From assembly GCA_916610825.1 (NCBI GenBank), contig OU744454.1:11287178-11351177 (forward strand): a DNA stretch of 64,000 bases, given 5' to 3'. This DNA is from Haliclystus octoradiatus (Eukaryota > Cnidaria > Staurozoa > Stauromedusae > Haliclystidae). Position 1 is the stretch's first letter. Every line of letters begins with the position of its first letter. This document shows positions 1 to 64,000 of the stretch, piece by piece. Made by a program: the position numbers and the translations under genes. The notes under the pieces are model-generated. The model was not told where the DNA came from, did no database searches, and saw only the letters and a program-made list of their open reading frames with translations.

Positions 1-115
1 GAGTTCATACTCCGTATTATACAGCGATAGTCAGCTTAGTCAATTGTTTAATTATAAGTGATCTGAAATTTTTATCATAGAAGGTCCATAATGGACTACA
101 CTCATTGCTAGTATT
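1..115 (+). repeat. Copy 1 of a 110-bp dispersed repeat (end of segment D)
   Basis: This stretch closely matches 3781-3890 and 25719-25835, all in the same orientation. The shared sequence starts near GTTCATACTC and ends near TGCTAGTAT. In the other two places it is the right-hand end of segment D, so here it is probably the end of a third D copy that begins left of the window. No coding sense is visible. Confidence 0.75.
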
Positions 116-1435
116 TCTATATTTCTATATTTCGATATTTCGATATTTCTGTGTCTGTCCGCGACTTATGTACGTCTTACTGGCGATATAATACGGATAA
201 TCCGTTGTCGGGAAATTATGCAAACATTTGTGTCGAGATAACCGTGTACAGTAACAAATTTGTTGTATGAAAAGTATGGGTCTATGACGTTGTTTTAAAA
301 TAATATACTTCATCAGATATTTTATTTGATATCCTTGCATTAAAAAATTCAGAGATTTTGAAAATTTCATAGGTCGATAATCTAGCGAGCAGCCAAATCG
401 AAGTCAAATTGAAATCCCCAGAACAAAAATATTTTGCTTTGAATTTAAAAGCTGCGTGTAAATTGTTTGAACAAGTCAAACTTGAAAATGAATCAGTTTT
501 ATGATAATTAAAACAATACGAAATACTGAATTACATTGAATTACCAGTATAACTAGGCCAAACAAAATATTTTTTTGAAATCAAAGAAACGTAGACCTAT
601 TTCATGTAGTGTTGATATCAGCAATACATATAGCGCGGCACAAACGCTATGAAAATTAAAGAGACTTTAGGTCTTAATTTAATTTATTAATGAAACAAAA
701 TGCAGTTCATTACTTTTATCAAAATCGAGATATAAAACATTTCACTTTTAAAAAGGCTATTTTGATATATAATTTGTGAGAACACTGAGCAAACAATCTG
801 TTTTGAAATGAACAATCTATCGCGGGGCATAAAAACAAATTAACTTGCAAGAATTTTCAAAATGACGTTGGCGTTCGACTAATTCGAAAAATATTCAAAG
901 TTCGAATAGATTATCTGTCTATAGTTTAAAATTATAGAGTTTAGAATTAATCAAGGCATTGCACAAAAGTATTTCTATAATTTATTATTTAATATAAAAA
1001 TATGAATCATTTGGTTTTGAGCAGGCAGCCATTTATTTTCAGATTTTGCTTCCATAATTAACGAAGGAATTATAGGCATCGATTAAAATTAAAATTTCAT
1101 TTTGTCTACTTGCTATAAGAATAAGACACAGTATGTTACTACAGTTTCGAGAATAAAAATAGCGGTGTCTTGTTATTATCGTTGATCAACATTTAATAAA
1201 GTAAATTTCAGGTATATCAAATTTAACAAAGTTTTTTAACAAATTAAGCGTATGATTTGTGATAAATAATAATAATTATAATATTTTCAGCGTTCAAAAA
1301 ATTTTGCTTTGAATTTAAAAGCACAAAAACATAATTTAAAAACATTTTTAAATAGTTAATACAGTTTGGATGAGTGTAACAAACCTTGTGTTACAAAAAT
1401 AAAAAGCGAAAAGGTTGCATGAAATAATCGATCAT
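116..1435. other. Gene-free AT-rich sequence
   Basis: No exon-like open frame with splice sites is visible. The only structure I found is a stretch at 150-262 that matches the reverse complement of 18014-18126, and a short phrase (TTTGCTTTGAATTTAAAAGC) present at both 434 and 1303. The short open frames at 125-370 and 282-479 have no recognisable protein features. Confidence 0.5.
150..262 (+). repeat. Inverted partner of 18014-18126
   Basis: The reverse complement of this stretch aligns over about 110 bp with 18014-18126, including the phrases GACGTACATAAGTCGCGGAC and GTTATCTCGACAC. The copies are diverged by scattered changes, so this is an old dispersed repeat. The class is not recognisable. 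Confidence 0.7.
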
Positions 1436-1973
1436 AGCAAAAAATATTTATTAAAATACAACTTACCATTTTCCAAATGAGATCCAAATAAAAACTATAC
1501 GAGCGGCATAATCTCCGAACAACATTTAAATACATAATAGCGGGTTCTCTGAGTTAATACACCAATCAATAATAAGTAAACAACCATATTTTATCGAAGG
1601 AGAATGTAGGCCCGATAAGAATAAAATAAAGATTGTCTTTTATTCGAAATAATTCTGACAAAAATGATCATTTCATATCGCGATCAAATGCAAGGTAAAG
1701 TAGATTCATTTTCTACATAGTAAATTATCCTTTTCATCAGACATCATAACATGAGCATTTAAATATTACCATCGGCTGTGGTATTTTATATCTTTGAAGC
1801 TGCACTAAACATTTCCACTCTATAAACCATCGCGTCCGTTTCAATAAATTCTGAATAAATATGCATATCACGAATCAGGCAAAATGAGTTGTTTTCGTTT
1901 TTCTATCAAAATAATTAATTTATTCATAATCGTCTATTCTTTCATTCGACATCTGTAATGTATTATAAATAGC

Positions 1974-1986
1974 GCGTAGAAATATT
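1974..1986. repeat. Target-site duplication, left (13 bp)
   Basis: GCGTAGAAATATT is repeated exactly at 2715-2727 on the other side of the LINE fragment. The paralogous D copy has it once, at about 24646-24658. Confidence 0.85.
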
Positions 1987-2714
1987 CCATCCTCAGATGA
2001 ATATACCATCAAATCAATCAACGGACAACCACTTCCTGTTGCAAAAGATTACAAATACCTTGGCTGCCAAGTTCTCAAAAGTGAATCATCGTTCAAACAT
2101 AGAAGACGTTTAGCATGGACTGCAGCCATTAAACTCAGGAAGGTATGGGGATCTAATGTCGACATGTCATGTAAAGTACATCTTTTTACGTCATGTATTG
2201 AAAGCGTGCTCTTTTATAGCTCTGAAGCATGGACTCTCAGCACCACACTAGCAGAGCAAGTAGATGCCTCCCACAGAGCACTTATTCGATATGCAGTGGA
2301 TATCAGATTCCCCAATGTTATCAGCAACAAAGATTTATATAATCTGACGGGATTGAAGGCTGCACAGAAGCGCATACGTAATCTTCGCCTCTCGCTCATT
2401 GGCCACGCCTTAAGACGCCCAACCTGTCCTCTGGCTATGTCACTGAATCCTGACAATCAACCGACCGAACCACTGAGAAGGGGAGGCGCTCTTATGAACA
2501 CCTATGTTGGACAATTTACGAACGATCTTGGCGCAATGTACATACAACCAAATAATGTCATGTCCAAAGCGAATAACCGTGATGGCTGGAGAAATAATGT
2601 AGTTAAATTATGTAAATAAACTTAAAGTTACTATTTTTGTTACGACGTTCAATAATTATGTATATATTTATAAATATCTTTTAATTGTACATACTAATTT
2701 GACGTAAAGAGAGA
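1987..2714 (+). mobile_element. 5'-truncated non-LTR retrotransposon (R2/NeSL-like RT C-terminus)
   Basis: An open reading frame runs from about 1996 to 2619. It encodes the end of a non-LTR reverse transcriptase: a DYKYLGCQV motif, a basic LRKVWGSN stretch, SVLFYSSEAWTL, the NKDLYNLTG segment and the RLSLIGHALRR motif. These are typical of the post-RT thumb region of R2/NeSL/R4-type elements. The catalytic palm is absent. The 13-bp sequence GCGTAGAAATATT occurs at 1974-1986 and again at 2715-2727. The paralogous segment at 24640-24665 carries it only once with no insert, which is an empty-site control. The insertion is therefore a 728-bp truncated copy, too short to be active. Confidence 0.85.
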
Positions 2715-2727
2715 GCGTAGAAATATT
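2715..2727. repeat. Target-site duplication, right (13 bp)
   Basis: This is the exact second copy of the 13-bp sequence at 1974-1986, immediately after the LINE 3' end. Confidence 0.85.
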
Positions 2728-3124
2728 GACTACAAGATGTAACATAATATCAATATCGAATTAGTATAGCGATTTATTATAGAATTTTACTTCCTTTTAA
2801 AAGAATGTTGATGCTATTATTCTGGAAAATTTGATAACAAGAACCACTATCAGACCAATTTTTCAGATCTTTTTTTTACTTATAAAATTTTATTTTCAAC
2901 GAACTCTTAGTATTTTGATAGACTGCCATGAAAATTACAGGCATACTTGCTGAGATTGCAAAGATCAAAAATATATAGGCTCATATAGTATCATATCATA
3001 ATATTTTCAGATTATATATATAATTTGAAATTCAATACACGCGCGTGGGTCGAACTTGTTCAATAATACGTTGTCGAAGCAGTAGGTTTGTTGATAAGCT
3101 CAGTCAAAGCGCCTATATCAGTAA

Positions 3125-3200
3125 GTAACGCAGTGGCTAATTGGTTAATGCTCTGGTATAATTATTTCAGGGTCGTCAGTTCAAATCCGCCGTTCGGAAA
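3125..3200 (+). repeat. tRNA-like promoter module (SINE head or tRNA pseudogene)
   Basis: TGGCTAATTGG at 3134-3144 resembles a pol III box A, and GGTCGTCAGTTCAAATCC at 3171-3188 resembles a box B, at normal tRNA spacing. I could not fold a clean acceptor stem, so a functional tRNA is unlikely. It may be the head of a tRNA-derived SINE present only in this D copy, since segment D at 24-25.8 kb carries different sequence at the equivalent place. Confidence 0.5.
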
Positions 3201-3780
3201 CCTTTTATCAACGATTTTTCTTTTTTTTTAATATGAATCAGTAAATCATTTTTAATTAACAAAAGATATCGTTTGATCATGTTAATAACAGAAATCAGTG
3301 GACCATGTGTCTTGTTTAAGCTAAATTAATTTAATATTGAATCTATCGCATGCAATGCCACGAGTTTCGCTGGCCACACTTTGACGGCGGCGTTATTTTG
3401 TGAACACCACATTTTAGTGTTGTATATATTGCAATAAAGATTTATGAATCCGAACCGAACGCGATCCGATCGTATCGGGTCAGATTCGGGTTAATATTTT
3501 AGATCTTCGGATCGGATCGGATTTGAAGTGATTTTTTATGGATAGTTTCAGATTTCGAAATTTGACTGAGTATTTTTAATTTATAATAATTAATGTGTTC
3601 TGGCCTCCTTTCAGCACATAAAATATTGTTTTTCTATGTAGATATAGCTACGTTAAATTATACATTTCAATCGACTCAATTGATGTGAAATAAATTAAAC
3701 TTTTATTAAAGGAATGATTAAGATGTATTGATTAATGCTACATCGTTTCAATGCATATTGTCTCTCATGTTCTCCTCCAG

Positions 3781-3890
3781 AGTTCATACTCTGTATTATA
3801 CAGCGATAGAAAGCTTAGTCAATTGTTTAATTATAAGTGATCTGAAAGTTTTATCATAGAAGGTCCATTATGGACTACACTCATAGCTAG
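3781..3890 (+). repeat. Copy 2 of the 110-bp dispersed repeat
   Basis: It matches 1-115 and 25719-25835 and forms the right end of segment D copy 1. It stops exactly where the A/C duplicated block begins (3891). Confidence 0.75.
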
Positions 3891-4513
3891 TAAAGACATA
3901 ATTCAGTTGTAAATACTGCTAGAAATATATGCGAATACACTATATGTGCCCTAACAGTAAGTGTATCTCTTTTTCAAGATACGCTTTGCTGTAATATGTG
4001 GTAATTTCTATCAGTGGATACACCTTGTGAAATGAAGCAATTAAACTAGCCTGAAATCGTATAAAAAGGTAAGCTGCAATTATAAACCTTTCTTTAAACA
4101 ATGTCATACGATACTTCATGTCTCTATTTTATTTTCCGCCATAATTATTCCAAGAACCAAGAACAATGCATTCAGCTGAAATCAAATTTTCGCAAAAACA
4201 AATATTTTGTCACAGTTTCTAATTATATTGTATATCTAGTTTCTTTTCAGATTATCTTGTGGATTTTAACGATTTTAGTAAATCTACTGAATTTCATATT
4301 TGCAATGTTAGTTATACTTCTACATAAGGCATAAAAAAAGACGGAGAAAACATAAAGAAGATATATCTAACCAACAGTAATGTGCAGTGACAAAAATATT
4401 GATAATAGCTCCCCAATATAATCAAGAGTCGAATACAACTCAGTCAAAGTGAAATGATAGCCAGCAGAACGTGCATAGGTAAGCAAATTGAGAAAATCAT
4501 GTCCTTCTCATAG

Positions 4514-4519
4514 TTTATT
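4514..4519 (-). promoter_or_regulatory. Poly(A) signal of gene A
   Basis: AATAAA on the minus strand lies 17 bases after the gene A stop codon (TAA at 4538-4536). Locus C has the same hexamer at 55703-55708, whereas the equivalent site in locus B has changed to ACAAAAAC. Function is inferred from sequence and position. Confidence 0.5.
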
Positions 4520-4535
4520 TGTTCATGTAAACTGA

Positions 4536-4795
4536 TTACTGTATTGTTGGCCTTATTTTCATTTCAGCTGCAGTTAGACTGCAACCACCCTTCCATGCCA
4601 TCCAAATTAGACCACTCCAATTACATGTTCCTGCGCTAGGGTCATAGTTATTCGTCAATACTGCATGAGCACACTGAATATACCACCATCCCCCAAAAAA
4701 TTGATCAGCACAATTAGTTGTTTTCTGATCGAAGTCATGATCAGTTGTGGTAAATCGCAAACTACTTTGGATACTGAACGAATCACCAGCATCAC
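4536..4795 (-). CDS. Gene A exon 8: FReD C-terminal part
   Basis: This 260-nt terminal exon has acceptor TTAATAG and stop TAA at 4538-4536. It starts GDAGDSF and contains the TTTDHDFD calcium-type loop, NCAD, GGWWYIQCAH with the second FReD disulfide, LIWMAWKGG and the closing MKIRP. The first 45 residues are the tract that differs sharply from copy C, whereas the rest of the exon has about one change. This part of FReDs holds the calcium site and lies next to the ligand pocket in ficolin and tachylectin structures. Confidence 0.9.
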
Positions 4796-7700
4796 CTATT
4801 AAACATAAGAAAATGTTTCCTTAGGTTGAAGATTACTAACTCATATGTGAAAATGTGAAAATTGTAATGTTTTAGATCACATCAAATTTAGTTGCAGGTT
4901 AAGTTGTTTGGATAAGATTGCTAGTAATTGATTCCTAAAATAGACACAATCTCACAATTGGTATCAACAGACTACAAGCATCCAGTTAGTCTAATATTCT
5001 TTCGATAATTACGAATACAATGGAAGCTGATGTTAATTCATTTCTTCTGTTGATAATTCTGTTTGGATTGTAAATAATTTTATCGAAACGCTACAGAATG
5101 TTCCTGCGCAATGTTTCTAACATTTCTATGTGTCAGTGGGTCGTGTTTCCCTAACAGCTATAAGGTACAGGCTAATTTCAGTGAAATCAGCCAAGACACA
5201 GCAGATCACTTCAGAAGCTGTCATTACATATAAGCAACGATTGTCAATTTCATTCATCCCACCTTCAGAAGACTGTACTATTTTGTTGTTGACATAAATT
5301 TCAATTCTCTGTAATCCTTTAGAGGAATTACATGACAAAATGTGATAAAATTTGAATTCGAGTTTTCTGCCATCTGATTAGCCAGCGTGTATATCTACTA
5401 TTTCCTTTGTCAAGCTTAGGGTCTGAGAAACGCTAGCAGCATCTTACTTCAGGATGACATTGCCGATTCCTAATGTAACTATGGCGCCCTCATTCGTTAC
5501 CAACTAAAATTGATTGAGTTTACAGAATTAATTCGATTCGATTGAAGCTACAGAATACGCTTCTTAGTTTTTTGTTGAACCATAGGAGCGTGAACTGAGA
5601 TTATGCCATCATTTTACAGAACAAATGTCGACGATGGACAACAGTAGGTATGCACGTAAGCTACCATCTCACCCGCACGCAAATCGAAATCAGTAAATTT
5701 GAAAGTTTAAAGAGACATAGGCTTCTGATCATTTAATGCTACTTAATGTTCGATAAATGTGTTCTCATTTACACAATGACTTGAGATTATGTGAGAATAT
5801 TGCGTTTCAATAAGTTTATCTGTATAGTGGAAGATATAGATTACAGTTAATATTATATACCTGAGTAGCCGTTCACGTATAATCGGTAATTATCAGTCTG
5901 ATCACTGACTGTAAACGTATCGTATTCAGCATATCTGTGTTCACTACCAAACCAAAGATCAATACGAAGGGTTTGTGCATTTTCTGCCGTCAGGCGATGA
6001 AGCTCATCTAAGCCGTACCAAAAATCTGAAGCGAAATCTCCGAATCCAGTTTCATAAAATTTTCTTTGCAGATAAAAGTCCTCGACGCCATCGATTCTTC
6101 TTAGAAACACAACCCAACCTGTAGTTGTATGAACAATAAATAAGATATGGAACAGTTCCAAATTGAACACTTTGGAACACAAAACTCATTGTGAAGGACC
6201 TTAAAATGCACATGATACAAAAAAATAGTTTTCCGGAATCGAGTAGCCCATGCAAATTGAAAAGGAATGGCGAAAATAATTTTTCTATTTGGACTGAGTG
6301 TTCCATCAAAAGTTAAAAGGTACAAGCATATCACACCAATTATCAAACACCTTCACTGGCTACCAGTTGCTGAACAAATCATTTACAAGATCTTACTCGT
6401 CACGTCCATATTGGTGAAACTTAATACTGAACCTAGTTATTTGAAAGAACTGATATCCCCGTATGTCATCACAAGAAATTTACGTTCTTCTAATAAAGGC
6501 CTATTACTTGAACCAAAGTACAAACCAATGTCTTATGGTGGCCGCAGATTCTCGTACCTAGTTCCAAAACATTGGAACGAACTTCCAGTTACAACTCGTG
6601 ACAGTTCGTCATTTTTTCCACTTCCCAGAACATATATGCCCACCTCTTAGGGACACCTTTTTGGCCATATATGACTGATATTGAACGTGATTTGTATATC
6701 TCTTTATAAAATAAAACTAATGAAACTTTCATTAAAACCCTAATATTAATCCCGTTCAATAGAATGTCACAGAAACACACTTCAATTTGTGATGCGAAAT
6801 GAATTCGAATCTCATGATTCGGCTATGACGAATGGTAAGCGGAAGAACAAGAACATTGCATCGGATAACAGTTCGACAATTCGTGTTTTCTTCAAATTAT
6901 TAAACGATACGGGTGATCCAACATGCACAGCGAAAGATTTGTAGATAACGTATATGAAATAAATTTTTATTTTAAAATCAAGAATTAAACACTTTCTTGT
7001 ACAAACACTCGTGTCTTGTACGGTGGATCTTGATTTTCTTACGCGTTTCTCATGCCTCGTGCAAAATTCGTGTTTATAGAACCTTTACTGCACAGAAAGT
7101 GTTAAATATTCATAGTAATATGGTATGTCATCCATATTCTCAAGCCTCAATTCCGTTTTCTTTTCATTTCTTGCTTATTTACCTGAATCGATACCTTCGT
7201 TGCATGTGATAAGTCTCTCCAGTTTCCCAATGCATGATAATCCGCCATGTTGTGGAGCTGGATTGGTACATGTTCGAGTTTCTATAACTTCTCCACGACC
7301 ACTAACCACAGTACAAGATCCTTGTTCCACCCAACCCGACCATACTCCATGAACTTAAATCGAATAATTAAATTTCTATTAAGATCCATGTGAATTCTCT
7401 AATTACCAAAATATCCCCCATGTATATCACATATTTAAATACACAAATACTTTTTTTTGTCAGATTACTGTACTTGTTAGTGTGAATTCGTAACTTGCTT
7501 GTGTTAAATGGTGTTACCTACTTTCAAAAACGTGATACTTCAACTAGTGATCGATATACTTGTGCACGTGATATCCGTATCGAAATACTCCACAATTTCT
7601 GAGCCCACTCATTGTTGAAGTATAAAGAGCGCCGTCAAGCAAAGCTGGGAAATCCTATATTGGGTTCAGATCGTATCGTATTTCAGCTTTATGATCGGGT

Positions 7701-10700
7701 GGACTTGAACAAAATATTTTTTTAATTAATGAACATTTCAAATAATTTGTAAGGTATCCTATGAATTAGACTTTGAATTACTATTTTGAAATTACAGTGG
7801 AAATTGAAAAATTAATATAGCATTTTATTCAAAATGTTTAATATATTTGAGATTTGGAGATAAAGCCTAACTCATATAAATTGTTTTCTTTAAAAGATAT
7901 TGGTTTAATCTAGGTATTCTACATAACTATATAGAGGTTCATTCTATGGTCATCAAGATTGATCAGGAAGAAAAGTGAACATATTATCCGTCTGTTTCTG
8001 TTTTGCCGTACAATAGTTTTAACATATGAATGAAATTAATTCATTTTGTGACATGTTAACCGAAAGATATGACCACAAATCTATTTTCTTATACAAGGTT
8101 TTCTTCTCTGTATTGCAAGAAAATTGACGTTTTTTGACGTCATTCGTGTTTTGTTTGAGGATCAAGCATATAATTAACAATAAAATGAATCGATCTGTTG
8201 TCGGTGAGAAATGTTCTATTGTAAAGAAGCTAGAGTATAAAAAAGTGAAAAACAAACGTTAACAAAGAAGGAAGAGGGATAACATTATGAAATTATTTTT
8301 GCCCGTATTGCTGATCTATTTGCTGAGTTACATAAGACCAGTGAACGACAATATGGTATTTTTGCCATACTACGTTTTAAGAATATTTTGTATAAAAAAT
8401 ATCTAGTTCAGGCATGTTCAATCTTACTTGGGCAAGGACTTTCATTACATACGAAAGTTATATTCGTATCGCCAACGCATTCCAATCCACCGTACTCTGG
8501 ACTAGGAGATGTGCATGATCTTGCATCTGATTTCACACCCCAACCGCAACTTGCACTACACGTAGTTTGAATCATCCAATTTGACCAGCCACCGTCCACT
8601 GAATTGAAAATAGAGACACACTTCAATTATACAACTTATTTAATACTATGAACCATGTATGCAACAAAGGTGGTTAGGAAGTACTCTTATGTGATGACAT
8701 ATTTGCTTCGATACACATAGCATATTTAGCCTGGAGTAATGGAATCGAATTTTATGTACCGTTAATCCTGGTTTCAATATTAGATAATTTCCTGTGGCAC
8801 CGCCAAGGATTGTGTTAGATAGATAGATCATATATTTCAAACGTATTAAAGGAAGATACAAAATTGCAAAAGATAACATTGAATCAAATATGACAATTAC
8901 TGTACATAATATTAGGCTAGATAATCACAATGATGAATATAATATGTTTGGCGTGACTCCTGAAGCATGGGATCGAGTTTGTTTGTTTGGAATACGTGAT
9001 TAAGGCAATTTCTTACATAACATTTTTTAATATGAGTTATTGGTTAGAAGATCAAACTGTTTATAGATTGAAACGATTGGGTATTTAACGATGATTGAGT
9101 TAATATACAAAATAATACAAAAAAATAAAATAAGATAAAATAAAATAAAATAAAAAGAGGTACCAAAATTTGTAAATCAGAAGCAAAGTTAGGATCATAA
9201 ATTACGTGATTTAACTGACTTGATTGTTACTATTCATCTAATCATCATTTTCCTAATTTACGATATTCTTAATTAGTTCAAAAACTTGCTAAAATTGTAC
9301 AATTTAACTATCTGACTTTTCACCCCAACATTGGTCTAGGTTTCTTTGATTTTATAACATATTTTGTTTGGTTCATAGTTATCCTAGTACACTTAATTGC
9401 CTTTACTTGTTTAGAAATGTTTATCCTACTCATCTCATTCTCAAAACAAAGTCCCTATAGCGGATATGTGTAATTTTATGCCATTGATACAAAGATAACT
9501 TGCGTAAAGACCAAAAATAAATATAATAATATAATATGGAAACATATCATTATTAATTAAGTAAGAGGATAGAAAGAAATAAACAACTTATTTTCAAACA
9601 GGTACCAAACGGATTTTTAAGGATATGCACTAACAGTTGAAAGCAGTATCAATATTTCTAAACTCCTCACATTTTTCAAAACACTTTCTCAACATTGATA
9701 TTAGAGAGATGCAACCTCACCCCATACATACACGACGGCGCTATTGCTTGGCTTTGGTTGACCATTGAATACTATTTCTCGACTTTTGATTATGAATCAA
9801 CATTCTAAATTATGAATCTCGATGAACTAATCTTCTGCTCAGATATAGAACTATGTTAACATATTTCTTTATTTGCCAATATTGATTATCATTGATGTTC
9901 GTATAGGCGTTAAAGAGATTATTGCAACAAGCATGTGCAACTATCCGGAGAAATAACGAAGTATGAAGTGGCCATTTTTATGATAGTAATGATTCATAGC
10001 CAGTAGGTTTGATGAATTATTTTATTATTTTACTACATATCATTTTAAACTTTGTAGTACTTTTAATTTGATTCCAAAAATTGCATAACTTAATGTCGTG
10101 CTTTACGTATACAATTATACTGACAAGTTAATAAATGAGACATGTGTAGCGGAATCCTCTAAATAATTAGTCTGCGTTGCAGACCGCGATTAATTCACAA
10201 TAGAATAGGGTCTGTGTGATTTGCACAGTTTTCTGTCCAGCCACTCTACGAAAACGTAGAGCGGAAGTTTCTGATCGATGCATGGTAAATTTATTGTTCT
10301 TAGATAATTAATTCATCACCTCTATTCGATCAATTAATTGTCATAGCTACGGAGCCTAAAATAGAACTTATTGCAATCATGTCAACTGAAGTGAGCAAAG
10401 TAATGTGAGAATCCCGTTGAGAATCACCTTAATCTTGCATAATTATGTGACATCAATCTTATTCTGATACGAGAACCGGACAGAGAAACCGAGCAATTCA
10501 CACAGACCCTATTCTTTTGTGAGTGATTCGCGGTCTGTACCGCAGGCTAGTATATAATTTGCTGCTGGCTAGTCCAGGAGTTGGTTTTTTGTGTTCCTAT
10601 GTTGAAATGTATTAGTAAATTGAAACATTGAAGCAAAACACATTTGTTGACAGTTTTCTCCATAGCGAAGTTAGCATTATATTTTGATTGTAGTTGATAT

Positions 10701-13700
10701 TATTCATCTAATCATCATTTTCCTTAATTTGACATGTCATATATTGTTAATTAGTTCAATAACTTGCTAATATTTACAATTTAATTGTTTGAGTTTTTGA
10801 AACTTTTGTATTGTTAGCTTAACCACAGCATAGGTTAAACAGAATAATGCAACAAGGACGCGCAACTAGCCCGAGAGATAATGAAGCATGAATGTCGGCA
10901 ACAACTGTCTACGACCATTATATGTCATCCTTAGGTACAGTTAACATATAACATTGAAAATGTAAAAGGACACATAGTAATATTACCTGGGCAGTTAAAT
11001 GTGTTGCAAGGTATAATTTTATTTGACTCTCCAGCGCAAGGTTGACCACCATTTGAAGGTGACGGGCTGTCACATGATCGAATTGCTGTCATATCTCCAC
11101 CATTGCAAGACACGGAACATGCCGTAACATTTTGCCATGATGACCACCCTCCGTCGACTGTAGAAAAATTGAAATACTAAGAATGTCTTCTTTCAGTTGA
11201 AATATATGCCTCGTTTTGAAACATATATACAAAATTCCTACTACATAGGGTTCCAATATATCACTCTCTGGTGCGAATTCATCATACGGAGTTCGCTATG
11301 GCATATATGATGAAAGTAGTGCTCAATGCATATCAAAACTAGTAGAAAAACATCCTAGGACGATGGTACTCAAATTGATCACAAAGGTGACCGAAAGGTG
11401 TGAAAATCGAAGCGACCATCACAAAGTAACGGAGTCTGCCTTGCTGTCATTTCGGAAAGGCAAATTTTGTCGGGAGCTCCATAATCCTGCATTTGATATG
11501 GTACTTACTTACTTTTTATCGTAACTGAAATCACTTTTCATATAGATTCTACGATTTAATTTCTGCGAAGCAGCTGTCGCGTCTTCTAATCATTCAAATC
11601 AATCATTTTCCAGTAGGCAAATAAATCAAGAGCCTTTATCCATATGTTCTTGGTGTGGCTTCTATCAACATGGAATTGTATAATCAAAATTTGCTTTGTT
11701 TCTCTTCCTTTCGTCAGACTACTAACGATATAAATGAACTTGTACAACAAAAATGTTTACCCTTGAATTTCCAAGCACATGGACCAGCTAATCAAACTGC
11801 GTGACTACGTTCGGTTAATACGTCATATCTTAGAATAAAGGTTTACTGCACGGCAGCCGTCTTTGGTTTTTCCGATACCAACACGCGGGATGTTAGGAGA
11901 CACAAGAAAGCATCAGAAATACAAGAGCCCGTAGGGCAAGTGTTTTTCAGCTTTCGAGTGTCTCCCAACATCTCAAGTGTTAGTATCAGAGAACCCAAAC
12001 ACAAGGCTGCTGTGCAGTAACCCTTTTGTGAAATGAAACATATTTTTACTATTTTAAAACGAATTTAACATAAAAGATTTGACTGATTAGATCAATTTTC
12101 TCCTATAAATCTTCACGTCTTCGTCATATTTTGCCTTTCTTCGAATCACAGATCCAGGGTTCTACTTTCGAAACACTTTCGATTCTTTCGAACGCTATGA
12201 TTTTGATCTGTCTTGTTTCTCATTTCTGCTGTGTCGCAAGCTTTTGTCGGTTTTGTAGGGCATTTTTGTCTCGGAATAGCCACCATAACATAACAAATGA
12301 AGCAAAGAAGAAGGCCTTGAATTTTTATACCGTACTGTGAAATATATATCATCAACGATGTTAATGATGCAATTTTCTTATTTGCAATTATTTAGAAATT
12401 TTGGATGTTTTTTCTCTCATGTTGTCGAAGTTCTTTTGGCTTGCGTGATCCAAACACGGGATTAAGCCAATCAAATCACTAAAACAGCATTCAAAAATCT
12501 GTTGAGTTTTACAATACTTATTGCTTCAAAATGAGGTATCTTGTCAACCCAGCCACGGTTCCAAAATTTCAAAAATTTTCCATGTAGAAATTTTCAATTC
12601 CAGCATTCAACAGATTACTTTAAGAGGTGTGAAATCAAAATTGATTGACAGGAATGTTCGAATCTATCTGGAATAAAATATTATTGCTGTCATGTGAACT
12701 CTAATCTGCAATCAATCATAAAAGGATTATTGTACGTCATATCAGCATAGATATATACATGTGCATTCATAACGACATCTTAGACATGAAAATTACAACT
12801 ATAATGTTCAGTTTAATGATCATGCACACATGTATTGTTGTATAACGAATTGCAAAGAAAAAACATTTTGAAACAGCAGAATGTAGTGTTTCCTTTACGA
12901 ATTAATAAACACTAAATGTCAAATTCAAAGACATAAATAGTCCATACCTGAACATGGCGGCAAAACACAATTTGTTGTTCTGCTTGTATTTCCAAAGCAG
13001 CTAATCCCCCCGTGTGCTGGAGCAGGAGTTGAGCAGGTTCTGGATTGGTTTCTTATTCCAACACTGCATGTCACTGAGCATGGAGCATCTCCCCAAGCTG
13101 ACCATTGACCATGGACTGTCGAGTAACAGTAATGTATATGTTATTATAGAATCTTCAAACATTGTCCAAACATTGCATATGAATATTATACACATATATT
13201 AGGTAATTGTTTGGGAAAAACATCAATTTGAGTGCTCAATGCTAAAAGCAGAGCAATAGAAATAGTAGATCAAATATCACCATTTAATCCACTACTACCG
13301 TTATGCGTGTCTCAGAGTAACAGTGTAAACTCGAGAACTTTGATCTACTATTTGTGTTTTCAATCAGTGAAATTAGATGTTATGTTTCATCTTTGAGGAA
13401 TGATATAGGTACATGGATGTTCTAAAAATGCAATACTCCCAAATTTAATATGAAGCGCTTCAACTACATGAACGTTTCGCTGCTCAATGTATACTATATC
13501 TAACTTTGATGGCAAAATTTGCTTTGAAAATTAAAAATCTGGAAATACATAGATACTACCGTCTGTAGAAACAATGTTTAATGTTATAAAATGCAAATTT
13601 TCAGCGATGGCATCAGAGGAGGATAGGAGCGATAAAATCCCCCTGTTATGGAACCCAGTCCCCTCGTAGTAGAGGCATTTTATACTTTTTCATATATTTT

Positions 13701-16700
13701 TGATAAAATTTTCTATAAATTACCCCCATTCTTGGGGGGAGTAGGCTACAATTGTCAGGGAAATCATAGTGCCACCCATGTAAACATGTTATCTTACGTA
13801 TTCCTTGTGTTCAAGGTTTGGAAATTTTTTGCTCACTAAATTTTAAGTAAATTGTTTCAGATATTTCCCCAAACTCAAAAATCGAGGATTCCTCGTTGGG
13901 ACAGCTTTCTTTTGTATTCATTTAATCTGATGGAACCGTATACATTGAATGATTAAATGAGTAATTTGAGACATTTGCAACTGAATTTTAGAAGAAAGCT
14001 CAAACTCAATTTCAGACATTTATAATTAATTCCAGACTATAATAGCTACATTCCCTTAACTGTGGATTTCATGCGAATATGTTGGAGATTATTAGAGAAG
14101 GGCGGAATTTTTCGAGATTGACAGAGAATACATATAATTATATGATATACATGTATGTTCTTTTTATGACATATACCTTCTAGAGAGGCTAGTCAAAATT
14201 ACGACCACGGACAGCCAATTTTCATAGTAACCACGAAACATTTCCCGGCAGGTTAGCGTAACCAGCCTCCTTAAAAAATGTGCTTTCTGCATTTAAAATC
14301 CTTTTGAAATTAGTTCACCTGCCCAACAAACTCAAAAACCACGAGCAATCACTTTCCGGGTGCACAGTAAACGCTATATAAATGTAGTATTCTTCTTCAG
14401 AAAATACTTTGCCCCGAGGAATTAATTAATTAACACCAAGAGGTTTTTCCCGTTTTAGACAGCCCTGTTTTCTTCTCGAATGGACAATGGCACTATAAAT
14501 TAGAACGATTTCGCATTTGTGGGTAAACATGATACTTATTCGTTTCAAACTTTGAAAAAATTGTCTTCTCGCACGATATTTTTTGTGCAGTTGAAAACAG
14601 GGAAATTCTTCTTTGATGTTTATCTCTCGGAAGAGGAAGAAAAGATCCAAATTAACTACTTTCATCAATCTAAATTGAATTCATATCTGATGTCGATGCT
14701 TTAGTCAATTGAGAATCCTTTCCTGGTTTTTGTTGTTATTAACTTGGTTCAATACTCAGGTAATAAGTAGCAGAAAGTTGAAACAATTTCAAAATTCCCT
14801 AAGGGAAATTGAAAACGATTTGCTACCTCATCTGTTCGTATAAATTCTGTTGTCACACATAGCATACATTCTGTCAGTGGTAAATATCAACAGGAGCATT
14901 CTGTTTTTTACCTGGTACATCGATTGTGCAAACATCTTCAACCTTAAAAACAAAATATAATTTTTACATCTAGAGTGTTCACCCAGCAAACACGGAGACG
15001 TCCCTGCAACGTCAGGAGACGTCTACGAAGGTCGATGGACAGTCTCCGAGACGTCTCTTTGGACGTCTATCGACAGTGTACCAGTAGACAATTTTTTACG
15101 CCGCGGTGACGTTACCAGATCGTCTAGGAGACCTTCATGGAGACCCTCCGGTGACTAAACTCTGACGTTGATTTGCGAGATATTTGCCTCGCCTTTGGCA
15201 ATATATGCCACGCATGAAGGTCACAGTTTACACTATTCTGTTTAAAAGTATTTAACATGAAAGAAAACTACAAAGTGTTGTGTTTTCAAACGCATTCAAT
15301 TTATTAAACATAAAATAAAACGTTCATAGTTGAGTTAAAATGATAGTTACGAGATCTTTCTTACAAGTGTTTATCTTCTACCGTTCAAGTTAGTTAAAGG
15401 AATTCCTTTAATGAATGTTGATAAATTTCACACAAATTGTCAATACAAATAATATATTCGATACGCCATTAGTAGCTAAATCCACAGGTACTTTCGTTGT
15501 GATAACCAAATCCGTAAACAATGTCTGCTAATAATATAAATCCCAGATTTTATAACCATCTTTTGTAATAATAATCCAACATCGAAGTTCTAAGTAGTTG
15601 TAGATCTTATAGGAATACATCAGCCATTTTGTTGCAATAAAACCCAATAATATATTTCCAAATATGTTCCTCTCGGCGTGGCTGGCAATATCACTAGTGA
15701 TTCAGATTAAATCTTTAACAGAAATAATAAAGAATATTATAATTAATATTAAATCATAAATATAGACAACTCAAACATCATGTAAGAAATTAAGGATTAA
15801 TACAGCGTCTTTGATATATTTACCTCTGGGAAAATGTCGATGTAAGGTGAAGGAAATCTGTTTATTAATTCAGCGCTGTAGATAAATAAATATATAGAAA
15901 TTATAGGTCAGTAACTGGTATAGTATGATCATACAATACATGAAATATAGACAACTAAAAAATGATGTTTTGAAGAATAATTAGGCAGCGTTTTGATAGA
16001 TTTACCTTCGGTATAAGTTTGATGGAATGAGCGGCGAAGGTAACATTGTTATTCGGTTTTTCAATTCAGCTGCAGATAAATAAGCTTGAATTCAAGATCA
16101 TTAAAAGTATTATTATAAACATTATTTAGTTTATGCTGAACTATAGCAATGAGGTTGTAATATTTTACCTGGCAGTCTCATTTTTTGACAGCGACACATC
16201 GAAGAAGTAGACATTTCGCTTACAAAAACTGTGTCGAAAACATTAATTGAAATCTAATCTACAATAAAGCAAACATAAGACTACCTCAGTATAAACAATC
16301 AGCAAGTATATATTTTCAATAGCTAAACTGTATTGAATTTTCAAGAGTATCTTACCTTTAAAAATCCCGAGAGATATTGAACGATTATATAAATTCCAAC
16401 TTCATCAACACGGAAGCTCCAGAGCGGCCGTTATAAAAATGTGTTGTGAAACTTTCTGGCGCCTATTTTCTGCAATTCAAACTGGGTGTGATTGTTTACA
16501 TCACGTCTCCAATCGATCAAAAATACGTAGGTTGCCAAGCCGTAATTTTGCGACCTAGTCGACACTTGTGAAGTAAACACATGAAAATAGTTTTATAAAA
16601 GTGTTTGGGACCCTGACACGACGTTGAGGGACGTTGTATAGCTGTATAATTGTGACTGACCGCTGTGAAACCTTCCAGACTCACTAGGGACGTCCCCTGA

Positions 16701-18907
16701 CCGTCAGTGTTTGCTGGGCACTTAAAATAGAGGATAAATGAGGCAAATGGAATGCTGGCCACCGATATGAGCGCTTTTCACGTATGCGAATTCTTCATAT
16801 GCTGCAACGACCCTTAAAGGCATAATATTGACCTGCAGTGGTTAAGCTTGTTGTCCGGTAACTTTACTTGCAGCTCGAAAATTAGCATTCGCTTTTTAAC
16901 TTTGAGCTCGCAAGGTAGGATAGTAAATTATATGGCTTCAACCTGAACTTTCGAATGTATGTGAGAGCTCTTCTTTCTAAAATCCCTCGAGATTTGTCAA
17001 GTTGACGAGGTATTATACATCTATTTAGTTGCAACATTATTATTGTAATTGTGATTTCGAACACCATTATGATCTTAACTAATAGAATAGGCATTTGAGC
17101 ATAATGTAAGCTTTTGCGCATAATGAGGCATTTATGAAGGGCTGACTTTTTTCTATACCTTCAAAATTTTGTTTCCTTTCATCATTAATGTGATGAATAA
17201 TAAAACAGATATCAATCTCATTTTTTCGCATGACATTAAGAATTATCAGGCCTCGAAGGAGTCGAGGCTGTATTAGCTACGTCAGCCTACGGACTACAGT
17301 TTTGGTAGATAATAAAGCCCTTTATCTGATAATTCTCAATGTTGCCTTCGTAAACTCATTCAATTGTTTTTTTTTCTTGGTTCTTTATGTGCGTAACAGA
17401 ATCGTATGAGGGAGACCTGAGTTAAGCAAATGGTTGTAACCAAAATATCGCAATAACATCCCCGTGCAATATCGGTACGACCCGGGGTAAGAAGATACAG
17501 ATAATTGATTGACTGTGGTATAAATGTAAATGACCAGGTCCGTACATAAACGCAATTGCACCTTATATCATCACTGTCAAGATAATAAAATCATCATGTT
17601 TCATTCAGAGTGTAGTCTATTTTTCATGTGGTGATTCAGTTATTCATATTCGGGTTACAGGTTCTCTATACCTGTCCCCCAAGCCGATTCGAGTGTTCTT
17701 AACATGCAATAATTGCTAGTTGACGAGCTGTGACCAGTATTTCAAGATTTGTGAAACACGTATTGTTTAACAATGATATAAACATATAAACATATAACAT
17801 TTGCGTTATTCTCATGGCAACAACAAACAGCTTGAAAAGAGAGCTATCACGTATAAGATCATAAAACTAGTAATTCATGTTAGCACCGCATCCAATTGGA
17901 AATTTTTAAATGTTATTTAACATTTCTAAATTTGTAAATACAATGATATCAAATATAGTATCAAAAGAATTTTACTATTTTAGAACAACATCAGAAAATT
18001 TTAACGTTCATTTCACAAATCTGATACTGTACAAGGTTATCTCGACACTAATGTTAGCATAATCTTACGACAACGAATTATCGGTAATATCTCATCAGTG
18101 GGACGTACATAAGTCGCGGACAGACCCCAAATATAGAAATAGTTTATTTACAAACAGACAATATTAATATTGTAATGGAACATTATGCTCATGTATTCAG
18201 CAGGGATTTGATAGATGGTGTGTGGATTTTGAAAACGTTTTGAAATATATTAATTTGATCTCGACAGTGAATGCTATTAAACCCGTAGATTTCATTTCCT
18301 TATGCAATCCAGAAAGTGAATGAAAAAGCAAATTTCTGAATTTTGATTAAAAAACAACGATTCTAATTTTTAAATATATTCATTCAAATTTACTATGAAA
18401 AACAGTGGAAAACTTACACACACACACACCCTCACCATGATGTGCTTCCATATATTTAACATAAACAAGCCACACTTTACTCTAGATTGAATATGTAAAA
18501 ATAATAAATATTCATAATATATTAAATAAGATAATTATATGGCAACATACCTTGATAGAAACTGCATACTTGCTGAGATTTGAAGGTGTGTTTGATATCA
18601 CATTGTTTGCATCTACTTGATTTCCGTTATCATTTACATAGGCATTTACAAACCCACAATTGTTGTGGATATCATTTACCAGATCCACATTGATTCCATT
18701 GCACATTCCGTTGATTAGACATTTTTGAATACAGTTTAGTTGGGACACAGTAGTAGTAGTAAGAGTTTCAGTGAATCTGTTTTTAATTTGAAGATGCGTC
18801 GGAAAAATACGTCGCCGTGTCTTGTAATTAGCAGTGTCGCAAAATCTACCGAATACAAGGTTGCAGAATAAACCTCCATACAGCATCAAAAAGAGTAAGA
18901 CCTCCAT
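4536..18907 (-). CDS. Gene A: secreted PAN-like / TSP1 x4 / fibrinogen-related protein
   Basis: The eight-exon model (transcription order) is 18907-18551, 14942-14912, 13115-12948, 11157-10987, 8598-8428, 7353-7183, 6118-5861 and 4795-4536. Every intron is GT-AG. The first junction is phase 0 and the rest are phase 1. The summed CDS is 1,587 nt (528 aa plus stop). Residues 1-20 look like a signal peptide, about 21-119 a cysteine-rich PAN/apple-like domain, 130-356 four TSP1 repeats, and 357-528 an FReD. FReDs of ficolins, tachylectins and snail FREPs bind carbohydrate or microbial ligands, and TSP1 repeats mediate protein and glycan contacts. A secreted recognition role is inferred, not shown. 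The FReD begins at its conserved Gly-Trp, so the N-terminal subdomain (about 45 residues) is missing or lies in an exon I did not find. No stops or frameshifts occur in the model. Confidence 0.8.
5861..6118 (-). CDS. Gene A exon 7: FReD N-terminal part
   Basis: This 258-nt phase 1-1 exon has acceptor CTACAG and donor CAG|GTATAT. It encodes 86 residues starting GWVVFLRRIDG, then the GFGDFASDFWYGLDELHRLT core, LRIDLWF, the AEYDTF strand and the YRLYVNGYS turn. These are the standard landmarks of an FReD. I see no nucleotide difference from the C copy at 57053-57310, and only three residue changes from locus B although the introns there are strongly diverged. The usual first disulfide segment before GGW is absent. 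Confidence 0.9.
6285..6727 (+). mobile_element. LINE 3' fragment in gene A intron (CR1/L2-like RT C-terminus)
   Basis: An open frame at 6267-6650 encodes the C-terminal tail of a CR1/L2-group reverse transcriptase: HITPIIKHLHWLPV, the ILLVTSILV segment, LRSSNKGLLL, GGRRFSYLVPKHWNELP. Only the last 110 or so codons and a short 3' UTR are present. It lies antisense in the intron between TSP1d and FReD-N. Copy C has the same fragment, but locus B has different sequence there. The insertion therefore predates the A/C duplication and is absent from B. In A, 48 bp at its 5' junction have been deleted. Confidence 0.8.
7183..7353 (-). CDS. Gene A exon 6: TSP1 repeat d (two cysteines lost)
   Basis: This 171-nt phase 1-1 exon has acceptor TTTAAG and donor CAG|GTAAAT. 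It opens VHGVWSGWVEQGSC and keeps the WxxW ladder and the HGG turn. The second cysteine is replaced (CTVVSG instead of the usual CSxTCG) and the last is missing (exon ends NEGIDS). In the TSP1 fold these two normally pair. The same double loss occurs in loci B and C. It joins directly, in phase, to the FReD exon. Confidence 0.8.
8428..8598 (-). CDS. Gene A exon 5: TSP1 repeat c
   Basis: This 171-nt phase 1-1 exon has acceptor ATTCAG and donor CAA|GTAAGA. It opens VDGGWSNW and then TTCSASCGWG, with all six cysteines. The last exon base is A instead of the G seen in locus B, which slightly weakens the donor and gives ATT (Ile) at the junction. Copy C (59662-59832) has GGG where this copy has GWG. 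Both A and C share the A at the donor. Confidence 0.85.
8932..10167. other. Gene A intron 4, left part; no gene seen
   Basis: This intron sequence lies beyond the end of the A/C duplication. A run of AAAATA units sits at about 9120-9157. I see no open frame with coding character and no element ends. Confidence 0.5.
10168..10550. mobile_element. Mariner-like MITE with about 65-bp TIRs
   Basis: The left end (GTCTGCGTTGCAGACCGCGA, then GAATAGGGTCTGTGTG) is an imperfect inverted copy of the right end over about 65 bp. TA flanks both ends, as expected for Tc1/mariner-type insertion. The interior of about 250 bp has no open reading frame, so the element is non-autonomous. It lies in gene A's intron between TSP1b and TSP1c. 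An internal hairpin (CTCTACG/CGTAGAG) follows the left TIR. Confidence 0.75.
10987..11157 (-). CDS. Gene A exon 4: TSP1 repeat b
   Basis: This 171-nt exon has phase 1 at both ends, acceptor TCTACAG and donor CAG|GTAATA. It encodes VDGGWSSW, then ACSVSC and a complete set of six cysteines. Locus B has no counterpart: the distance between B's first two TSP1 exons is only about 1.1 kb, compared with 4.3 kb for the bracketing exons here. The repeat was either gained in the A lineage or lost from B. Confidence 0.85.
11158..12947. other. Gene A intron 3; no gene seen
   Basis: The intron is about 1.8 kb. Near 11840-12010, TTTACTGCACGGCAG and CTGCTGTGCAGTAA, and TCTCCCAACATC against GATGTTAGGAGA, form a diverged inverted repeat of about 160 bp. 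This suggests a small foldback element. The overlapping open frames at 12131-12355 have no recognisable features. Confidence 0.4.
12948..13115 (-). CDS. Gene A exon 3: TSP1 repeat a
   Basis: This 168-nt exon has phase 1 at both ends, acceptor CGACAG and donor CAG|GTATGG. It encodes a 56-residue TSP1 repeat that opens VHGQWSAW and continues PCSVTC. All six cysteines expected for the family are present, together with the HGG turn before the fourth. Its nearest relative in the window is 27270-27437 in locus B. Confidence 0.85.
13116..14911. other. Gene A intron 2; partly conserved in locus B
   Basis: No exon is visible. Parts of this intron, for example around 13440-13510 and 13760-13800, match the reverse complement of 26760-27130 at reduced identity. 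Homology to locus B therefore extends upstream of its first TSP1 exon. Confidence 0.45.
14912..14942 (-). CDS. Gene A exon 2: 31-nt microexon
   Basis: The exon lies between acceptor TTTTTAAG and donor CAG|GTAAAA. It encodes VEDVCTIDVP and changes the phase from 0 (end of exon 1) to 1 (all following TSP1 exons). Without it, exon 1 could not join the TSP1 exons in frame. A TIR transposon ends about 40 bp upstream of its acceptor. Transcript evidence is needed for certainty, but the phase bridge is strong support. Confidence 0.65.
14982..16718. mobile_element. Non-autonomous TIR DNA transposon, CCCAGCAAACAC ends
   Basis: CCCAGCAAACAC at 14982-14993 is exactly inverted at 16707-16718. Beyond the 12-bp tips, both ends share subterminal ACGTC/GACGT-rich sequence in which the motif GACGTC recurs. 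No open reading frame resembling a transposase is present in 1,737 bp. The interior holds a diverged tandem duplication with a period of about 185 bp (starting at 15762 and 15947, both with ATAGACAACT). No clear target duplication was found. The element sits 40 bp upstream of the gene A microexon acceptor. Confidence 0.75.
17235..17340. mobile_element. Short foldback/MITE-like element
   Basis: ATTAAGAATTATCAG at 17235-17249 is matched in inverted form by CTGATAATTCTCAAT at 17326-17340. The interior also carries the short palindromic phrase CCTCGAAGGAGTCGAGG. With a total length of about 106 bp it could be a MITE or a transcribed hairpin. No homologue was found elsewhere in the window. Confidence 0.4.
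18014..18126 (-). repeat. Inverted partner of 150-262
   Basis: About 110 bp matches the reverse complement of 150-262 with scattered mismatches. It lies in gene A intron 1, about 0.4 kb from exon 1. Confidence 0.7.
18416..18431. repeat. (AC)n microsatellite
   Basis: A short run of AC dinucleotides (about seven units) lies in the first intron of gene A. Confidence 0.7.
18551..18907 (-). CDS. Gene A exon 1: signal peptide and PAN/apple-like domain
   Basis: The ATG at 18907 opens a hydrophobic leader (MEVLLFLMLYGGLFCNLVFG) ending near residue 20. A cysteine-containing domain follows, with the pattern C..C in NCIQKC, then MCNGIN, then NNCGF. This spacing resembles PAN/apple domains, which often start secreted lectin-like proteins. 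The frame stays open into the intron, but a donor AAG|GTATGT after Lys119 gives phase 0, matching the next exon. I chose the start because it is the only ATG directly before the leader. About 120-140 bp upstream is an AT-rich TATAAT-like stretch that could be a core promoter, with weak support. Confidence 0.75.
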
Positions 18908-21413
18908 TCGTCTTTGCAGTGGAATACGTTAGAGTAGGTAAGTTATCAACTTAAGCACTTCAGCAAACGCAGCAAACAACCGTTAGCAGGAGATATCAGA
19001 GGCTATATGGTCTTAAATAAGAAAATTAATATTATATATTTATGTGTTCAATGCACCTGTCCGCACCTGTTCCCAACATACAAAAATATCGACATGATGT
19101 ATTGTACGATTATCACTGCCCTTGAGTACTGGTCCTTCTAATACATAGCAGCTGCTGAAGCATTGTAAGCTTCTCAATGTCTGATCTCTATATAGACTCT
19201 TCATGGGGGAGTACATTGGTATAAAATTTTAAAAAAAATGCTGAATTTGCAGACGGTTCGCACAATAATTATTTTCACGTCTTAGCTCTAACAGTATTTG
19301 AGCAAGGAATCCAAAAGGCAATGTGAGAATAATGTTTCCGTAGTTAATAACTACTTGTTAACAAATCAAACACTTAAATTTGATTTATCAAAATATACTT
19401 AGATAATTCTCTAATTTAGCTTTTTCACAGGTTTTCAATGATGAGTCCTTCGAGAATTATTTGAAGATTAAAAGATTGATAACCGGGGTGCTGTATTTTG
19501 AATATACAATGACCCCGGGATGTATTGTTATCCCACATCAACATGACCGATGCGAAAAAGCTCTTTCGAATTATTTCCTTGTTAAACTTCTTAAACAAGT
19601 TTTCCATAATTATTGGTTTCGTATTGAATATTTTTATATATTAGTAGTATAGTCGTGTCACAAAGTCTAGGCGAGAATTTTCAAGAACAAGAAATATATT
19701 CAGCTGATAGACTTTTATATATTGTTATTTACTAAAATCCTAGTTCAAACTGTGACAGACCATTCTATTATATCAATTTATCCCCAACTGGTATACGGTC
19801 TAGTGGTTATATAGATTCACTCCCGCCTTGTACTGTGTGACAACATCATATACGACTTTTAATTATTTTAACCGATTTTTTCTGTATAAAATTTAAATTG
19901 TTGAAAACGATTGATTAAGATTAATTTCTTTGTAAAAGTTTACTCTGAAGCAAACATCGTGCCTCTGATAAACTATTTTTGATTGTATTTGTTATCTCAT
20001 TTCGTATCTATCGTATATTGGTAATAAGTTCGTGTGTAGTTAAAATACCTTTACCGTAATTATTGTTTTTCATTGTTAAAAAGTATAATACCGTTCTGAC
20101 GAATTCGATAGACGAATATTTTTTTAAATAAATATTCAAGTAACTTTTTGTTCTCTCTTTTTACTTCGCCTGAAGATGATTATAGGTTTAATCGAAATTG
20201 CTGCACCAATTACGTATCTTGTCGCATATGCCATCATGAAATATGATTAGTTTACAGCATAGAAAAACAGACATAAATATATTCAACGTCTCTGACTCAA
20301 AAGCCTAGCTGCGGTGGTTATACGGTGTAATTACTTATTCAAGGCGACCACAAGTAGAATGGTGTACGCAAAGATGACTAAACATGTATTTATAAAATTT
20401 ATACTATTCAGTCGAATTAGGGATTCATAATCAATTTCAATATCAGGCCTAGTATTTAATAAATACGATAAAGTTAGAAATATTTTGATTAATCATAAAA
20501 TATCTGAACGACATACTTGTGCATCAACAAAATATTTGACAAAATAAAATAATTGATATTCCTTCTGTTTCTTTAACTGATTGTTAACTTTCTGTTGCGA
20601 TTGAAAAGACATAAGTAATTTTCTTTCATTGTTAAAAAAAACACTATTTATTTCATGTAAAAACTTTATATAAATATTCCCAATTTTGAAAACATATTCT
20701 AGTTTTTATATGCATATTGAAATTCTAGTTTGAATATATTGAATCCATTTTACTTGAAATAGATATGCAAATTTGATCTCTGTCCTGTTTTTCTTTCAAA
20801 AATATAAGACAATGCCACATATACAGAGCCCCGGAAGGTCTTCAAAATGGAAAATATGGAAATTGTCATATAAAACGTTCTGTATTTTTTTAATAAAAAT
20901 AATGGAAGTGAGATAATAAACAAACATATTTTCACGAAAAGTACAACATGCATAAAATAGAATAACTATATTCAAAATAAAATAAAATAATTCAATTTTC
21001 AGCAAAGCCGTTCTTTGTATTATCTTTCGTACAATAGACATGGAACAGCATAATTTTCGTTTTCCGTCTGTAAACAACCCTTTCAATTTAGACCCAATCT
21101 CACATATCTAGGTAAAACATTGGTATAACGTAATTATGTCCAGTCCAGTATGGAGTCAGCTATGATGGGGCTTTACAACTTAATTAATAGATCCTGATTG
21201 TAGAAAAAATAATAAATTGCGTTTTCAACTGGATGTTGATTGCACTGCAATAGTTTATTTTTGTGTCATTTTTCTCCGTTGTGTAATATTGAAACAACAT
21301 CAATTTTCACCTTTACTATCTTTCTATTCTCATTGGATGTTACTAAATCCGCTTCCTCTTCAAATAGTTAATTATTTTATTATATTATTTAAATTCCTTC
21401 TCCTAACAAACAG
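18908..21413. other. Region upstream of gene A; no gene seen
   Basis: This is the expected 5' flank of gene A on the minus strand. A TATAAT-like AT-rich stretch near 19030-19045 is the only promoter-like feature and is weak. A tRNA-like fragment occurs at 19788-19833. I see no other coding signal. Confidence 0.4.
19788..19833 (+). repeat. tRNA-like 5' fragment
   Basis: ACGGTCTAGTGGTTAT followed by ACTCCCGCCT looks like the D-arm/box A and anticodon side of a tRNA of the Glu/Gly/Asp type. No box B (GGTTCRA) follows at the proper distance. It is probably a truncated tRNA pseudogene or a SINE relic. Confidence 0.35.
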
Positions 21414-21552
21414 CAATGTTGGAAATGGTTGTTATACGCATGCGTTTCCAAAGAGCGATGTGATCCATGAAACAGTAAAAATAGTCCCTCATGAGATCGA
21501 TGTAGACTACGAACTATTGTTGGCTTCCCAATTCTCTTCGGATGTCATTTAG
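21414..21552 (+). CDS. Possible terminal exon of unknown gene
   Basis: A pyrimidine-rich stretch (TTCCTTCTCCTAACAAACAG) ends at 21413. The following frame encodes about 45 residues, including GNGCYTHAFPKSDVIHE and PHEIDVDYELLLASQF, before a TAG stop. Composition is protein-like rather than AT-driven. I do not recognise the family, and no partner exon was identified upstream. It could be a relic or chance. Confidence 0.25.
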
Positions 21553-21639
21553 TCCAATCTCACAAGTTGTATCGGATTAGATTTTTATCGTATTTGTCTC
21601 ATTGGGTGTCATGTTTAATATTTTATTCGTTGGTTTATT

Positions 21640-21840
21640 CCCAGCAGACACACCGACGTTGCAGCAACGTTGTTCCAACGAAGGTTGGTTGGTTGACGTT
21701 GGATTGGAATATCCAACATTGCTCCAACGTTGTTTCCCCAACAGAAATCCAACGGTGCATAAGAATGATTGGATATATGTTGGATAACTACGAAAATCTA
21801 TAAGGTTGGATCGACATAAGAAAGACGACACATGCCCAAC
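21640..21840. mobile_element. Partial end of a CCCAGCA-type TIR element
   Basis: CCCAGCAGACACACC at 21640 resembles the tip of the element at 14982. It is followed by short inverted and direct AACGTTG/CCAACG motifs, which parallel the GACGTC repeats of that element. A matching right end was not found, so this is a solo end or a degraded relative. Confidence 0.45.
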
Positions 21841-22287
21841 CACACCTCTATAAATATCATGAGAGTCAAAGATCAGTTTCATTTTTAAATTTATTCTGCA
21901 TCATATAAGGATTTCCGGTAAGACGTCAGAGAGGAAACAAAATATAGATTATCAAATATTTATCAAATATCGAAACACTACCCTTAAAAATATTTTCAGA
22001 CTTGAAAACTCTAGTAAATAGAATGCTGGATTGGTAGATCGCCCCACTGAAAGCCCCTTTACATTTCTTTTCTGAAAGATTGTTCCAATTTTTTTATCTA
22101 GACCCCCTATATACTATATATCTGAGAATCATTTCAATTTGTAATTGAAAATCTGAGATTTATCTGGTGCAGCAAAAACAAAGAAATATAGTTTACAAAT
22201 AATTTAATATCTATCATAATTATTTTACTTTTAATTTATATTATAATTATTCTAATTTTAATTGATAGTATTATTGTCAGATAAAAC

Positions 22288-22642
22288 TTGGACGAAACGA
22301 CCATGACGCAAAGGAGACTAGGTCACATCGATAGCGTCATCATGGAAGAGGTCTGCAGACAGAAAAGATTATTTGAAAGCTTGGCGGTTTGTAAGGATAA
22401 CACAGAAAATAGTTTATATAGTGAGATGGTAAGGAAACGCGGCAGACTTCAAAGATGCCTTCTATTGTTCGAGAATTGAGGTTGAAAAGTCCTGCCTGAC
22501 ACAGGAACCGTGCACTTCACTTTTGAAGGATATGCACTATAGTAGTAATCTGTTTACATTTGGTCGTAACTTTGATGCCATAATAGGTGTTTCAGGAGAA
22601 TATCATGATTTCAATATGGTTTGTAATGTTTCCACAAAAGAG
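22288..22642 (+). other. Possible exon(s) of unknown function
   Basis: An open frame at 22288-22479 encodes 63 residues rich in charged amino acids and cysteine (HIDSVIMEEVCRQKRLFESL, VRKRGRLQRCLLLFEN). A second frame is open from 22433 to 22642, with segments FYCSRIEVEKSCLTQEPC and GEYHDFNMVCNVSTKE, and ends at a good donor GAG|GTGAGT. The two frames overlap, so at most one is used at each point, or an indel joins them. I do not recognise either. It may be an exon or decayed gene in the 5' region of locus B. Confidence 0.25.
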
Positions 22643-24112
22643 GTGAGTGTTGTATTCAACATATATCAATAAAATTCGTTTACTGTTTTATATATAACTG
22701 CAGATTTTTTCTATTTTGATTAGTACCTAGTTAAGAATTATTATGTTACAGCATCACAATTCGAACATTTTCATATCGATTTAATATTTTTAATTTGACT
22801 TCATTTGTTGTGCTTTTAGAATGAAAATACTGGCCTTCTATGTGAATATATGAATTATGCTAATATATTGAAATCAATGTTTTCAATGGAGACTATAAAG
22901 CGTTAAAAGTAAAGCAGTGAACACGCGACAGTGAATTGGAATAAATCAGATCATTTATCTGTGAAACCTTGATAGATAGAGACAAAGATAATCAGCAACT
23001 TCCTGTATCAAACTTCATTTTTACTTTTATATCTACAAAGTATAAATGCATGTTGTCATAATACGATCCTAGTAATACAAATATTTATAATATTTAACTA
23101 AATATAGAATTTTTTTTTATAAAAACATGTAAAAGAAACGAGCCTACACTTACTAGATTTATAGCGTTCTGGATTATAATGATTGGCTCTAGAACAGGGT
23201 AATTTATTGATGAAAATCAATTGAAATCAAAGTACTGTTATTGTGTCTTCTATCTACGGCCGCTGTCAATGTCCATATATGCAGTATGTCTCTTGAAAGC
23301 AGTATTATATATATATATATATTTAATACTAATCTGCAAGACAAGGTTGTTGTAATCATTCAATAATCATTTTAAATCCAGGATTAACAAGATTCTTATT
23401 AGTTTTCATCATGTTTTTAATTATATCAACATTTATATAAGACCCTATACTTGCATGTTGCAGAACAAGGAATGCCGGTTGTATCTTAATTAACACACGA
23501 CGCTGTCATGTCTTTGTAATATAGTTGCTCCACAATTGACTGAATATCATAAAAGTAATTGAAATAGAAGAACATTTGAAGATTCATTTTTTCATTGGAT
23601 TGTTCATGGTAGGACATGGTAGAAAAATGAGCAAAGCTTTACAAACATATCAGACAGTATCGTAGTAACTGTTGCGTTAGGACAAAAAGCCTATTCACAA
23701 GTTAATTACTGTACGTACAAAAACTACCTAATATAATTTCATCACATTAAATATTGGATTGTTATTACTGCATTGGCTTGGAAATAACTTCTTATTATCA
23801 ATACATCAGGTAGGCCAGCCGCTACTGTACTAGGCTATTTAACAAGCAAAAGCATGTCCATGACAAATTGAAAATTAGCCCAATCTGTCAACAATTTAAT
23901 TTGTGTTTGTAGGATAGTTCTAGTATGATGAATTTGAAATCTCAACAAATGGCTAAAATTTAACACAGAACCAAGGTAGGACTAGAAATGAAAAAGTGAT
24001 TCATTGACTTGTAATTCGATGTTGCTTTGTTAAAATTTAGGTGTATGGATTATGGATTGTCATTGCTATTATAGAGCTAAAACTGAGAATGTATGCTGAT
24101 ACTATAGTAGCT
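22643..24112. other. No gene seen
   Basis: AT-rich sequence with a short (AT)n run near 23310. No exon-like structure or element ends recognised. Confidence 0.5.
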
Positions 24113-24889
24113 AATTAACATTATTTATTAAAATACAACCTACCATTTTCGAAATGAGATCCAAATAAAAACTATACGAGCGGCATAATCTCCGAACAAC
24201 ATTTAAGTAAAAAATAGCGGTTTCTCTGAGTTAGTACACCAATCAATAATAAGTTAACAACCATATTTTATCGAAGGAGAATGTAAACCCGATAAGAATA
24301 ACATGTAAATTGTCTTTTATTCGTCTTAATTCTGACAATGAAAGATCATTTCATATCACAATCAAATGCATGGTAAAATAGATTCATATTCTATATATGT
24401 AAATTCTTTTCATCAGAAATCATAACATGAACATTTAAATATTTCAGTGGGCTATGGTATTTACATCTTTCAAGCTGCACTGAACATTTCCACTCTATAA
24501 ATCATCGCTTCCGTTTCAAGAAATTCTGAATAAATACTCATGTCACGAATCTGGCAAAATGAATTGTTTTCGTTTGCTATCAAAACAACTAATTTATTCA
24601 TAATCGTCTAATCTTTCATTCTACATCTGTAAGTTATTATAAATAGCGCGTAGAAATATTGACAACAAGATGTAACATAATATCAATACCGAATTAATAT
24701 AGAACTTTTATTTCATTTTAAAATAATGTTGATGCTCCCATTCTTGAAAATTTGATAACAAGAAGCACTATGAGGCTCATTTTTCACATCGTTTTTTACT
24801 TATAAAATTCTATTTTGGCAACGAACTCTTAGTATTTTGATCAGACTGCCATGAAAATCACATGCCTACTTGCTGAGATTGTTAAGATC

Positions 24890-25240
24890 ATAAATAATAA
24901 TAATAATAATAAAAATAATAATAATATGAGTATTTATAAAGCGCCCTTTACGAGAAAATCTCCACAATGGCGCTGTACAGTGCAATATATCATACAAGTG
25001 TTAAAAAATAAATTAAAAATATAAATATTTACAAGCTAAAAAATGATAAAGGATAAAAAATTTAAAAATGGACAACTATTTAGGGATTAAAATTTGTTTT
25101 TACAATGAGGCATATGCTTCTCTAAAAAGCTGTGTCTTCAGCTTCTGTCTAAAAATAGTAAAAACATTGCAAGTCTTTATATTACTTGGTAAAGAGTTGT
25201 TGAAATATATAGGTACATATACTATCAAATGGTAATTTTA
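24890..25240. mobile_element. Dispersed repeat within segment D copy 2
   Basis: It starts with an (AAT)n run, then TATAAAGCGCCCTTTACGAG, CAATGGCGCTGTACAG and a segment reading AAGCTGTGTCTTCAGCTTC. Paired GCGCC/GGCGC motifs of this kind are common in invertebrate dispersed repeats. The sequence is absent from D copy 1, which supports insertion. I cannot assign the class. Confidence 0.45.
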
Positions 25241-25718
25241 TGAGATGTTATATATTTATTGCAATAAAGATTTGTAAATCCGAACCGAACGTGATCCCAT
25301 CGTGTCTTCGGATCGGATCGGATTGGGAGTGCTTTCTTGGAGTGCTATTTCGAAATTTGACTGAGTTGTAATTTGTAATAATTGATGTCTTCTAGTTTCC
25401 TTCCAGCACATAAAATAAAGTTTTTCTATGTAGATAAAGCTACGTTAAATGCATAAAATTTGCCGGCGTCCTTTGCGGTTTATCTTCAAATATGTGCTTA
25501 TTCACCACACTATTTGTAGCTTGAAAAGTTCCATTCCCTTTTCAACTTTGAGCCTGCAAGGCGCCTTCGTCTGTTTTATGCCTTTGATATGCCGTTCTCT
25601 ATACAGTCCATAGACTCAATTGATGTGAAATGAATTAAATTTGGACGAAGGAAATGATTAAGATGTCTTGAGTAATTGTAAATCGTTTCAATGCGTATTG
25701 TGTCTCATGTTCTCCTCC

Positions 25719-25835
25719 AAAGTTCACTCTCCGTATTATACAGTGATAATCAGCTTAGTCAAATATTTGATTATAAGTGATCTGAAAGTTTTATCTCACA
25801 AGGTCCATTATGGACCAACACTACTTGCTAGTATT
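25719..25835 (+). repeat. Copy 3 of the 110-bp dispersed repeat
   Basis: It matches 1-115 and 3781-3890 with more changes than those two show to each other. Confidence 0.7.
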
Positions 25836-25838
25836 TAT

Positions 25839-27269
25839 ATAATAATAATAATATTGTTGATTTAATAAATAAATAAATTTATTTATTAAGAGAAAAACAT
25901 CATTATAGTGGTCAATACTGGTAACTAGGGATGTATAGATATAATATAAATATAGGTATAAAATAAGAAACGAGACGTTTTGTACGTTACTCGAAGTTTC
26001 GCTATGTAGAGCTCCTCAGACGGTTTTATTCATGTAAAAAAACATTTCAAATTCACCAAAGATATATACATGATTAAAGTTTATACGCCTGTTGATTAAA
26101 TTGTTGTTCTATTGTTATTTGCAGCTATGTTAGTTTCCATAGTTAATTATGATATGCTATTGTTCTATTTATGCTTTATCTTCCTTGAAATTTTTCAAAT
26201 ATAACTTGCTTTCGTGCAGACATTTAGAAACCAGCTCAAACCAGAAAAGGATTTTCAATTGACTTAGGCCTTGAGCTCAGGTTTTACTTAAATTTAGATT
26301 GATGCATGTAATTCTTTGGGATTTTTGGTTTCGGAATATTTATGTCATTAAATGCAGAAGTAGAATCTTCAAAACTTCGATATCTCTTTCATTTCTGATC
26401 GGATCGGCTTCAGTTGATAAACATCAGAAGAAATATTTTAGTAGAAATCCAATAATCATGAAATCGGCAGTTGCGTGACAGTACCGGACAATTTTATCGG
26501 AATTAATTATATATGACTAAAATTGATTTTGAAATTTATTTTAAAATTGAACTGGAAATATCTCAAATTCGTAAAATATTCAATCATTCCATGTATGCGA
26601 TCCCATCAACTGAAATGTGAACAAACGAAATACAGTCCTAGCAGATACATTTTTATTTTTATATGAGATTAATCAGTTGTGAAAATTGTTTGAAACAATA
26701 TATCTAAAAATTGAAAGGAAACGAAATTGTCCAAATTTTGACTACGTACGATAACACATTTGCATTGGTGGCACCAGGATATCCCTGACACATTAGAGCT
26801 AACTTCCCCGACGTTGAGGGTAGTTTTTAGAAAATATTTGCAAAGATGCTTGGAAAGTATATAACTCTTCCCCGAGTAGAAGGCTAAGAATCCTCAACAT
26901 GCATCCCTCTTTTCCTCATATGGTGTCACCCCTGAATGTCTACATTTTTGAACGTTAAATCATTTTTATGCAGTCTCGATGGATTCCCAGATTTTGAACT
27001 TCGAAGCAAGTCTTTCGCTTGTGTATAGTCTACATTGAGCAGCGAAATTTCATGTAGTTGGAATGCTTTATAATAGGTTTACGGAGTACGGCACTTTTAG
27101 AAAATGTTTCATGTACAAATTATTCCTCAAAGATGAAAAATAGCATCTAGTTGTAATAACTTGACAATGTGCTGCTCATTATGGATTGTGTTTTCACTGT
27201 TTGAAGATTTATTTTTGAATGTTCTCTATACTTTTATTTAATGTCATATACATTACTGTTACTCGATAG
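25839..27269. other. Flank/intron upstream of locus B exons
   Basis: From about 26,750 the sequence matches, inverted and diverged, gene A intron 2 (about 13,200-13,900). No first exon, signal peptide or microexon counterpart was found upstream of 27270. Confidence 0.45.
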
Positions 27270-27437
27270 TCCATGGTCAATGGTCAACTTGGGAAGATGG
27301 TCCATGCTCAGTGATATGCGGTGTTGGATTAAGAACCGAATACAGAAACTGTTCAAATCCAGCTCCAGCACACGGGGGGGTTAGCTGCTCCGGAGATATA
27401 ACAAAAACAACATCTTGCATCTTGAATTCATGCTCAG
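27270..27437 (+). CDS. Locus B exon: TSP1 repeat a
   Basis: This 168-nt phase 1-1 exon has acceptor CGATAG and donor CAG|GTATGG. It opens VHGQWSTW, then PCSVICGVG, with six cysteines. It is the counterpart of 12948-13115 in gene A. Confidence 0.8.
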
Positions 27438-30400
27438 GTATGGACGCAGTGTCTTTGAAGTTTCTCATTTAGCGTTTATTAATTCCTCAAGTATGCACTA
27501 TTCTGCTGTTTTGAAATGATTTTGCTTCGCAGTTAGTAATAAAACATTACATGTAAATAATGAGCATTGATTAAACTGTTCATTACAATTGTAATTTATA
27601 TGTCTAAGATGTTGCAATAAAAGTATGCTGATTTGAGGTACAAAAAACCTGTCACGATTGATTTTGGATTGAAGTTTAACGAAAATATTGACAAAGACTA
27701 TCTTATCTATGTGAAAATTGAATTGATTTACGATAAAATATAAATAAATACCATCAAAAGAACGGTCTAATTCAGGATTTAGGATAATGCACATCACTTC
27801 TTTTTCAAAACATCCCAAATGGAAAAACAATTTCAACCCTTACATCCTTATTGCTTTTCTCAATTTAAAAAGTTTTTAAATATCTAAAACAATAACGAAA
27901 CATCTTTTCATCTTCTCCAAACAAAGTATCTTTTCATGTTCTTCAATGAAAACATCTTCTCGTTCTTGTTTCTTACAGACTGTTGGATAATATATTAAAT
28001 TGAAAATTGAATAAATCATATATGTTGTTGTTCAGCGTCGATAAATGCCTTCATCTAAAATAAATCTTACAAACTTATCATTTTGATATTTTGTGGACAA
28101 ATCAATCGGCAAATAGTACCCAGAGACGTTAAACATGGAACTATAGAAAATATGAGAGGAACAAACGTCCCATTTAGTTTCATGAATTGATTTTGTTTAA
28201 TAATGGGTCCTACAAAAAGATTAGCCTGATTTTGGATGTATTTAGCGAGCCACCCTTGACTCATCGACAGCAGAAGTTCGACTAGTTCAAATCTGATAAA
28301 CTTTTAGCAAGAAAAAGTACCATATTCCACCGCCAACACAATCCTGGGCAGAAACACAGGAAACTATTTAAAATTGAATCCAAGCTTAACCATACGGACC
28401 ATTTTATTCCATTATTCAAGATTACGTTATGCTAAGTGTGTTGAAGCAAATAGGGCATCATGTAAAATAGTTTTCTAACCACTTTCAATGCATACATGGT
28501 TCATAACTATTTATGTTTTAATTAATTTGTATATTTGTATTATGTCTTTATGATGGATTCAGTGGACGGTGGTTGGTCAAATTGGGCGATTCAAACTACG
28601 TGCAGTGCGAGCTGCGGTGGGGGAGGGAAAACAGAGGCAAGATCATGCACAGATCCAAGTCCAGAATACGGTGGATTGGAATGCGTTGGCGATACGATTA
28701 GCACTATTGTATGCAATGGAAGCCCTTGCCCAGGTAAGATTGGACATGCCTAAAATGGATAATGTTTATACAAAATATTCCTCATTTGTGGAATTATAAT
28801 TGCATAGTACTTTTGCATTCTTGCTTTGTTAAAATTTTTGCAACATTTTTCCATTAATTATAATTAATTTTCAATTTTTCATTTATTTTCTACAATAAAA
28901 CATTTGTCAGGCACCATATTGTCTCATTTTGTAGCCAAGTGGTTGCTCGAATCTTCATTCGAAACATGAAGGACCTAAAACGTTCGTTCTACAATGTTTT
29001 TTTCTTCCGGAGCTTTAATAATTTTGCCATACAGGAAATTGATTTTGATTGCTTATATCATTATTCCAACACACGAGAAAACATCGTATAACAAACTATT
29101 TTTGGTTAGATCGTTTGGTTGACGTATCGCGAATTTAATTAAGGTCACTCATTGGTTAAGGCTATTGTACGGCAAAAAATCAAACAGACAGAAAATATGT
29201 TCATTGTTTGTTACTGAGTAATCTTGCTGGCTATATAATGAACCTCGTTATAGTCAAGTAGAATAATTATATTAACCAAATACCTTTTGAAGAAAACATT
29301 TAAAATGAATTAGACCTACTCCTCAAATCTCAAATATATATTAAACATGTTTCATAAAATGATATATTTAATATATCAATTCTTACTGATGCCATGAAGA
29401 TATGATATGGCGAAACGTTATGAAATCCTGTGTTTTTTATAGCTGTCATTTGTTACAAATTCTTACTGTAATTTCAAAATAGTAATTCAAAGTTTAATCC
29501 ATAGGATACCGTAGAGAATATTGAAAATACACATTGGCTTCAAAAAATATTGTATTTAACGAAATCAAACCCACCCGATCAAAAAGCTGAAATACGCTAC
29601 GATCTAAACATGATAGGGTTCCCCAGCTTTGATTGACGGCACTCTTTATACTTTAGCAATGATAAAACTGAAAATTATGGAGTATTTCGATACGGATATC
29701 ACATGCACAAGTATATCGATCACTATAGTAGAAGTAGCACGATTTCGAAAGCAGGTAACACCATTTAACACAAACAAGTTCTCACTAACAAGTACAGTAA
29801 GTTGACAAAAAAAGTAGCAAATATAGTACAAGTTAACTATTGAACGACCTTGCACTTCTGAGCTAGTGCTATAGCTCTGTGTTGTTTTAAAGAAATCCAG
29901 AGTGCTAAACTTGAACAGACATTGAGGATTTGTGTATAAAAGTATGGGAAATAGATGGGTTGCATTTTTGTAATTATAGCATTCACATAGCAGCACCGAA
30001 GTAAATGTTGCAAAATTCTACTTCCGCTATAACATATCAAATCTCAAATGTTGATGCTTGTCCTCTTGTCGTAATCATATTATTCTTCTATGTTAAATTT
30101 CTAATATTTAATCATTGAACTTCTTTTAAGTTGATGGAGGTTGGTCAGATTGGATTGAACAAGGATCTTGTACTGTGGTTAGTGGTCGCGGAGAAATAAT
30201 AGAGACTCGAGCATGTGACAATCCACTTCCACAAAATGGCGGATTACCATGTATTGGGAAACTGGAGAGACTTATCATATGCGACGAAGGTATCAATTCA
30301 GGTAAATAGTTTGTTTCTCATAAGTTTTTAGATACATCACATCTTCTGAATGTCGACTCAACCAAATCAAGCACGTGTGCACATGTTTCTAAACTATTGG

Positions 30401-33400
30401 ATTTGAAATTCACAAACGTTTGGATAAAATGACACACCCACAATCATGGGATCCAACTAACCAAATAATTTAGACTAAATTAGAAAAACAACAGCAATGA
30501 AATGTCAACAACATAAACAAGCAAGAAATGTTATCTTGAATTTAAATTTAAATGAATTTGACTTTGAGCAAACATAATAAATTTCTGGCAGATTTCCATA
30601 CAGGCTAGAGAGAATGGATAACGTACCATATTACATAAATATATAACAATTTTTGTGCAGTATAGGTTCTGAAAACACGACTCTTGCATAAGGCACGAGG
30701 AAGGCGTAAGAAAATCAAGAGCCATCGCACAAGACACGAGTGTTTATGTGACCCATATTGCACACGAAAGTGTTTACTTCTTGCTTATATATACAACAAC
30801 AATATCATATACGTTATCTACAAATCTTTCGCCGTGCATGTAGGATCCCGCGTATAGTTTAATAATTTTAAGAAACTTCTTTACCCGTTCACCGTTCGTC
30901 ATAGCCGAAAAATGACATTCGGATTCATTTTGCATCACAATTTGAAGGGTGTTGCTGTGGCATTCTATTGACAGCGTATCAATATTAGTGTTCTGATGAA
31001 AGATTAGGCATATAGATATCACGGATCTTCGATATAAGCAAGCTGTCCGTTCTGGGAAAAGCTATACAAGTTAGGAAAATTGAAGCTAACATTGTGATTG
31101 TTTCTGCAAACTGTATAAATATAAAAAAACTTAAAGAAGGAAAATAATGTTTTCCATTCGTACATCTATACGTTATATACTTTTATATTTTGAAACCAGT
31201 CAAGTCTTGGAAATATTACTTTACAGCCTGCCATTTTCTGTTTATCACTAGAAAGATAAGCTGATGTTGCTCTAGGGAGTGTTGTAGGAATGCTCAGCCT
31301 TAGATGTTGATCTGCATACAGAATAGAACGTATTGCTCTCAGTTAACAAACAAGAAAATAAACATTGGAAATGGTTATTTTGAATTTGTTGCTTGAAAAT
31401 AGAATTGCATTATACAAGCAAATTGAATCTTTACAAGGACAAAAAAGACAATCAGATTTAAAGTTCCACAAAACTCACTGAAGTTGAAAGCAATAAAAAC
31501 TCAACAGCAAAAAACAAATTTAATAAACGATTTCAAGAATCAAATTTTATATACTTTTTCATAAAGCAAAGGTCTCTCCATTTTCAAGATGGAAAAGGAT
31601 TTAAATTATGTATTTCCAAGGATTTATTCATTATTGCGGATAAAGCAAACATCATACCGTTTCATAAATGGCATAAATAAACCAAGGAAAATGCGGAGAA
31701 GTCATAAATTGCATCTCTCATGGGAATTGAAAAGTTCATTTTCAGTCATATTTCGCCTACTTTAAATATTTGTTCAGGTGCTGCTCCTATTACTTTGACA
31801 GCATGGTTGGTATCAACAGTGAAAATCAAGCTACATTTATGATTTTGTGAGACAAGCTAGATATATCATATTTTGTGAGGCAAGTTACATATATCATATT
31901 TTATGGAGCGAAATATTGAGCTTAATTGAGCCAAATATTATTATGGTATGATGAAGAATGTAAATCAAGATGTTTGATATCAAAAATATAGCTACTACGT
32001 CACGGCACTGTATTTAGGGTTGTTGTTTGTATCTTTACGATTTATATTTTTCTGAAATAGTTTTTAATTATCACATACAAACTTACTAATCGATTATTCC
32101 TGTACAAGTTGACTACAGCAATGGTACCTACTACTTTTTGAGGAAGCAAACTATACCTTGATAATTTTCTTTAGGCGGTATACATTTACCGAAAAAGATA
32201 ATAACGACCTGCGCAAGAAGAGCCCTGTATTTTGTAAGCTATAGTATCAACCCCCTGAAAAAAGCTTTGCGTGATGTATAATATGAAACTACTGACTCGC
32301 TGATGTAGTAAACAAACAATATTATCATGAAATTGATGTAAGACTGCTGCATCTGGAATTTAATTTCATTAATAAAAACACTTATTTCGCACTGTTTGTA
32401 ATTTATGTTTGAATTACTACTATTTTAGTGTCCCCTTCGGGATGCTTTCTGATTCTTCCGCTTTCATATTTTTAAATAGGTGATCTATTGCGTAATTATC
32501 TACAGACCAGTAGCAATAAATATTTGAAATCAATCACTAAACATAATAAAATGAAACAGAATATTGTGCAATACGACCAGATTTTCAAAACGTTAACTGT
32601 TGTTTTCGCAAGCGCTGCTCATAGCCACATGGAGTGTAAACAATCGACATACAGATAACTGAGACCGGAAGTTAAGGTCTTTACAAGGCGACACAGAGTC
32701 AGCAAAATGGCGATTTCGAGCAGTGCGCAGAATTTACACTTTCATTAAGATAGGATTTAGATGGCACACAGGCTGTAAATAACTCAGCTTATAAGAGTCC
32801 AGATTGAAAAATTATTTCTGCCAATCCTATTCATTTTGCATTGGCTATACGATTCCGGAAAAAAACATTAGTGTCATCTACACTTCAAGGTCCTTTGCAA
32901 TGAGTTTTTAGTTTTGTTTAATTTCAAGTGTTCGATTGAGAACTGCTTCATATCTTATTTATTCTTCATACATATAAAGGTTGGGTTGTGTTTTTAAGAA
33001 GGATCGATGGCGTGGAAGACTTCTATCGGCAAAGAAAATTTTATGAAAATGGATTCGGAGATTTTGCTTCAGATTTTTGGTACGGCTTAGATGAGCTTCA
33101 TCGCCTGACGGCAGAAAATGCACAAACCCTTCGTATTGATCTTTGGTTTGGCAGTGAACACAGATATGCTGAATACGATACGTTTACAGTCAGTGATCAG
33201 ACTGATAATTACCGACTACACGTGAATGGCTACTCAGGTATATGGCATTAAGTGTAATCTATATCTTCAACTATGCAGGAGAGCTTATTAAAACGCAATA
33301 TTCTCTCATTACCTCAAGTCATTGTGTTAATGAGAATGATATTTATCGAACATTAAGTAGCAATAAACATTTATCTATTAATTATCGGAAGCCTATTTTT

Positions 33401-34703
33401 CTTGGTTAAAACTTTCCAATTTACTGATTTCGATTTACGTGTGGATTAGATGGTAGCTTTTGTGCATACCTACAGTTTTCGTTTGTTAAAGTAGGTTCTG
33501 CGAAACGATGGCATAATCTCAGTTCAAGTTCATGAAAAACTGTGAAGATCAATCAGCTTCAATCGAATTGAAGTCATTCTGTTAACTCAAAACATTTTCC
33601 TTGGTCACAAAGGATTGCGTCGTCGTCTTTTGAAGTCTGCGAACTGAGATTCTGCTAGAATTCAAGTTTGATCACTTTTGGTCGTCTATAATTGTTAATT
33701 CCTCTTAGGACTACGGGGAACTGAATTTTTTGTCAACAAGCAGATGAGTACTGTCTTCTGAAGGTGGGATGAATGACATTGACAATCGTTGCTTATATGT
33801 AGTGAAAGATTTCAAAGTGATCTGCTGTGCCTTGCATGATATCACAAAACATAGCATGTACAGTTGTTGCTGTTAAGGAAACGACCCACAGACATATAGA
33901 AATATTAGAAACATTGCACAGAAAAATTCTGTAGCGTTTCGATTAATTTTTTATATGATTCCAATTATTTACAATGCAAACAGAGTTATCAATAGAAAAA
34001 TGGTTTAAAAATCAGCTTGTCCATTATATTTGTTTTTTATTGAAAGAGATTATACTAACTAGATGTATGTAGTCTGTTGATACCAATTGTGGGATTGTGT
34101 CTATTCTAAGAAACAGTTACTAGCAGTCTTATGCGAAGAATGCATTTTGTTTGAAATAAACTGGACAAGAATTTCAATTTTATATCTAACTTGCAGAGAA
34201 GACTATTTTCTAACAAACTGCTAAATTCCCAATTGTGTATATCATTGTGCATTTTTCTTGATTTCTATTTGTTCTTACTAAATAGAGATTTATGTTTACT
34301 TTAGAAAAAGCTATCCATACAAATTAACCTGCAACTTAATTCGATGTAGCCTAAAATCGTATGATTTTCACATAATTTATTGATATATCACTTGCAAGTT
34401 AGTAGTCTTCAACCTAAGGAAACTATTTTCTTTTGTTTAATAGGTGATGCTGGTGATTCGTTCATTATCCAAAGTAGTTTGCGATTTACAACAACTGATC
34501 ATGACTTCGATCAGAAAGAATATAATTGTGCTGATAGATACGAAGGGGGATGGTGGTATATTCAGTGTGCTCATGCAGTATTGACTAATAACTATGACCC
34601 TAACGCAGGAACATGTAATTGGGGTGGTCTCATTTGGATGGCATGGAAGGGTGGTTGCAGTCTAACCTCAGCTGAAATGAAAATAAGGCCAAAGATTGAC
34701 TGA
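27270..34703 (+). CDS. Locus B: TSP1 x3 / fibrinogen-related gene (5' end not found)
   Basis: Five exons share phases and order with gene A on the opposite strand: 27270-27437, 28563-28733, 30131-30301, 32980-33237 and 34444-34703. All junctions are phase 1 with AG acceptors and GT donors, and there is no internal stop. The counterpart of TSP1b is missing. Introns are strongly diverged from gene A and differ in insertions, but the FReD-N exon differs by only three residues, which suggests constraint. No signal-peptide exon was recognised upstream. The poly(A) hexamer found in A and C is mutated here. The locus is either a functional gene with unseen 5' exons or a partial copy. A secreted recognition protein is inferred by homology within the window. 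Confidence 0.7.
28563..28733 (+). CDS. Locus B exon: TSP1 repeat c
   Basis: This 171-nt phase 1-1 exon has acceptor ATTCAG and donor CAG|GTAAGA. It opens VDGGWSNW, then TTCSASCGGGG, with six cysteines. It is the counterpart of 8428-8598 and keeps the G at the end of the exon that A and C have lost. Confidence 0.85.
30131..30301 (+). CDS. Locus B exon: TSP1 repeat d (two cysteines lost)
   Basis: This 171-nt phase 1-1 exon has acceptor TTTAAG and donor CAG|GTAAAT. It opens VDGGWSDWIEQGSC. As in A and C, the second cysteine is replaced (CTVVSG) and the terminal one is absent (CDEGINS). The loss therefore predates the split of the three loci. Confidence 0.8.
30302..32979. other. Locus B intron between TSP1d and FReD-N
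   Basis: Flanks match gene A's corresponding intron inverted. The middle (about 31,080-32,780) is unlike A, which has the LINE fragment there. I see no element ends or exons in it. Near 31,830-31,900 the phrase ATATATCATATTTT is repeated. Confidence 0.4.
32980..33237 (+). CDS. Locus B exon: FReD N-terminal part
   Basis: This 258-nt phase 1-1 exon has acceptor ATAAAG and donor CAG|GTATAT. It encodes GWVVFLRRIDGVEDFYRQRK and the same FReD core as gene A. Three residues differ from A (R for L, N for T, H for Y). Confidence 0.9.
34444..34703 (+). CDS. Locus B exon: FReD C-terminal part
   Basis: This terminal exon has acceptor TTAATAG and stop TGA at 34701-34703. It starts GDAGDSFIIQSSLRF, then TTTDHDFDQKEYNCADRYEG, GGWWYIQCAH and MKIRP. 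It has the same length as in gene A (260 nt). The calcium-type loop up to DFDQK equals gene A, while the residues just after it (EY, RYE) differ from both A and C. Confidence 0.9.
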
Positions 34704-35020
34704 GAAGCATACATCAGCCAACAAAAACTATGAGAAGGACATGATTTTCTCAGTTTTCATACTTATGCACTGGCTGTTGGTTATGATTTCACTTTGACAG
34801 AGTTGTATTTTACTCTTGATGTCACTGCACATTATTGTTGGTTTACATATATGTATTCTATGTTTGCTCTGCCTGTTTTTCTGTCTTATGTAGAAGTTCT
34901 ACTAATATTGCAAATATAAAAATCACAGAATATACTGAAATCACTAAAAATAACGATGTATTTGAATTCTTTTTCTATCGTTTTTTGTTGAAATATGCTA
35001 TGAGAACGGTGGGCCACCAT

Positions 35021-36415
35021 AGGTGTGTATGTAAAACATTTTAAATGTTCAGCCTGTGTACCTATAGCAAGGGTGTTTACGTAAAACAGTTCGAATATCA
35101 AGTCTGTGTACCTATAGCAAGGGTGTGTATGTAAAACATTTTAAATGTTCAGCCTGCGTACCTATAACAAGGGGGCTTACGTAAAACATTTTGAATATCA
35201 AGCCTGTGTACCTATAGCAAGGGTGTGTATGTAAAACATTTTAATTGTTCAGCCTGTGTACCTATAACAAGGGGGTTTACGTAAAACATTTTGAATATCA
35301 AGACTGTGTACCTATTGCAAGGGTGTGTATGTAAAACATTTTAATTGTTCAGCCTGTGTACCTATAACAAGGGTGTTTACGTAAAACAGTTTGAATATCA
35401 AGCCTGTGTATGTAAAACATTTTAAATGTTCAGCCTGTGTACCTATAGCAACGGTGTGTATGTAAAACAATTTGAATATAAGAGAATGTACCTACAGCTG
35501 GGGCATTACATAAAATATTTTGAATATTAGGCCTGTGTACCAATAGCAAGGGTGTGTATGTAAACATTTTAAATATTAAGCCTGTGTACCTATAGCACGG
35601 GTGTGTATGTAAAACATTTTAAATGTTCAGCATGTGTACCTATAGCAAGGGGGTTTACGTAAAACATTTTGAATATCAAGCCTGTGTACCTATAGCAAGG
35701 ATGTTTACGTAAAACATTTTGAATATCAAGACTGTGTACCTATAGCAAGGGTGTTTACGTAAAACATTTTGAATATCAAGCCGGTGTACCTAAAGCAAGG
35801 GTGTGTATTTAAAACATTTTAAATGTTCAGCCTGTGTACCTATAACAAGGGGGTTTACGTAAAACATTTTGAATATCAAGCCTGTGTACCTATTGCAAGG
35901 GTGTGTATGTAAAATATTTTAAATATTAAGCCTGTGTACCTATAGCAAGGGTGTGTATGTAAAACATTTCAAAATTGAGCCTGTGTACCTTAGCAAGGGT
36001 GTGTACGTAAAACGTTTTGAATATAAGATAATGTACCTAGAGCTGGTGCATTACATAAAATATTTTAAATATTAAGCTTGTGTACCTACAGCAAGGGTGT
36101 GTACCCATAGCAAGAGTGTGTACGTAAAACATTTTAAATATAAGAGAATGTACCTAGAGCTGGGGCATTACATAAAACATGTTGAATATTACGCATCTGT
36201 ACCTACAGCAAGGAGAGTGTGTACGTAAAACATTTTGAATATAAAAGAATGTACCTAGAGCTGGGGCATTACATAAAACATATTGAATATTAAGTCTGTG
36301 TACCTATAGTAAGGGTACGTACGTAAAACATTTTAAATATGAGGCCTTTGTACCTACAGCAAGGGTGTGTACGTAAAACATTTTAAATATGTGCCTTTGT
36401 ACCTATAGCAAGATT
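35021..36415 (+). repeat. 50-bp minisatellite with two alternating unit types
   Basis: About 28 units of 50 bp follow locus B. One type reads GTGTGTATGT...TTAAATGTTCAGCC and the other GTGTTTACGT...TTGAATATCAAGCC. Both end CTGTGTACCTATAGCAAGG. In the first half they mostly alternate, giving a 100-bp higher-order unit. Toward the right end units become degenerate, and a third form with ATGTACCTAGAGCTGGGGC and CATTACATAAAA appears. There is no coding sense. It begins about 320 bp after the locus B stop and has no counterpart next to A or C. Confidence 0.9.
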
Positions 36416-37188
36416 GTGTCTCATTTAAACATTAAAAGAGATTTTAAATAGTAAGATTGATGTATCTCTAATAGAGGCATGTACGTATTAAGCAATTATT
36501 GAATGAGTATTAAAGCAGATAACTTAGACTGAGGTCTTAATTATTCTCAGTATTATGCAAATCTTAATTCAATAATTGTTTTATTTTTTCAAAATTTCCA
36601 AGGCAAAATACTTTTATATGATTACAATAACAATTACAATCAAAATAATCTACTTGCTAGTTTATGATTCCAAATAATAGAACTTGAAAACTATGATAAC
36701 ATGTGGACTTTCATCAATCAAAAAACATTTCAAGATGTAAATCATGATAAATCAGTGTGAAATTTTCTCATGTATCCTACTGGTAACTGTAGCTTTACAA
36801 ACAAAATGTTCAGCTTCCAAAATATAACTATTAAGCCGTTTCATGTCAATACCAGGTGGCAACATATTGTACGTTTAAAGTTGCACTGTGCGTCCCTGCA
36901 TAAGCATTTTCAGCAATCATTTCATTAATGTATGCAAAATAAATTGCAAATGCTTTACAGTCAAACATGTTATAACGGTCACCTATATACCTCGGCTCGG
37001 CAGTGTATAGTATAGTATTTTCTATGGAATCAGCCCTCTATATAAACACCACCTACCTTTAACGGTCAATTCTTTAGATCTCGCAGTTGGCTGTTATATA
37101 CAGGTTTTACTGTACAGTATAATGGATTTGCGATTCATAAACATTCAATCATAAGATTGATCCCAATAGAATTACACCAGGTAGTAGG
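36416..37188. other. No gene seen
   Basis: Unique AT-rich sequence between the minisatellite and the BEL element. No open frame or repeat recognised. Confidence 0.5.
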
Positions 37189-37193
37189 CCTAT
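37189..37193. repeat. BEL target-site duplication, left (CCTAT)
   Basis: CCTAT is repeated at 48349-48353. Five-base duplications are typical of BEL/Pao integration. Confidence 0.85.
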
Positions 37194-37496
37194 TGGACGG
37201 ATGATGATATAATAAAAGACAATTAAAATTGAATTATTATTGACTTTCACTTTTAGATAAAGATTATAGATTAATGATTAGCCTCTTTTTAATGTAACCT
37301 CGCTTTTATGTTTTTACCTGTGATAATTAGTAATATTAATAATAGTGTGATAATTAAGGCGTGATAGTTTTTTAGTATAGTTTGAATAGTGATAGAAATA
37401 GTATGTTAGTTATCTTGAAGTTTTTTAATAAAAAGTTTTAAAATAAAAAGGCATTGTATTCGATCTAAAATTTCAATGTTCTTATCCTTGTGAACA
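37194..37496 (+). repeat. BEL 5' LTR
   Basis: 303 bp, TG...CA ends. It differs from the 3' LTR only at 37306 (T versus G). Confidence 0.95.
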
Positions 37497-37501
37497 TAAA
37501 T

Positions 37502-37517
37502 TGGTAGCAGAGGGTGG
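37502..37517 (+). promoter_or_regulatory. BEL primer-binding site (candidate)
   Basis: TGGTAGCAGAGGGTGG begins five bases after the LTR. The leading TGG would pair with a tRNA CCA end. The donor tRNA was not determined. Confidence 0.5.
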
Positions 37518-37528
37518 TTGAATTAACA

Positions 37529-38482
37529 ATGCGTAATAAATCGCCGCGCAAAGGTCGGCAAAAGAGAAATGAAGATGAAGACATAGAAGAAGAAACAAGA
37601 ATATTAGTTACATTAAAGAAGTTAAAAATTGATGCAAAATCGGCATTTTCCAAAGTCAAAGCAAAGTTGTTCGATGGTATTAGCGAGAGACAAGCAAAGA
37701 CAGAGATTGCAATCTTAAAAGAAGGTTATGTCAACGCGGAAGAAAAATACCACGAAGCGTTGTCAGAGTTGATAGACTATTGTGCAAAAGTTAAGTCACT
37801 CGAAGAAGCAAATAATAGTATTGCAGAATTAGAAAAATTAGAGAAAGATTTTGAAGGTATAATGGAAAAAACCAGAACATATGTCAGTAATATAAGAAGC
37901 GAAATCACAAACATTATAGCAAATAGCGAAACACTCACAGTGCCTACGTTAGGTCCTCCTGCCCGAAGTGACGTAAGCAGAAATTCAGAGTCACGGGAAA
38001 TCGGAAACGATTTATGGAAGCAGCTTTCAAGAGTATCTATTCCTTCATTTAGCGGAGAAAAAAGATACTACCAAAGTTGGAAAGCAGCGTTTATGACGTG
38101 TGTAGATGCAGCACCGGCAACACCCGAGTAAAAATTGCTGCAATTAAGAAGTAGTTTAAAAGGAGACGCTTACGGAGCAATAGCTGGTTTGGGTCATTCG
38201 GCATTGGCATACGAGGCCGCATTGGAAAAATTAGAGCAAAAGTTTGGAGGAAGTAGACGCCATATTACTATATTTATGGAAGAGCTAGAAAAATGTAAAC
38301 CGGTACGGGAAGGTGTAAGTAACGACATGGAAAAGTTATCGGATATTTTGGATATTTTAGTGGTAAATTTAAAAGAAGCCAATAGACTGGAGGAGCTGGA
38401 TGATGGTTCTTTATTTTTAAAAATTCAACAAAAATTACCTGAAAACCATATTACTAATTTTCAGAGATGGTTAAACAAATAA
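37529..38482 (+). pseudogene. BEL gag, N-terminal and capsid part (two in-frame stops)
   Basis: From ATG 37529 a basic, coiled-coil-rich N-terminus (SPRKGRQKR, then heptad-like EK-rich stretches) leads into a domain with IPSFSGEKRYYQSWKAAF and LRSSLKGDAY, the DUF1759 capsid-like region of BEL/Pao gag. In-frame TAA codons at 38129-38131 and 38480-38482 interrupt it without changing frame. Homology continues straight across both. Confidence 0.85.
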
Positions 38483-39832
38483 CAAAACAAATTCGAAAAT
38501 AAAAAACCGCAATCTGTTGAAAATATACGAATTTGGATACGGAGAGAGGCGGAATTCTGTACAATTGCCGCGGAAGCTATAAAAGGAGTATCAATAAGTC
38601 AACGCCAAAGTAGAAACAATAGTGGTCAAACGTTGTTCAGTGATAATTCTAGCAAAAGCAATATCGATTCAAAAGAGAAACATAAAACTCGAAATATTTG
38701 CTCATTGTGTGGAGAAACACATCCTTTATGGAAATGTAAAGGTTTTAAAGAATTAGCCGTGAAAGATAGATGGCAGTTTGCAAAAACAAACAATATGTGC
38801 TTCAGGTGTCTAACAACAGGACATAGAGGTGATAATTGTAATCGATGCGGTGTTTGCGGGATAGACGGATGTGAAGAAACTCACAACAGATTACTACATT
38901 CAAACAGAAACGAAGAAAGTAGATCGGATCAAAAACAGGATCAACAATCAAGACCAGGTCCCAGCACAGAGGGGGATGAGTCAGCAAACAAAAACTCTAA
39001 TCATTCGCATACATCGATTGATGGAAACTCATTTGTTGCATTAAGAACAGTACCAGTGGTATTACGCTATAATGCAAAGAAGTTGTTAGTCAATGCACTA
39101 TTAGATGATGGGTCCACGAAAACTTACGTGGATCAAGATGTAGCAGAAGAATTGGGGCTAAAAGGGGACATCGAAGAAATATCTATCTGTACAATTAACG
39201 GGAAAATAAACAAATTTTCATCTATGCCTATTAATTGCACAATCGAAAGCATCGATGGGACTATAAGCAATCCGATATCTGGATATACGACAAAAAATGT
39301 AACTGGAAAATTGCAACCAACCGATTGGAAAATAGAAGCGAGTAATTGGCCACATTTAAAAGGTGTAAAGTTACCTAAATTAGCGAACAGAAAGTTTATT
39401 GACATTTTAATTGGCGTTGACAATGCTGAGCTTAATTCGTCTTTGAAAGAAATCAGAGGCATGTCGAACGGTGATCCTGTGGCAAGATTGACTCCGCTCG
39501 GATGGACATGCGTAGGTCAAGTAAGAGATGATAATGAAAACACAAGAGACGCTACACATTTAAGTTACATGTTTCATACGCGTCAAGATAGTAGTTATTC
39601 AGATATAATATTAAATGAAAGTATACGACGTTTTTGGGAAGTTGAGACATTACAGTCGACCAATGAAAATGCAAATATGTCTACAGCAGAATCAGACGCA
39701 TGGAAAAAAGCAAATGAGTCGATTAAAATGGTAAACGAAAGGTATGAAATAGGAATACCGTGGAAAGAGAATAATAAGAATATTAATTTGAAAATAATTA
39801 CAGCGAAGCTAAGAATAGATTGGAATCATTAG
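38483..39832 (+). pseudogene. BEL gag zinc knuckles and A17 protease
   Basis: The frame resumes after the second stop and is open to 39832. It contains a cysteine-rich region (CSLCGETHPLWKCKGF, MCFRCLTTGHRGDNC) typical of BEL gag. The aspartic protease motif ALLDDGSTKTYV follows, where DDGS is the hallmark of peptidase family A17. Near 39780-39800 the coding frame shifts, and the next RT segment is read in another frame. Confidence 0.85.
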
Positions 39833-40192
39833 AAAGAAAATTAAATAAAGATGAACATTTATGTCAGTCGTATGGTGATGTAATACAAGGACATTTAGAC
39901 AAAGGTTACATCAAAAAAGTGAATTTACAAGACATTAAATCAAGTGATAGTTGGTTTTTACCGCATTTTGCTGTACGGAGAGATGATAAAACAACAACAA
40001 AGACACGCATTGTATTCGATGCCGCTGCGAAAGCTGGCGGTTTCTCTTTAACGATTTAAGTCACGCAGGACCAAAATTACAAATAATGTCGTCGATGTGT
40101 TATTACGATTTAGAAAAAATCCTATAGCAATAGTGAGTGACGTTAAAGAGATGTATTTACAAATTGGGTTAGCTGAAGAAGATAGAAAATAT
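39800..40192 (+). pseudogene. BEL reverse transcriptase, 5' part
   Basis: The segment SLERKLNKDEHL...GYIKKV, then WFLPHFAV and TRIVFDAAAK, is the BEL RT start. Frame changes near 40050 and 40095 are needed to follow homology into FRKNPIAIVSDVKEMYLQIG, the palm motif with the first catalytic Asp. The reading is then cut at 40192 by the nested Gypsy LTR. Confidence 0.85.
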
Positions 40193-40341
40193 TGTAGGAT
40201 AATCGTTAGACGATTACTCAAGATAATCACACAGTGGAGTTATCAACAGAATGAATATACTAGTATCACTACACTTATATATATGACATAGAAGTGAGGC
40301 TACATAACAAAGAGGCTAGACTATATATTGATTATCACACA
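40193..40341 (-). repeat. Nested Gypsy 3' LTR
   Basis: 149 bp. Four differences from the other LTR, in the phrases CGATTACTC, ATACTAG, GAAGTGAGG and GGCTACAT. Confidence 0.95.
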
Positions 40342-40356
40342 TCTCCCCTTGGAGTC
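40342..40356 (-). promoter_or_regulatory. Nested Gypsy polypurine tract
   Basis: CCAAGGGGAGA on the minus strand lies directly before the 3' LTR. Confidence 0.6.
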
Positions 40357-40819
40357 TATTGATAATAGAATTAAAATAGGCTAAGGATAATCTTGAGTAA
40401 GTGTACTAGTAACAAAATGTTGCAGCTAAATTTATCAGAAGGATAAGATAAACTACTTCCAATAAATGATCAATTGAGCAAGTTGAGTAAGTTATTATAA
40501 TTGTGTTAATTTGTTAAAAGTAAGTAAATTTAAAATACGGTAGAATAGTATTTTATCAAACTAATACGAAACTAGTAGCTAATTGAAATAAAGTATAAAT
40601 CAGCAAGTACGTAGTAGATTTTCTCAAGACGCAGTAATATACTGTGATAAACGTAATAAATTTCTGATACGTAATAAATTTCATAAGCGTAATAAATTTC
40701 TGATGCGTAATATTGCTTGTGGCTATAATGTGATTTGGTACTATTATTATAAATGGTAATAGAATTAGCTCTCTTCGATAAGTCTTTGAGGTTTGCGGCG
40801 GTTCTAGTACTACGACGCG

Positions 40820-41725
40820 GAGCTGTAAGATCCGGATTTGAAGTCGGAAAGGCAGATTCTGTAGTCGTAGTAGCCGTACTTGCATCCGAAGATGTCGACG
40901 GAGAAGTTGTTGTGTGGGAAACCGGCGACGGATAAGACGGCGATTGCGACGAAGTAAACGTCCACTAACTAACTTGATAAAATAATCTCGATTAGATAAT
41001 ACCTCAACAATAATACCGTATTTAGTCCATTCCTTGGTGATTGGGTGTTGGACTGCAACATTGTTGCCAACTTCAAGAGATGGTAATGGATGTGCAGAGG
41101 CATTGTAGCGGCGTTCTAATTTTTCATGAGCGACAGCAGCGTGTTCTTCAGCATCATGCTGCGATTTTTGCCATTTCGAATCGAAAGTTCGACGATGTGC
41201 GGGTAACGTGTCTTGTACAGGACGGCCAAATACAATTTCAGCTGGTGATCTACCATCGGAACCAGGCGTATTTCTATATTGTAACAATGCTTTGGTCCAT
41301 TCGTCAGCATTTAAACATGATCGAGAAGAATCCCAACAACGGCTAATAAGTTTTTTCATTGATTTAATCCCAGCCTCGTCTCGGCCATTTGACTGTGGAT
41401 AATATGGCGATGATGGGCTTTTGGTGATGCCCCATTGAAGTAAAATGTCATTAAATGTTTTGGCTATAAATTGTGGGCCATTATCACAGCAAAAGGTATT
41501 CGGTACTGAGCTCTGACAAAATACAGATCTTAGCGAGTTTATAACGGTACCTGTAGGAGCATTTTTACCAAGGTTGAATATAAATGGCCAACCAGAGTAG
41601 GCATCAATAATAACGAGGAATTGATGGGCAGCATACGTACCAATGTCACCGTGAAGTTCTTCGAATGCATTTGTTGGTGCAGGACGAGAACGTAGAGGCT
41701 CTTTTCCTTGAGAAGGTAATTCTTG
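40820..41725 (-). pseudogene. Nested Gypsy integrase core and C-terminus
   Basis: The integrase core continues in the same frame past the TAA. The catalytic residues are visible in FLVIIDAYSGW, CDNGPQFIAK and PQSNGRDEAGIKSMKK. The C-terminal domain (VGNNVAVQHP, KYGIIVEVL, RRNRR) follows. Near 40950 the frame probably shifts, because the Ser/Thr-rich tail typical of these elements (APRRSTRT) reads in another frame. Just beyond, GCGTAATAAATTTC-type units repeat at about 40640-40710. Confidence 0.8.
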
Positions 41726-42841
41726 TTAGCAAGGTTGACAGGAACGCGTGACTTGTTCAATCGCTGAGTCTAGGCCAGGCCAATAGACAATATTTCTAGC
41801 ACGTTGACGTGTACGATAAACGCCTTGATGTAGTTCGTGTAATTTAGCTAGAATTGATGGTCGTAATTGAGACGGAATGATTAGGCGACAACCGTATAGA
41901 ACGAGATCGTCATCAATACTAAGATGATGTCGCAGATTCCAGTATGGTCGTAGAGCGTCGTCCACTGAGTCTTTTACGTCAGGAAATCCATCTCGTACCA
42001 ATTGACGTAGGGCTTGGTATTTGCTGTCATGGTTACCATGGTGAAGGACATCACTTACACTGAGGTCTAGTGGAGAGTCGGCATGAGATATTGCTAATAC
42101 GGAGTTGATAAATGCTGTAGTTTCTTGTGCACCTGATATATCGTTCTCATTTGGTGTAGACACAGGTGCCCTTGAAAGAGCATCTGCTGAGTGATGATCT
42201 TTTCCAGGCACCCAAGTTACTTTAAAATTGTACTGCAGCAACTTCATCCGTAATCTCTGTAACCGAGGGTTGGTAATTTCATCTAACCTGAAATTGTTCA
42301 AAATAGGCACAAGTGGCTTATGATCCACTTGAACGTCAAATGTGGGTAAGCCCATTAAGAATGTATGGCATTTAGTAGTAGCCCATACAACAGCGAGTAG
42401 CTCTAACTCTATCATTGCGTAGCGCTATTCTGTATCCGTTAGAAATCGCGAACCCGCTTGAACCAGACGCCAAGTACCATCTAATTGTTGTTGCTGTAAT
42501 ATAAAACCTAGACCTTTTAAGCGGCTTGCGTCTGTAGATAACATTGTAGGTCTCGATGGGTTGTAATATGCCAGTACAGGGGCAGATATTAATGCTTTTT
42601 CAACTTCAATAAAAGCATTAGTATGAACATCAGTCCAATAAAACGTATTCCGTGTTTGTAACAAGGGACGGAGAGGTTCCGCAGCGGCGGATATAGTGTT
42701 TGTAAATGCAGATAATTGGTTAACTAGCCTTAAGAACGATTTAAGTTCAGTTATATTTTCAGGGCGAGGGAATTCTTTTATAGCCGATATAATGTTGTTG
42801 TCTATAGTATAACCATCAGAAGAAAGTTCAAATCCAGCAAA
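41726..42841 (-). pseudogene. Nested Gypsy RNase H and integrase zinc-binding region
   Basis: After the first stop the frame shows the RT-RNase H tether (FYWTDVHTNAF) and LSTDASRLKGLGF. It is broken by a TAG at 42427-42425, then continues with IELELLAVVWA, VQVDHKPLVPI and GKDHHSADALSRA. The integrase HHCC region (LHELHQGVYRTRQRAR...SCQPC) ends at a TAA at 41728-41726. Confidence 0.85.
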
Positions 42842-43920
42842 TCACAGGGATGATTTTGCGTATTGAAATTTGTTTTTGTTCAGCGAGATACCACGTTCAC
42901 GACAGCGTTGTAAAAACTGGCGTACATGTTGTGTGTGTGTCGCTGGTGAATTGTCATAAATAATTACGTCATCAACGACTTTTTGGAAACCTGTAAGACC
43001 AGAGAAAGCCTCGTCCATACGGCGATTATAATGTTCACTTATGCTAGATATGCCAAACGGGGCCCGCAAATATTTAAAGCGGCCGAATGGCGTTATAAAT
43101 GTTGTTAGATCCTGACTAACGGGGTCAAGAGGGCATTGATGATAGCCTTTCAATGCATCAAATGTCGTAAATACTTTTGCATGTGATGATGAAATGTCAG
43201 CAATAGATTCAGCTGGCGTTGGTGATGTGTAACGCTCACGTTTAACAAAACGATTTAATTTTGATAAGTCGACGCAAAGACGTACATCGTCAGAGTTTTT
43301 CTTAGGGGCGACAACCATAGGTGCGCACCAATCAGTTGGCTCTGTTACAGGGGCTATAATTCCCTCTGTTTGTAATTGATCTAATACAGTTTTTAATTTA
43401 TCTTTATATGCAAACGGAATACGCCTTGGAGTCGTAACACAAAATGGTGTGGCGTCATCAGATAGACGAATAGTAAATTGTTCACCAGGCATAGCTTTGA
43501 CTTTTCCGTCAAATACATCCGGGAAATCATTGAAAATATTTTCTACGTTAATGTCATTTGAATTGTTGTTGTCAATTGTATTCAATAAGGGGTCAAATGA
43601 TGACTTGTCCATAGAATTAGAGGTTGCTGGTAATGTTGTTGGGTAATGAGATGGTATTATGCCTAATGAGCGGCTAGTGTACAAAGATAAAAACACACCA
43701 GGGACACCTTCCAAGACATAAACGTCATCAATCACAGTTGTACCCCCGAGGGTAAATTCAGCCGGAAAACGGCCTATGGCTTTTATACTGTGACCATCGG
43801 CAGCTTTTGGTGAAATGTCAGCTGGTAATAGATTATTTTTATCAATACATAATTGTTTCAAAATTGCAGGACCGGCGGCAGTAATGTCTGCACCTGTGTC
43901 GGGTGTTACATTGATTGAAC
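42842..43920 (-). pseudogene. Nested Gypsy protease and reverse transcriptase
   Basis: The retroviral-type protease motif TPDTGADITAAG lies around 43905-43870. RT follows with LCVDLSKLNRFVKRE, FTTFDALKGYHQ, the FGISSISEHYNRRMDE region and the catalytic box VVDDVIIY. A TGA at 42844-42842 ends the frame near the RT thumb, and homology continues in the same frame beyond it. Confidence 0.85.
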
Positions 43921-43929
43921 CATCTTTGG

Positions 43930-44892
43930 CTACGTGGCCACCGTTTTGACTGAGATAGATGGGGCTTTACGTCCTATTGTTGCTAATATGGACCAAACTT
44001 GACCTAGAGGGCGAGTTGTAGACTTAGAGGTCTTACTTTTAGAACGGCATACATTCGAAAAATGCCCTTGTTTCCCACATTGTCCACAAAAGCGATTTGT
44101 AGCAGGACAATCATCACGATTGTGTTGTTTTCGACCACAGTAAGAACATTTTTCATCGTCATTTATATTGTCCTTAGAAATAGATGCTGTAAAATTTTTG
44201 TTACTTGTTTGTTTTTGAACCGCATGTACTGACGGTTCAATATCATCTTTAATATCACTACGGTGTAAACGTGCTGCTTCCTCGGAGCGGCACTGAGCAA
44301 TGGCTTTTTCTAAAGTTAATTTTTCAATGGAAAGTAATTTTTGAGTGATATCTCCATCGTAAATACCGCTCACAATTCTGTCTCTTAGGACACAGTCTTC
44401 AGTCTTGCACTCTTGACAGTGAGTGCAATAGTGGCAAGTTTTTAACAACTCGCGCAGATCAGTTAGCAAATCGTCAAATGACTCACCGATTTGTTGCTCT
44501 CGTTGATTAAAAGTTTTTCTTTCTATCACCACGTTCAGCTGGCCACGAAGATGACGACGAAGTGCTGAAATAATGTTAGCAGGCGTGGAAGCATCAGCGG
44601 TTGACAAATTTCTAACAACTTTAAAAGTATCGGTTGAAATGCATAACTTCAATGCAGCCAATTGCGTCGACAACGGCTGATCTTTAAGGCCAGAAATTTC
44701 ATGGTATGCTGACCAACGATCACTCCATATCTCAAAATTCTCACCGCGATCTATAGCAATGTTCAGATACGGTGCTCTAATAGATGACGGTAGACGGTAA
44801 CTATTAGTTGTTTGATGTTGTGATTCGTTACGGGATTGTGTAGAATTAGACGAGCCAATAGAATCGTCAATACTCGACGGTGGAGTAGTCAT
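43930..44892 (-). CDS. Nested Gypsy gag
   Basis: A 320-residue open frame begins MTTPPSSIDDS. It has a capsid-like helical region (YLNIAIDRGENFEIW, then FNQREQQIGESFDDLLTDLR) and two zinc knuckles, CSYCGRKQHNRDDC and CGQCGKQGHFSNVC, near residues 250-285. It is intact. Pol lies in a different frame, so either a programmed shift or a mutation separates them near 43940-43980. Confidence 0.85.
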   Translation of the reverse strand: MTTPPSSIDDSIGSSNSTQSRNESQHQTTNSYRLPSSIRAPYLNIAIDRGENFEIWSDRWSAYHEISGLKDQPLSTQLAALKLCISTDTFKVVRNLSTADASTPANIISALRRHLRGQLNVVIERKTFNQREQQIGESFDDLLTDLRELLKTCHYCTHCQECKTEDCVLRDRIVSGIYDGDITQKLLSIEKLTLEKAIAQCRSEEAARLHRSDIKDDIEPSVHAVQKQTSNKNFTASISKDNINDDEKCSYCGRKQHNRDDCPATNRFCGQCGKQGHFSNVCRSKSKTSKSTTRPLGQVWSILATIGRKAPSISVKTVAT

Positions 44893-44944
44893 GTTAAAAA
44901 TTTCAAAATAATAATAATGATGTTTGTAATAAACGAATAAAGTT

Positions 44945-44960
44945 TATACTCGCAGCGCCA
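44945..44960 (-). promoter_or_regulatory. Nested Gypsy primer-binding site (candidate)
   Basis: TGGCGCTGCGAG on the minus strand immediately follows the 5' LTR. TGG fits a tRNA CCA end. The tRNA was not identified. Confidence 0.55.
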
Positions 44961-45109
44961 TGTAGGATAATCGTTAGACGATGACTCAAGATAATCACAC
45001 AGTGGAGTTATCAACAGAATGAATATATTAGTATCACTACACTTATATATATGACATAGAAATGAGGATACATAACAAAGAGGCTAGACTATATATTGAT
45101 TATCACACA
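44961..45109 (-). repeat. Nested Gypsy 5' LTR
   Basis: 149 bp, the promoter-side LTR of the minus-strand element. The PBS lies just below 44961. Confidence 0.95.
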
Positions 45110-45725
45110 AATAACATCGTTTTTTATAGCGTAATTGTGATGTTAATCGTCCGCCGGATGTTTACGAATTCAATAGATTAGTTTTTGGTGGTAATGCCTC
45201 ACCATTCTTAGCACATTTTGTAACTCATTACAATGCAAAGAGTTACGCAGAGCAATTACCATTAGCATCAGAGGCAGTATTAAAATCAACATATATGGAT
45301 GACACCCTTGAATCTGTTGAAACTGAAGAACAAGCTATTGAATAAACGAGCAATTAGTTGAATTATGGAAAAAAGCTGGTATGCATGCAAGAAAGTGGGT
45401 TTCAAACAGTACGTTATTGTAACAACATATACCAGAGAATGATCGTGCAGAAGGTATTAGATTAGATTGTACAAGTTTACCGCATTGTAAAACTCTAGGA
45501 GAATTGTGGAATGCTACCAACGATTGTTTTGGTTTTGATGCTAGTGCAGCTTTTAAACAAGATAAAGTCACAAAGAGAACAGTTATAAGTAAACTAGCTA
45601 CTATATTCGACCCATTAGGGTTTTTATCACCATATGTTATCACCATAAGAGGAAAATTAATTATGCAAAAACTATGGTTAGAAGGATGTGATTGGGATGA
45701 TGTATTAGAAGAGAAAGAAAAGTAA
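45110..45725 (+). pseudogene. BEL reverse transcriptase, 3' part
   Basis: RT homology resumes right after the nested element: NRLVFGGNASPF, then the catalytic YMDD at 45291-45302. A TAG at 45127-45129, a frameshift near 45342, a TAA at 45420-45422 and another frameshift near 45720 break it. The segment WNATNDCFGFD to IRGKLIMQKLW is the RT-RNase H connection. Confidence 0.85.
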
Positions 45726-45766
45726 GAGATTATTTTGATGAATTAAATTTTGTATGTGGTATAGAA

Positions 45767-47887
45767 GTGCCACGCCCTTTAAATCGGGCTAATAATATTG
45801 AAGATATATCTATTCATTTATTTTGTGATGCTTCAGTTGAAGCGTATGCTGCTGTTGCTTATGCTAGAACACAATATATTAATGGAGATGTGTTTATTAA
45901 TTTTATTGCTTCTAAATCGAAAGTGGCATCGTTAAAAGCTATGAGTGTACCACGATTAGAATTATTAGGCGCCACGTTAGGTGTCGAATTATCAGAAGTT
46001 ATCAATAGAGTGTTTTTATTACCAATGTGTAAAGTGTATTTTTGGAGTGACAGTATGAATGTTTTATGGTGGATACGAAAACAGAGTCGCATTTTAAAAA
46101 CATTTATGGCAAATCGTGTATCACTAATTCAAGAAAATTCGGATATTCAAAATTGGCAACATGTCGGTACAAAGGAGAATCCTGCTGACTTAGCTACACG
46201 TGGTTCATCTGTTTTTGATTTAGCGAAGAATGAGTTATGGTGGAAAGGACCAGAATTCTTGAAATTTCAACAACACCATTGGCCAAAATTAAAAGAAATT
46301 AATATCAAACATGAAGCAGAACGAGAAATAAACAAAAGTAAGAATGAATTCAAAATTACACATTTTACAACAATGGCATCAATCGAAACGGAAGTTAAAT
46401 GTAGGTTAACACCTGAAAGATATTCGAATTGGCGGCATTTGAAAAGAGTTAATGCATTAGTAAAAAGATTTATTAAGAATTGTCGAGTTACTAAGACAAG
46501 TAGACAGTCAGGAGAATTGACTGTAGATGAGCCCAATGACGCTGAAACAAAATTATTATTTGATTGTCAGCAGAAAGAATTGAAAGAAGAATACGACGCT
46601 TTATCAAATAAGAAATATATTAATAAAGATAGTAAATTAGCGGGATTAAATCCTTTTATTGATGATGATAAATTATTGAGATCAAATAGTCGTTTAGCTC
46701 TAGCTGAACATTTATCATACGATATTAGATATCCAATGATTATTCCAAGATCGGGATGGTTATCAAAGTTACTAATAAAAGAATATCACGAATGTTACGA
46801 TCATAGTCGTGGAGTTAATCATGTATTATCAGAGGTTAGTCAAAGATTTTGGGTAATTCACGGCAGGGAACTTATTCGCTCTGTCGAAAATGAGTGTTTT
46901 GAATGTAAAAGAAAGAAAGTTAGATGCGCTCAACAAATTATGGCACCTTTACCGACGTGTAGAACGGAAGTTACAATGAAAGCGTTTAATAAAATATCAA
47001 TTGATTATGCTGGACCATTTTTAAGCATACAAGGTCGAGGTAATGCTAGAGCAAAGCGTTATTTGTGTTTATTTACTTGCCTTGGAGTTCGAGCGATTCA
47101 TCTAGAATTATCTTATGATTTAGATTCTGATTCATTTTTAAACGCTTTTAGTAGAATGACAGCTCGTAGAGGATTACCGTCAGAAGTTTATTCGGATAAT
47201 GGGACAAATTTTGTGGGTGCTAATAATGAGTTAAAGGCATTAGTTGCTGCATTAGATCATGATAAAATACAGAAAACAGTCGCTGATAAAGGTATTTTAT
47301 GGCATTTTAATCCACCTGCTGCCCCTCATTTTGGTGGGGTTCATGAGAGTATGGTAAAATCTGCAAAGAAAGCTATTTATGCTACATTATCAAACGCTGA
47401 TATTAGAGATGAAGAATTACACTCATGCTTTGTGTCCGTAGAATCATTATTAAATAGCAGATCCATTACTTATCAATCAGCTAGTGCAATGGACGATGTG
47501 CCACTTACGCCAAATCATTTCTTACACGGCAGTGTTGGTGGTCAATTTGCACCACAATCAGTAGATAATACAGCATTTAATTTGAAGAAAAGATGGAGAA
47601 GAGTTCAAGAAATTATCAGACACTTTTGGCAAAGATGGCTGAAGGAGTGGCTACCTAGTCTAGGAGCAAGAGCAAAATGGAGAGTAACACGAGATAATTT
47701 AAAACAAGATGATATTGTTATTGTAGTAGATCCAAAAGTCCCTAGAGAAACATGGCCGTTGGGCAGAATAATTGAGGTATTTCCTGGTAAAGATGGAAAT
47801 GTGCGAGCTGCAAAGGTATTAGTAAAAGGAAAGCAGTTTACGCGTCCTATTGTTAAATTATGTCCATTGGACTTGATGTCAAAATAA
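45767..47887 (+). CDS. BEL RNase H-integrase (open for 706 codons)
   Basis: The RNase H part shows HLFCDASVEAYAAVAY, LKAMSVPRLELLGA, VYFWSDSMNVLWWI and NPADLATRG. The integrase has an HHCC-like region (HECYDHSRG...CFECKRKK), the catalytic Asp in ISIDYAGPF, the second in YSDNGTNFVGA, and Glu in HFGGVHESMVKSAKKA. A C-terminal domain (WPLGRIIEVFPG) ends at TAA 47887. All landmarks are intact, in contrast with the gag-RT half. As part of a broken polyprotein it would need an upstream product to be expressed. Confidence 0.9.
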   Translation: MPRPLNRANNIEDISIHLFCDASVEAYAAVAYARTQYINGDVFINFIASKSKVASLKAMSVPRLELLGATLGVELSEVINRVFLLPMCKVYFWSDSMNVLWWIRKQSRILKTFMANRVSLIQENSDIQNWQHVGTKENPADLATRGSSVFDLAKNELWWKGPEFLKFQQHHWPKLKEINIKHEAEREINKSKNEFKITHFTTMASIETEVKCRLTPERYSNWRHLKRVNALVKRFIKNCRVTKTSRQSGELTVDEPNDAETKLLFDCQQKELKEEYDALSNKKYINKDSKLAGLNPFIDDDKLLRSNSRLALAEHLSYDIRYPMIIPRSGWLSKLLIKEYHECYDHSRGVNHVLSEVSQRFWVIHGRELIRSVENECFECKRKKVRCAQQIMAPLPTCRTEVTMKAFNKISIDYAGPFLSIQGRGNARAKRYLCLFTCLGVRAIHLELSYDLDSDSFLNAFSRMTARRGLPSEVYSDNGTNFVGANNELKALVAALDHDKIQKTVADKGILWHFNPPAAPHFGGVHESMVKSAKKAIYATLSNADIRDEELHSCFVSVESLLNSRSITYQSASAMDDVPLTPNHFLHGSVGGQFAPQSVDNTAFNLKKRWRRVQEIIRHFWQRWLKEWLPSLGARAKWRVTRDNLKQDDIVIVVDPKVPRETWPLGRIIEVFPGKDGNVRAAKVLVKGKQFTRPIVKLCPLDLMSK

Positions 47888-48029
47888 ATACAGAACGTAT
47901 GAACAATAAGATTAAAAAAATAATTAAAATTGAATGAAAAAAAAAATTATAAAAAAAAAAAAAAAAAAAAAGAAACACACATTTATATTATCGATTATTT
48001 TAACGCATAAAAGACACTTAGCACATATA

Positions 48030-48045
48030 CGTGTAGAGGGGGATA
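48030..48045 (+). promoter_or_regulatory. BEL polypurine tract
   Basis: The purine-rich AGAGGGGGATA abuts the 3' LTR and is the expected plus-strand primer. A long A-rich run (47938-47972) lies upstream. Confidence 0.6.
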
Positions 48046-48348
48046 TGGACGGATGATGATATAATAAAAGACAATTAAAATTGAATTATTATTGACTTTC
48101 ACTTTTAGATAAAGATTATAGATTAATGATTAGCCTCTTTTTAATGTAACCTCGCTTGTATGTTTTTACCTGTGATAATTAGTAATATTAATAATAGTGT
48201 GATAATTAAGGCGTGATAGTTTTTTAGTATAGTTTGAATAGTGATAGAAATAGTATGTTAGTTATCTTGAAGTTTTTTAATAAAAAGTTTTAAAATAAAA
48301 AGGCATTGTATTCGATCTAAAATTTCAATGTTCTTATCCTTGTGAACA
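48046..48348 (+). repeat. BEL 3' LTR
   Basis: 303 bp, identical to the 5' LTR except at 48158. Followed by CCTAT (48349-48353). Confidence 0.95.
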
Positions 48349-48353
48349 CCTAT
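48349..48353. repeat. BEL target-site duplication, right (CCTAT)
   Basis: Second copy of the 5-bp duplication. Confidence 0.85.
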
Positions 48354-50187
48354 ATATAATTAGCATCATTATATTATATTTGTAATTATATCAATTTTTG
48401 ATATTATATTAGTACATCTGAACGGCTGATACAAATATTTAAATAAATCTTCTTATGGTAACTGCTGGATTATTCTGTAACTCATGCATAAATAATTCAA
48501 TGTTCTTCAGAATTATTCAATGTTCTTTAGAACTCAGCAATTATATTGTACAGTAACACTGTATGTTTTGTTTCTAAAACCATACGGTGTGTGAACTTAT
48601 GTGTGATTTTGCGCTCATTGAACATAACAGCTATATAAAATTGGTAAATTATTCACACCCTGATTCACACACAATCACAGAACATCAATTGTCTAAAATC
48701 ACATTTCTTCGCCAAACACGTCATAGTTATCACCCGCCACAATGACGATCTTCTCAATGATAATACAACATATTTCATAAATTATATCCCAAACCCATGG
48801 GAATTTATTGGGCTGAGAATCATACGTTAGTTCATAGACCCTGTGATTCCAGAAAAAACCTCCAAGCTGGCATGGCAGTGATTTGTTTGCTAAGTATTAG
48901 AGCATTTATATCCAGTTCTCAAGCAATCGTCGTAGAATTGATTGATGAGATTAGATAAGTGATCTCAAGTGAATTAATCACTGTTCAACAGATCATCGAT
49001 TTTCAAGTTGCAACTCCAAAACAGATGAAACTGCACAAAGCATGTTTTCGATATATTGCTTGGATTTCACATATTGCAAATTGACATGCCTTAAAAGTGA
49101 TTTTTTTTCTGCACGGTTTTGAATTCATTCAAATTCGTTGGAATTTTATTGCTTCGATCATTATGATCATTATAAATAACCAATTGATAAGCTTTTCTAG
49201 TCATCCATTCAACTGTGTGTAATGCATATGATCAAAAAAATGCTTAGAATATCTGTGTCTTCTCCTCTAACTTTATGTAATAATTTAGTAGGGTCCATTC
49301 CTGATATTGGACAACTAAAAAGAAGTTGGTTAACTTCTTTTCATGGCAATTCAAACAAGAAAATGTACTGTTCCTCAAAACTATTCCCTTTTTTAAACAA
49401 TCTCTTCAACAAGAATGCGAAGATTTCCAGTTATACCCTAAATTCATTCCATAATAGGCAATTAATGATTATTTACATATTATTTGCCTGATAAGCATTG
49501 ACATTATCCAACTTCATTCTTTTTCTTAACAATTGGTCAACAACAGTGCTCTATTGATGATACCCATCTCTGTTTTTTTGCAGTTGCCACTGGAACGATA
49601 CTTACTTGGATTGTGCTCTGATTTCATATATTACCATACTTGGATATGAAATTGAACAATATATTGATCAAAAAGGTTGCTGATATTAGTTTTTCATCCA
49701 GAAGTCTGCTATACAACGCCCAAAAATATATCTAATATTTTTATTCTGGATAAAGATGGAAGATGGATATTGATGACATTTGACATTGACACTCTGTGGC
49801 ATAATATGGACTTACAGAGTATAGCACACAAACGTTTTGGTTATGATCAGATGCCTTGAATAAATATTTCAAGTTTGGTATATTTCAATACTTAAATGTT
49901 GCTACTGTTTGGGTATACCAAACATCATCATAGTTGTATGAAGAATACATTTTCTGATATATCAAAAAGACGGTCGAAAGGGAGAGTAAAGAATTAGAGT
50001 GACTGAGATTTAGACTGTAGTTGATTCTGCTAATACGTTTGCAATTGTGATACATTTGGAGTTAGTAGCAATAACAATACGTTGGACGTTTACTGTGCTC
50101 TGTTTACATTGTTTGATTTACATTTATTATAACTTTATTATGCTTGTTTATTTAGAATTGCATGATTTGATGCAAAATTTCTAGAAT
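48354..50187. other. No gene seen
   Basis: AT-rich unique sequence downstream of the BEL element. The open frames at 49222-49491 and 49677-49859 lack recognisable motifs. Confidence 0.45.
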
Positions 50188-50742
50188 ATCTAGACAATAA
50201 TGTTTAATTTGATCACTAAGTGATACTGTCATTAGCAATTCCTGTCTTGATTTGAGAATATATTACTTACATTTGTGAAATTTCAAGAAAATAATGCTCA
50301 ATTTGATCAATAATTACTAATACCGTTAGCAATTTTGTCTTCATTTGAGAATATATTACTTATATTTGTAAGGTTTCAAGAAAATAATGCTCAATTTGAT
50401 CAATAATTACTAATACCGTTAGCAATTTTGTCTTGATTTGAGAATATATTACTTATATTTGTAAGGTTTCAAGAAAATAATGCTCAATTTGATCAATAAT
50501 TACTAATACCATTAGCAATTTTGTCTTGATTTGAGAATATATTACTTATAGTTGTGAAGTTTCAAGAAAATAATGCTCAATTTGATCAATTATTACTAAT
50601 ACCGTTAGCAATTTTGTCTTGATTTGAGAATATATTACTTATAGTTGTGAAGTTTCAAGAAAATAATGCTCAATTTGATCAATAATTACTAATAATAATG
50701 CTTAATTTAAGTAAAAATTGCTTGATTTGAGAATATATCCCT
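50188..50742 (+). repeat. 93-bp tandem repeat, about five to six units
   Basis: The unit starting TTTCAAGAAAATAATGCTC and containing GATTTGAGAATATATTACTT repeats every 93 bp (for example 50281 and 50374). The first and last units are diverged or shortened. Its GCTCAATTTGA/AATTTAAGTA phrases also appear, inverted, in the tail of the open frame at 50813-50900. Confidence 0.85.
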
Positions 50743-50812
50743 GATTATTTCGTTCTTGTTTTGATTAAAAATGTAATTAGTAGAATAATCTCACCAAGAA
50801 CGCTGGTCTTAC

Positions 50813-51877
50813 CTAGTAAAAAAACGCCGGAAGTTGGACATAGAATAAATTACTCATTTCAAATACTTCAGTACTTAAATTGAGCAAATTTTTACTCAAA
50901 TTAAGAACTACGTTTTTCCTGTGTAAGCAGAATTTAATTATTTGAGGATGATACCTAATTTGTGATTTATATTCATGTATATATTTTTGTTGTTCTTTCC
51001 AAGATATTTTCATGAAAGGTTGGACATTTTTAGCGTTTGAATAAATGTTTTGCAAATCAGATGCTGTGGCGTTACTAACAGATGTACTCATAGTTGTCAG
51101 CTCAATTTGTATCTCAGCTATTTGCTCTTTAAGTTGATGACATTCAAGTCTCTGAGCTTGTAGCGTTAATTTTAACCTTGATGTTGCAGACACTGGAGCA
51201 GTTTTGCTTGCACGTGTTCGTTGATGTTTTCTTTTTTGATTCAATGCCTTCTCTCGTGTTTTTTGGTGCCGTTTGCACTGAGCGCATATGTCTTCTCCAT
51301 CAGTAAGTAAAACTTCACAGTTTTCATCTCTGTTGAATTCTCTAACTGTTTGCATTTTTCATTAATAGTTTTCTGCTTGATTGTAGGTATCTTCTAAGGT
51401 AAAACATGATTTTGATGTTCATAAATTGTTCCTGTACCTTTGCATAACGTACCGCATTTTATTACCCCAATCAATTTTGATACAGTACAGCTTTTTAATG
51501 ACGAATTAGTTTCTTTGATTAAACTATTTCCTGAAGGTAGGAGCCAACCATACACTCTTACTTTGCAGTTAAGAAGGTCATCGATGATATCTCAAATTGT
51601 GGTACATGAAATGTGTCACATTCAATAGTTATAAAGGCCACATTTTCAGTCACATGAAACAGGAAATTTTGGCTAAGATGTTTTTTTCGTTTCACCAGCT
51701 CATCAAATACACGATAGCTCTGCTTATTTTGGTTACTTGTACCACTGCAATCATTGGCTAATTCTCTTTTCTCGATGTGAGTAGAGGGACGTTCAGGAGG
51801 TACAGCTGTTTGAATGCTCTTTGCGGGTAAGTTAAGTGATGGTATTGATCCTTCACGTAGAAGTTTACGAGTTCCAT
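50813..51877 (-). pseudogene. THAP / P-element-like transposase remnant
   Basis: On the minus strand an exon-like segment from 51877 (acceptor TATTTTAG) reads GTRKLLREGSIPSLNLP, then SYRVFDELVKRKKHLSQ. This resembles the linker of THAP-domain transposases. Stops and frame changes follow. The frame at 51355-50813 gives a coiled coil (LKLTLQAQRLECHQLKEQIA) and WKEQQKYIHEY, then RYHPQIIKFCL. That order is seen in THAP/P-like transposases just before the catalytic domain, which is missing here. The final 30 codons read into repeat sequence. The assignment is by remembered family pattern only. Confidence 0.5.
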
Positions 51878-51890
51878 CTAAAATAAAAAA

Positions 51891-54157
51891 TATTTCAATA
51901 ATTCATCTGTTCTAAATGGTATCTACATTGGAGGTGGAATGAACCCTGATCCAGCCATATTTTCATTTTTGGACATAACCTATTTATGGGTCATTGGCCA
52001 CTGTGGAGCTGGATAGGAACAGGATCCAAAATACATTTTTGATGATTTAACTATTTTGATAATTATGTCTGTCTCCTAAATTATTTGGCATGCTGTGGTG
52101 TGTTTTGAGTTATTTCGGATCCATTTCAGATCTTTTTATTGTTTTTATGGCCTTGACACTGATTTCAATCCATATTTTTCGGATCCAGATTATCTAGAAA
52201 AAGATCAAACACCCTTCAATTACCCTCAAAGCAGCTCTAGTAGGATGTATGGGGTATGTAATTGAAATTATTGTTTTATCCAAAGCATCATCAATATATA
52301 TATCATGTATATAAGCTTATATAAAGACATCAAAACTATGTGTACCTGTACGTTTTCATCATAATATGTGAGAGAATTTATATCAACTTACATGTATCGT
52401 ATTTACTTGGATGATAGTGCTTCTCGCAGATCCTATAACAAAAGCCTATTGTTCGCTTCCAGACTATCTTATTCTAATGACTATATGTTGACACTAACCA
52501 TGAATAATTAACATCAAAAGACCCCCAAATTTTACCAACAAGGATGCCGACAGTTGATAAACAGAATCAGTAGAAACAACAGAAAATTATTGTTCTCTCT
52601 ATGTATACTTCACATTCTGAAAACTCCTGTAATAATGGATTGAAAATTCTGACATGGCCATATCTTTATCAGCATACGCAGTAAGATATATTGTAATTTA
52701 CAGAACTTTTCTGTATATAGCACAAATTGTTATTACTCAAACCCAAAGTGTCAAATATCCTGTACTCTATTAGTGGAGTTGCCGTAGCATTAAAAACAGC
52801 AATTTGAATTGAGCTATCTAGTAGAGCGAGGCTGTTATACATTCTTATATTCCAAAAACCCTGGTTTATTCTTCCTGGATGCGTATCCCCTACAGAAATT
52901 GAATTAGGCATTAGAACAAAAGAAACAAAGCAAAATGCAGGTTGCCTACTGGATGGCAACCAAGCGGGCAACCAAGCAATCAATGGGATTTACCTAGATC
53001 AATCAACATACTTCACATGGTTGGTTGGTCAATATTCTTTGAGTTTTACTTTTCCTAAGGAAAGGAATCACGCAATGCAGAGTAATGTATGCATTCATAG
53101 ACACCAGGGTAGTATGTATCGAAACATGAATGAATGTTAGAATATTATAGGGATGGTGATCACTAATCAGATGTTATCATTATCGTGAGTTCGAAATGTT
53201 CAGACTAAACTGTAATACCTTCAAAATAATGCATGTTCCTACGTAGAAACCATTGACTAGGTAAATAAGTAAGTTAATCATTACAGGGTAAACTATTTAA
53301 CAGTAGAACACTGGAGGAATATCGTAAAAATGCAGCAACAGATGACGGTACTCTAATTATCTCATTGTAGCAAAAAGGTGAAGGACGAGGTAATAAAATA
53401 TAAAACAGTTACCGCAACGGAAAAGCTGTCATCCATTTAAAACATACAATTCACTCAAGAAATGTGCTCCGTCTACAGCAACTCCGATTCACTTTTCTCT
53501 AAATAAGTAGTTTGGAAGTATTCTTCTGCACCTTTCACAGTTTTATGCTCTAACTTCTCAACTGTTTTGATGCACTGTCCTGATTGATTTCTAAGAAGTT
53601 ATAAAAAATAAATTGCCTCCGTCTTTTTAATAATAATATTGATTCTGGTGAGGCATACACAGTTTGAAAAAAAAGTTTTCGATCTCTGCTAGTACGGTTT
53701 TATTTTGCTCGCTGTATATTGGAGAAGCCGATATGCTGATACGATTGAAATACCTTACTTGATCATGCATGAGGCTTATTAACGGACAAATAACTGGTAA
53801 ATTACTTGTTCCATAATTGCCCTCAGATCAGCGATAATTGTAAACATTGAAATATTACCAACTTCACAACACCAATCTTAGCACTAAGATAAATATTTTT
53901 ACCACCGAAAATTTGTCTCCATCCCAAGATTTTATCAGGGTAAAAATTTTCCAGAGCAAAATACATTAATGCTATAATAATGAAACCTGAATTCGGTACT
54001 GCTAACAGCACTAAGATATAAAAAACGAAAAACAGATGAAATTCGTTTCTAAGGTTATATCAAATTACGTCATTGCGGCAGCATCAGAGCTTTGAAATTC
54101 TAACTGGTGATTAAGTAGTTTTTCCCCGCTGGATCAGTGCATGTGCCTACAGGCTTC
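51891..54157. other. Mostly gene-free; one possible exon
   Basis: The only protein-like segment is on the minus strand from 52889 (acceptor TTTCTGTAG). It reads GDTHPGRINQGFWNIRMYN, then IQIAVFNATATPLIEYRIFD, ending near 52700. I do not recognise it and found no convincing donor. The rest shows no coding signal. Confidence 0.35.
52700..52889 (-). other. Possible exon, family unknown
   Basis: About 63 codons with non-AT-biased composition follow a plausible acceptor in phase 1, the same phase used by the TSP1-FReD exons. The peptide has two aromatic-rich strands and no cysteine until its end. It might be an exon of an unrelated secreted domain or a relic. Confidence 0.25.
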
Positions 54158-54510
54158 TTACAATATCATAGCTGATAGAAGTTGGTCTAAAGTGGACCGG
54201 CAATTCCTGCCACCATTTTGATTGTATCTTGAATATGGGTCAATTACTGTCGTTAGTCTTTTAAACATAATCGTATTATTAGCTTTCCTTGCAGTACAAC
54301 ATAATGTGATACCCCTTTGTTGGTCTAGATCTCTAGACGAGTTCTTGCTGACGGTGGTCACAGCAGATGTTCGCCACTGACTCAGTACTTCTTGTCCCCT
54401 AAATTAACGCCATATATGATGGGAAGCGGCTCATTTTGTACAAGATGTTCTCGTAGCGCAAAGTTGGGAACTCTATCTGGACCAGGAGATGCAAGGGTAT
54501 TAAAGAAAGT
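54158..54510 (-). pseudogene. LINE reverse transcriptase fragment
   Basis: The segments ASPGPDRVPNFALRE, then DLDQQRGITLCCTARKANN and RYNQNGGRNCRSTLDQLLSA, match the fingers/early palm region of non-LTR reverse transcriptases of the R2/NeSL/RTE type. A stop near 54405 and a frame change separate the two parts. No other RT motif is found nearby, so it is a short relic. It may belong to the same family as the C-terminal piece at 1987-2714. Confidence 0.65.
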
Positions 54511-55077
54511 AGAATAGAGAAAATGTTATCATTAAAGGGTAGAAGTATAATAATTGGACATTTCAGGAGGGGAGAAATTATGAGGTCGTGCTAATTTTTT
54601 AAACGATATACGAAAGGATGGGGATTTATATAAATCATAAAAATAAGTACGAATCACACTGCTCGCCTAGACAGAATCGCCCTGTCCGCCTTGAAAGAAT
54701 CATAATCTTCAACTAAAAAGGGCTTGTGGGGTGGCTTCATATAGCCTCTGTAAATTAGATATGCAATATCCAGTTTGAAAGTATTAATACATGTATATGT
54801 GTGGTCTCTATATAATCACGTAATTAGGTGAAGAAAAATGAAGTCAAATGTTTGAATGTACAGTTTTTATGTAAATTTACAAATGGGAACAACGTTAAAA
54901 AAATGAAGTTATATAAAATTTCTGGAAATGTTTTTCAAAAAGATTCATCAAAGCATTGGCAACTTCCTTATAATTGGATAAAAGCATGTATATGTAGAGT
55001 ATTGCATGTCAACGTTTCTGATTTCAAATGATTAATACGATTAACATTTATTGTACTTCTTTTACTGTTTAGCGCTA
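54511..55077. other. No gene seen
   Basis: Unique sequence up to the left edge of duplicated block C. Confidence 0.45.
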
Positions 55078-55702
55078 TAAAGACATAATTCAGTTGTAAA
55101 TACTGCTAGAAATATATGCGAATACACATTATGTGCCCTAACAGTAAGCTGTATCTCTTTTTCAAGATACGCTTTGCTGTAAATATGTGGTAATTTCTAT
55201 CAGTGGATACACCTTGTGAAATGAAGCAATTAAACTAGCCTGAAATCGTATAAAAAGGTAAGCTGCAATTATAAACCTTTCTTTAAACAATGTCATACGA
55301 TACTTCATGTCTCTATTTCATTTTCCGCCATAATTATGCCAAGAACCAAGAACAATTCAATCAGCTGAAATCAAATTTTCGCAAAAACAAATATTTTGTC
55401 ACAGTTTCTAATTATATTGTATATCTAGATTCTTTTCAGATTATCTTGTGGATTTTAAAGATTTTAGTAAATCTACTGAATTTCATATTTGCAATGTTAG
55501 TTATACTTCTACATAAGGCATAAAAAAAGACGGAGAAAACATAAAGAAGATATATTTAACCAACAGTAATGTGCAGTGACAAAAATATTGATAATAGCTC
55601 CCCAATATAATCAAGAGTCGAATACAACTCAGTCAAAGTGAAATGATAGCCAGCAGAACGTGCATAGGTAAGCAAATTGAGAAAATCATGTCCTTCTCAT
55701 AG

Positions 55703-55708
55703 TTTATT
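55703..55708 (-). promoter_or_regulatory. Poly(A) signal, locus C
   Basis: AATAAA on the minus strand, 17 bases after the locus C stop codon, identical to gene A. Confidence 0.5.
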
Positions 55709-55724
55709 TGTTCATGTAAACTGA

Positions 55725-55987
55725 TTACTGTATTGTTGGCCTTATTTTCATTTCAGCTGCAGTTAGACTGCAACCACCCTTCCATGCCATCCAAATTAGA
55801 CCACTCCAATTACATGTTCTTGCGCTAGGGTCATAGTTATTCGTCAATACTGCATGAGCACATTGGATATACCACCATCCCCCCTTGAAATGATCAGCAC
55901 AATGCATTGAAGTATGACTATCGAAGTCATTATCAGTTGTTGAAAATTCCATATTACTTTGAGATTTGAACGAATCACCGGCATCAC
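55725..55987 (-). CDS. Locus C exon: FReD C-terminal part (divergent tract)
   Basis: 263 nt, one codon longer than A and B. It starts GDAGDSFKSQSNMEFSTTD, then NDFDSHTSMHCADHFKGG. From GGWWYIQ onward it returns to near identity with A (one G/R change). The calcium-type DxD pattern, the two cysteines and the closing MKIRP are kept, so the fold should be intact although about 13 of 40 residues are replaced and one is added. Confidence 0.9.
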
Positions 55988-58900
55988 CTATTAAACATAA
56001 GAAAATGTTTCCTTAGGTTGAAGATTACTAACTCATATGTGAAAATGTGAAAATTGTAATGTTTTAGATCACATCAAATTTAGTTGCAGGTTAAGTTGTT
56101 TGGATAAGATTGCTAGTAATTGATTCCTAAAATAGACACAATCTCACAATTGGTATCAACAGACTACAAGCATCCAGTTAGTCTAATATTCTTTCGATAA
56201 TTACGAATACAATGGAAGCTGATGTTAATTCATTTCTTCTGTTGATAATTCTGTTTGGATTGTAAATAATTTTATCGAAACGCTACAGAATGTTCCTGCG
56301 CAATGTTTCTAACATTTCTATGTGTCAGTGGGTCGTGTTTCCCTAACAGCTATAAGGTACAGGCTAATTTCAGTGAAATCAGCCAAGACACAGCAGATCA
56401 CTTCAGAAGCTGTCATTACATATAAGCAACGATTGTCAATTTCATTCATCCCACCTTCAGAAGACTGCACTATTTTGTTGTTGACGTAAATTTCAATTCT
56501 CTGTAATCCTTTAGAGGAATTACATGACAAAATGTGATAAAATTTGAATTCGAGTTTTCTGCCATCTGATTAGCCAGCGTGTATATCTACTATTTCCTTT
56601 GTCAAGCTTAGGGTCTGAGAAACGCTAGCAGCATCTTACTTCAGGATGACATTGCCGATTCCTAATGTAACTATGGCGCCCTCATTCGTTACCAACTAAA
56701 ATTGATTGACTTTACAGAATTAATTCGATTCGATTGAAGCTACAGAATACGCTTCTTAGTTTTTTGTTGAACCATAGGAGCGTGAACTGAGATTATGCCA
56801 TCATTTTACAGAACAAATGTCGACGATGGACAACAGTAGGTATGCACGTAAGCTACCATCTCACCCGCACGCAAATCGAAATCAGTAAATTTGAAAGTTT
56901 AAAGAGACATAGGCTTCTAATCATTTAATGCTACTTAATGTTCGATAAATGTGTTCTCATTTACACAATGACTTGAGATTATGTGAGAATATTGCGTTTC
57001 AATAAGTTTATCTGTATAGTGGAAGATATAGACTACAGTTAATATTATATACCTGAGTAGCCGTTCACGTATAATCGGTAATTATCAGTCTGATCACTGA
57101 CTGTAAACGTATCGTATTCAGCATATCTGTGTTCACTACCAAACCAAAGATCAATACGAAGGGTTTGTGCATTTTCTGCCGTCAGGCGATGAAGCTCATC
57201 TAAGCCGTACCAAAAATCTGAAGCGAAATCTCCGAATCCAGTTTCATAAAATTTTCTTTGCAGATAAAAGTCCTCGACGCCATCGATTCTTCTTAGAAAC
57301 ACAACCCAACCTGTAGTTGTATGAACAATAAATAAGATATGGAACAGTTCCAAATTGAACACTTTGGAACACAAAACTCATTGTGAAGGACCTTAAAATG
57401 CACATGATACCAAAAAATAGTTTTCCGGAATCGAGTAGCCCATGCAAATTGAATAGGAATGGCGAAAATAATTTTTCTATTTGGACTCTTATAAGCTGAG
57501 TTATTTAATGTTCAATGTACCATATTTCAGACAAAGTGTTCCATCAAAAGTTAAAAGGTACAAGCATATCACACCAATTATCAAACACCTTCACTGGCTA
57601 CCAGTTGCTGAACAAATCATTTACAAGATCTTACTCGTCACGTCCATATTGGTGAAACTTAATACTGAACCTAATTATTTGAAAGAACTGATATCCCCGT
57701 ATGTCATCACAAGAAATTTACGTTCTTCTAATAAAGGCCTATTACTTGAACCAAAGTACAAACCAATGTCTTATGGTGGCCGCAGATTCTCGTACCTAGT
57801 TCCAAAACATTGGAACGAACTTCCACTTACAACTCGTGACAGTTCGTCATTTTTTCCACTTCCCAGAACATATATGCCCACCTCTTAGGGACACCTTTTT
57901 GGCCATATATGACTGATATTGAATGTGATTTGTATATCTCTTTATAAAATAAAACTAATGAAACTTTCATTAAAACCCTAATATTAATCCCGTTCAATAG
58001 AATGTAACAGAAAAACACTTCATGTGATGCGAAATGAATTCGAATCTCATGATTCGGCTATGACGAACGGTAAGCGGAAGAACAAGAACATTGCATCGGA
58101 TAACAGTTCGACGATTCGTGTTTTCTTCAAATTATTAAACGATACGGGTGATCCAACATGCACAGTGAAAGATTTGTAGATAACGTATATGAAATAAATT
58201 TTTATTTTAAAATCAAGAATTAAACACTTTCTTGTACAAACACTCGTGTCTTGCACGGTGGATCTTGATTTTCTTACGCGTTTCTCGTGCCTCGTGCAAA
58301 ATTCGTGTTTATAGAACCTTTACTGCACAGAAAGTGTTAAATATTCATAGTAATATGGTATGTCATCCATATTCTCAAGCCTCAATTCCGTTTTCTTTTC
58401 ATTTCTTGCTTATTTACCTGAATCGATACCTTCGTTGCATGTGATAAGTCTCTCCAGTTTCCCAATGCATGATAATCCGCCATGTTGTGGAGCTGGATTG
58501 GTACATGTTCGAGTTTCTATAACTTCTCCACGACCACTAACCACAGTACAAGATCCTTGTTCCACCCAATTCGACCATATTCCATCAACTTAAATCGAAA
58601 AATTAAATTTCTATGAAGATCCATGTGAATTCTCTAATTACCAAAATATCACCCATGTATATCACATATTTAAATACACAAATACTTTTTTTGTCAGATT
58701 ACTGTACTTGTTAGTGAGAATTCGTAACTTGCTTGTGTTAAATGGTGTTACCTACTTTCAAAAACGTGATACTTCAACTAGCGATCGATATACTTGTGCA
58801 CGTGATATCCGTATCGAAATACTCCACAATTTCTGAGCCCTATCATTGTTGAAGTATAAAGAGCGCCGTCAAGCAAAGCTGGGAAATCCTATATTGGGTT

Positions 58901-59832
58901 CAGATCGTATCGTATTTCAGCTTTATGATCGGGTGGACTTGAACAAAATATTTTTTTAATTAATGAACATTTCAAATAATCTGTAAGGTATCCTATGAAT
59001 TAGACTTTGAATTACTATTTTGAAATTACAGTGGAAATTGAAAAATTAATATAGCATTTTATTCAAAATGTTTAATATATTTGAGATTTGGAGATAAAGC
59101 CTAACTCATATAAATTGTTTTCTTTAAAAGATATTGGTTTAATCTAAGTATTCTACATAACTATATAGAGGTTCATTCTATGGCCATCAAGATTGATCAG
59201 GAAGAAAAGTGAACATATTATTCGTCTGTTTCTGTTTTGCCGTACAATAGTTTTAACATATGAATGAAATTAATTCATTTTGTGACATGTTAACCGAAAG
59301 ATATGACCAAAAATCTATTTTCTTATACAAGGTTTTCTTCTCTGTATTGCAAGAAAATTGACGTTTTTTGACGTCATCCGTGTTTTGATTGAGGATCAAG
59401 CATATAATTAACAATAAAATGAATCGATCTGTTGTCGGTGAGAATTGTTCTATTATAAATAAGCTAGAGTATAAAAAAGTGAAAAACAAACGTTAACAAA
59501 GAAGGAAGAGGGATAACATTATGAAATTATTTTTGCCCGTATTGCTGATCTATTTGCTGAGTTACATAAAACCAGTGAACGACAATATGGTATTTTTGCC
59601 ATACTACGTATTAAGAATATTTTGTATAAAAAATATCTAGTTCAGGTATGTTCAATCTTACTTGGGCAAGGACTTTCATTACATACGAAAGTTATATTCG
59701 TATCGCCAACGCATTCCAATCCACCGTACTCTGGACTAGGAGATGTGCATGATCTTGCATCTGATTTCACACCTCCACCGCAACTTGCACTACACGTAGT
59801 TTGAATCATCCAATTTGACCAGCCACCGTCCA
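55725..59832 (-). CDS. Locus C: 3' half of a TSP1-FReD gene
   Basis: Four exons in order 59832-59662 (TSP1c), 58588-58418 (TSP1d), 57310-57053 (FReD-N) and 55987-55725 (FReD-C) keep phase 1 joins and open frames, as in gene A. Upstream exons are not present. The block ends 333 bp upstream of the first of these exons, where a LINE and a Gypsy fragment follow to the window edge. The gene is either a truncated duplicate or has its 5' part beyond 64 kb. It differs from gene A mainly in FReD-C and at a few residues of the two TSP1 exons. Those changes keep the frame, which argues against simple decay. Confidence 0.7.
57053..57310 (-). CDS. Locus C exon: FReD N-terminal part
   Basis: 258 nt, phase 1-1. 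I see no difference from gene A exon 7. Starts GWVVFLRRIDG. Confidence 0.9.
57508..57963 (+). mobile_element. LINE 3' fragment in locus C intron
   Basis: This is the same CR1/L2-like RT C-terminal fragment as 6285-6727 (HITPIIKHLHWLPV to LVPKHWNELP). Here the 5' junction is preserved: the flank GGACTCTTATAAGCTGAGTT is also found in locus B (inverted, near 32,775), which marks the insertion point at about 57,505. Confidence 0.8.
58418..58588 (-). CDS. Locus C exon: TSP1 repeat d
   Basis: 171 nt, phase 1-1. It opens VDGIWSNWVEQGSC, where gene A has VHGVWSGWVEQGSC. These are four nucleotide changes within about 20 bases, all replacing amino acids. The remainder appears identical. It shares the loss of cysteines 2 and 6. 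Confidence 0.8.
59662..59832 (-). CDS. Locus C exon: TSP1 repeat c
   Basis: 171 nt, phase 1-1. It equals gene A exon 5 except GGG in place of GWG after the third conserved position (CSASCGGGVK). Six cysteines are present. Confidence 0.85.
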
Positions 59833-60165
59833 CTGAATTGAAAATAGAGACACACTTCAATTATACAACTTATTTAATACTATGAACCATGTATGCAACA
59901 AAGGTGGTTAGGAAGTACTCTTATGTGATGACATATTTGCTTCGATACACTTAGCATATTTAGCCTGGAGTAATGGAATCGAATTTTATGTACCGTTAAT
60001 CCTGGTTTCAATATTAGATAATTTCCTGTGGCACCGCCAAGGATTGTGTTAGATAGATAGATCATATATTTCAAACATATTAAAGGAAGATACAAAATTG
60101 CAAAAGATAACATTGAATCAAATATGACAATTACTGTACATAATATTAGGCTAGATAATCACAAT

Positions 60166-62200
60166 AGATAGATAGTATTTATTTCAATCAATGTAACAAG
60201 GTATATAAATACAAAGTAAAATTTACAGGTTTTCTAATTTACAGTGATTGTGGTCATCCCGTAAGCATGAAAGCTTGTTTATTGTTTATTGGGAGACACA
60301 AATTATTTATATTTCAATTATCTGGCAATGAATTAGATATGCATTGAAAAGAAAAGTAAGAATAAGAATAGGATTAGAAATAATAAAAAATAAAGAAGGT
60401 AATACAGTATTCAATTATATGAAAGGAAACATCGAAATATGTTGACTGGTTGATAGAAAAAATAAAAATATATAAGTAATTAATGAAAGCTAAGTAGTGA
60501 GTTGTTGGCATACGTAGCAGTCCGTTATTGTACAAGTCGTGGTATATGTATCATGTAAAGACTTTTGGATAAAAATCCTAAGGCTTGCTGTTGTTGGTTC
60601 AAACTTAAGGATTGACTTTTGGAAGTTCCATAGTACAGGAAGTATGTGGCTAGGGAGGTGATGAAGGAAAGTGCTCTTAGCAAAAGGTACGAAAAAAGTA
60701 TTGCCTCTGCGAGTTTTGTTATCAATGAAATTGAAAATTGTGTTCGTGGTCTCAGCTGATTTTGCAGACAAGGTTTTGTGAAGAAAGGTTAATGATTTCA
60801 ATATGTAGAGATCATGGAACTTCAAGATATTTAAAGCCTTGAGCAATGGCTCAGTGTGAGTTAGTGGTTTACAATTAACTATTATCCTTACACACTTTTT
60901 GTGTAATGTATTAAGTTTCCTGCAATTTGAGGAATGACCCCAAATAGGTAAGCCGTATTCGATGTGGGGTTTAACAATTGAGGAATAAATTTGGGCTTTA
61001 TGTTTTTTGGATAAAAATTTTTTTAGTTTGATCAGGGTGTAACATAGGGATCGAATCTTTTTACATACATAATCCACATGGATTTTCCAATTTAATTTTT
61101 CTCCCATCATCAGACCTAAAAATTTTACATGTTTCTCTTTTTGATTGTGACCACATCTTTCAATCAAGGTATGGTTTATTTGAATTTTAATGTCAGTGTG
61201 TGGTTGGTTGAAAAGAATAAATTTGGTTTTAGCCTCATGTAATGTGAGTTGATTAGCATTGAACCATTTAGAGATAACATTCAGTTCTGCATTTACTTTC
61301 TCTTGGAGAATAATTGGGTTGTTATCAGACCATTGCAAAGTTGTGTCATCAGCAAAAAGGTTGACATTGAATTTAGTGGAGGATGGTAAATCGTTGATAA
61401 AAATTAAAAAGAGAAGAGGCCCCATCATGCTTCCTTGCGGGACACCACAAGTGACAGTTGCGGGCGAAGATAGATTATCATTTAAGGATACAATTTGATT
61501 TCTGTTTGACAATTAATTAGTAAACCAAACTAATGCGTGGTTAGAAATTCCATAGTGAGATAATTTAGCTAATAGAATGTTGTGATTAACAGTGTCAAAT
61601 GCCTTTTTGAGATCAATAAATATGGCAATATGATATTTATCATTTGGGTTTGAAAATATGTTATGTAAAAAATTTAAAAAGCAATCGGTTGTTTCGTAGA
61701 ATTTTTGAAAACAAAATTGGAATTTAGTAAGGAAACATTCTTGGAAATAATAATATAATTGGTTGTAAGCGACACGTTCTAAAATTTTTGAAAAGGTAGA
61801 AATGATTGAAATTGGCCTGTAATTGGATAGTAAATGAGGGTCTCCCTTTTTAAAAAGAGGTAAGATTTTTGCAAGTTTGTAATTTTGAGGAAAGAAGCCT
61901 GTTGTTAAGGAGAGGTTTATGAGGTAGGTTAACGGAGAGATAATTTCATGGTATATAGATTTCGGACATGAGCTTGAGACAAAGTCAAAAGCAGAACTTG
62001 ACTTGTTTTGTAGTTTGCCAATTACCTTTTCTACAGTAATTTGAGAAACTGGCTTGAAAATAAAAGATTTGTCATCATTTGGAGGTAAAAAAAGTTTGAA
62101 ATCATCATTGGATTGGAAATGATGTGCAAGATTTTGACCAACATTTATAAAATAATCATTGAAAGCATTAGCAATGGTGATTGGATTTGAAATTTTTGTG
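60166..62200 (-). mobile_element. CR1/L2-like LINE, 5'-truncated
   Basis: The minus-strand reverse transcriptase is open from 62238 to 60490 except for one in-frame TAA (61515-61513). Motifs in order are ILPLFKKGDPHLLSNYRPIS, FIDLKKAFDTVNH, GVPQGSMMGPLLFLIFIND, the catalytic FADD in NLFADDTTL, and KFLGLMMGEKLNW. The C-terminal domain ends with CYVCQQ. The endonuclease is missing. The 3' end is a short (ATCT)n-like tail, typical of the CR1/L2 group. It inserted at the point where copy C stops matching copy A. The 5' end joins a Gypsy LTR near 62200. Confidence 0.9.
60490..62200 (-). pseudogene. LINE reverse transcriptase with one in-frame stop
   Basis: About 570 codons of RT and C-terminal domain are broken only by a TAA between ALVWFTN and SNRNQIV, just before the conserved GVPQGS block. 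No frameshift was found. The copy would not make full-length protein but must be young, since the rest is clean. Confidence 0.85.
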
Positions 62201-62371
62201 GTGTGTGCCACACAAAAAACAACAGTAAAATAAACCAAGACAACAAGTCACATGGTAACAACAACTGTTCTGAGTCATAGCAAAAACTAACTAACTTGAA
62301 ATACAGCAAACAGCAAGAAATATTAATAAAGGGCGTTGGCTTCAAACCAAAACGAGGATAGCCTCGCTACA
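62201..62371 (-). repeat. Partial 3' LTR of the second Gypsy element
   Basis: On the minus strand TGTAGCGAGGCTATCC starts directly after a purine tract (AGAGGAGGGAAA). About 170 bp of LTR follow before LINE sequence begins. The LTR end (CA) is not seen, so the LINE joins within it. Confidence 0.7.
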
Positions 62372-62600
62372 TTTCCCTCCTCTAAAACTAAGGTTACAGC
62401 AGATTATTTGTGATAGCAGTCCTTTAACATAATTTTTAAACTTTAAGTTATCGCAACTCTTGTTTATATAGTTTTCAATCAACTTTGGCACATCAAGCCA
62501 TAGGGTGCTGAATGGCTCCCATGAATTTTCTCCACTTTCAAATCCCTGCCATTGAATATACAATTCCCATCGAGTAAATTTGTAGCTGCACTTCTCTTAG
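62342..62600 (-). pseudogene. Gypsy integrase C-terminal chromodomain
   Basis: In one minus-strand frame the peptide reads ELYIQWQGFESGENSWEPF, then LWLDVPKLIENYI. This is the aromatic-W...W.P-E pattern of a chromodomain as found at the C-terminus of chromovirus integrases. It lies in a different frame from the RT that precedes it, with no RNase H or integrase between, so an internal deletion has fused the two. Confidence 0.7.
62372..62386 (-). promoter_or_regulatory. Second Gypsy polypurine tract
   Basis: AGAGGAGGGAAA on the minus strand immediately precedes TGTAGCG. Expected plus-strand primer. Confidence 0.65.
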
Positions 62601-64000
62601 CACGAGATCCACATAAAGTAAATGTTTTCTCCAATAGCGCTCTCAAAGGAGATGCCAGCTCAGCAAAATTAGGGAGACTGGTTCTCATCCAATTTAGTGC
62701 ACAAATAAATTGCTGCAGTTGTGCAGCAGTGCGTGGTAAACTCAAATGTATTAACCCATCAATACGAGAAGGATCAAATTTAATCCCTTCTGAAGATATG
62801 ATGCGACCGCACCAACGGATTGATGTTTTGTACAAACAGCTTTTCATTGCATTGACTTTTAATTTGTACTTTTCTAACAAACCAAATAGCGAGTCCAGAA
62901 CTCTCAGTAATGTATCAAAATCAGGTGCAAATATTAGTATATCATCTACCCATACCAAAATGTAATCAGCGTAGGGACTCTCATCAATAATAGACTGCAT
63001 CATGGACTGAAAGTATTGTACACTATCCGTAGCTCCCATTACTACTCTAGTGGGTGTGTAAACCCTTTCATGTGTCATAAAAGAATGGTATTCTTGTGAA
63101 CTGACATCTAATGGACTTTGCCAATATCCTTTAAACAAATCTAGACTTGCAAATACATTCATACCTTGTAACTGTTGTAGCAGTACTTCAATATTCGGCA
63201 TAGGCCAAACAGTTCTCTTAGTGACATTGTTTACTGCCCGGAGGTCAACAACCATGCGAGGTTTTCCATTTCCAGAGGATACAACAAACGCAGGTGACGC
63301 CCATTTTGCTTTGGTGTTCCTTCTAACAAGACCATAAGCCTCCAGTTTCTTGACATGATCATAAAGATAATCTTGATGACTCGGTGCGTAACGACGTTGA
63401 CGACATCTAATTGGCTCCACATCAGGTATATCTACAGTCATCGGTGTAACTAGGGCTGGCTCGTCCGGGCCTAAATTTACCCTCCATAAGTCACCGTACT
63501 TTGTAACAAGATCTGATAAGGCCGACCTGTTGTTTGCGGTCAAGCCTTCAGGTAAATTATTTAAAACAGTTTTCAATGCCTCGTCTTGGCAATTAAGACC
63601 AATACAAATATTCTTTGTCTCATTACAATCATTCACCTCATTATCATTAACAGGTGAATCATAATGTATTGATTTCAATTCAGTTTGAGAAACGGTGCTT
63701 TGTTGCGTTGCTAAGGCGGCAATCATAGCATCTACGTCAATGCCAAGTGTTTGCAACAAAGGCTTTCCCAATAAAATCTCATCTAACATATCATTTAGAA
63801 TAATGCAATTAACTTTTCTAACAATTAATAAGCCGGCATTTGTTGTAAGCTCCAAATCAACACATATCTTTTTGTCGGCAATTATGTTAGATCCTTTCTT
63901 AGCGTACAGCACACTTAGCGGCTTTAATAAAGGCTCAATAAAAGCCGAAGTATTATTTGAAATATCACTTGCTAATGCTTCAGAGATAAACGTTTCTTCC
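62590..64000 (-). pseudogene. Second Gypsy pol: protease end and reverse transcriptase (runs off the edge)
   Basis: The frame is open from the right window edge to about 62,590. A protease C-terminus (EILLGKPLLQTLGID) is followed by a linker and RT: PRMVVDLRAVN, FASLDLFKGYWQSPL, the VMGATDSVQYFQSMM segment, catalytic VDD in LVWVDDILIF and KLKVNAMKSCLY. It breaks off near LRALLEK in the RT thumb. The RT type is Ty3/Gypsy, but distinct from the nested element at 40-45 kb. The 5' LTR and gag would lie beyond 64000. Confidence 0.85.

Follow-up and report, generated by a model that had tools for sequence, protein, structure and literature searches.

Probable gene conversion across the predicted calcium loop and pocket helix of a duplicated FReD gene in the stalked jellyfish Haliclystus octoradiatus

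The TSP1-FReD locus and its duplicated gene

The window, that is, the whole stretch of DNA analysed here, comprises 64,000 nucleotides of chromosome 9 of the stalked jellyfish Haliclystus octoradiatus (Cnidaria, Staurozoa; assembly jrHalOcto1.1, C11:11287178-11351177). The mitochondrial COX1 of this genome has 97% identity to a Myostaurida record. The DNA source for this assembly was mid-body tissue, and the genome report, in the part cited here, gives HiFi data at 68-fold, a QV of 56.6 and a status of 'not fully phased' (PMC9975415). Two copies of a minus-strand gene of ~5 kb, termed A and C, are arranged as direct repeats, with the inverted paralogue B between them. Paralogue D is located 22.9 kb past the window end, at a distance of ~31 kb from C, whose orientation it shares. 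The features are as follows, in window coordinates unless C11 is given.

3886..8934, minus strand: copy A, TSP1-TSP1-FReD gene block (self-BLAST, two pieces matching C at 98.0 and 98.4%)
8429..8599, minus strand: first TSP1 exon of A (tblastn)
7184..7354, minus strand: second TSP1 exon of A (tblastn)
5859..6125, minus strand: FReD-N exon of A, profile match range (PF00147 match)
4536..4795, minus strand: last exon of A, C-terminal half of the FReD and stop codon (open frame, splice acceptor, protein match)
4636..4797, minus strand: stretch of A homologous to the tract in C, apparently not converted from D (27/162 aligned bases differ from C and from D)
55074..60169, minus strand: copy C, TSP1-TSP1-FReD gene block, probable recipient (self-BLAST; Pfam TSP_1 twice and Fibrinogen_C)
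59663..59833, minus strand: first TSP1 exon of C (tblastn; Pfam TSP_1, E 3.4e-07)
58419..58589, minus strand: second TSP1 exon of C (tblastn; Pfam TSP_1, E 5.6e-05)
57051..57317, minus strand: FReD-N exon of C, profile match range (PF00147 match; coding sequence identical to A)
55725..55987, minus strand: last exon of C, C-terminal half of the FReD and stop codon (open frame, splice acceptor TTTAATAG/GT, protein match)
55825..55989, minus strand: putative converted tract in C at its maximal extent, 165 bases identical to D (longest run of C-D identity, 0 mismatches)
57635..59234 in C and 6397 to about 8000 in A, minus strand: block common to C, A and D (pairwise differences)
34443..34697, plus strand: FReD-C exon of B, inverted paralogue between A and C (open frame, profile and protein match)
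32976-33251: FReD-N exon of B; 28562-28732 and 30130-30300: TSP1 exons of B
C11:11374053-11374307, minus strand: FReD-C exon of paralogue D, on the same chromosome as C (protein match)

The exon order is two TSP1 domains followed by a FReD split over two exons, with consensus splice sites around the FReD exons. The domain matches Pfam PF00147 with 145.9 bits against a cut-off of 22 (E 2e-42; profile positions 43-220); the located exons have no match to the first ~42 positions of the profile, and a signal-peptide exon was likewise not located. Both exons directly upstream of the FReD are TSP_1 and not IgSF, a statement that covers these two exons. Given that D has open FReD-N and FReD-C frames, consensus splice sites at both and both TSP1 exons, the nearer one ~9 kb upstream of its FReD-N exon, it looks like a gene rather than a fragment. 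Single TSP1-like exons are also present elsewhere in the window (tblastn; 10988-11158, 12952-13116 and 27269-27433), and no FReD was identified with them.

A search of the 262-Mb genome (33 contigs) with the DNA of the C exon returned ten matches, every one on chromosome 9. The close matches lie at 11.23-11.37 Mb (C itself, D at 97%, A at 90%, B and F at 86%, and E at 79%), and the remaining four, at 66-68% identity, are located at 11.97-12.51 Mb. Counting exon-level stretches rather than genes, we obtained at least 155 matches to PF00147 in the genome (150 of 491 candidates scored) and at least 150 matches to the last-exon protein (among 217 candidates); the FReD family is therefore very large. 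Within it, B (28335-34820) and F (L072, C11:11253000-11262000) are near copies, with one replacement change in FReD-C, two in FReD-N and 97.5% identity in the intron directly upstream of the last exon, and constitute a second young duplication within the cluster that also holds A, C and D.

Repeats are frequent around these genes. Direct repeats of 303 bp (37194-37496 and 48046-48348) differ by one mismatch and enclose long open frames at 37508-47887, including frames in reverse orientation at 40556-44943; we take the region 37194-48348 to hold long-terminal-repeat retrotransposons, one nested in the other. Just past the right edge of C, an ATAG-repeat stretch is followed by minus-strand open frames (60490-62247, within the region 60170-62247). 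These frames are presumably reverse-transcriptase-like and part of an apparent LINE-type element, close to whose end the duplication ends. Plus-strand open frames in the TSP1-FReD intron of both copies (A 6261-6650, C 57472-57888) presumably represent a remnant of a non-LTR element, and C carries 46 extra bases relative to A at 57488-57533. Tandem arrays are found at 35022-36419, starting about 0.3 kb after the last exon of B (~50-bp unit, about 28 copies by length, with longer periods of 81-218 too), and at 50192-50694 (93-bp unit, 5.4 copies, 93% matches).

Judged by the intron adjoining the last exon, which differs by about 0.5%, C is a recent duplicate of A. An earlier, sequence-only reading of this DNA had described a hypervariable tract in an otherwise near-identical duplicate, and the alignment bears this out. 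Over their full length (A 3886-8940, C 55074-60175), the copies differ by 86 substitutions, 83 of them within the duplication; 27 of these 83 fall at A 4674-4788 and C 55863-55980 (115 bp of A), together with a 3-nt insertion in C. When the 83 sites were placed uniformly in 20,000 shuffles, no 115-bp window held more than 13. The coding sequence of the FReD-N exon is free of differences and the adjoining intron has five substitutions in 1,058 aligned bases, both as that reading had stated; its extra codon is likewise present, and its count of about 29 substitutions has to be lowered to 27. Its estimates of about 13 replaced residues and few silent changes also agree with our data: 13 residues are replaced and one is inserted within exon codons 8-35, and the Nei-Gojobori method yields 20.7 replacement and 5.3 silent changes for codons 7-35. 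Despite the tract, the reading frame, the D-x-D residues and the cysteines are conserved between A and C, again as claimed, and so is the splice acceptor.

A tract of D-type sequence in copy C

The C-type tract is also present in D. C and D are identical over 165 consecutive bases (C 55825-55989), whereas they differ at 241 of 1294 sites upstream, including 182 of 810 in the intron (22.5%), at 13 of 95 sites in the remainder of the last exon and at 55 of 235 downstream (23%). At sites that distinguish A from D, counted in ungapped columns of a five-way alignment of A, B, C, D and F, C carries the D-type base in 24 of 24 cases in the tract, as compared with 2 of 269 elsewhere. C and D match at 34 polymorphic sites in a row, a run equalled in none of 2000 permutations. 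Among informative quartet sites, the grouping of A with C (against B with D) prevails over that of A with B (against C with D) by 93:1 upstream and 20:0 downstream, whereas the tract gives 0:16. The shortest tract explaining the A/C differences spans 55863-55980, corresponding to exon codons 3-42. Only part of the exon moved, given the 13 C-D differences in its remainder; the sequence-only reading had named a donor carrying the whole C exon between equally diverged flanks as evidence against itself, and D is not of this kind.

The site of the anomaly is indicated by the other copies. A and D diverge in the tract (27/162; 16.7%) nearly as much as upstream of it (234/1246; 18.8%), C-D divergence drops from ~20% to 0, and B and F are mostly A-like at the 24 diagnostic sites (A-type 16 and D-type 4 in B, A-type 17 and D-type 4 in F). 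The anomaly therefore resides in C, and the transfer was from D to C. Since the D-type tract is present in both C and D and the A-type is absent from D, the exchange was non-reciprocal. Identity in the tract with diverged flanks on both sides, and a tree conflict confined to the tract, are the marks by which gene conversion is recognised. Transfer, direction and ends can all be read from the assembly, as represented by one haplotype of one animal, and the tract may be polymorphic. We therefore consider it very probable that the tract difference between A and C was caused by non-reciprocal ectopic gene conversion from D to C, covering 118-165 bp at the start of the last exon. The unseen paralogue from which the sequence-only reading had thought conversion possible can thus be named: D lies on the same chromosome and has no mismatch to C across the tract. 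The absence of C-D differences in 165 bp does not date the event tightly.

A further block is common to D and both copies. It surrounds the second TSP1 exon over 1.6 kb, and for A 6400-7999 the differences are 25/1596 between A and C, 28/1600 between A and D and 19/1596 between C and D; outside it, A-D and C-D differences amount to 10-16 per ~100 bases (A 8000-8299; 13-15 for C-D directly past the right end of the block) and about 19% in the FReD half. By these counts the block records another exchange, in which D and the A/C pair took part, and this indicates that the D and A/C loci have exchanged more than once. A cluster of A/C differences at 7335-7351 was considered as a short D-to-C tract and rejected; it lies inside this block, where A, C and D are within 1-2% of each other, and its differences are partly A-specific.

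The predicted ligand surface across the FReD family

In FIBCD1, Asp393 and Asp395 bind the Ca2+ ion together with two main-chain carbonyls, those of residues 397 and 399, beside the Cys401-Cys414 disulfide, and the acetyl pocket comprises Tyr405, His415, Tyr431 and Trp443, as given in the cited part of the report (PMC3908420). We transferred these residue numbers by spacing and by alignments of tachylectin-5A, ficolin and tenascin. On this basis, the Asp pair is assigned to exon codons 21 and 23, followed by the predicted Ca2+ loop (codons 24-29) and the first Cys (codon 30, or 29 in A). The predicted pocket helix, which includes the position of Tyr405, takes up codons 33-35, and the cis-peptide Cys region codons 42-44. 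Both pairs are present (D21 and D23, Cys29/30 and Cys42/43); the Asp-Cys spacing in A equals that of FIBCD1 and is one residue longer in C and D. The tract leaves the Asp pair, the Cys and GGWWY unchanged, and the stretch converted in C is thus predicted to encode the Ca2+ loop and pocket helix of the FReD. The conserved acetyl-pocket residues were not found at the assigned positions: position 405 holds Phe (A, C and D) or Tyr (B), position 415 Ala and position 431 Asn or Asp. An acetyl ligand can therefore not be assumed. The Trp443 position falls beside hypervariable codon 72 (ungapped spacing, tachylectin-5A alignment of L054), and among 27 FReD-C exons (L041-L067) several hypervariable codons (24-35, 41-42, 67 and 72) lie at or beside the FIBCD1 Ca2+ loop and acetyl pocket positions.

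Selection was analysed with our own implementation of a codon model, which behaved as expected in null simulations, on 21 of the 27 aligned FReD-C exons. C was left out as converted, F as a near copy of B, L049 as a near copy of L048, and L064, L066 and L067 as distant; codon 28 was dropped, being gapped in 9 of the 21 sequences. M2a was favoured over M1a with a 2dlnL of 135.6, 12% of codons having an omega of 6.3; when the hypervariable codons were kept out of tree building, 2dlnL and omega rose to 157.9 and 7.7. The largest 2dlnL in null simulations on the first tree (n=25) was 1.75. Codons 9, 24, 25, 26, 27, 33, 41, 42, 67 and 72 had a posterior above 0.8 in both runs, and the minimal tract contains eight of the ten. 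The model fit shows tract codons to be under diversifying selection across the FReD family, although the test assumes a single tree for genes that recombine, which can inflate the result, and for this reason we give the effect size rather than a P value. Pairwise omega among A, B, D and F was 0.74-1.23 in codons 7-35, versus 0.09-0.30 for FReD-N and 0.17-0.30 for the remainder of FReD-C, with B-F set aside for having no silent change. Pairs with E lacked a clear contrast (0.64-0.79 in the rest of the exon versus 0.40-1.42 in the patch). Pooled pN/pS for codons 24-29 and 33-35 was 1.68 in 13 sister-cluster genes versus 0.80 in A, B, D and E.

A second FReD cluster is located at C11:11.9-12.5 Mb, with one further member on C10. 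The 27 loci form 351 pairs, and in eight of these the upstream introns reach 94% identity or more. Five of the eight differ in codons 24-35 (positions out of 12: A/C 7, L050/L056 9, L050/L057 6, L054/L061 8, L056/L057 8); for the four of the second cluster, whose upstream introns are 96-97.5% alike, this means 6-9 of 12 positions and per-site differences of 0.31-0.58 for replacement and 0.09-0.17 for silent changes. The other three pairs are nearly alike in the loop (B/F 0, L048/L049 0, L052/L055 2), which rules out a loop difference as a rule for every close-backbone pair. L048 (C11:12456289) and L049 (C11:12514058), 58 kb apart, have the same last exon and flanks identical at 99.8% (400 bp upstream) and 100% (300 bp downstream), and are a very recent duplication.

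Four quartets were counted in the second cluster. For L054, L061, L056 and L057, the upstream intron supports L054+L061 by 88:0, whereas codons 24-31 support L054+L056 by 7:0; codons 32-85 give 6 sites for L054+L061, 4 for L054+L056 and 1 for the third grouping, and in the downstream flank L054+L056 has 19 sites, L054+L061 has 4 and the third 2. When L050 replaces L057, L054+L061 is favoured by 67:1 upstream and L054+L056 by 9:0 at codons 24-31, where one site backs the third grouping; codons 32-85 give 2, 5 and 1 sites for L054+L061, L054+L056 and the third grouping, and the downstream flank 1, 5 and 5. In the quartet without L056 (L054, L061, L057 and L050), codons 24-31 are free of conflict (2:0) and the conflict is downstream (3 versus 20 for another grouping); the quartet with L047 and L058 has a single informative site at codons 24-31, which conflicts. 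The change of partner between the upstream intron and codons 24-31 therefore points to the same loop on different gene backbones. This conflict between backbone and patch resembles that of C and D but is less clean: it extends past the loop, the downstream flank also switching partners. P values from a GENECONV-type scan of this cluster were set aside (40 of 45 pairs at 0/4000 permutations) because rates vary strongly along the alignment.

Origin of the tract and related systems

Two other causes proposed by the sequence-only reading, strong selection and a local mutator, have to be weighed against conversion. Point-by-point positive selection on C after duplication would fit the excess of replaced residues over silent changes and the positively selected codons found at the same place family-wide. 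However, D already has every C-type base of the tract, the extra codon and the silent differences (codons 3, 41 and 42) included, and chance convergence at 24 of 24 sites is impossible; identity with D thus refutes a site-by-site origin of the A/C difference, to which we attach practically no probability. Selection accordingly stands as a family-wide force (2dlnL 135.6-157.9) and falls as the builder of this tract. A mutator or a retro-template system resembling diversity-generating retroelements might be suspected to rewrite the loop, given that in the sister cluster several hypervariable codons have the form NNT or NNC, their third base being fixed. Yet simulated selection alone reproduces such an asymmetry between codon positions: in a test on 14 codons in 10 sister-cluster genes, where the relative acceptance rate of silent changes was assumed to be one tenth, extra states were 24/23/15 against a null mean of 24/25/12.7 (P=0.87). 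The signature of diversity-generating retroelements, i.e. positions 1 and 2 changed and the third spared beyond selection, was thus not found in the sister cluster, and the donor for C is an ordinary paralogue. The A/C difference requires no local mutator, and such a system is extremely unlikely. The earlier interpretation is thus supported in part: it holds for conversion and, family-wide, for selection, whereas selection did not build the A/C tract and a mutator is unnecessary there.

The remaining alternatives accept the link between C and D. It could be argued that the C-type state was inherited together with D and that A was converted instead, from a B- or F-like gene. Indeed, a block at the intron-exon border (about 56025-55943 in C-coordinates) is unusually similar between A and both B and F; in permutation counts uncorrected for multiple pairs, this block was equalled in 1 of 2000 (A-F, best settings) and in 2, 21, 29 and 82 of 2000 in others (82 being A-B at the worst settings), and besides A-C and C-D no other pair fell below 83 of 2000. 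This likeness, which covers the start of the exon and the bases directly upstream, may reflect an earlier exchange in which A also took part, so that A may not be wholly pristine. As the origin of the tract difference, however, conversion of A is very improbable: in the tract, A and D diverge nearly as much as in the flank, C-D divergence vanishes exactly at the tract, and A and B also differ in codons 24-35 (9.2 replacement changes in 27 sites). Nor was a close donor for the A patch found by a DNA search with A 4672-4792, which returned F at 90%, B at 89%, E at 83%, and D and C at 78%. An assembly or consensus chimera, in which D sequence was put into C during assembly or polishing, is slightly less improbable and still most unlikely. 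C and D are paralogues in one cluster of an incompletely phased assembly, but the HiFi depth and QV quoted above (PMC9975415, in the part cited) speak against such an error, which would require two switch points no more than 165 bp apart with A-type flanks retained; the similar, if less clean, conflict in the second cluster also argues against it.

Gene conversion from D to C would have proceeded by repair of a break in C from D, in the germ line of the sequenced animal's ancestors, and would have made C an A-type lectin that bears the Ca2+ loop and the pocket helix of D. Such conversion could shuttle variants of a selected recognition surface between neighbouring genes, and selection for ligand recognition might favour these transfers. 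To our knowledge, cnidarians are without antibodies. At this locus, the donor, the recipient and the ends of the tract are resolved for a predicted recognition surface that moved between lectin-like genes, and the same codons appear under strong diversifying selection in the family in which the surface moved. Given that only 165 bp need to be compared, the frequency, recency and selection of such swaps can be tested cheaply across individuals or in the second haplotype. Conceivably, stalked jellyfish maintain a cassette system in the germline, and perhaps partly in somatic cells, with short conversion tracts falling preferentially on the hypervariable FReD Ca2+ loop and pocket helix and surfaces traded among more than 100 loci faster than backbones change; we regard such a system as rather unlikely.

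Gene conversion in immune gene families is already known; new are the site, the architecture and the lineage. No report of FReD-pocket conversion in a cnidarian was found among the matches listed from titles and abstract beginnings of the open-licence PMC literature, and a survey of cnidarian recognition receptors mentions fibrinogen once in the part cited, as a marker of extracellular location (PMC8260672). In the cited parts of the respective reports, the APL1 genes of Anopheles (PMC9222773) and the 185/333 genes of sea urchin (PMC3091723) likewise exchange sequence between related genes, which raises diversity at selected sites; in H. octoradiatus, by comparison, donor and recipient are resolved and the tract lies on the predicted Ca2+ loop and pocket of a cnidarian FReD. 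The FREPs of snails are recognition proteins and contain a FReD, as do A, C and D, and in Biomphalaria glabrata their diversity is attributed to gene conversion and point mutation, with some FREPs reportedly diversifying somatically (PMC12074976, in the part cited), whereas the change described here is seen in a genome assembled from mid-body tissue. Snail FREPs join the FReD to IgSF domains (PMC7588048, likewise in part), in contrast to the two TSP1 exons just upstream of the FReD in H. octoradiatus. With ficolins, tachylectin-5A and FIBCD1, the proteins share the FReD by sequence (Pfam and PDB matches), and with FIBCD1 also two Asp and two Cys at the Ca2+ and pocket positions, in A at FIBCD1 spacing (PMC3908420, in the part cited); unlike these lectins, A-D have Phe or Tyr at the Tyr405 position, Ala at His415 and Asn or Asp at about Tyr431.
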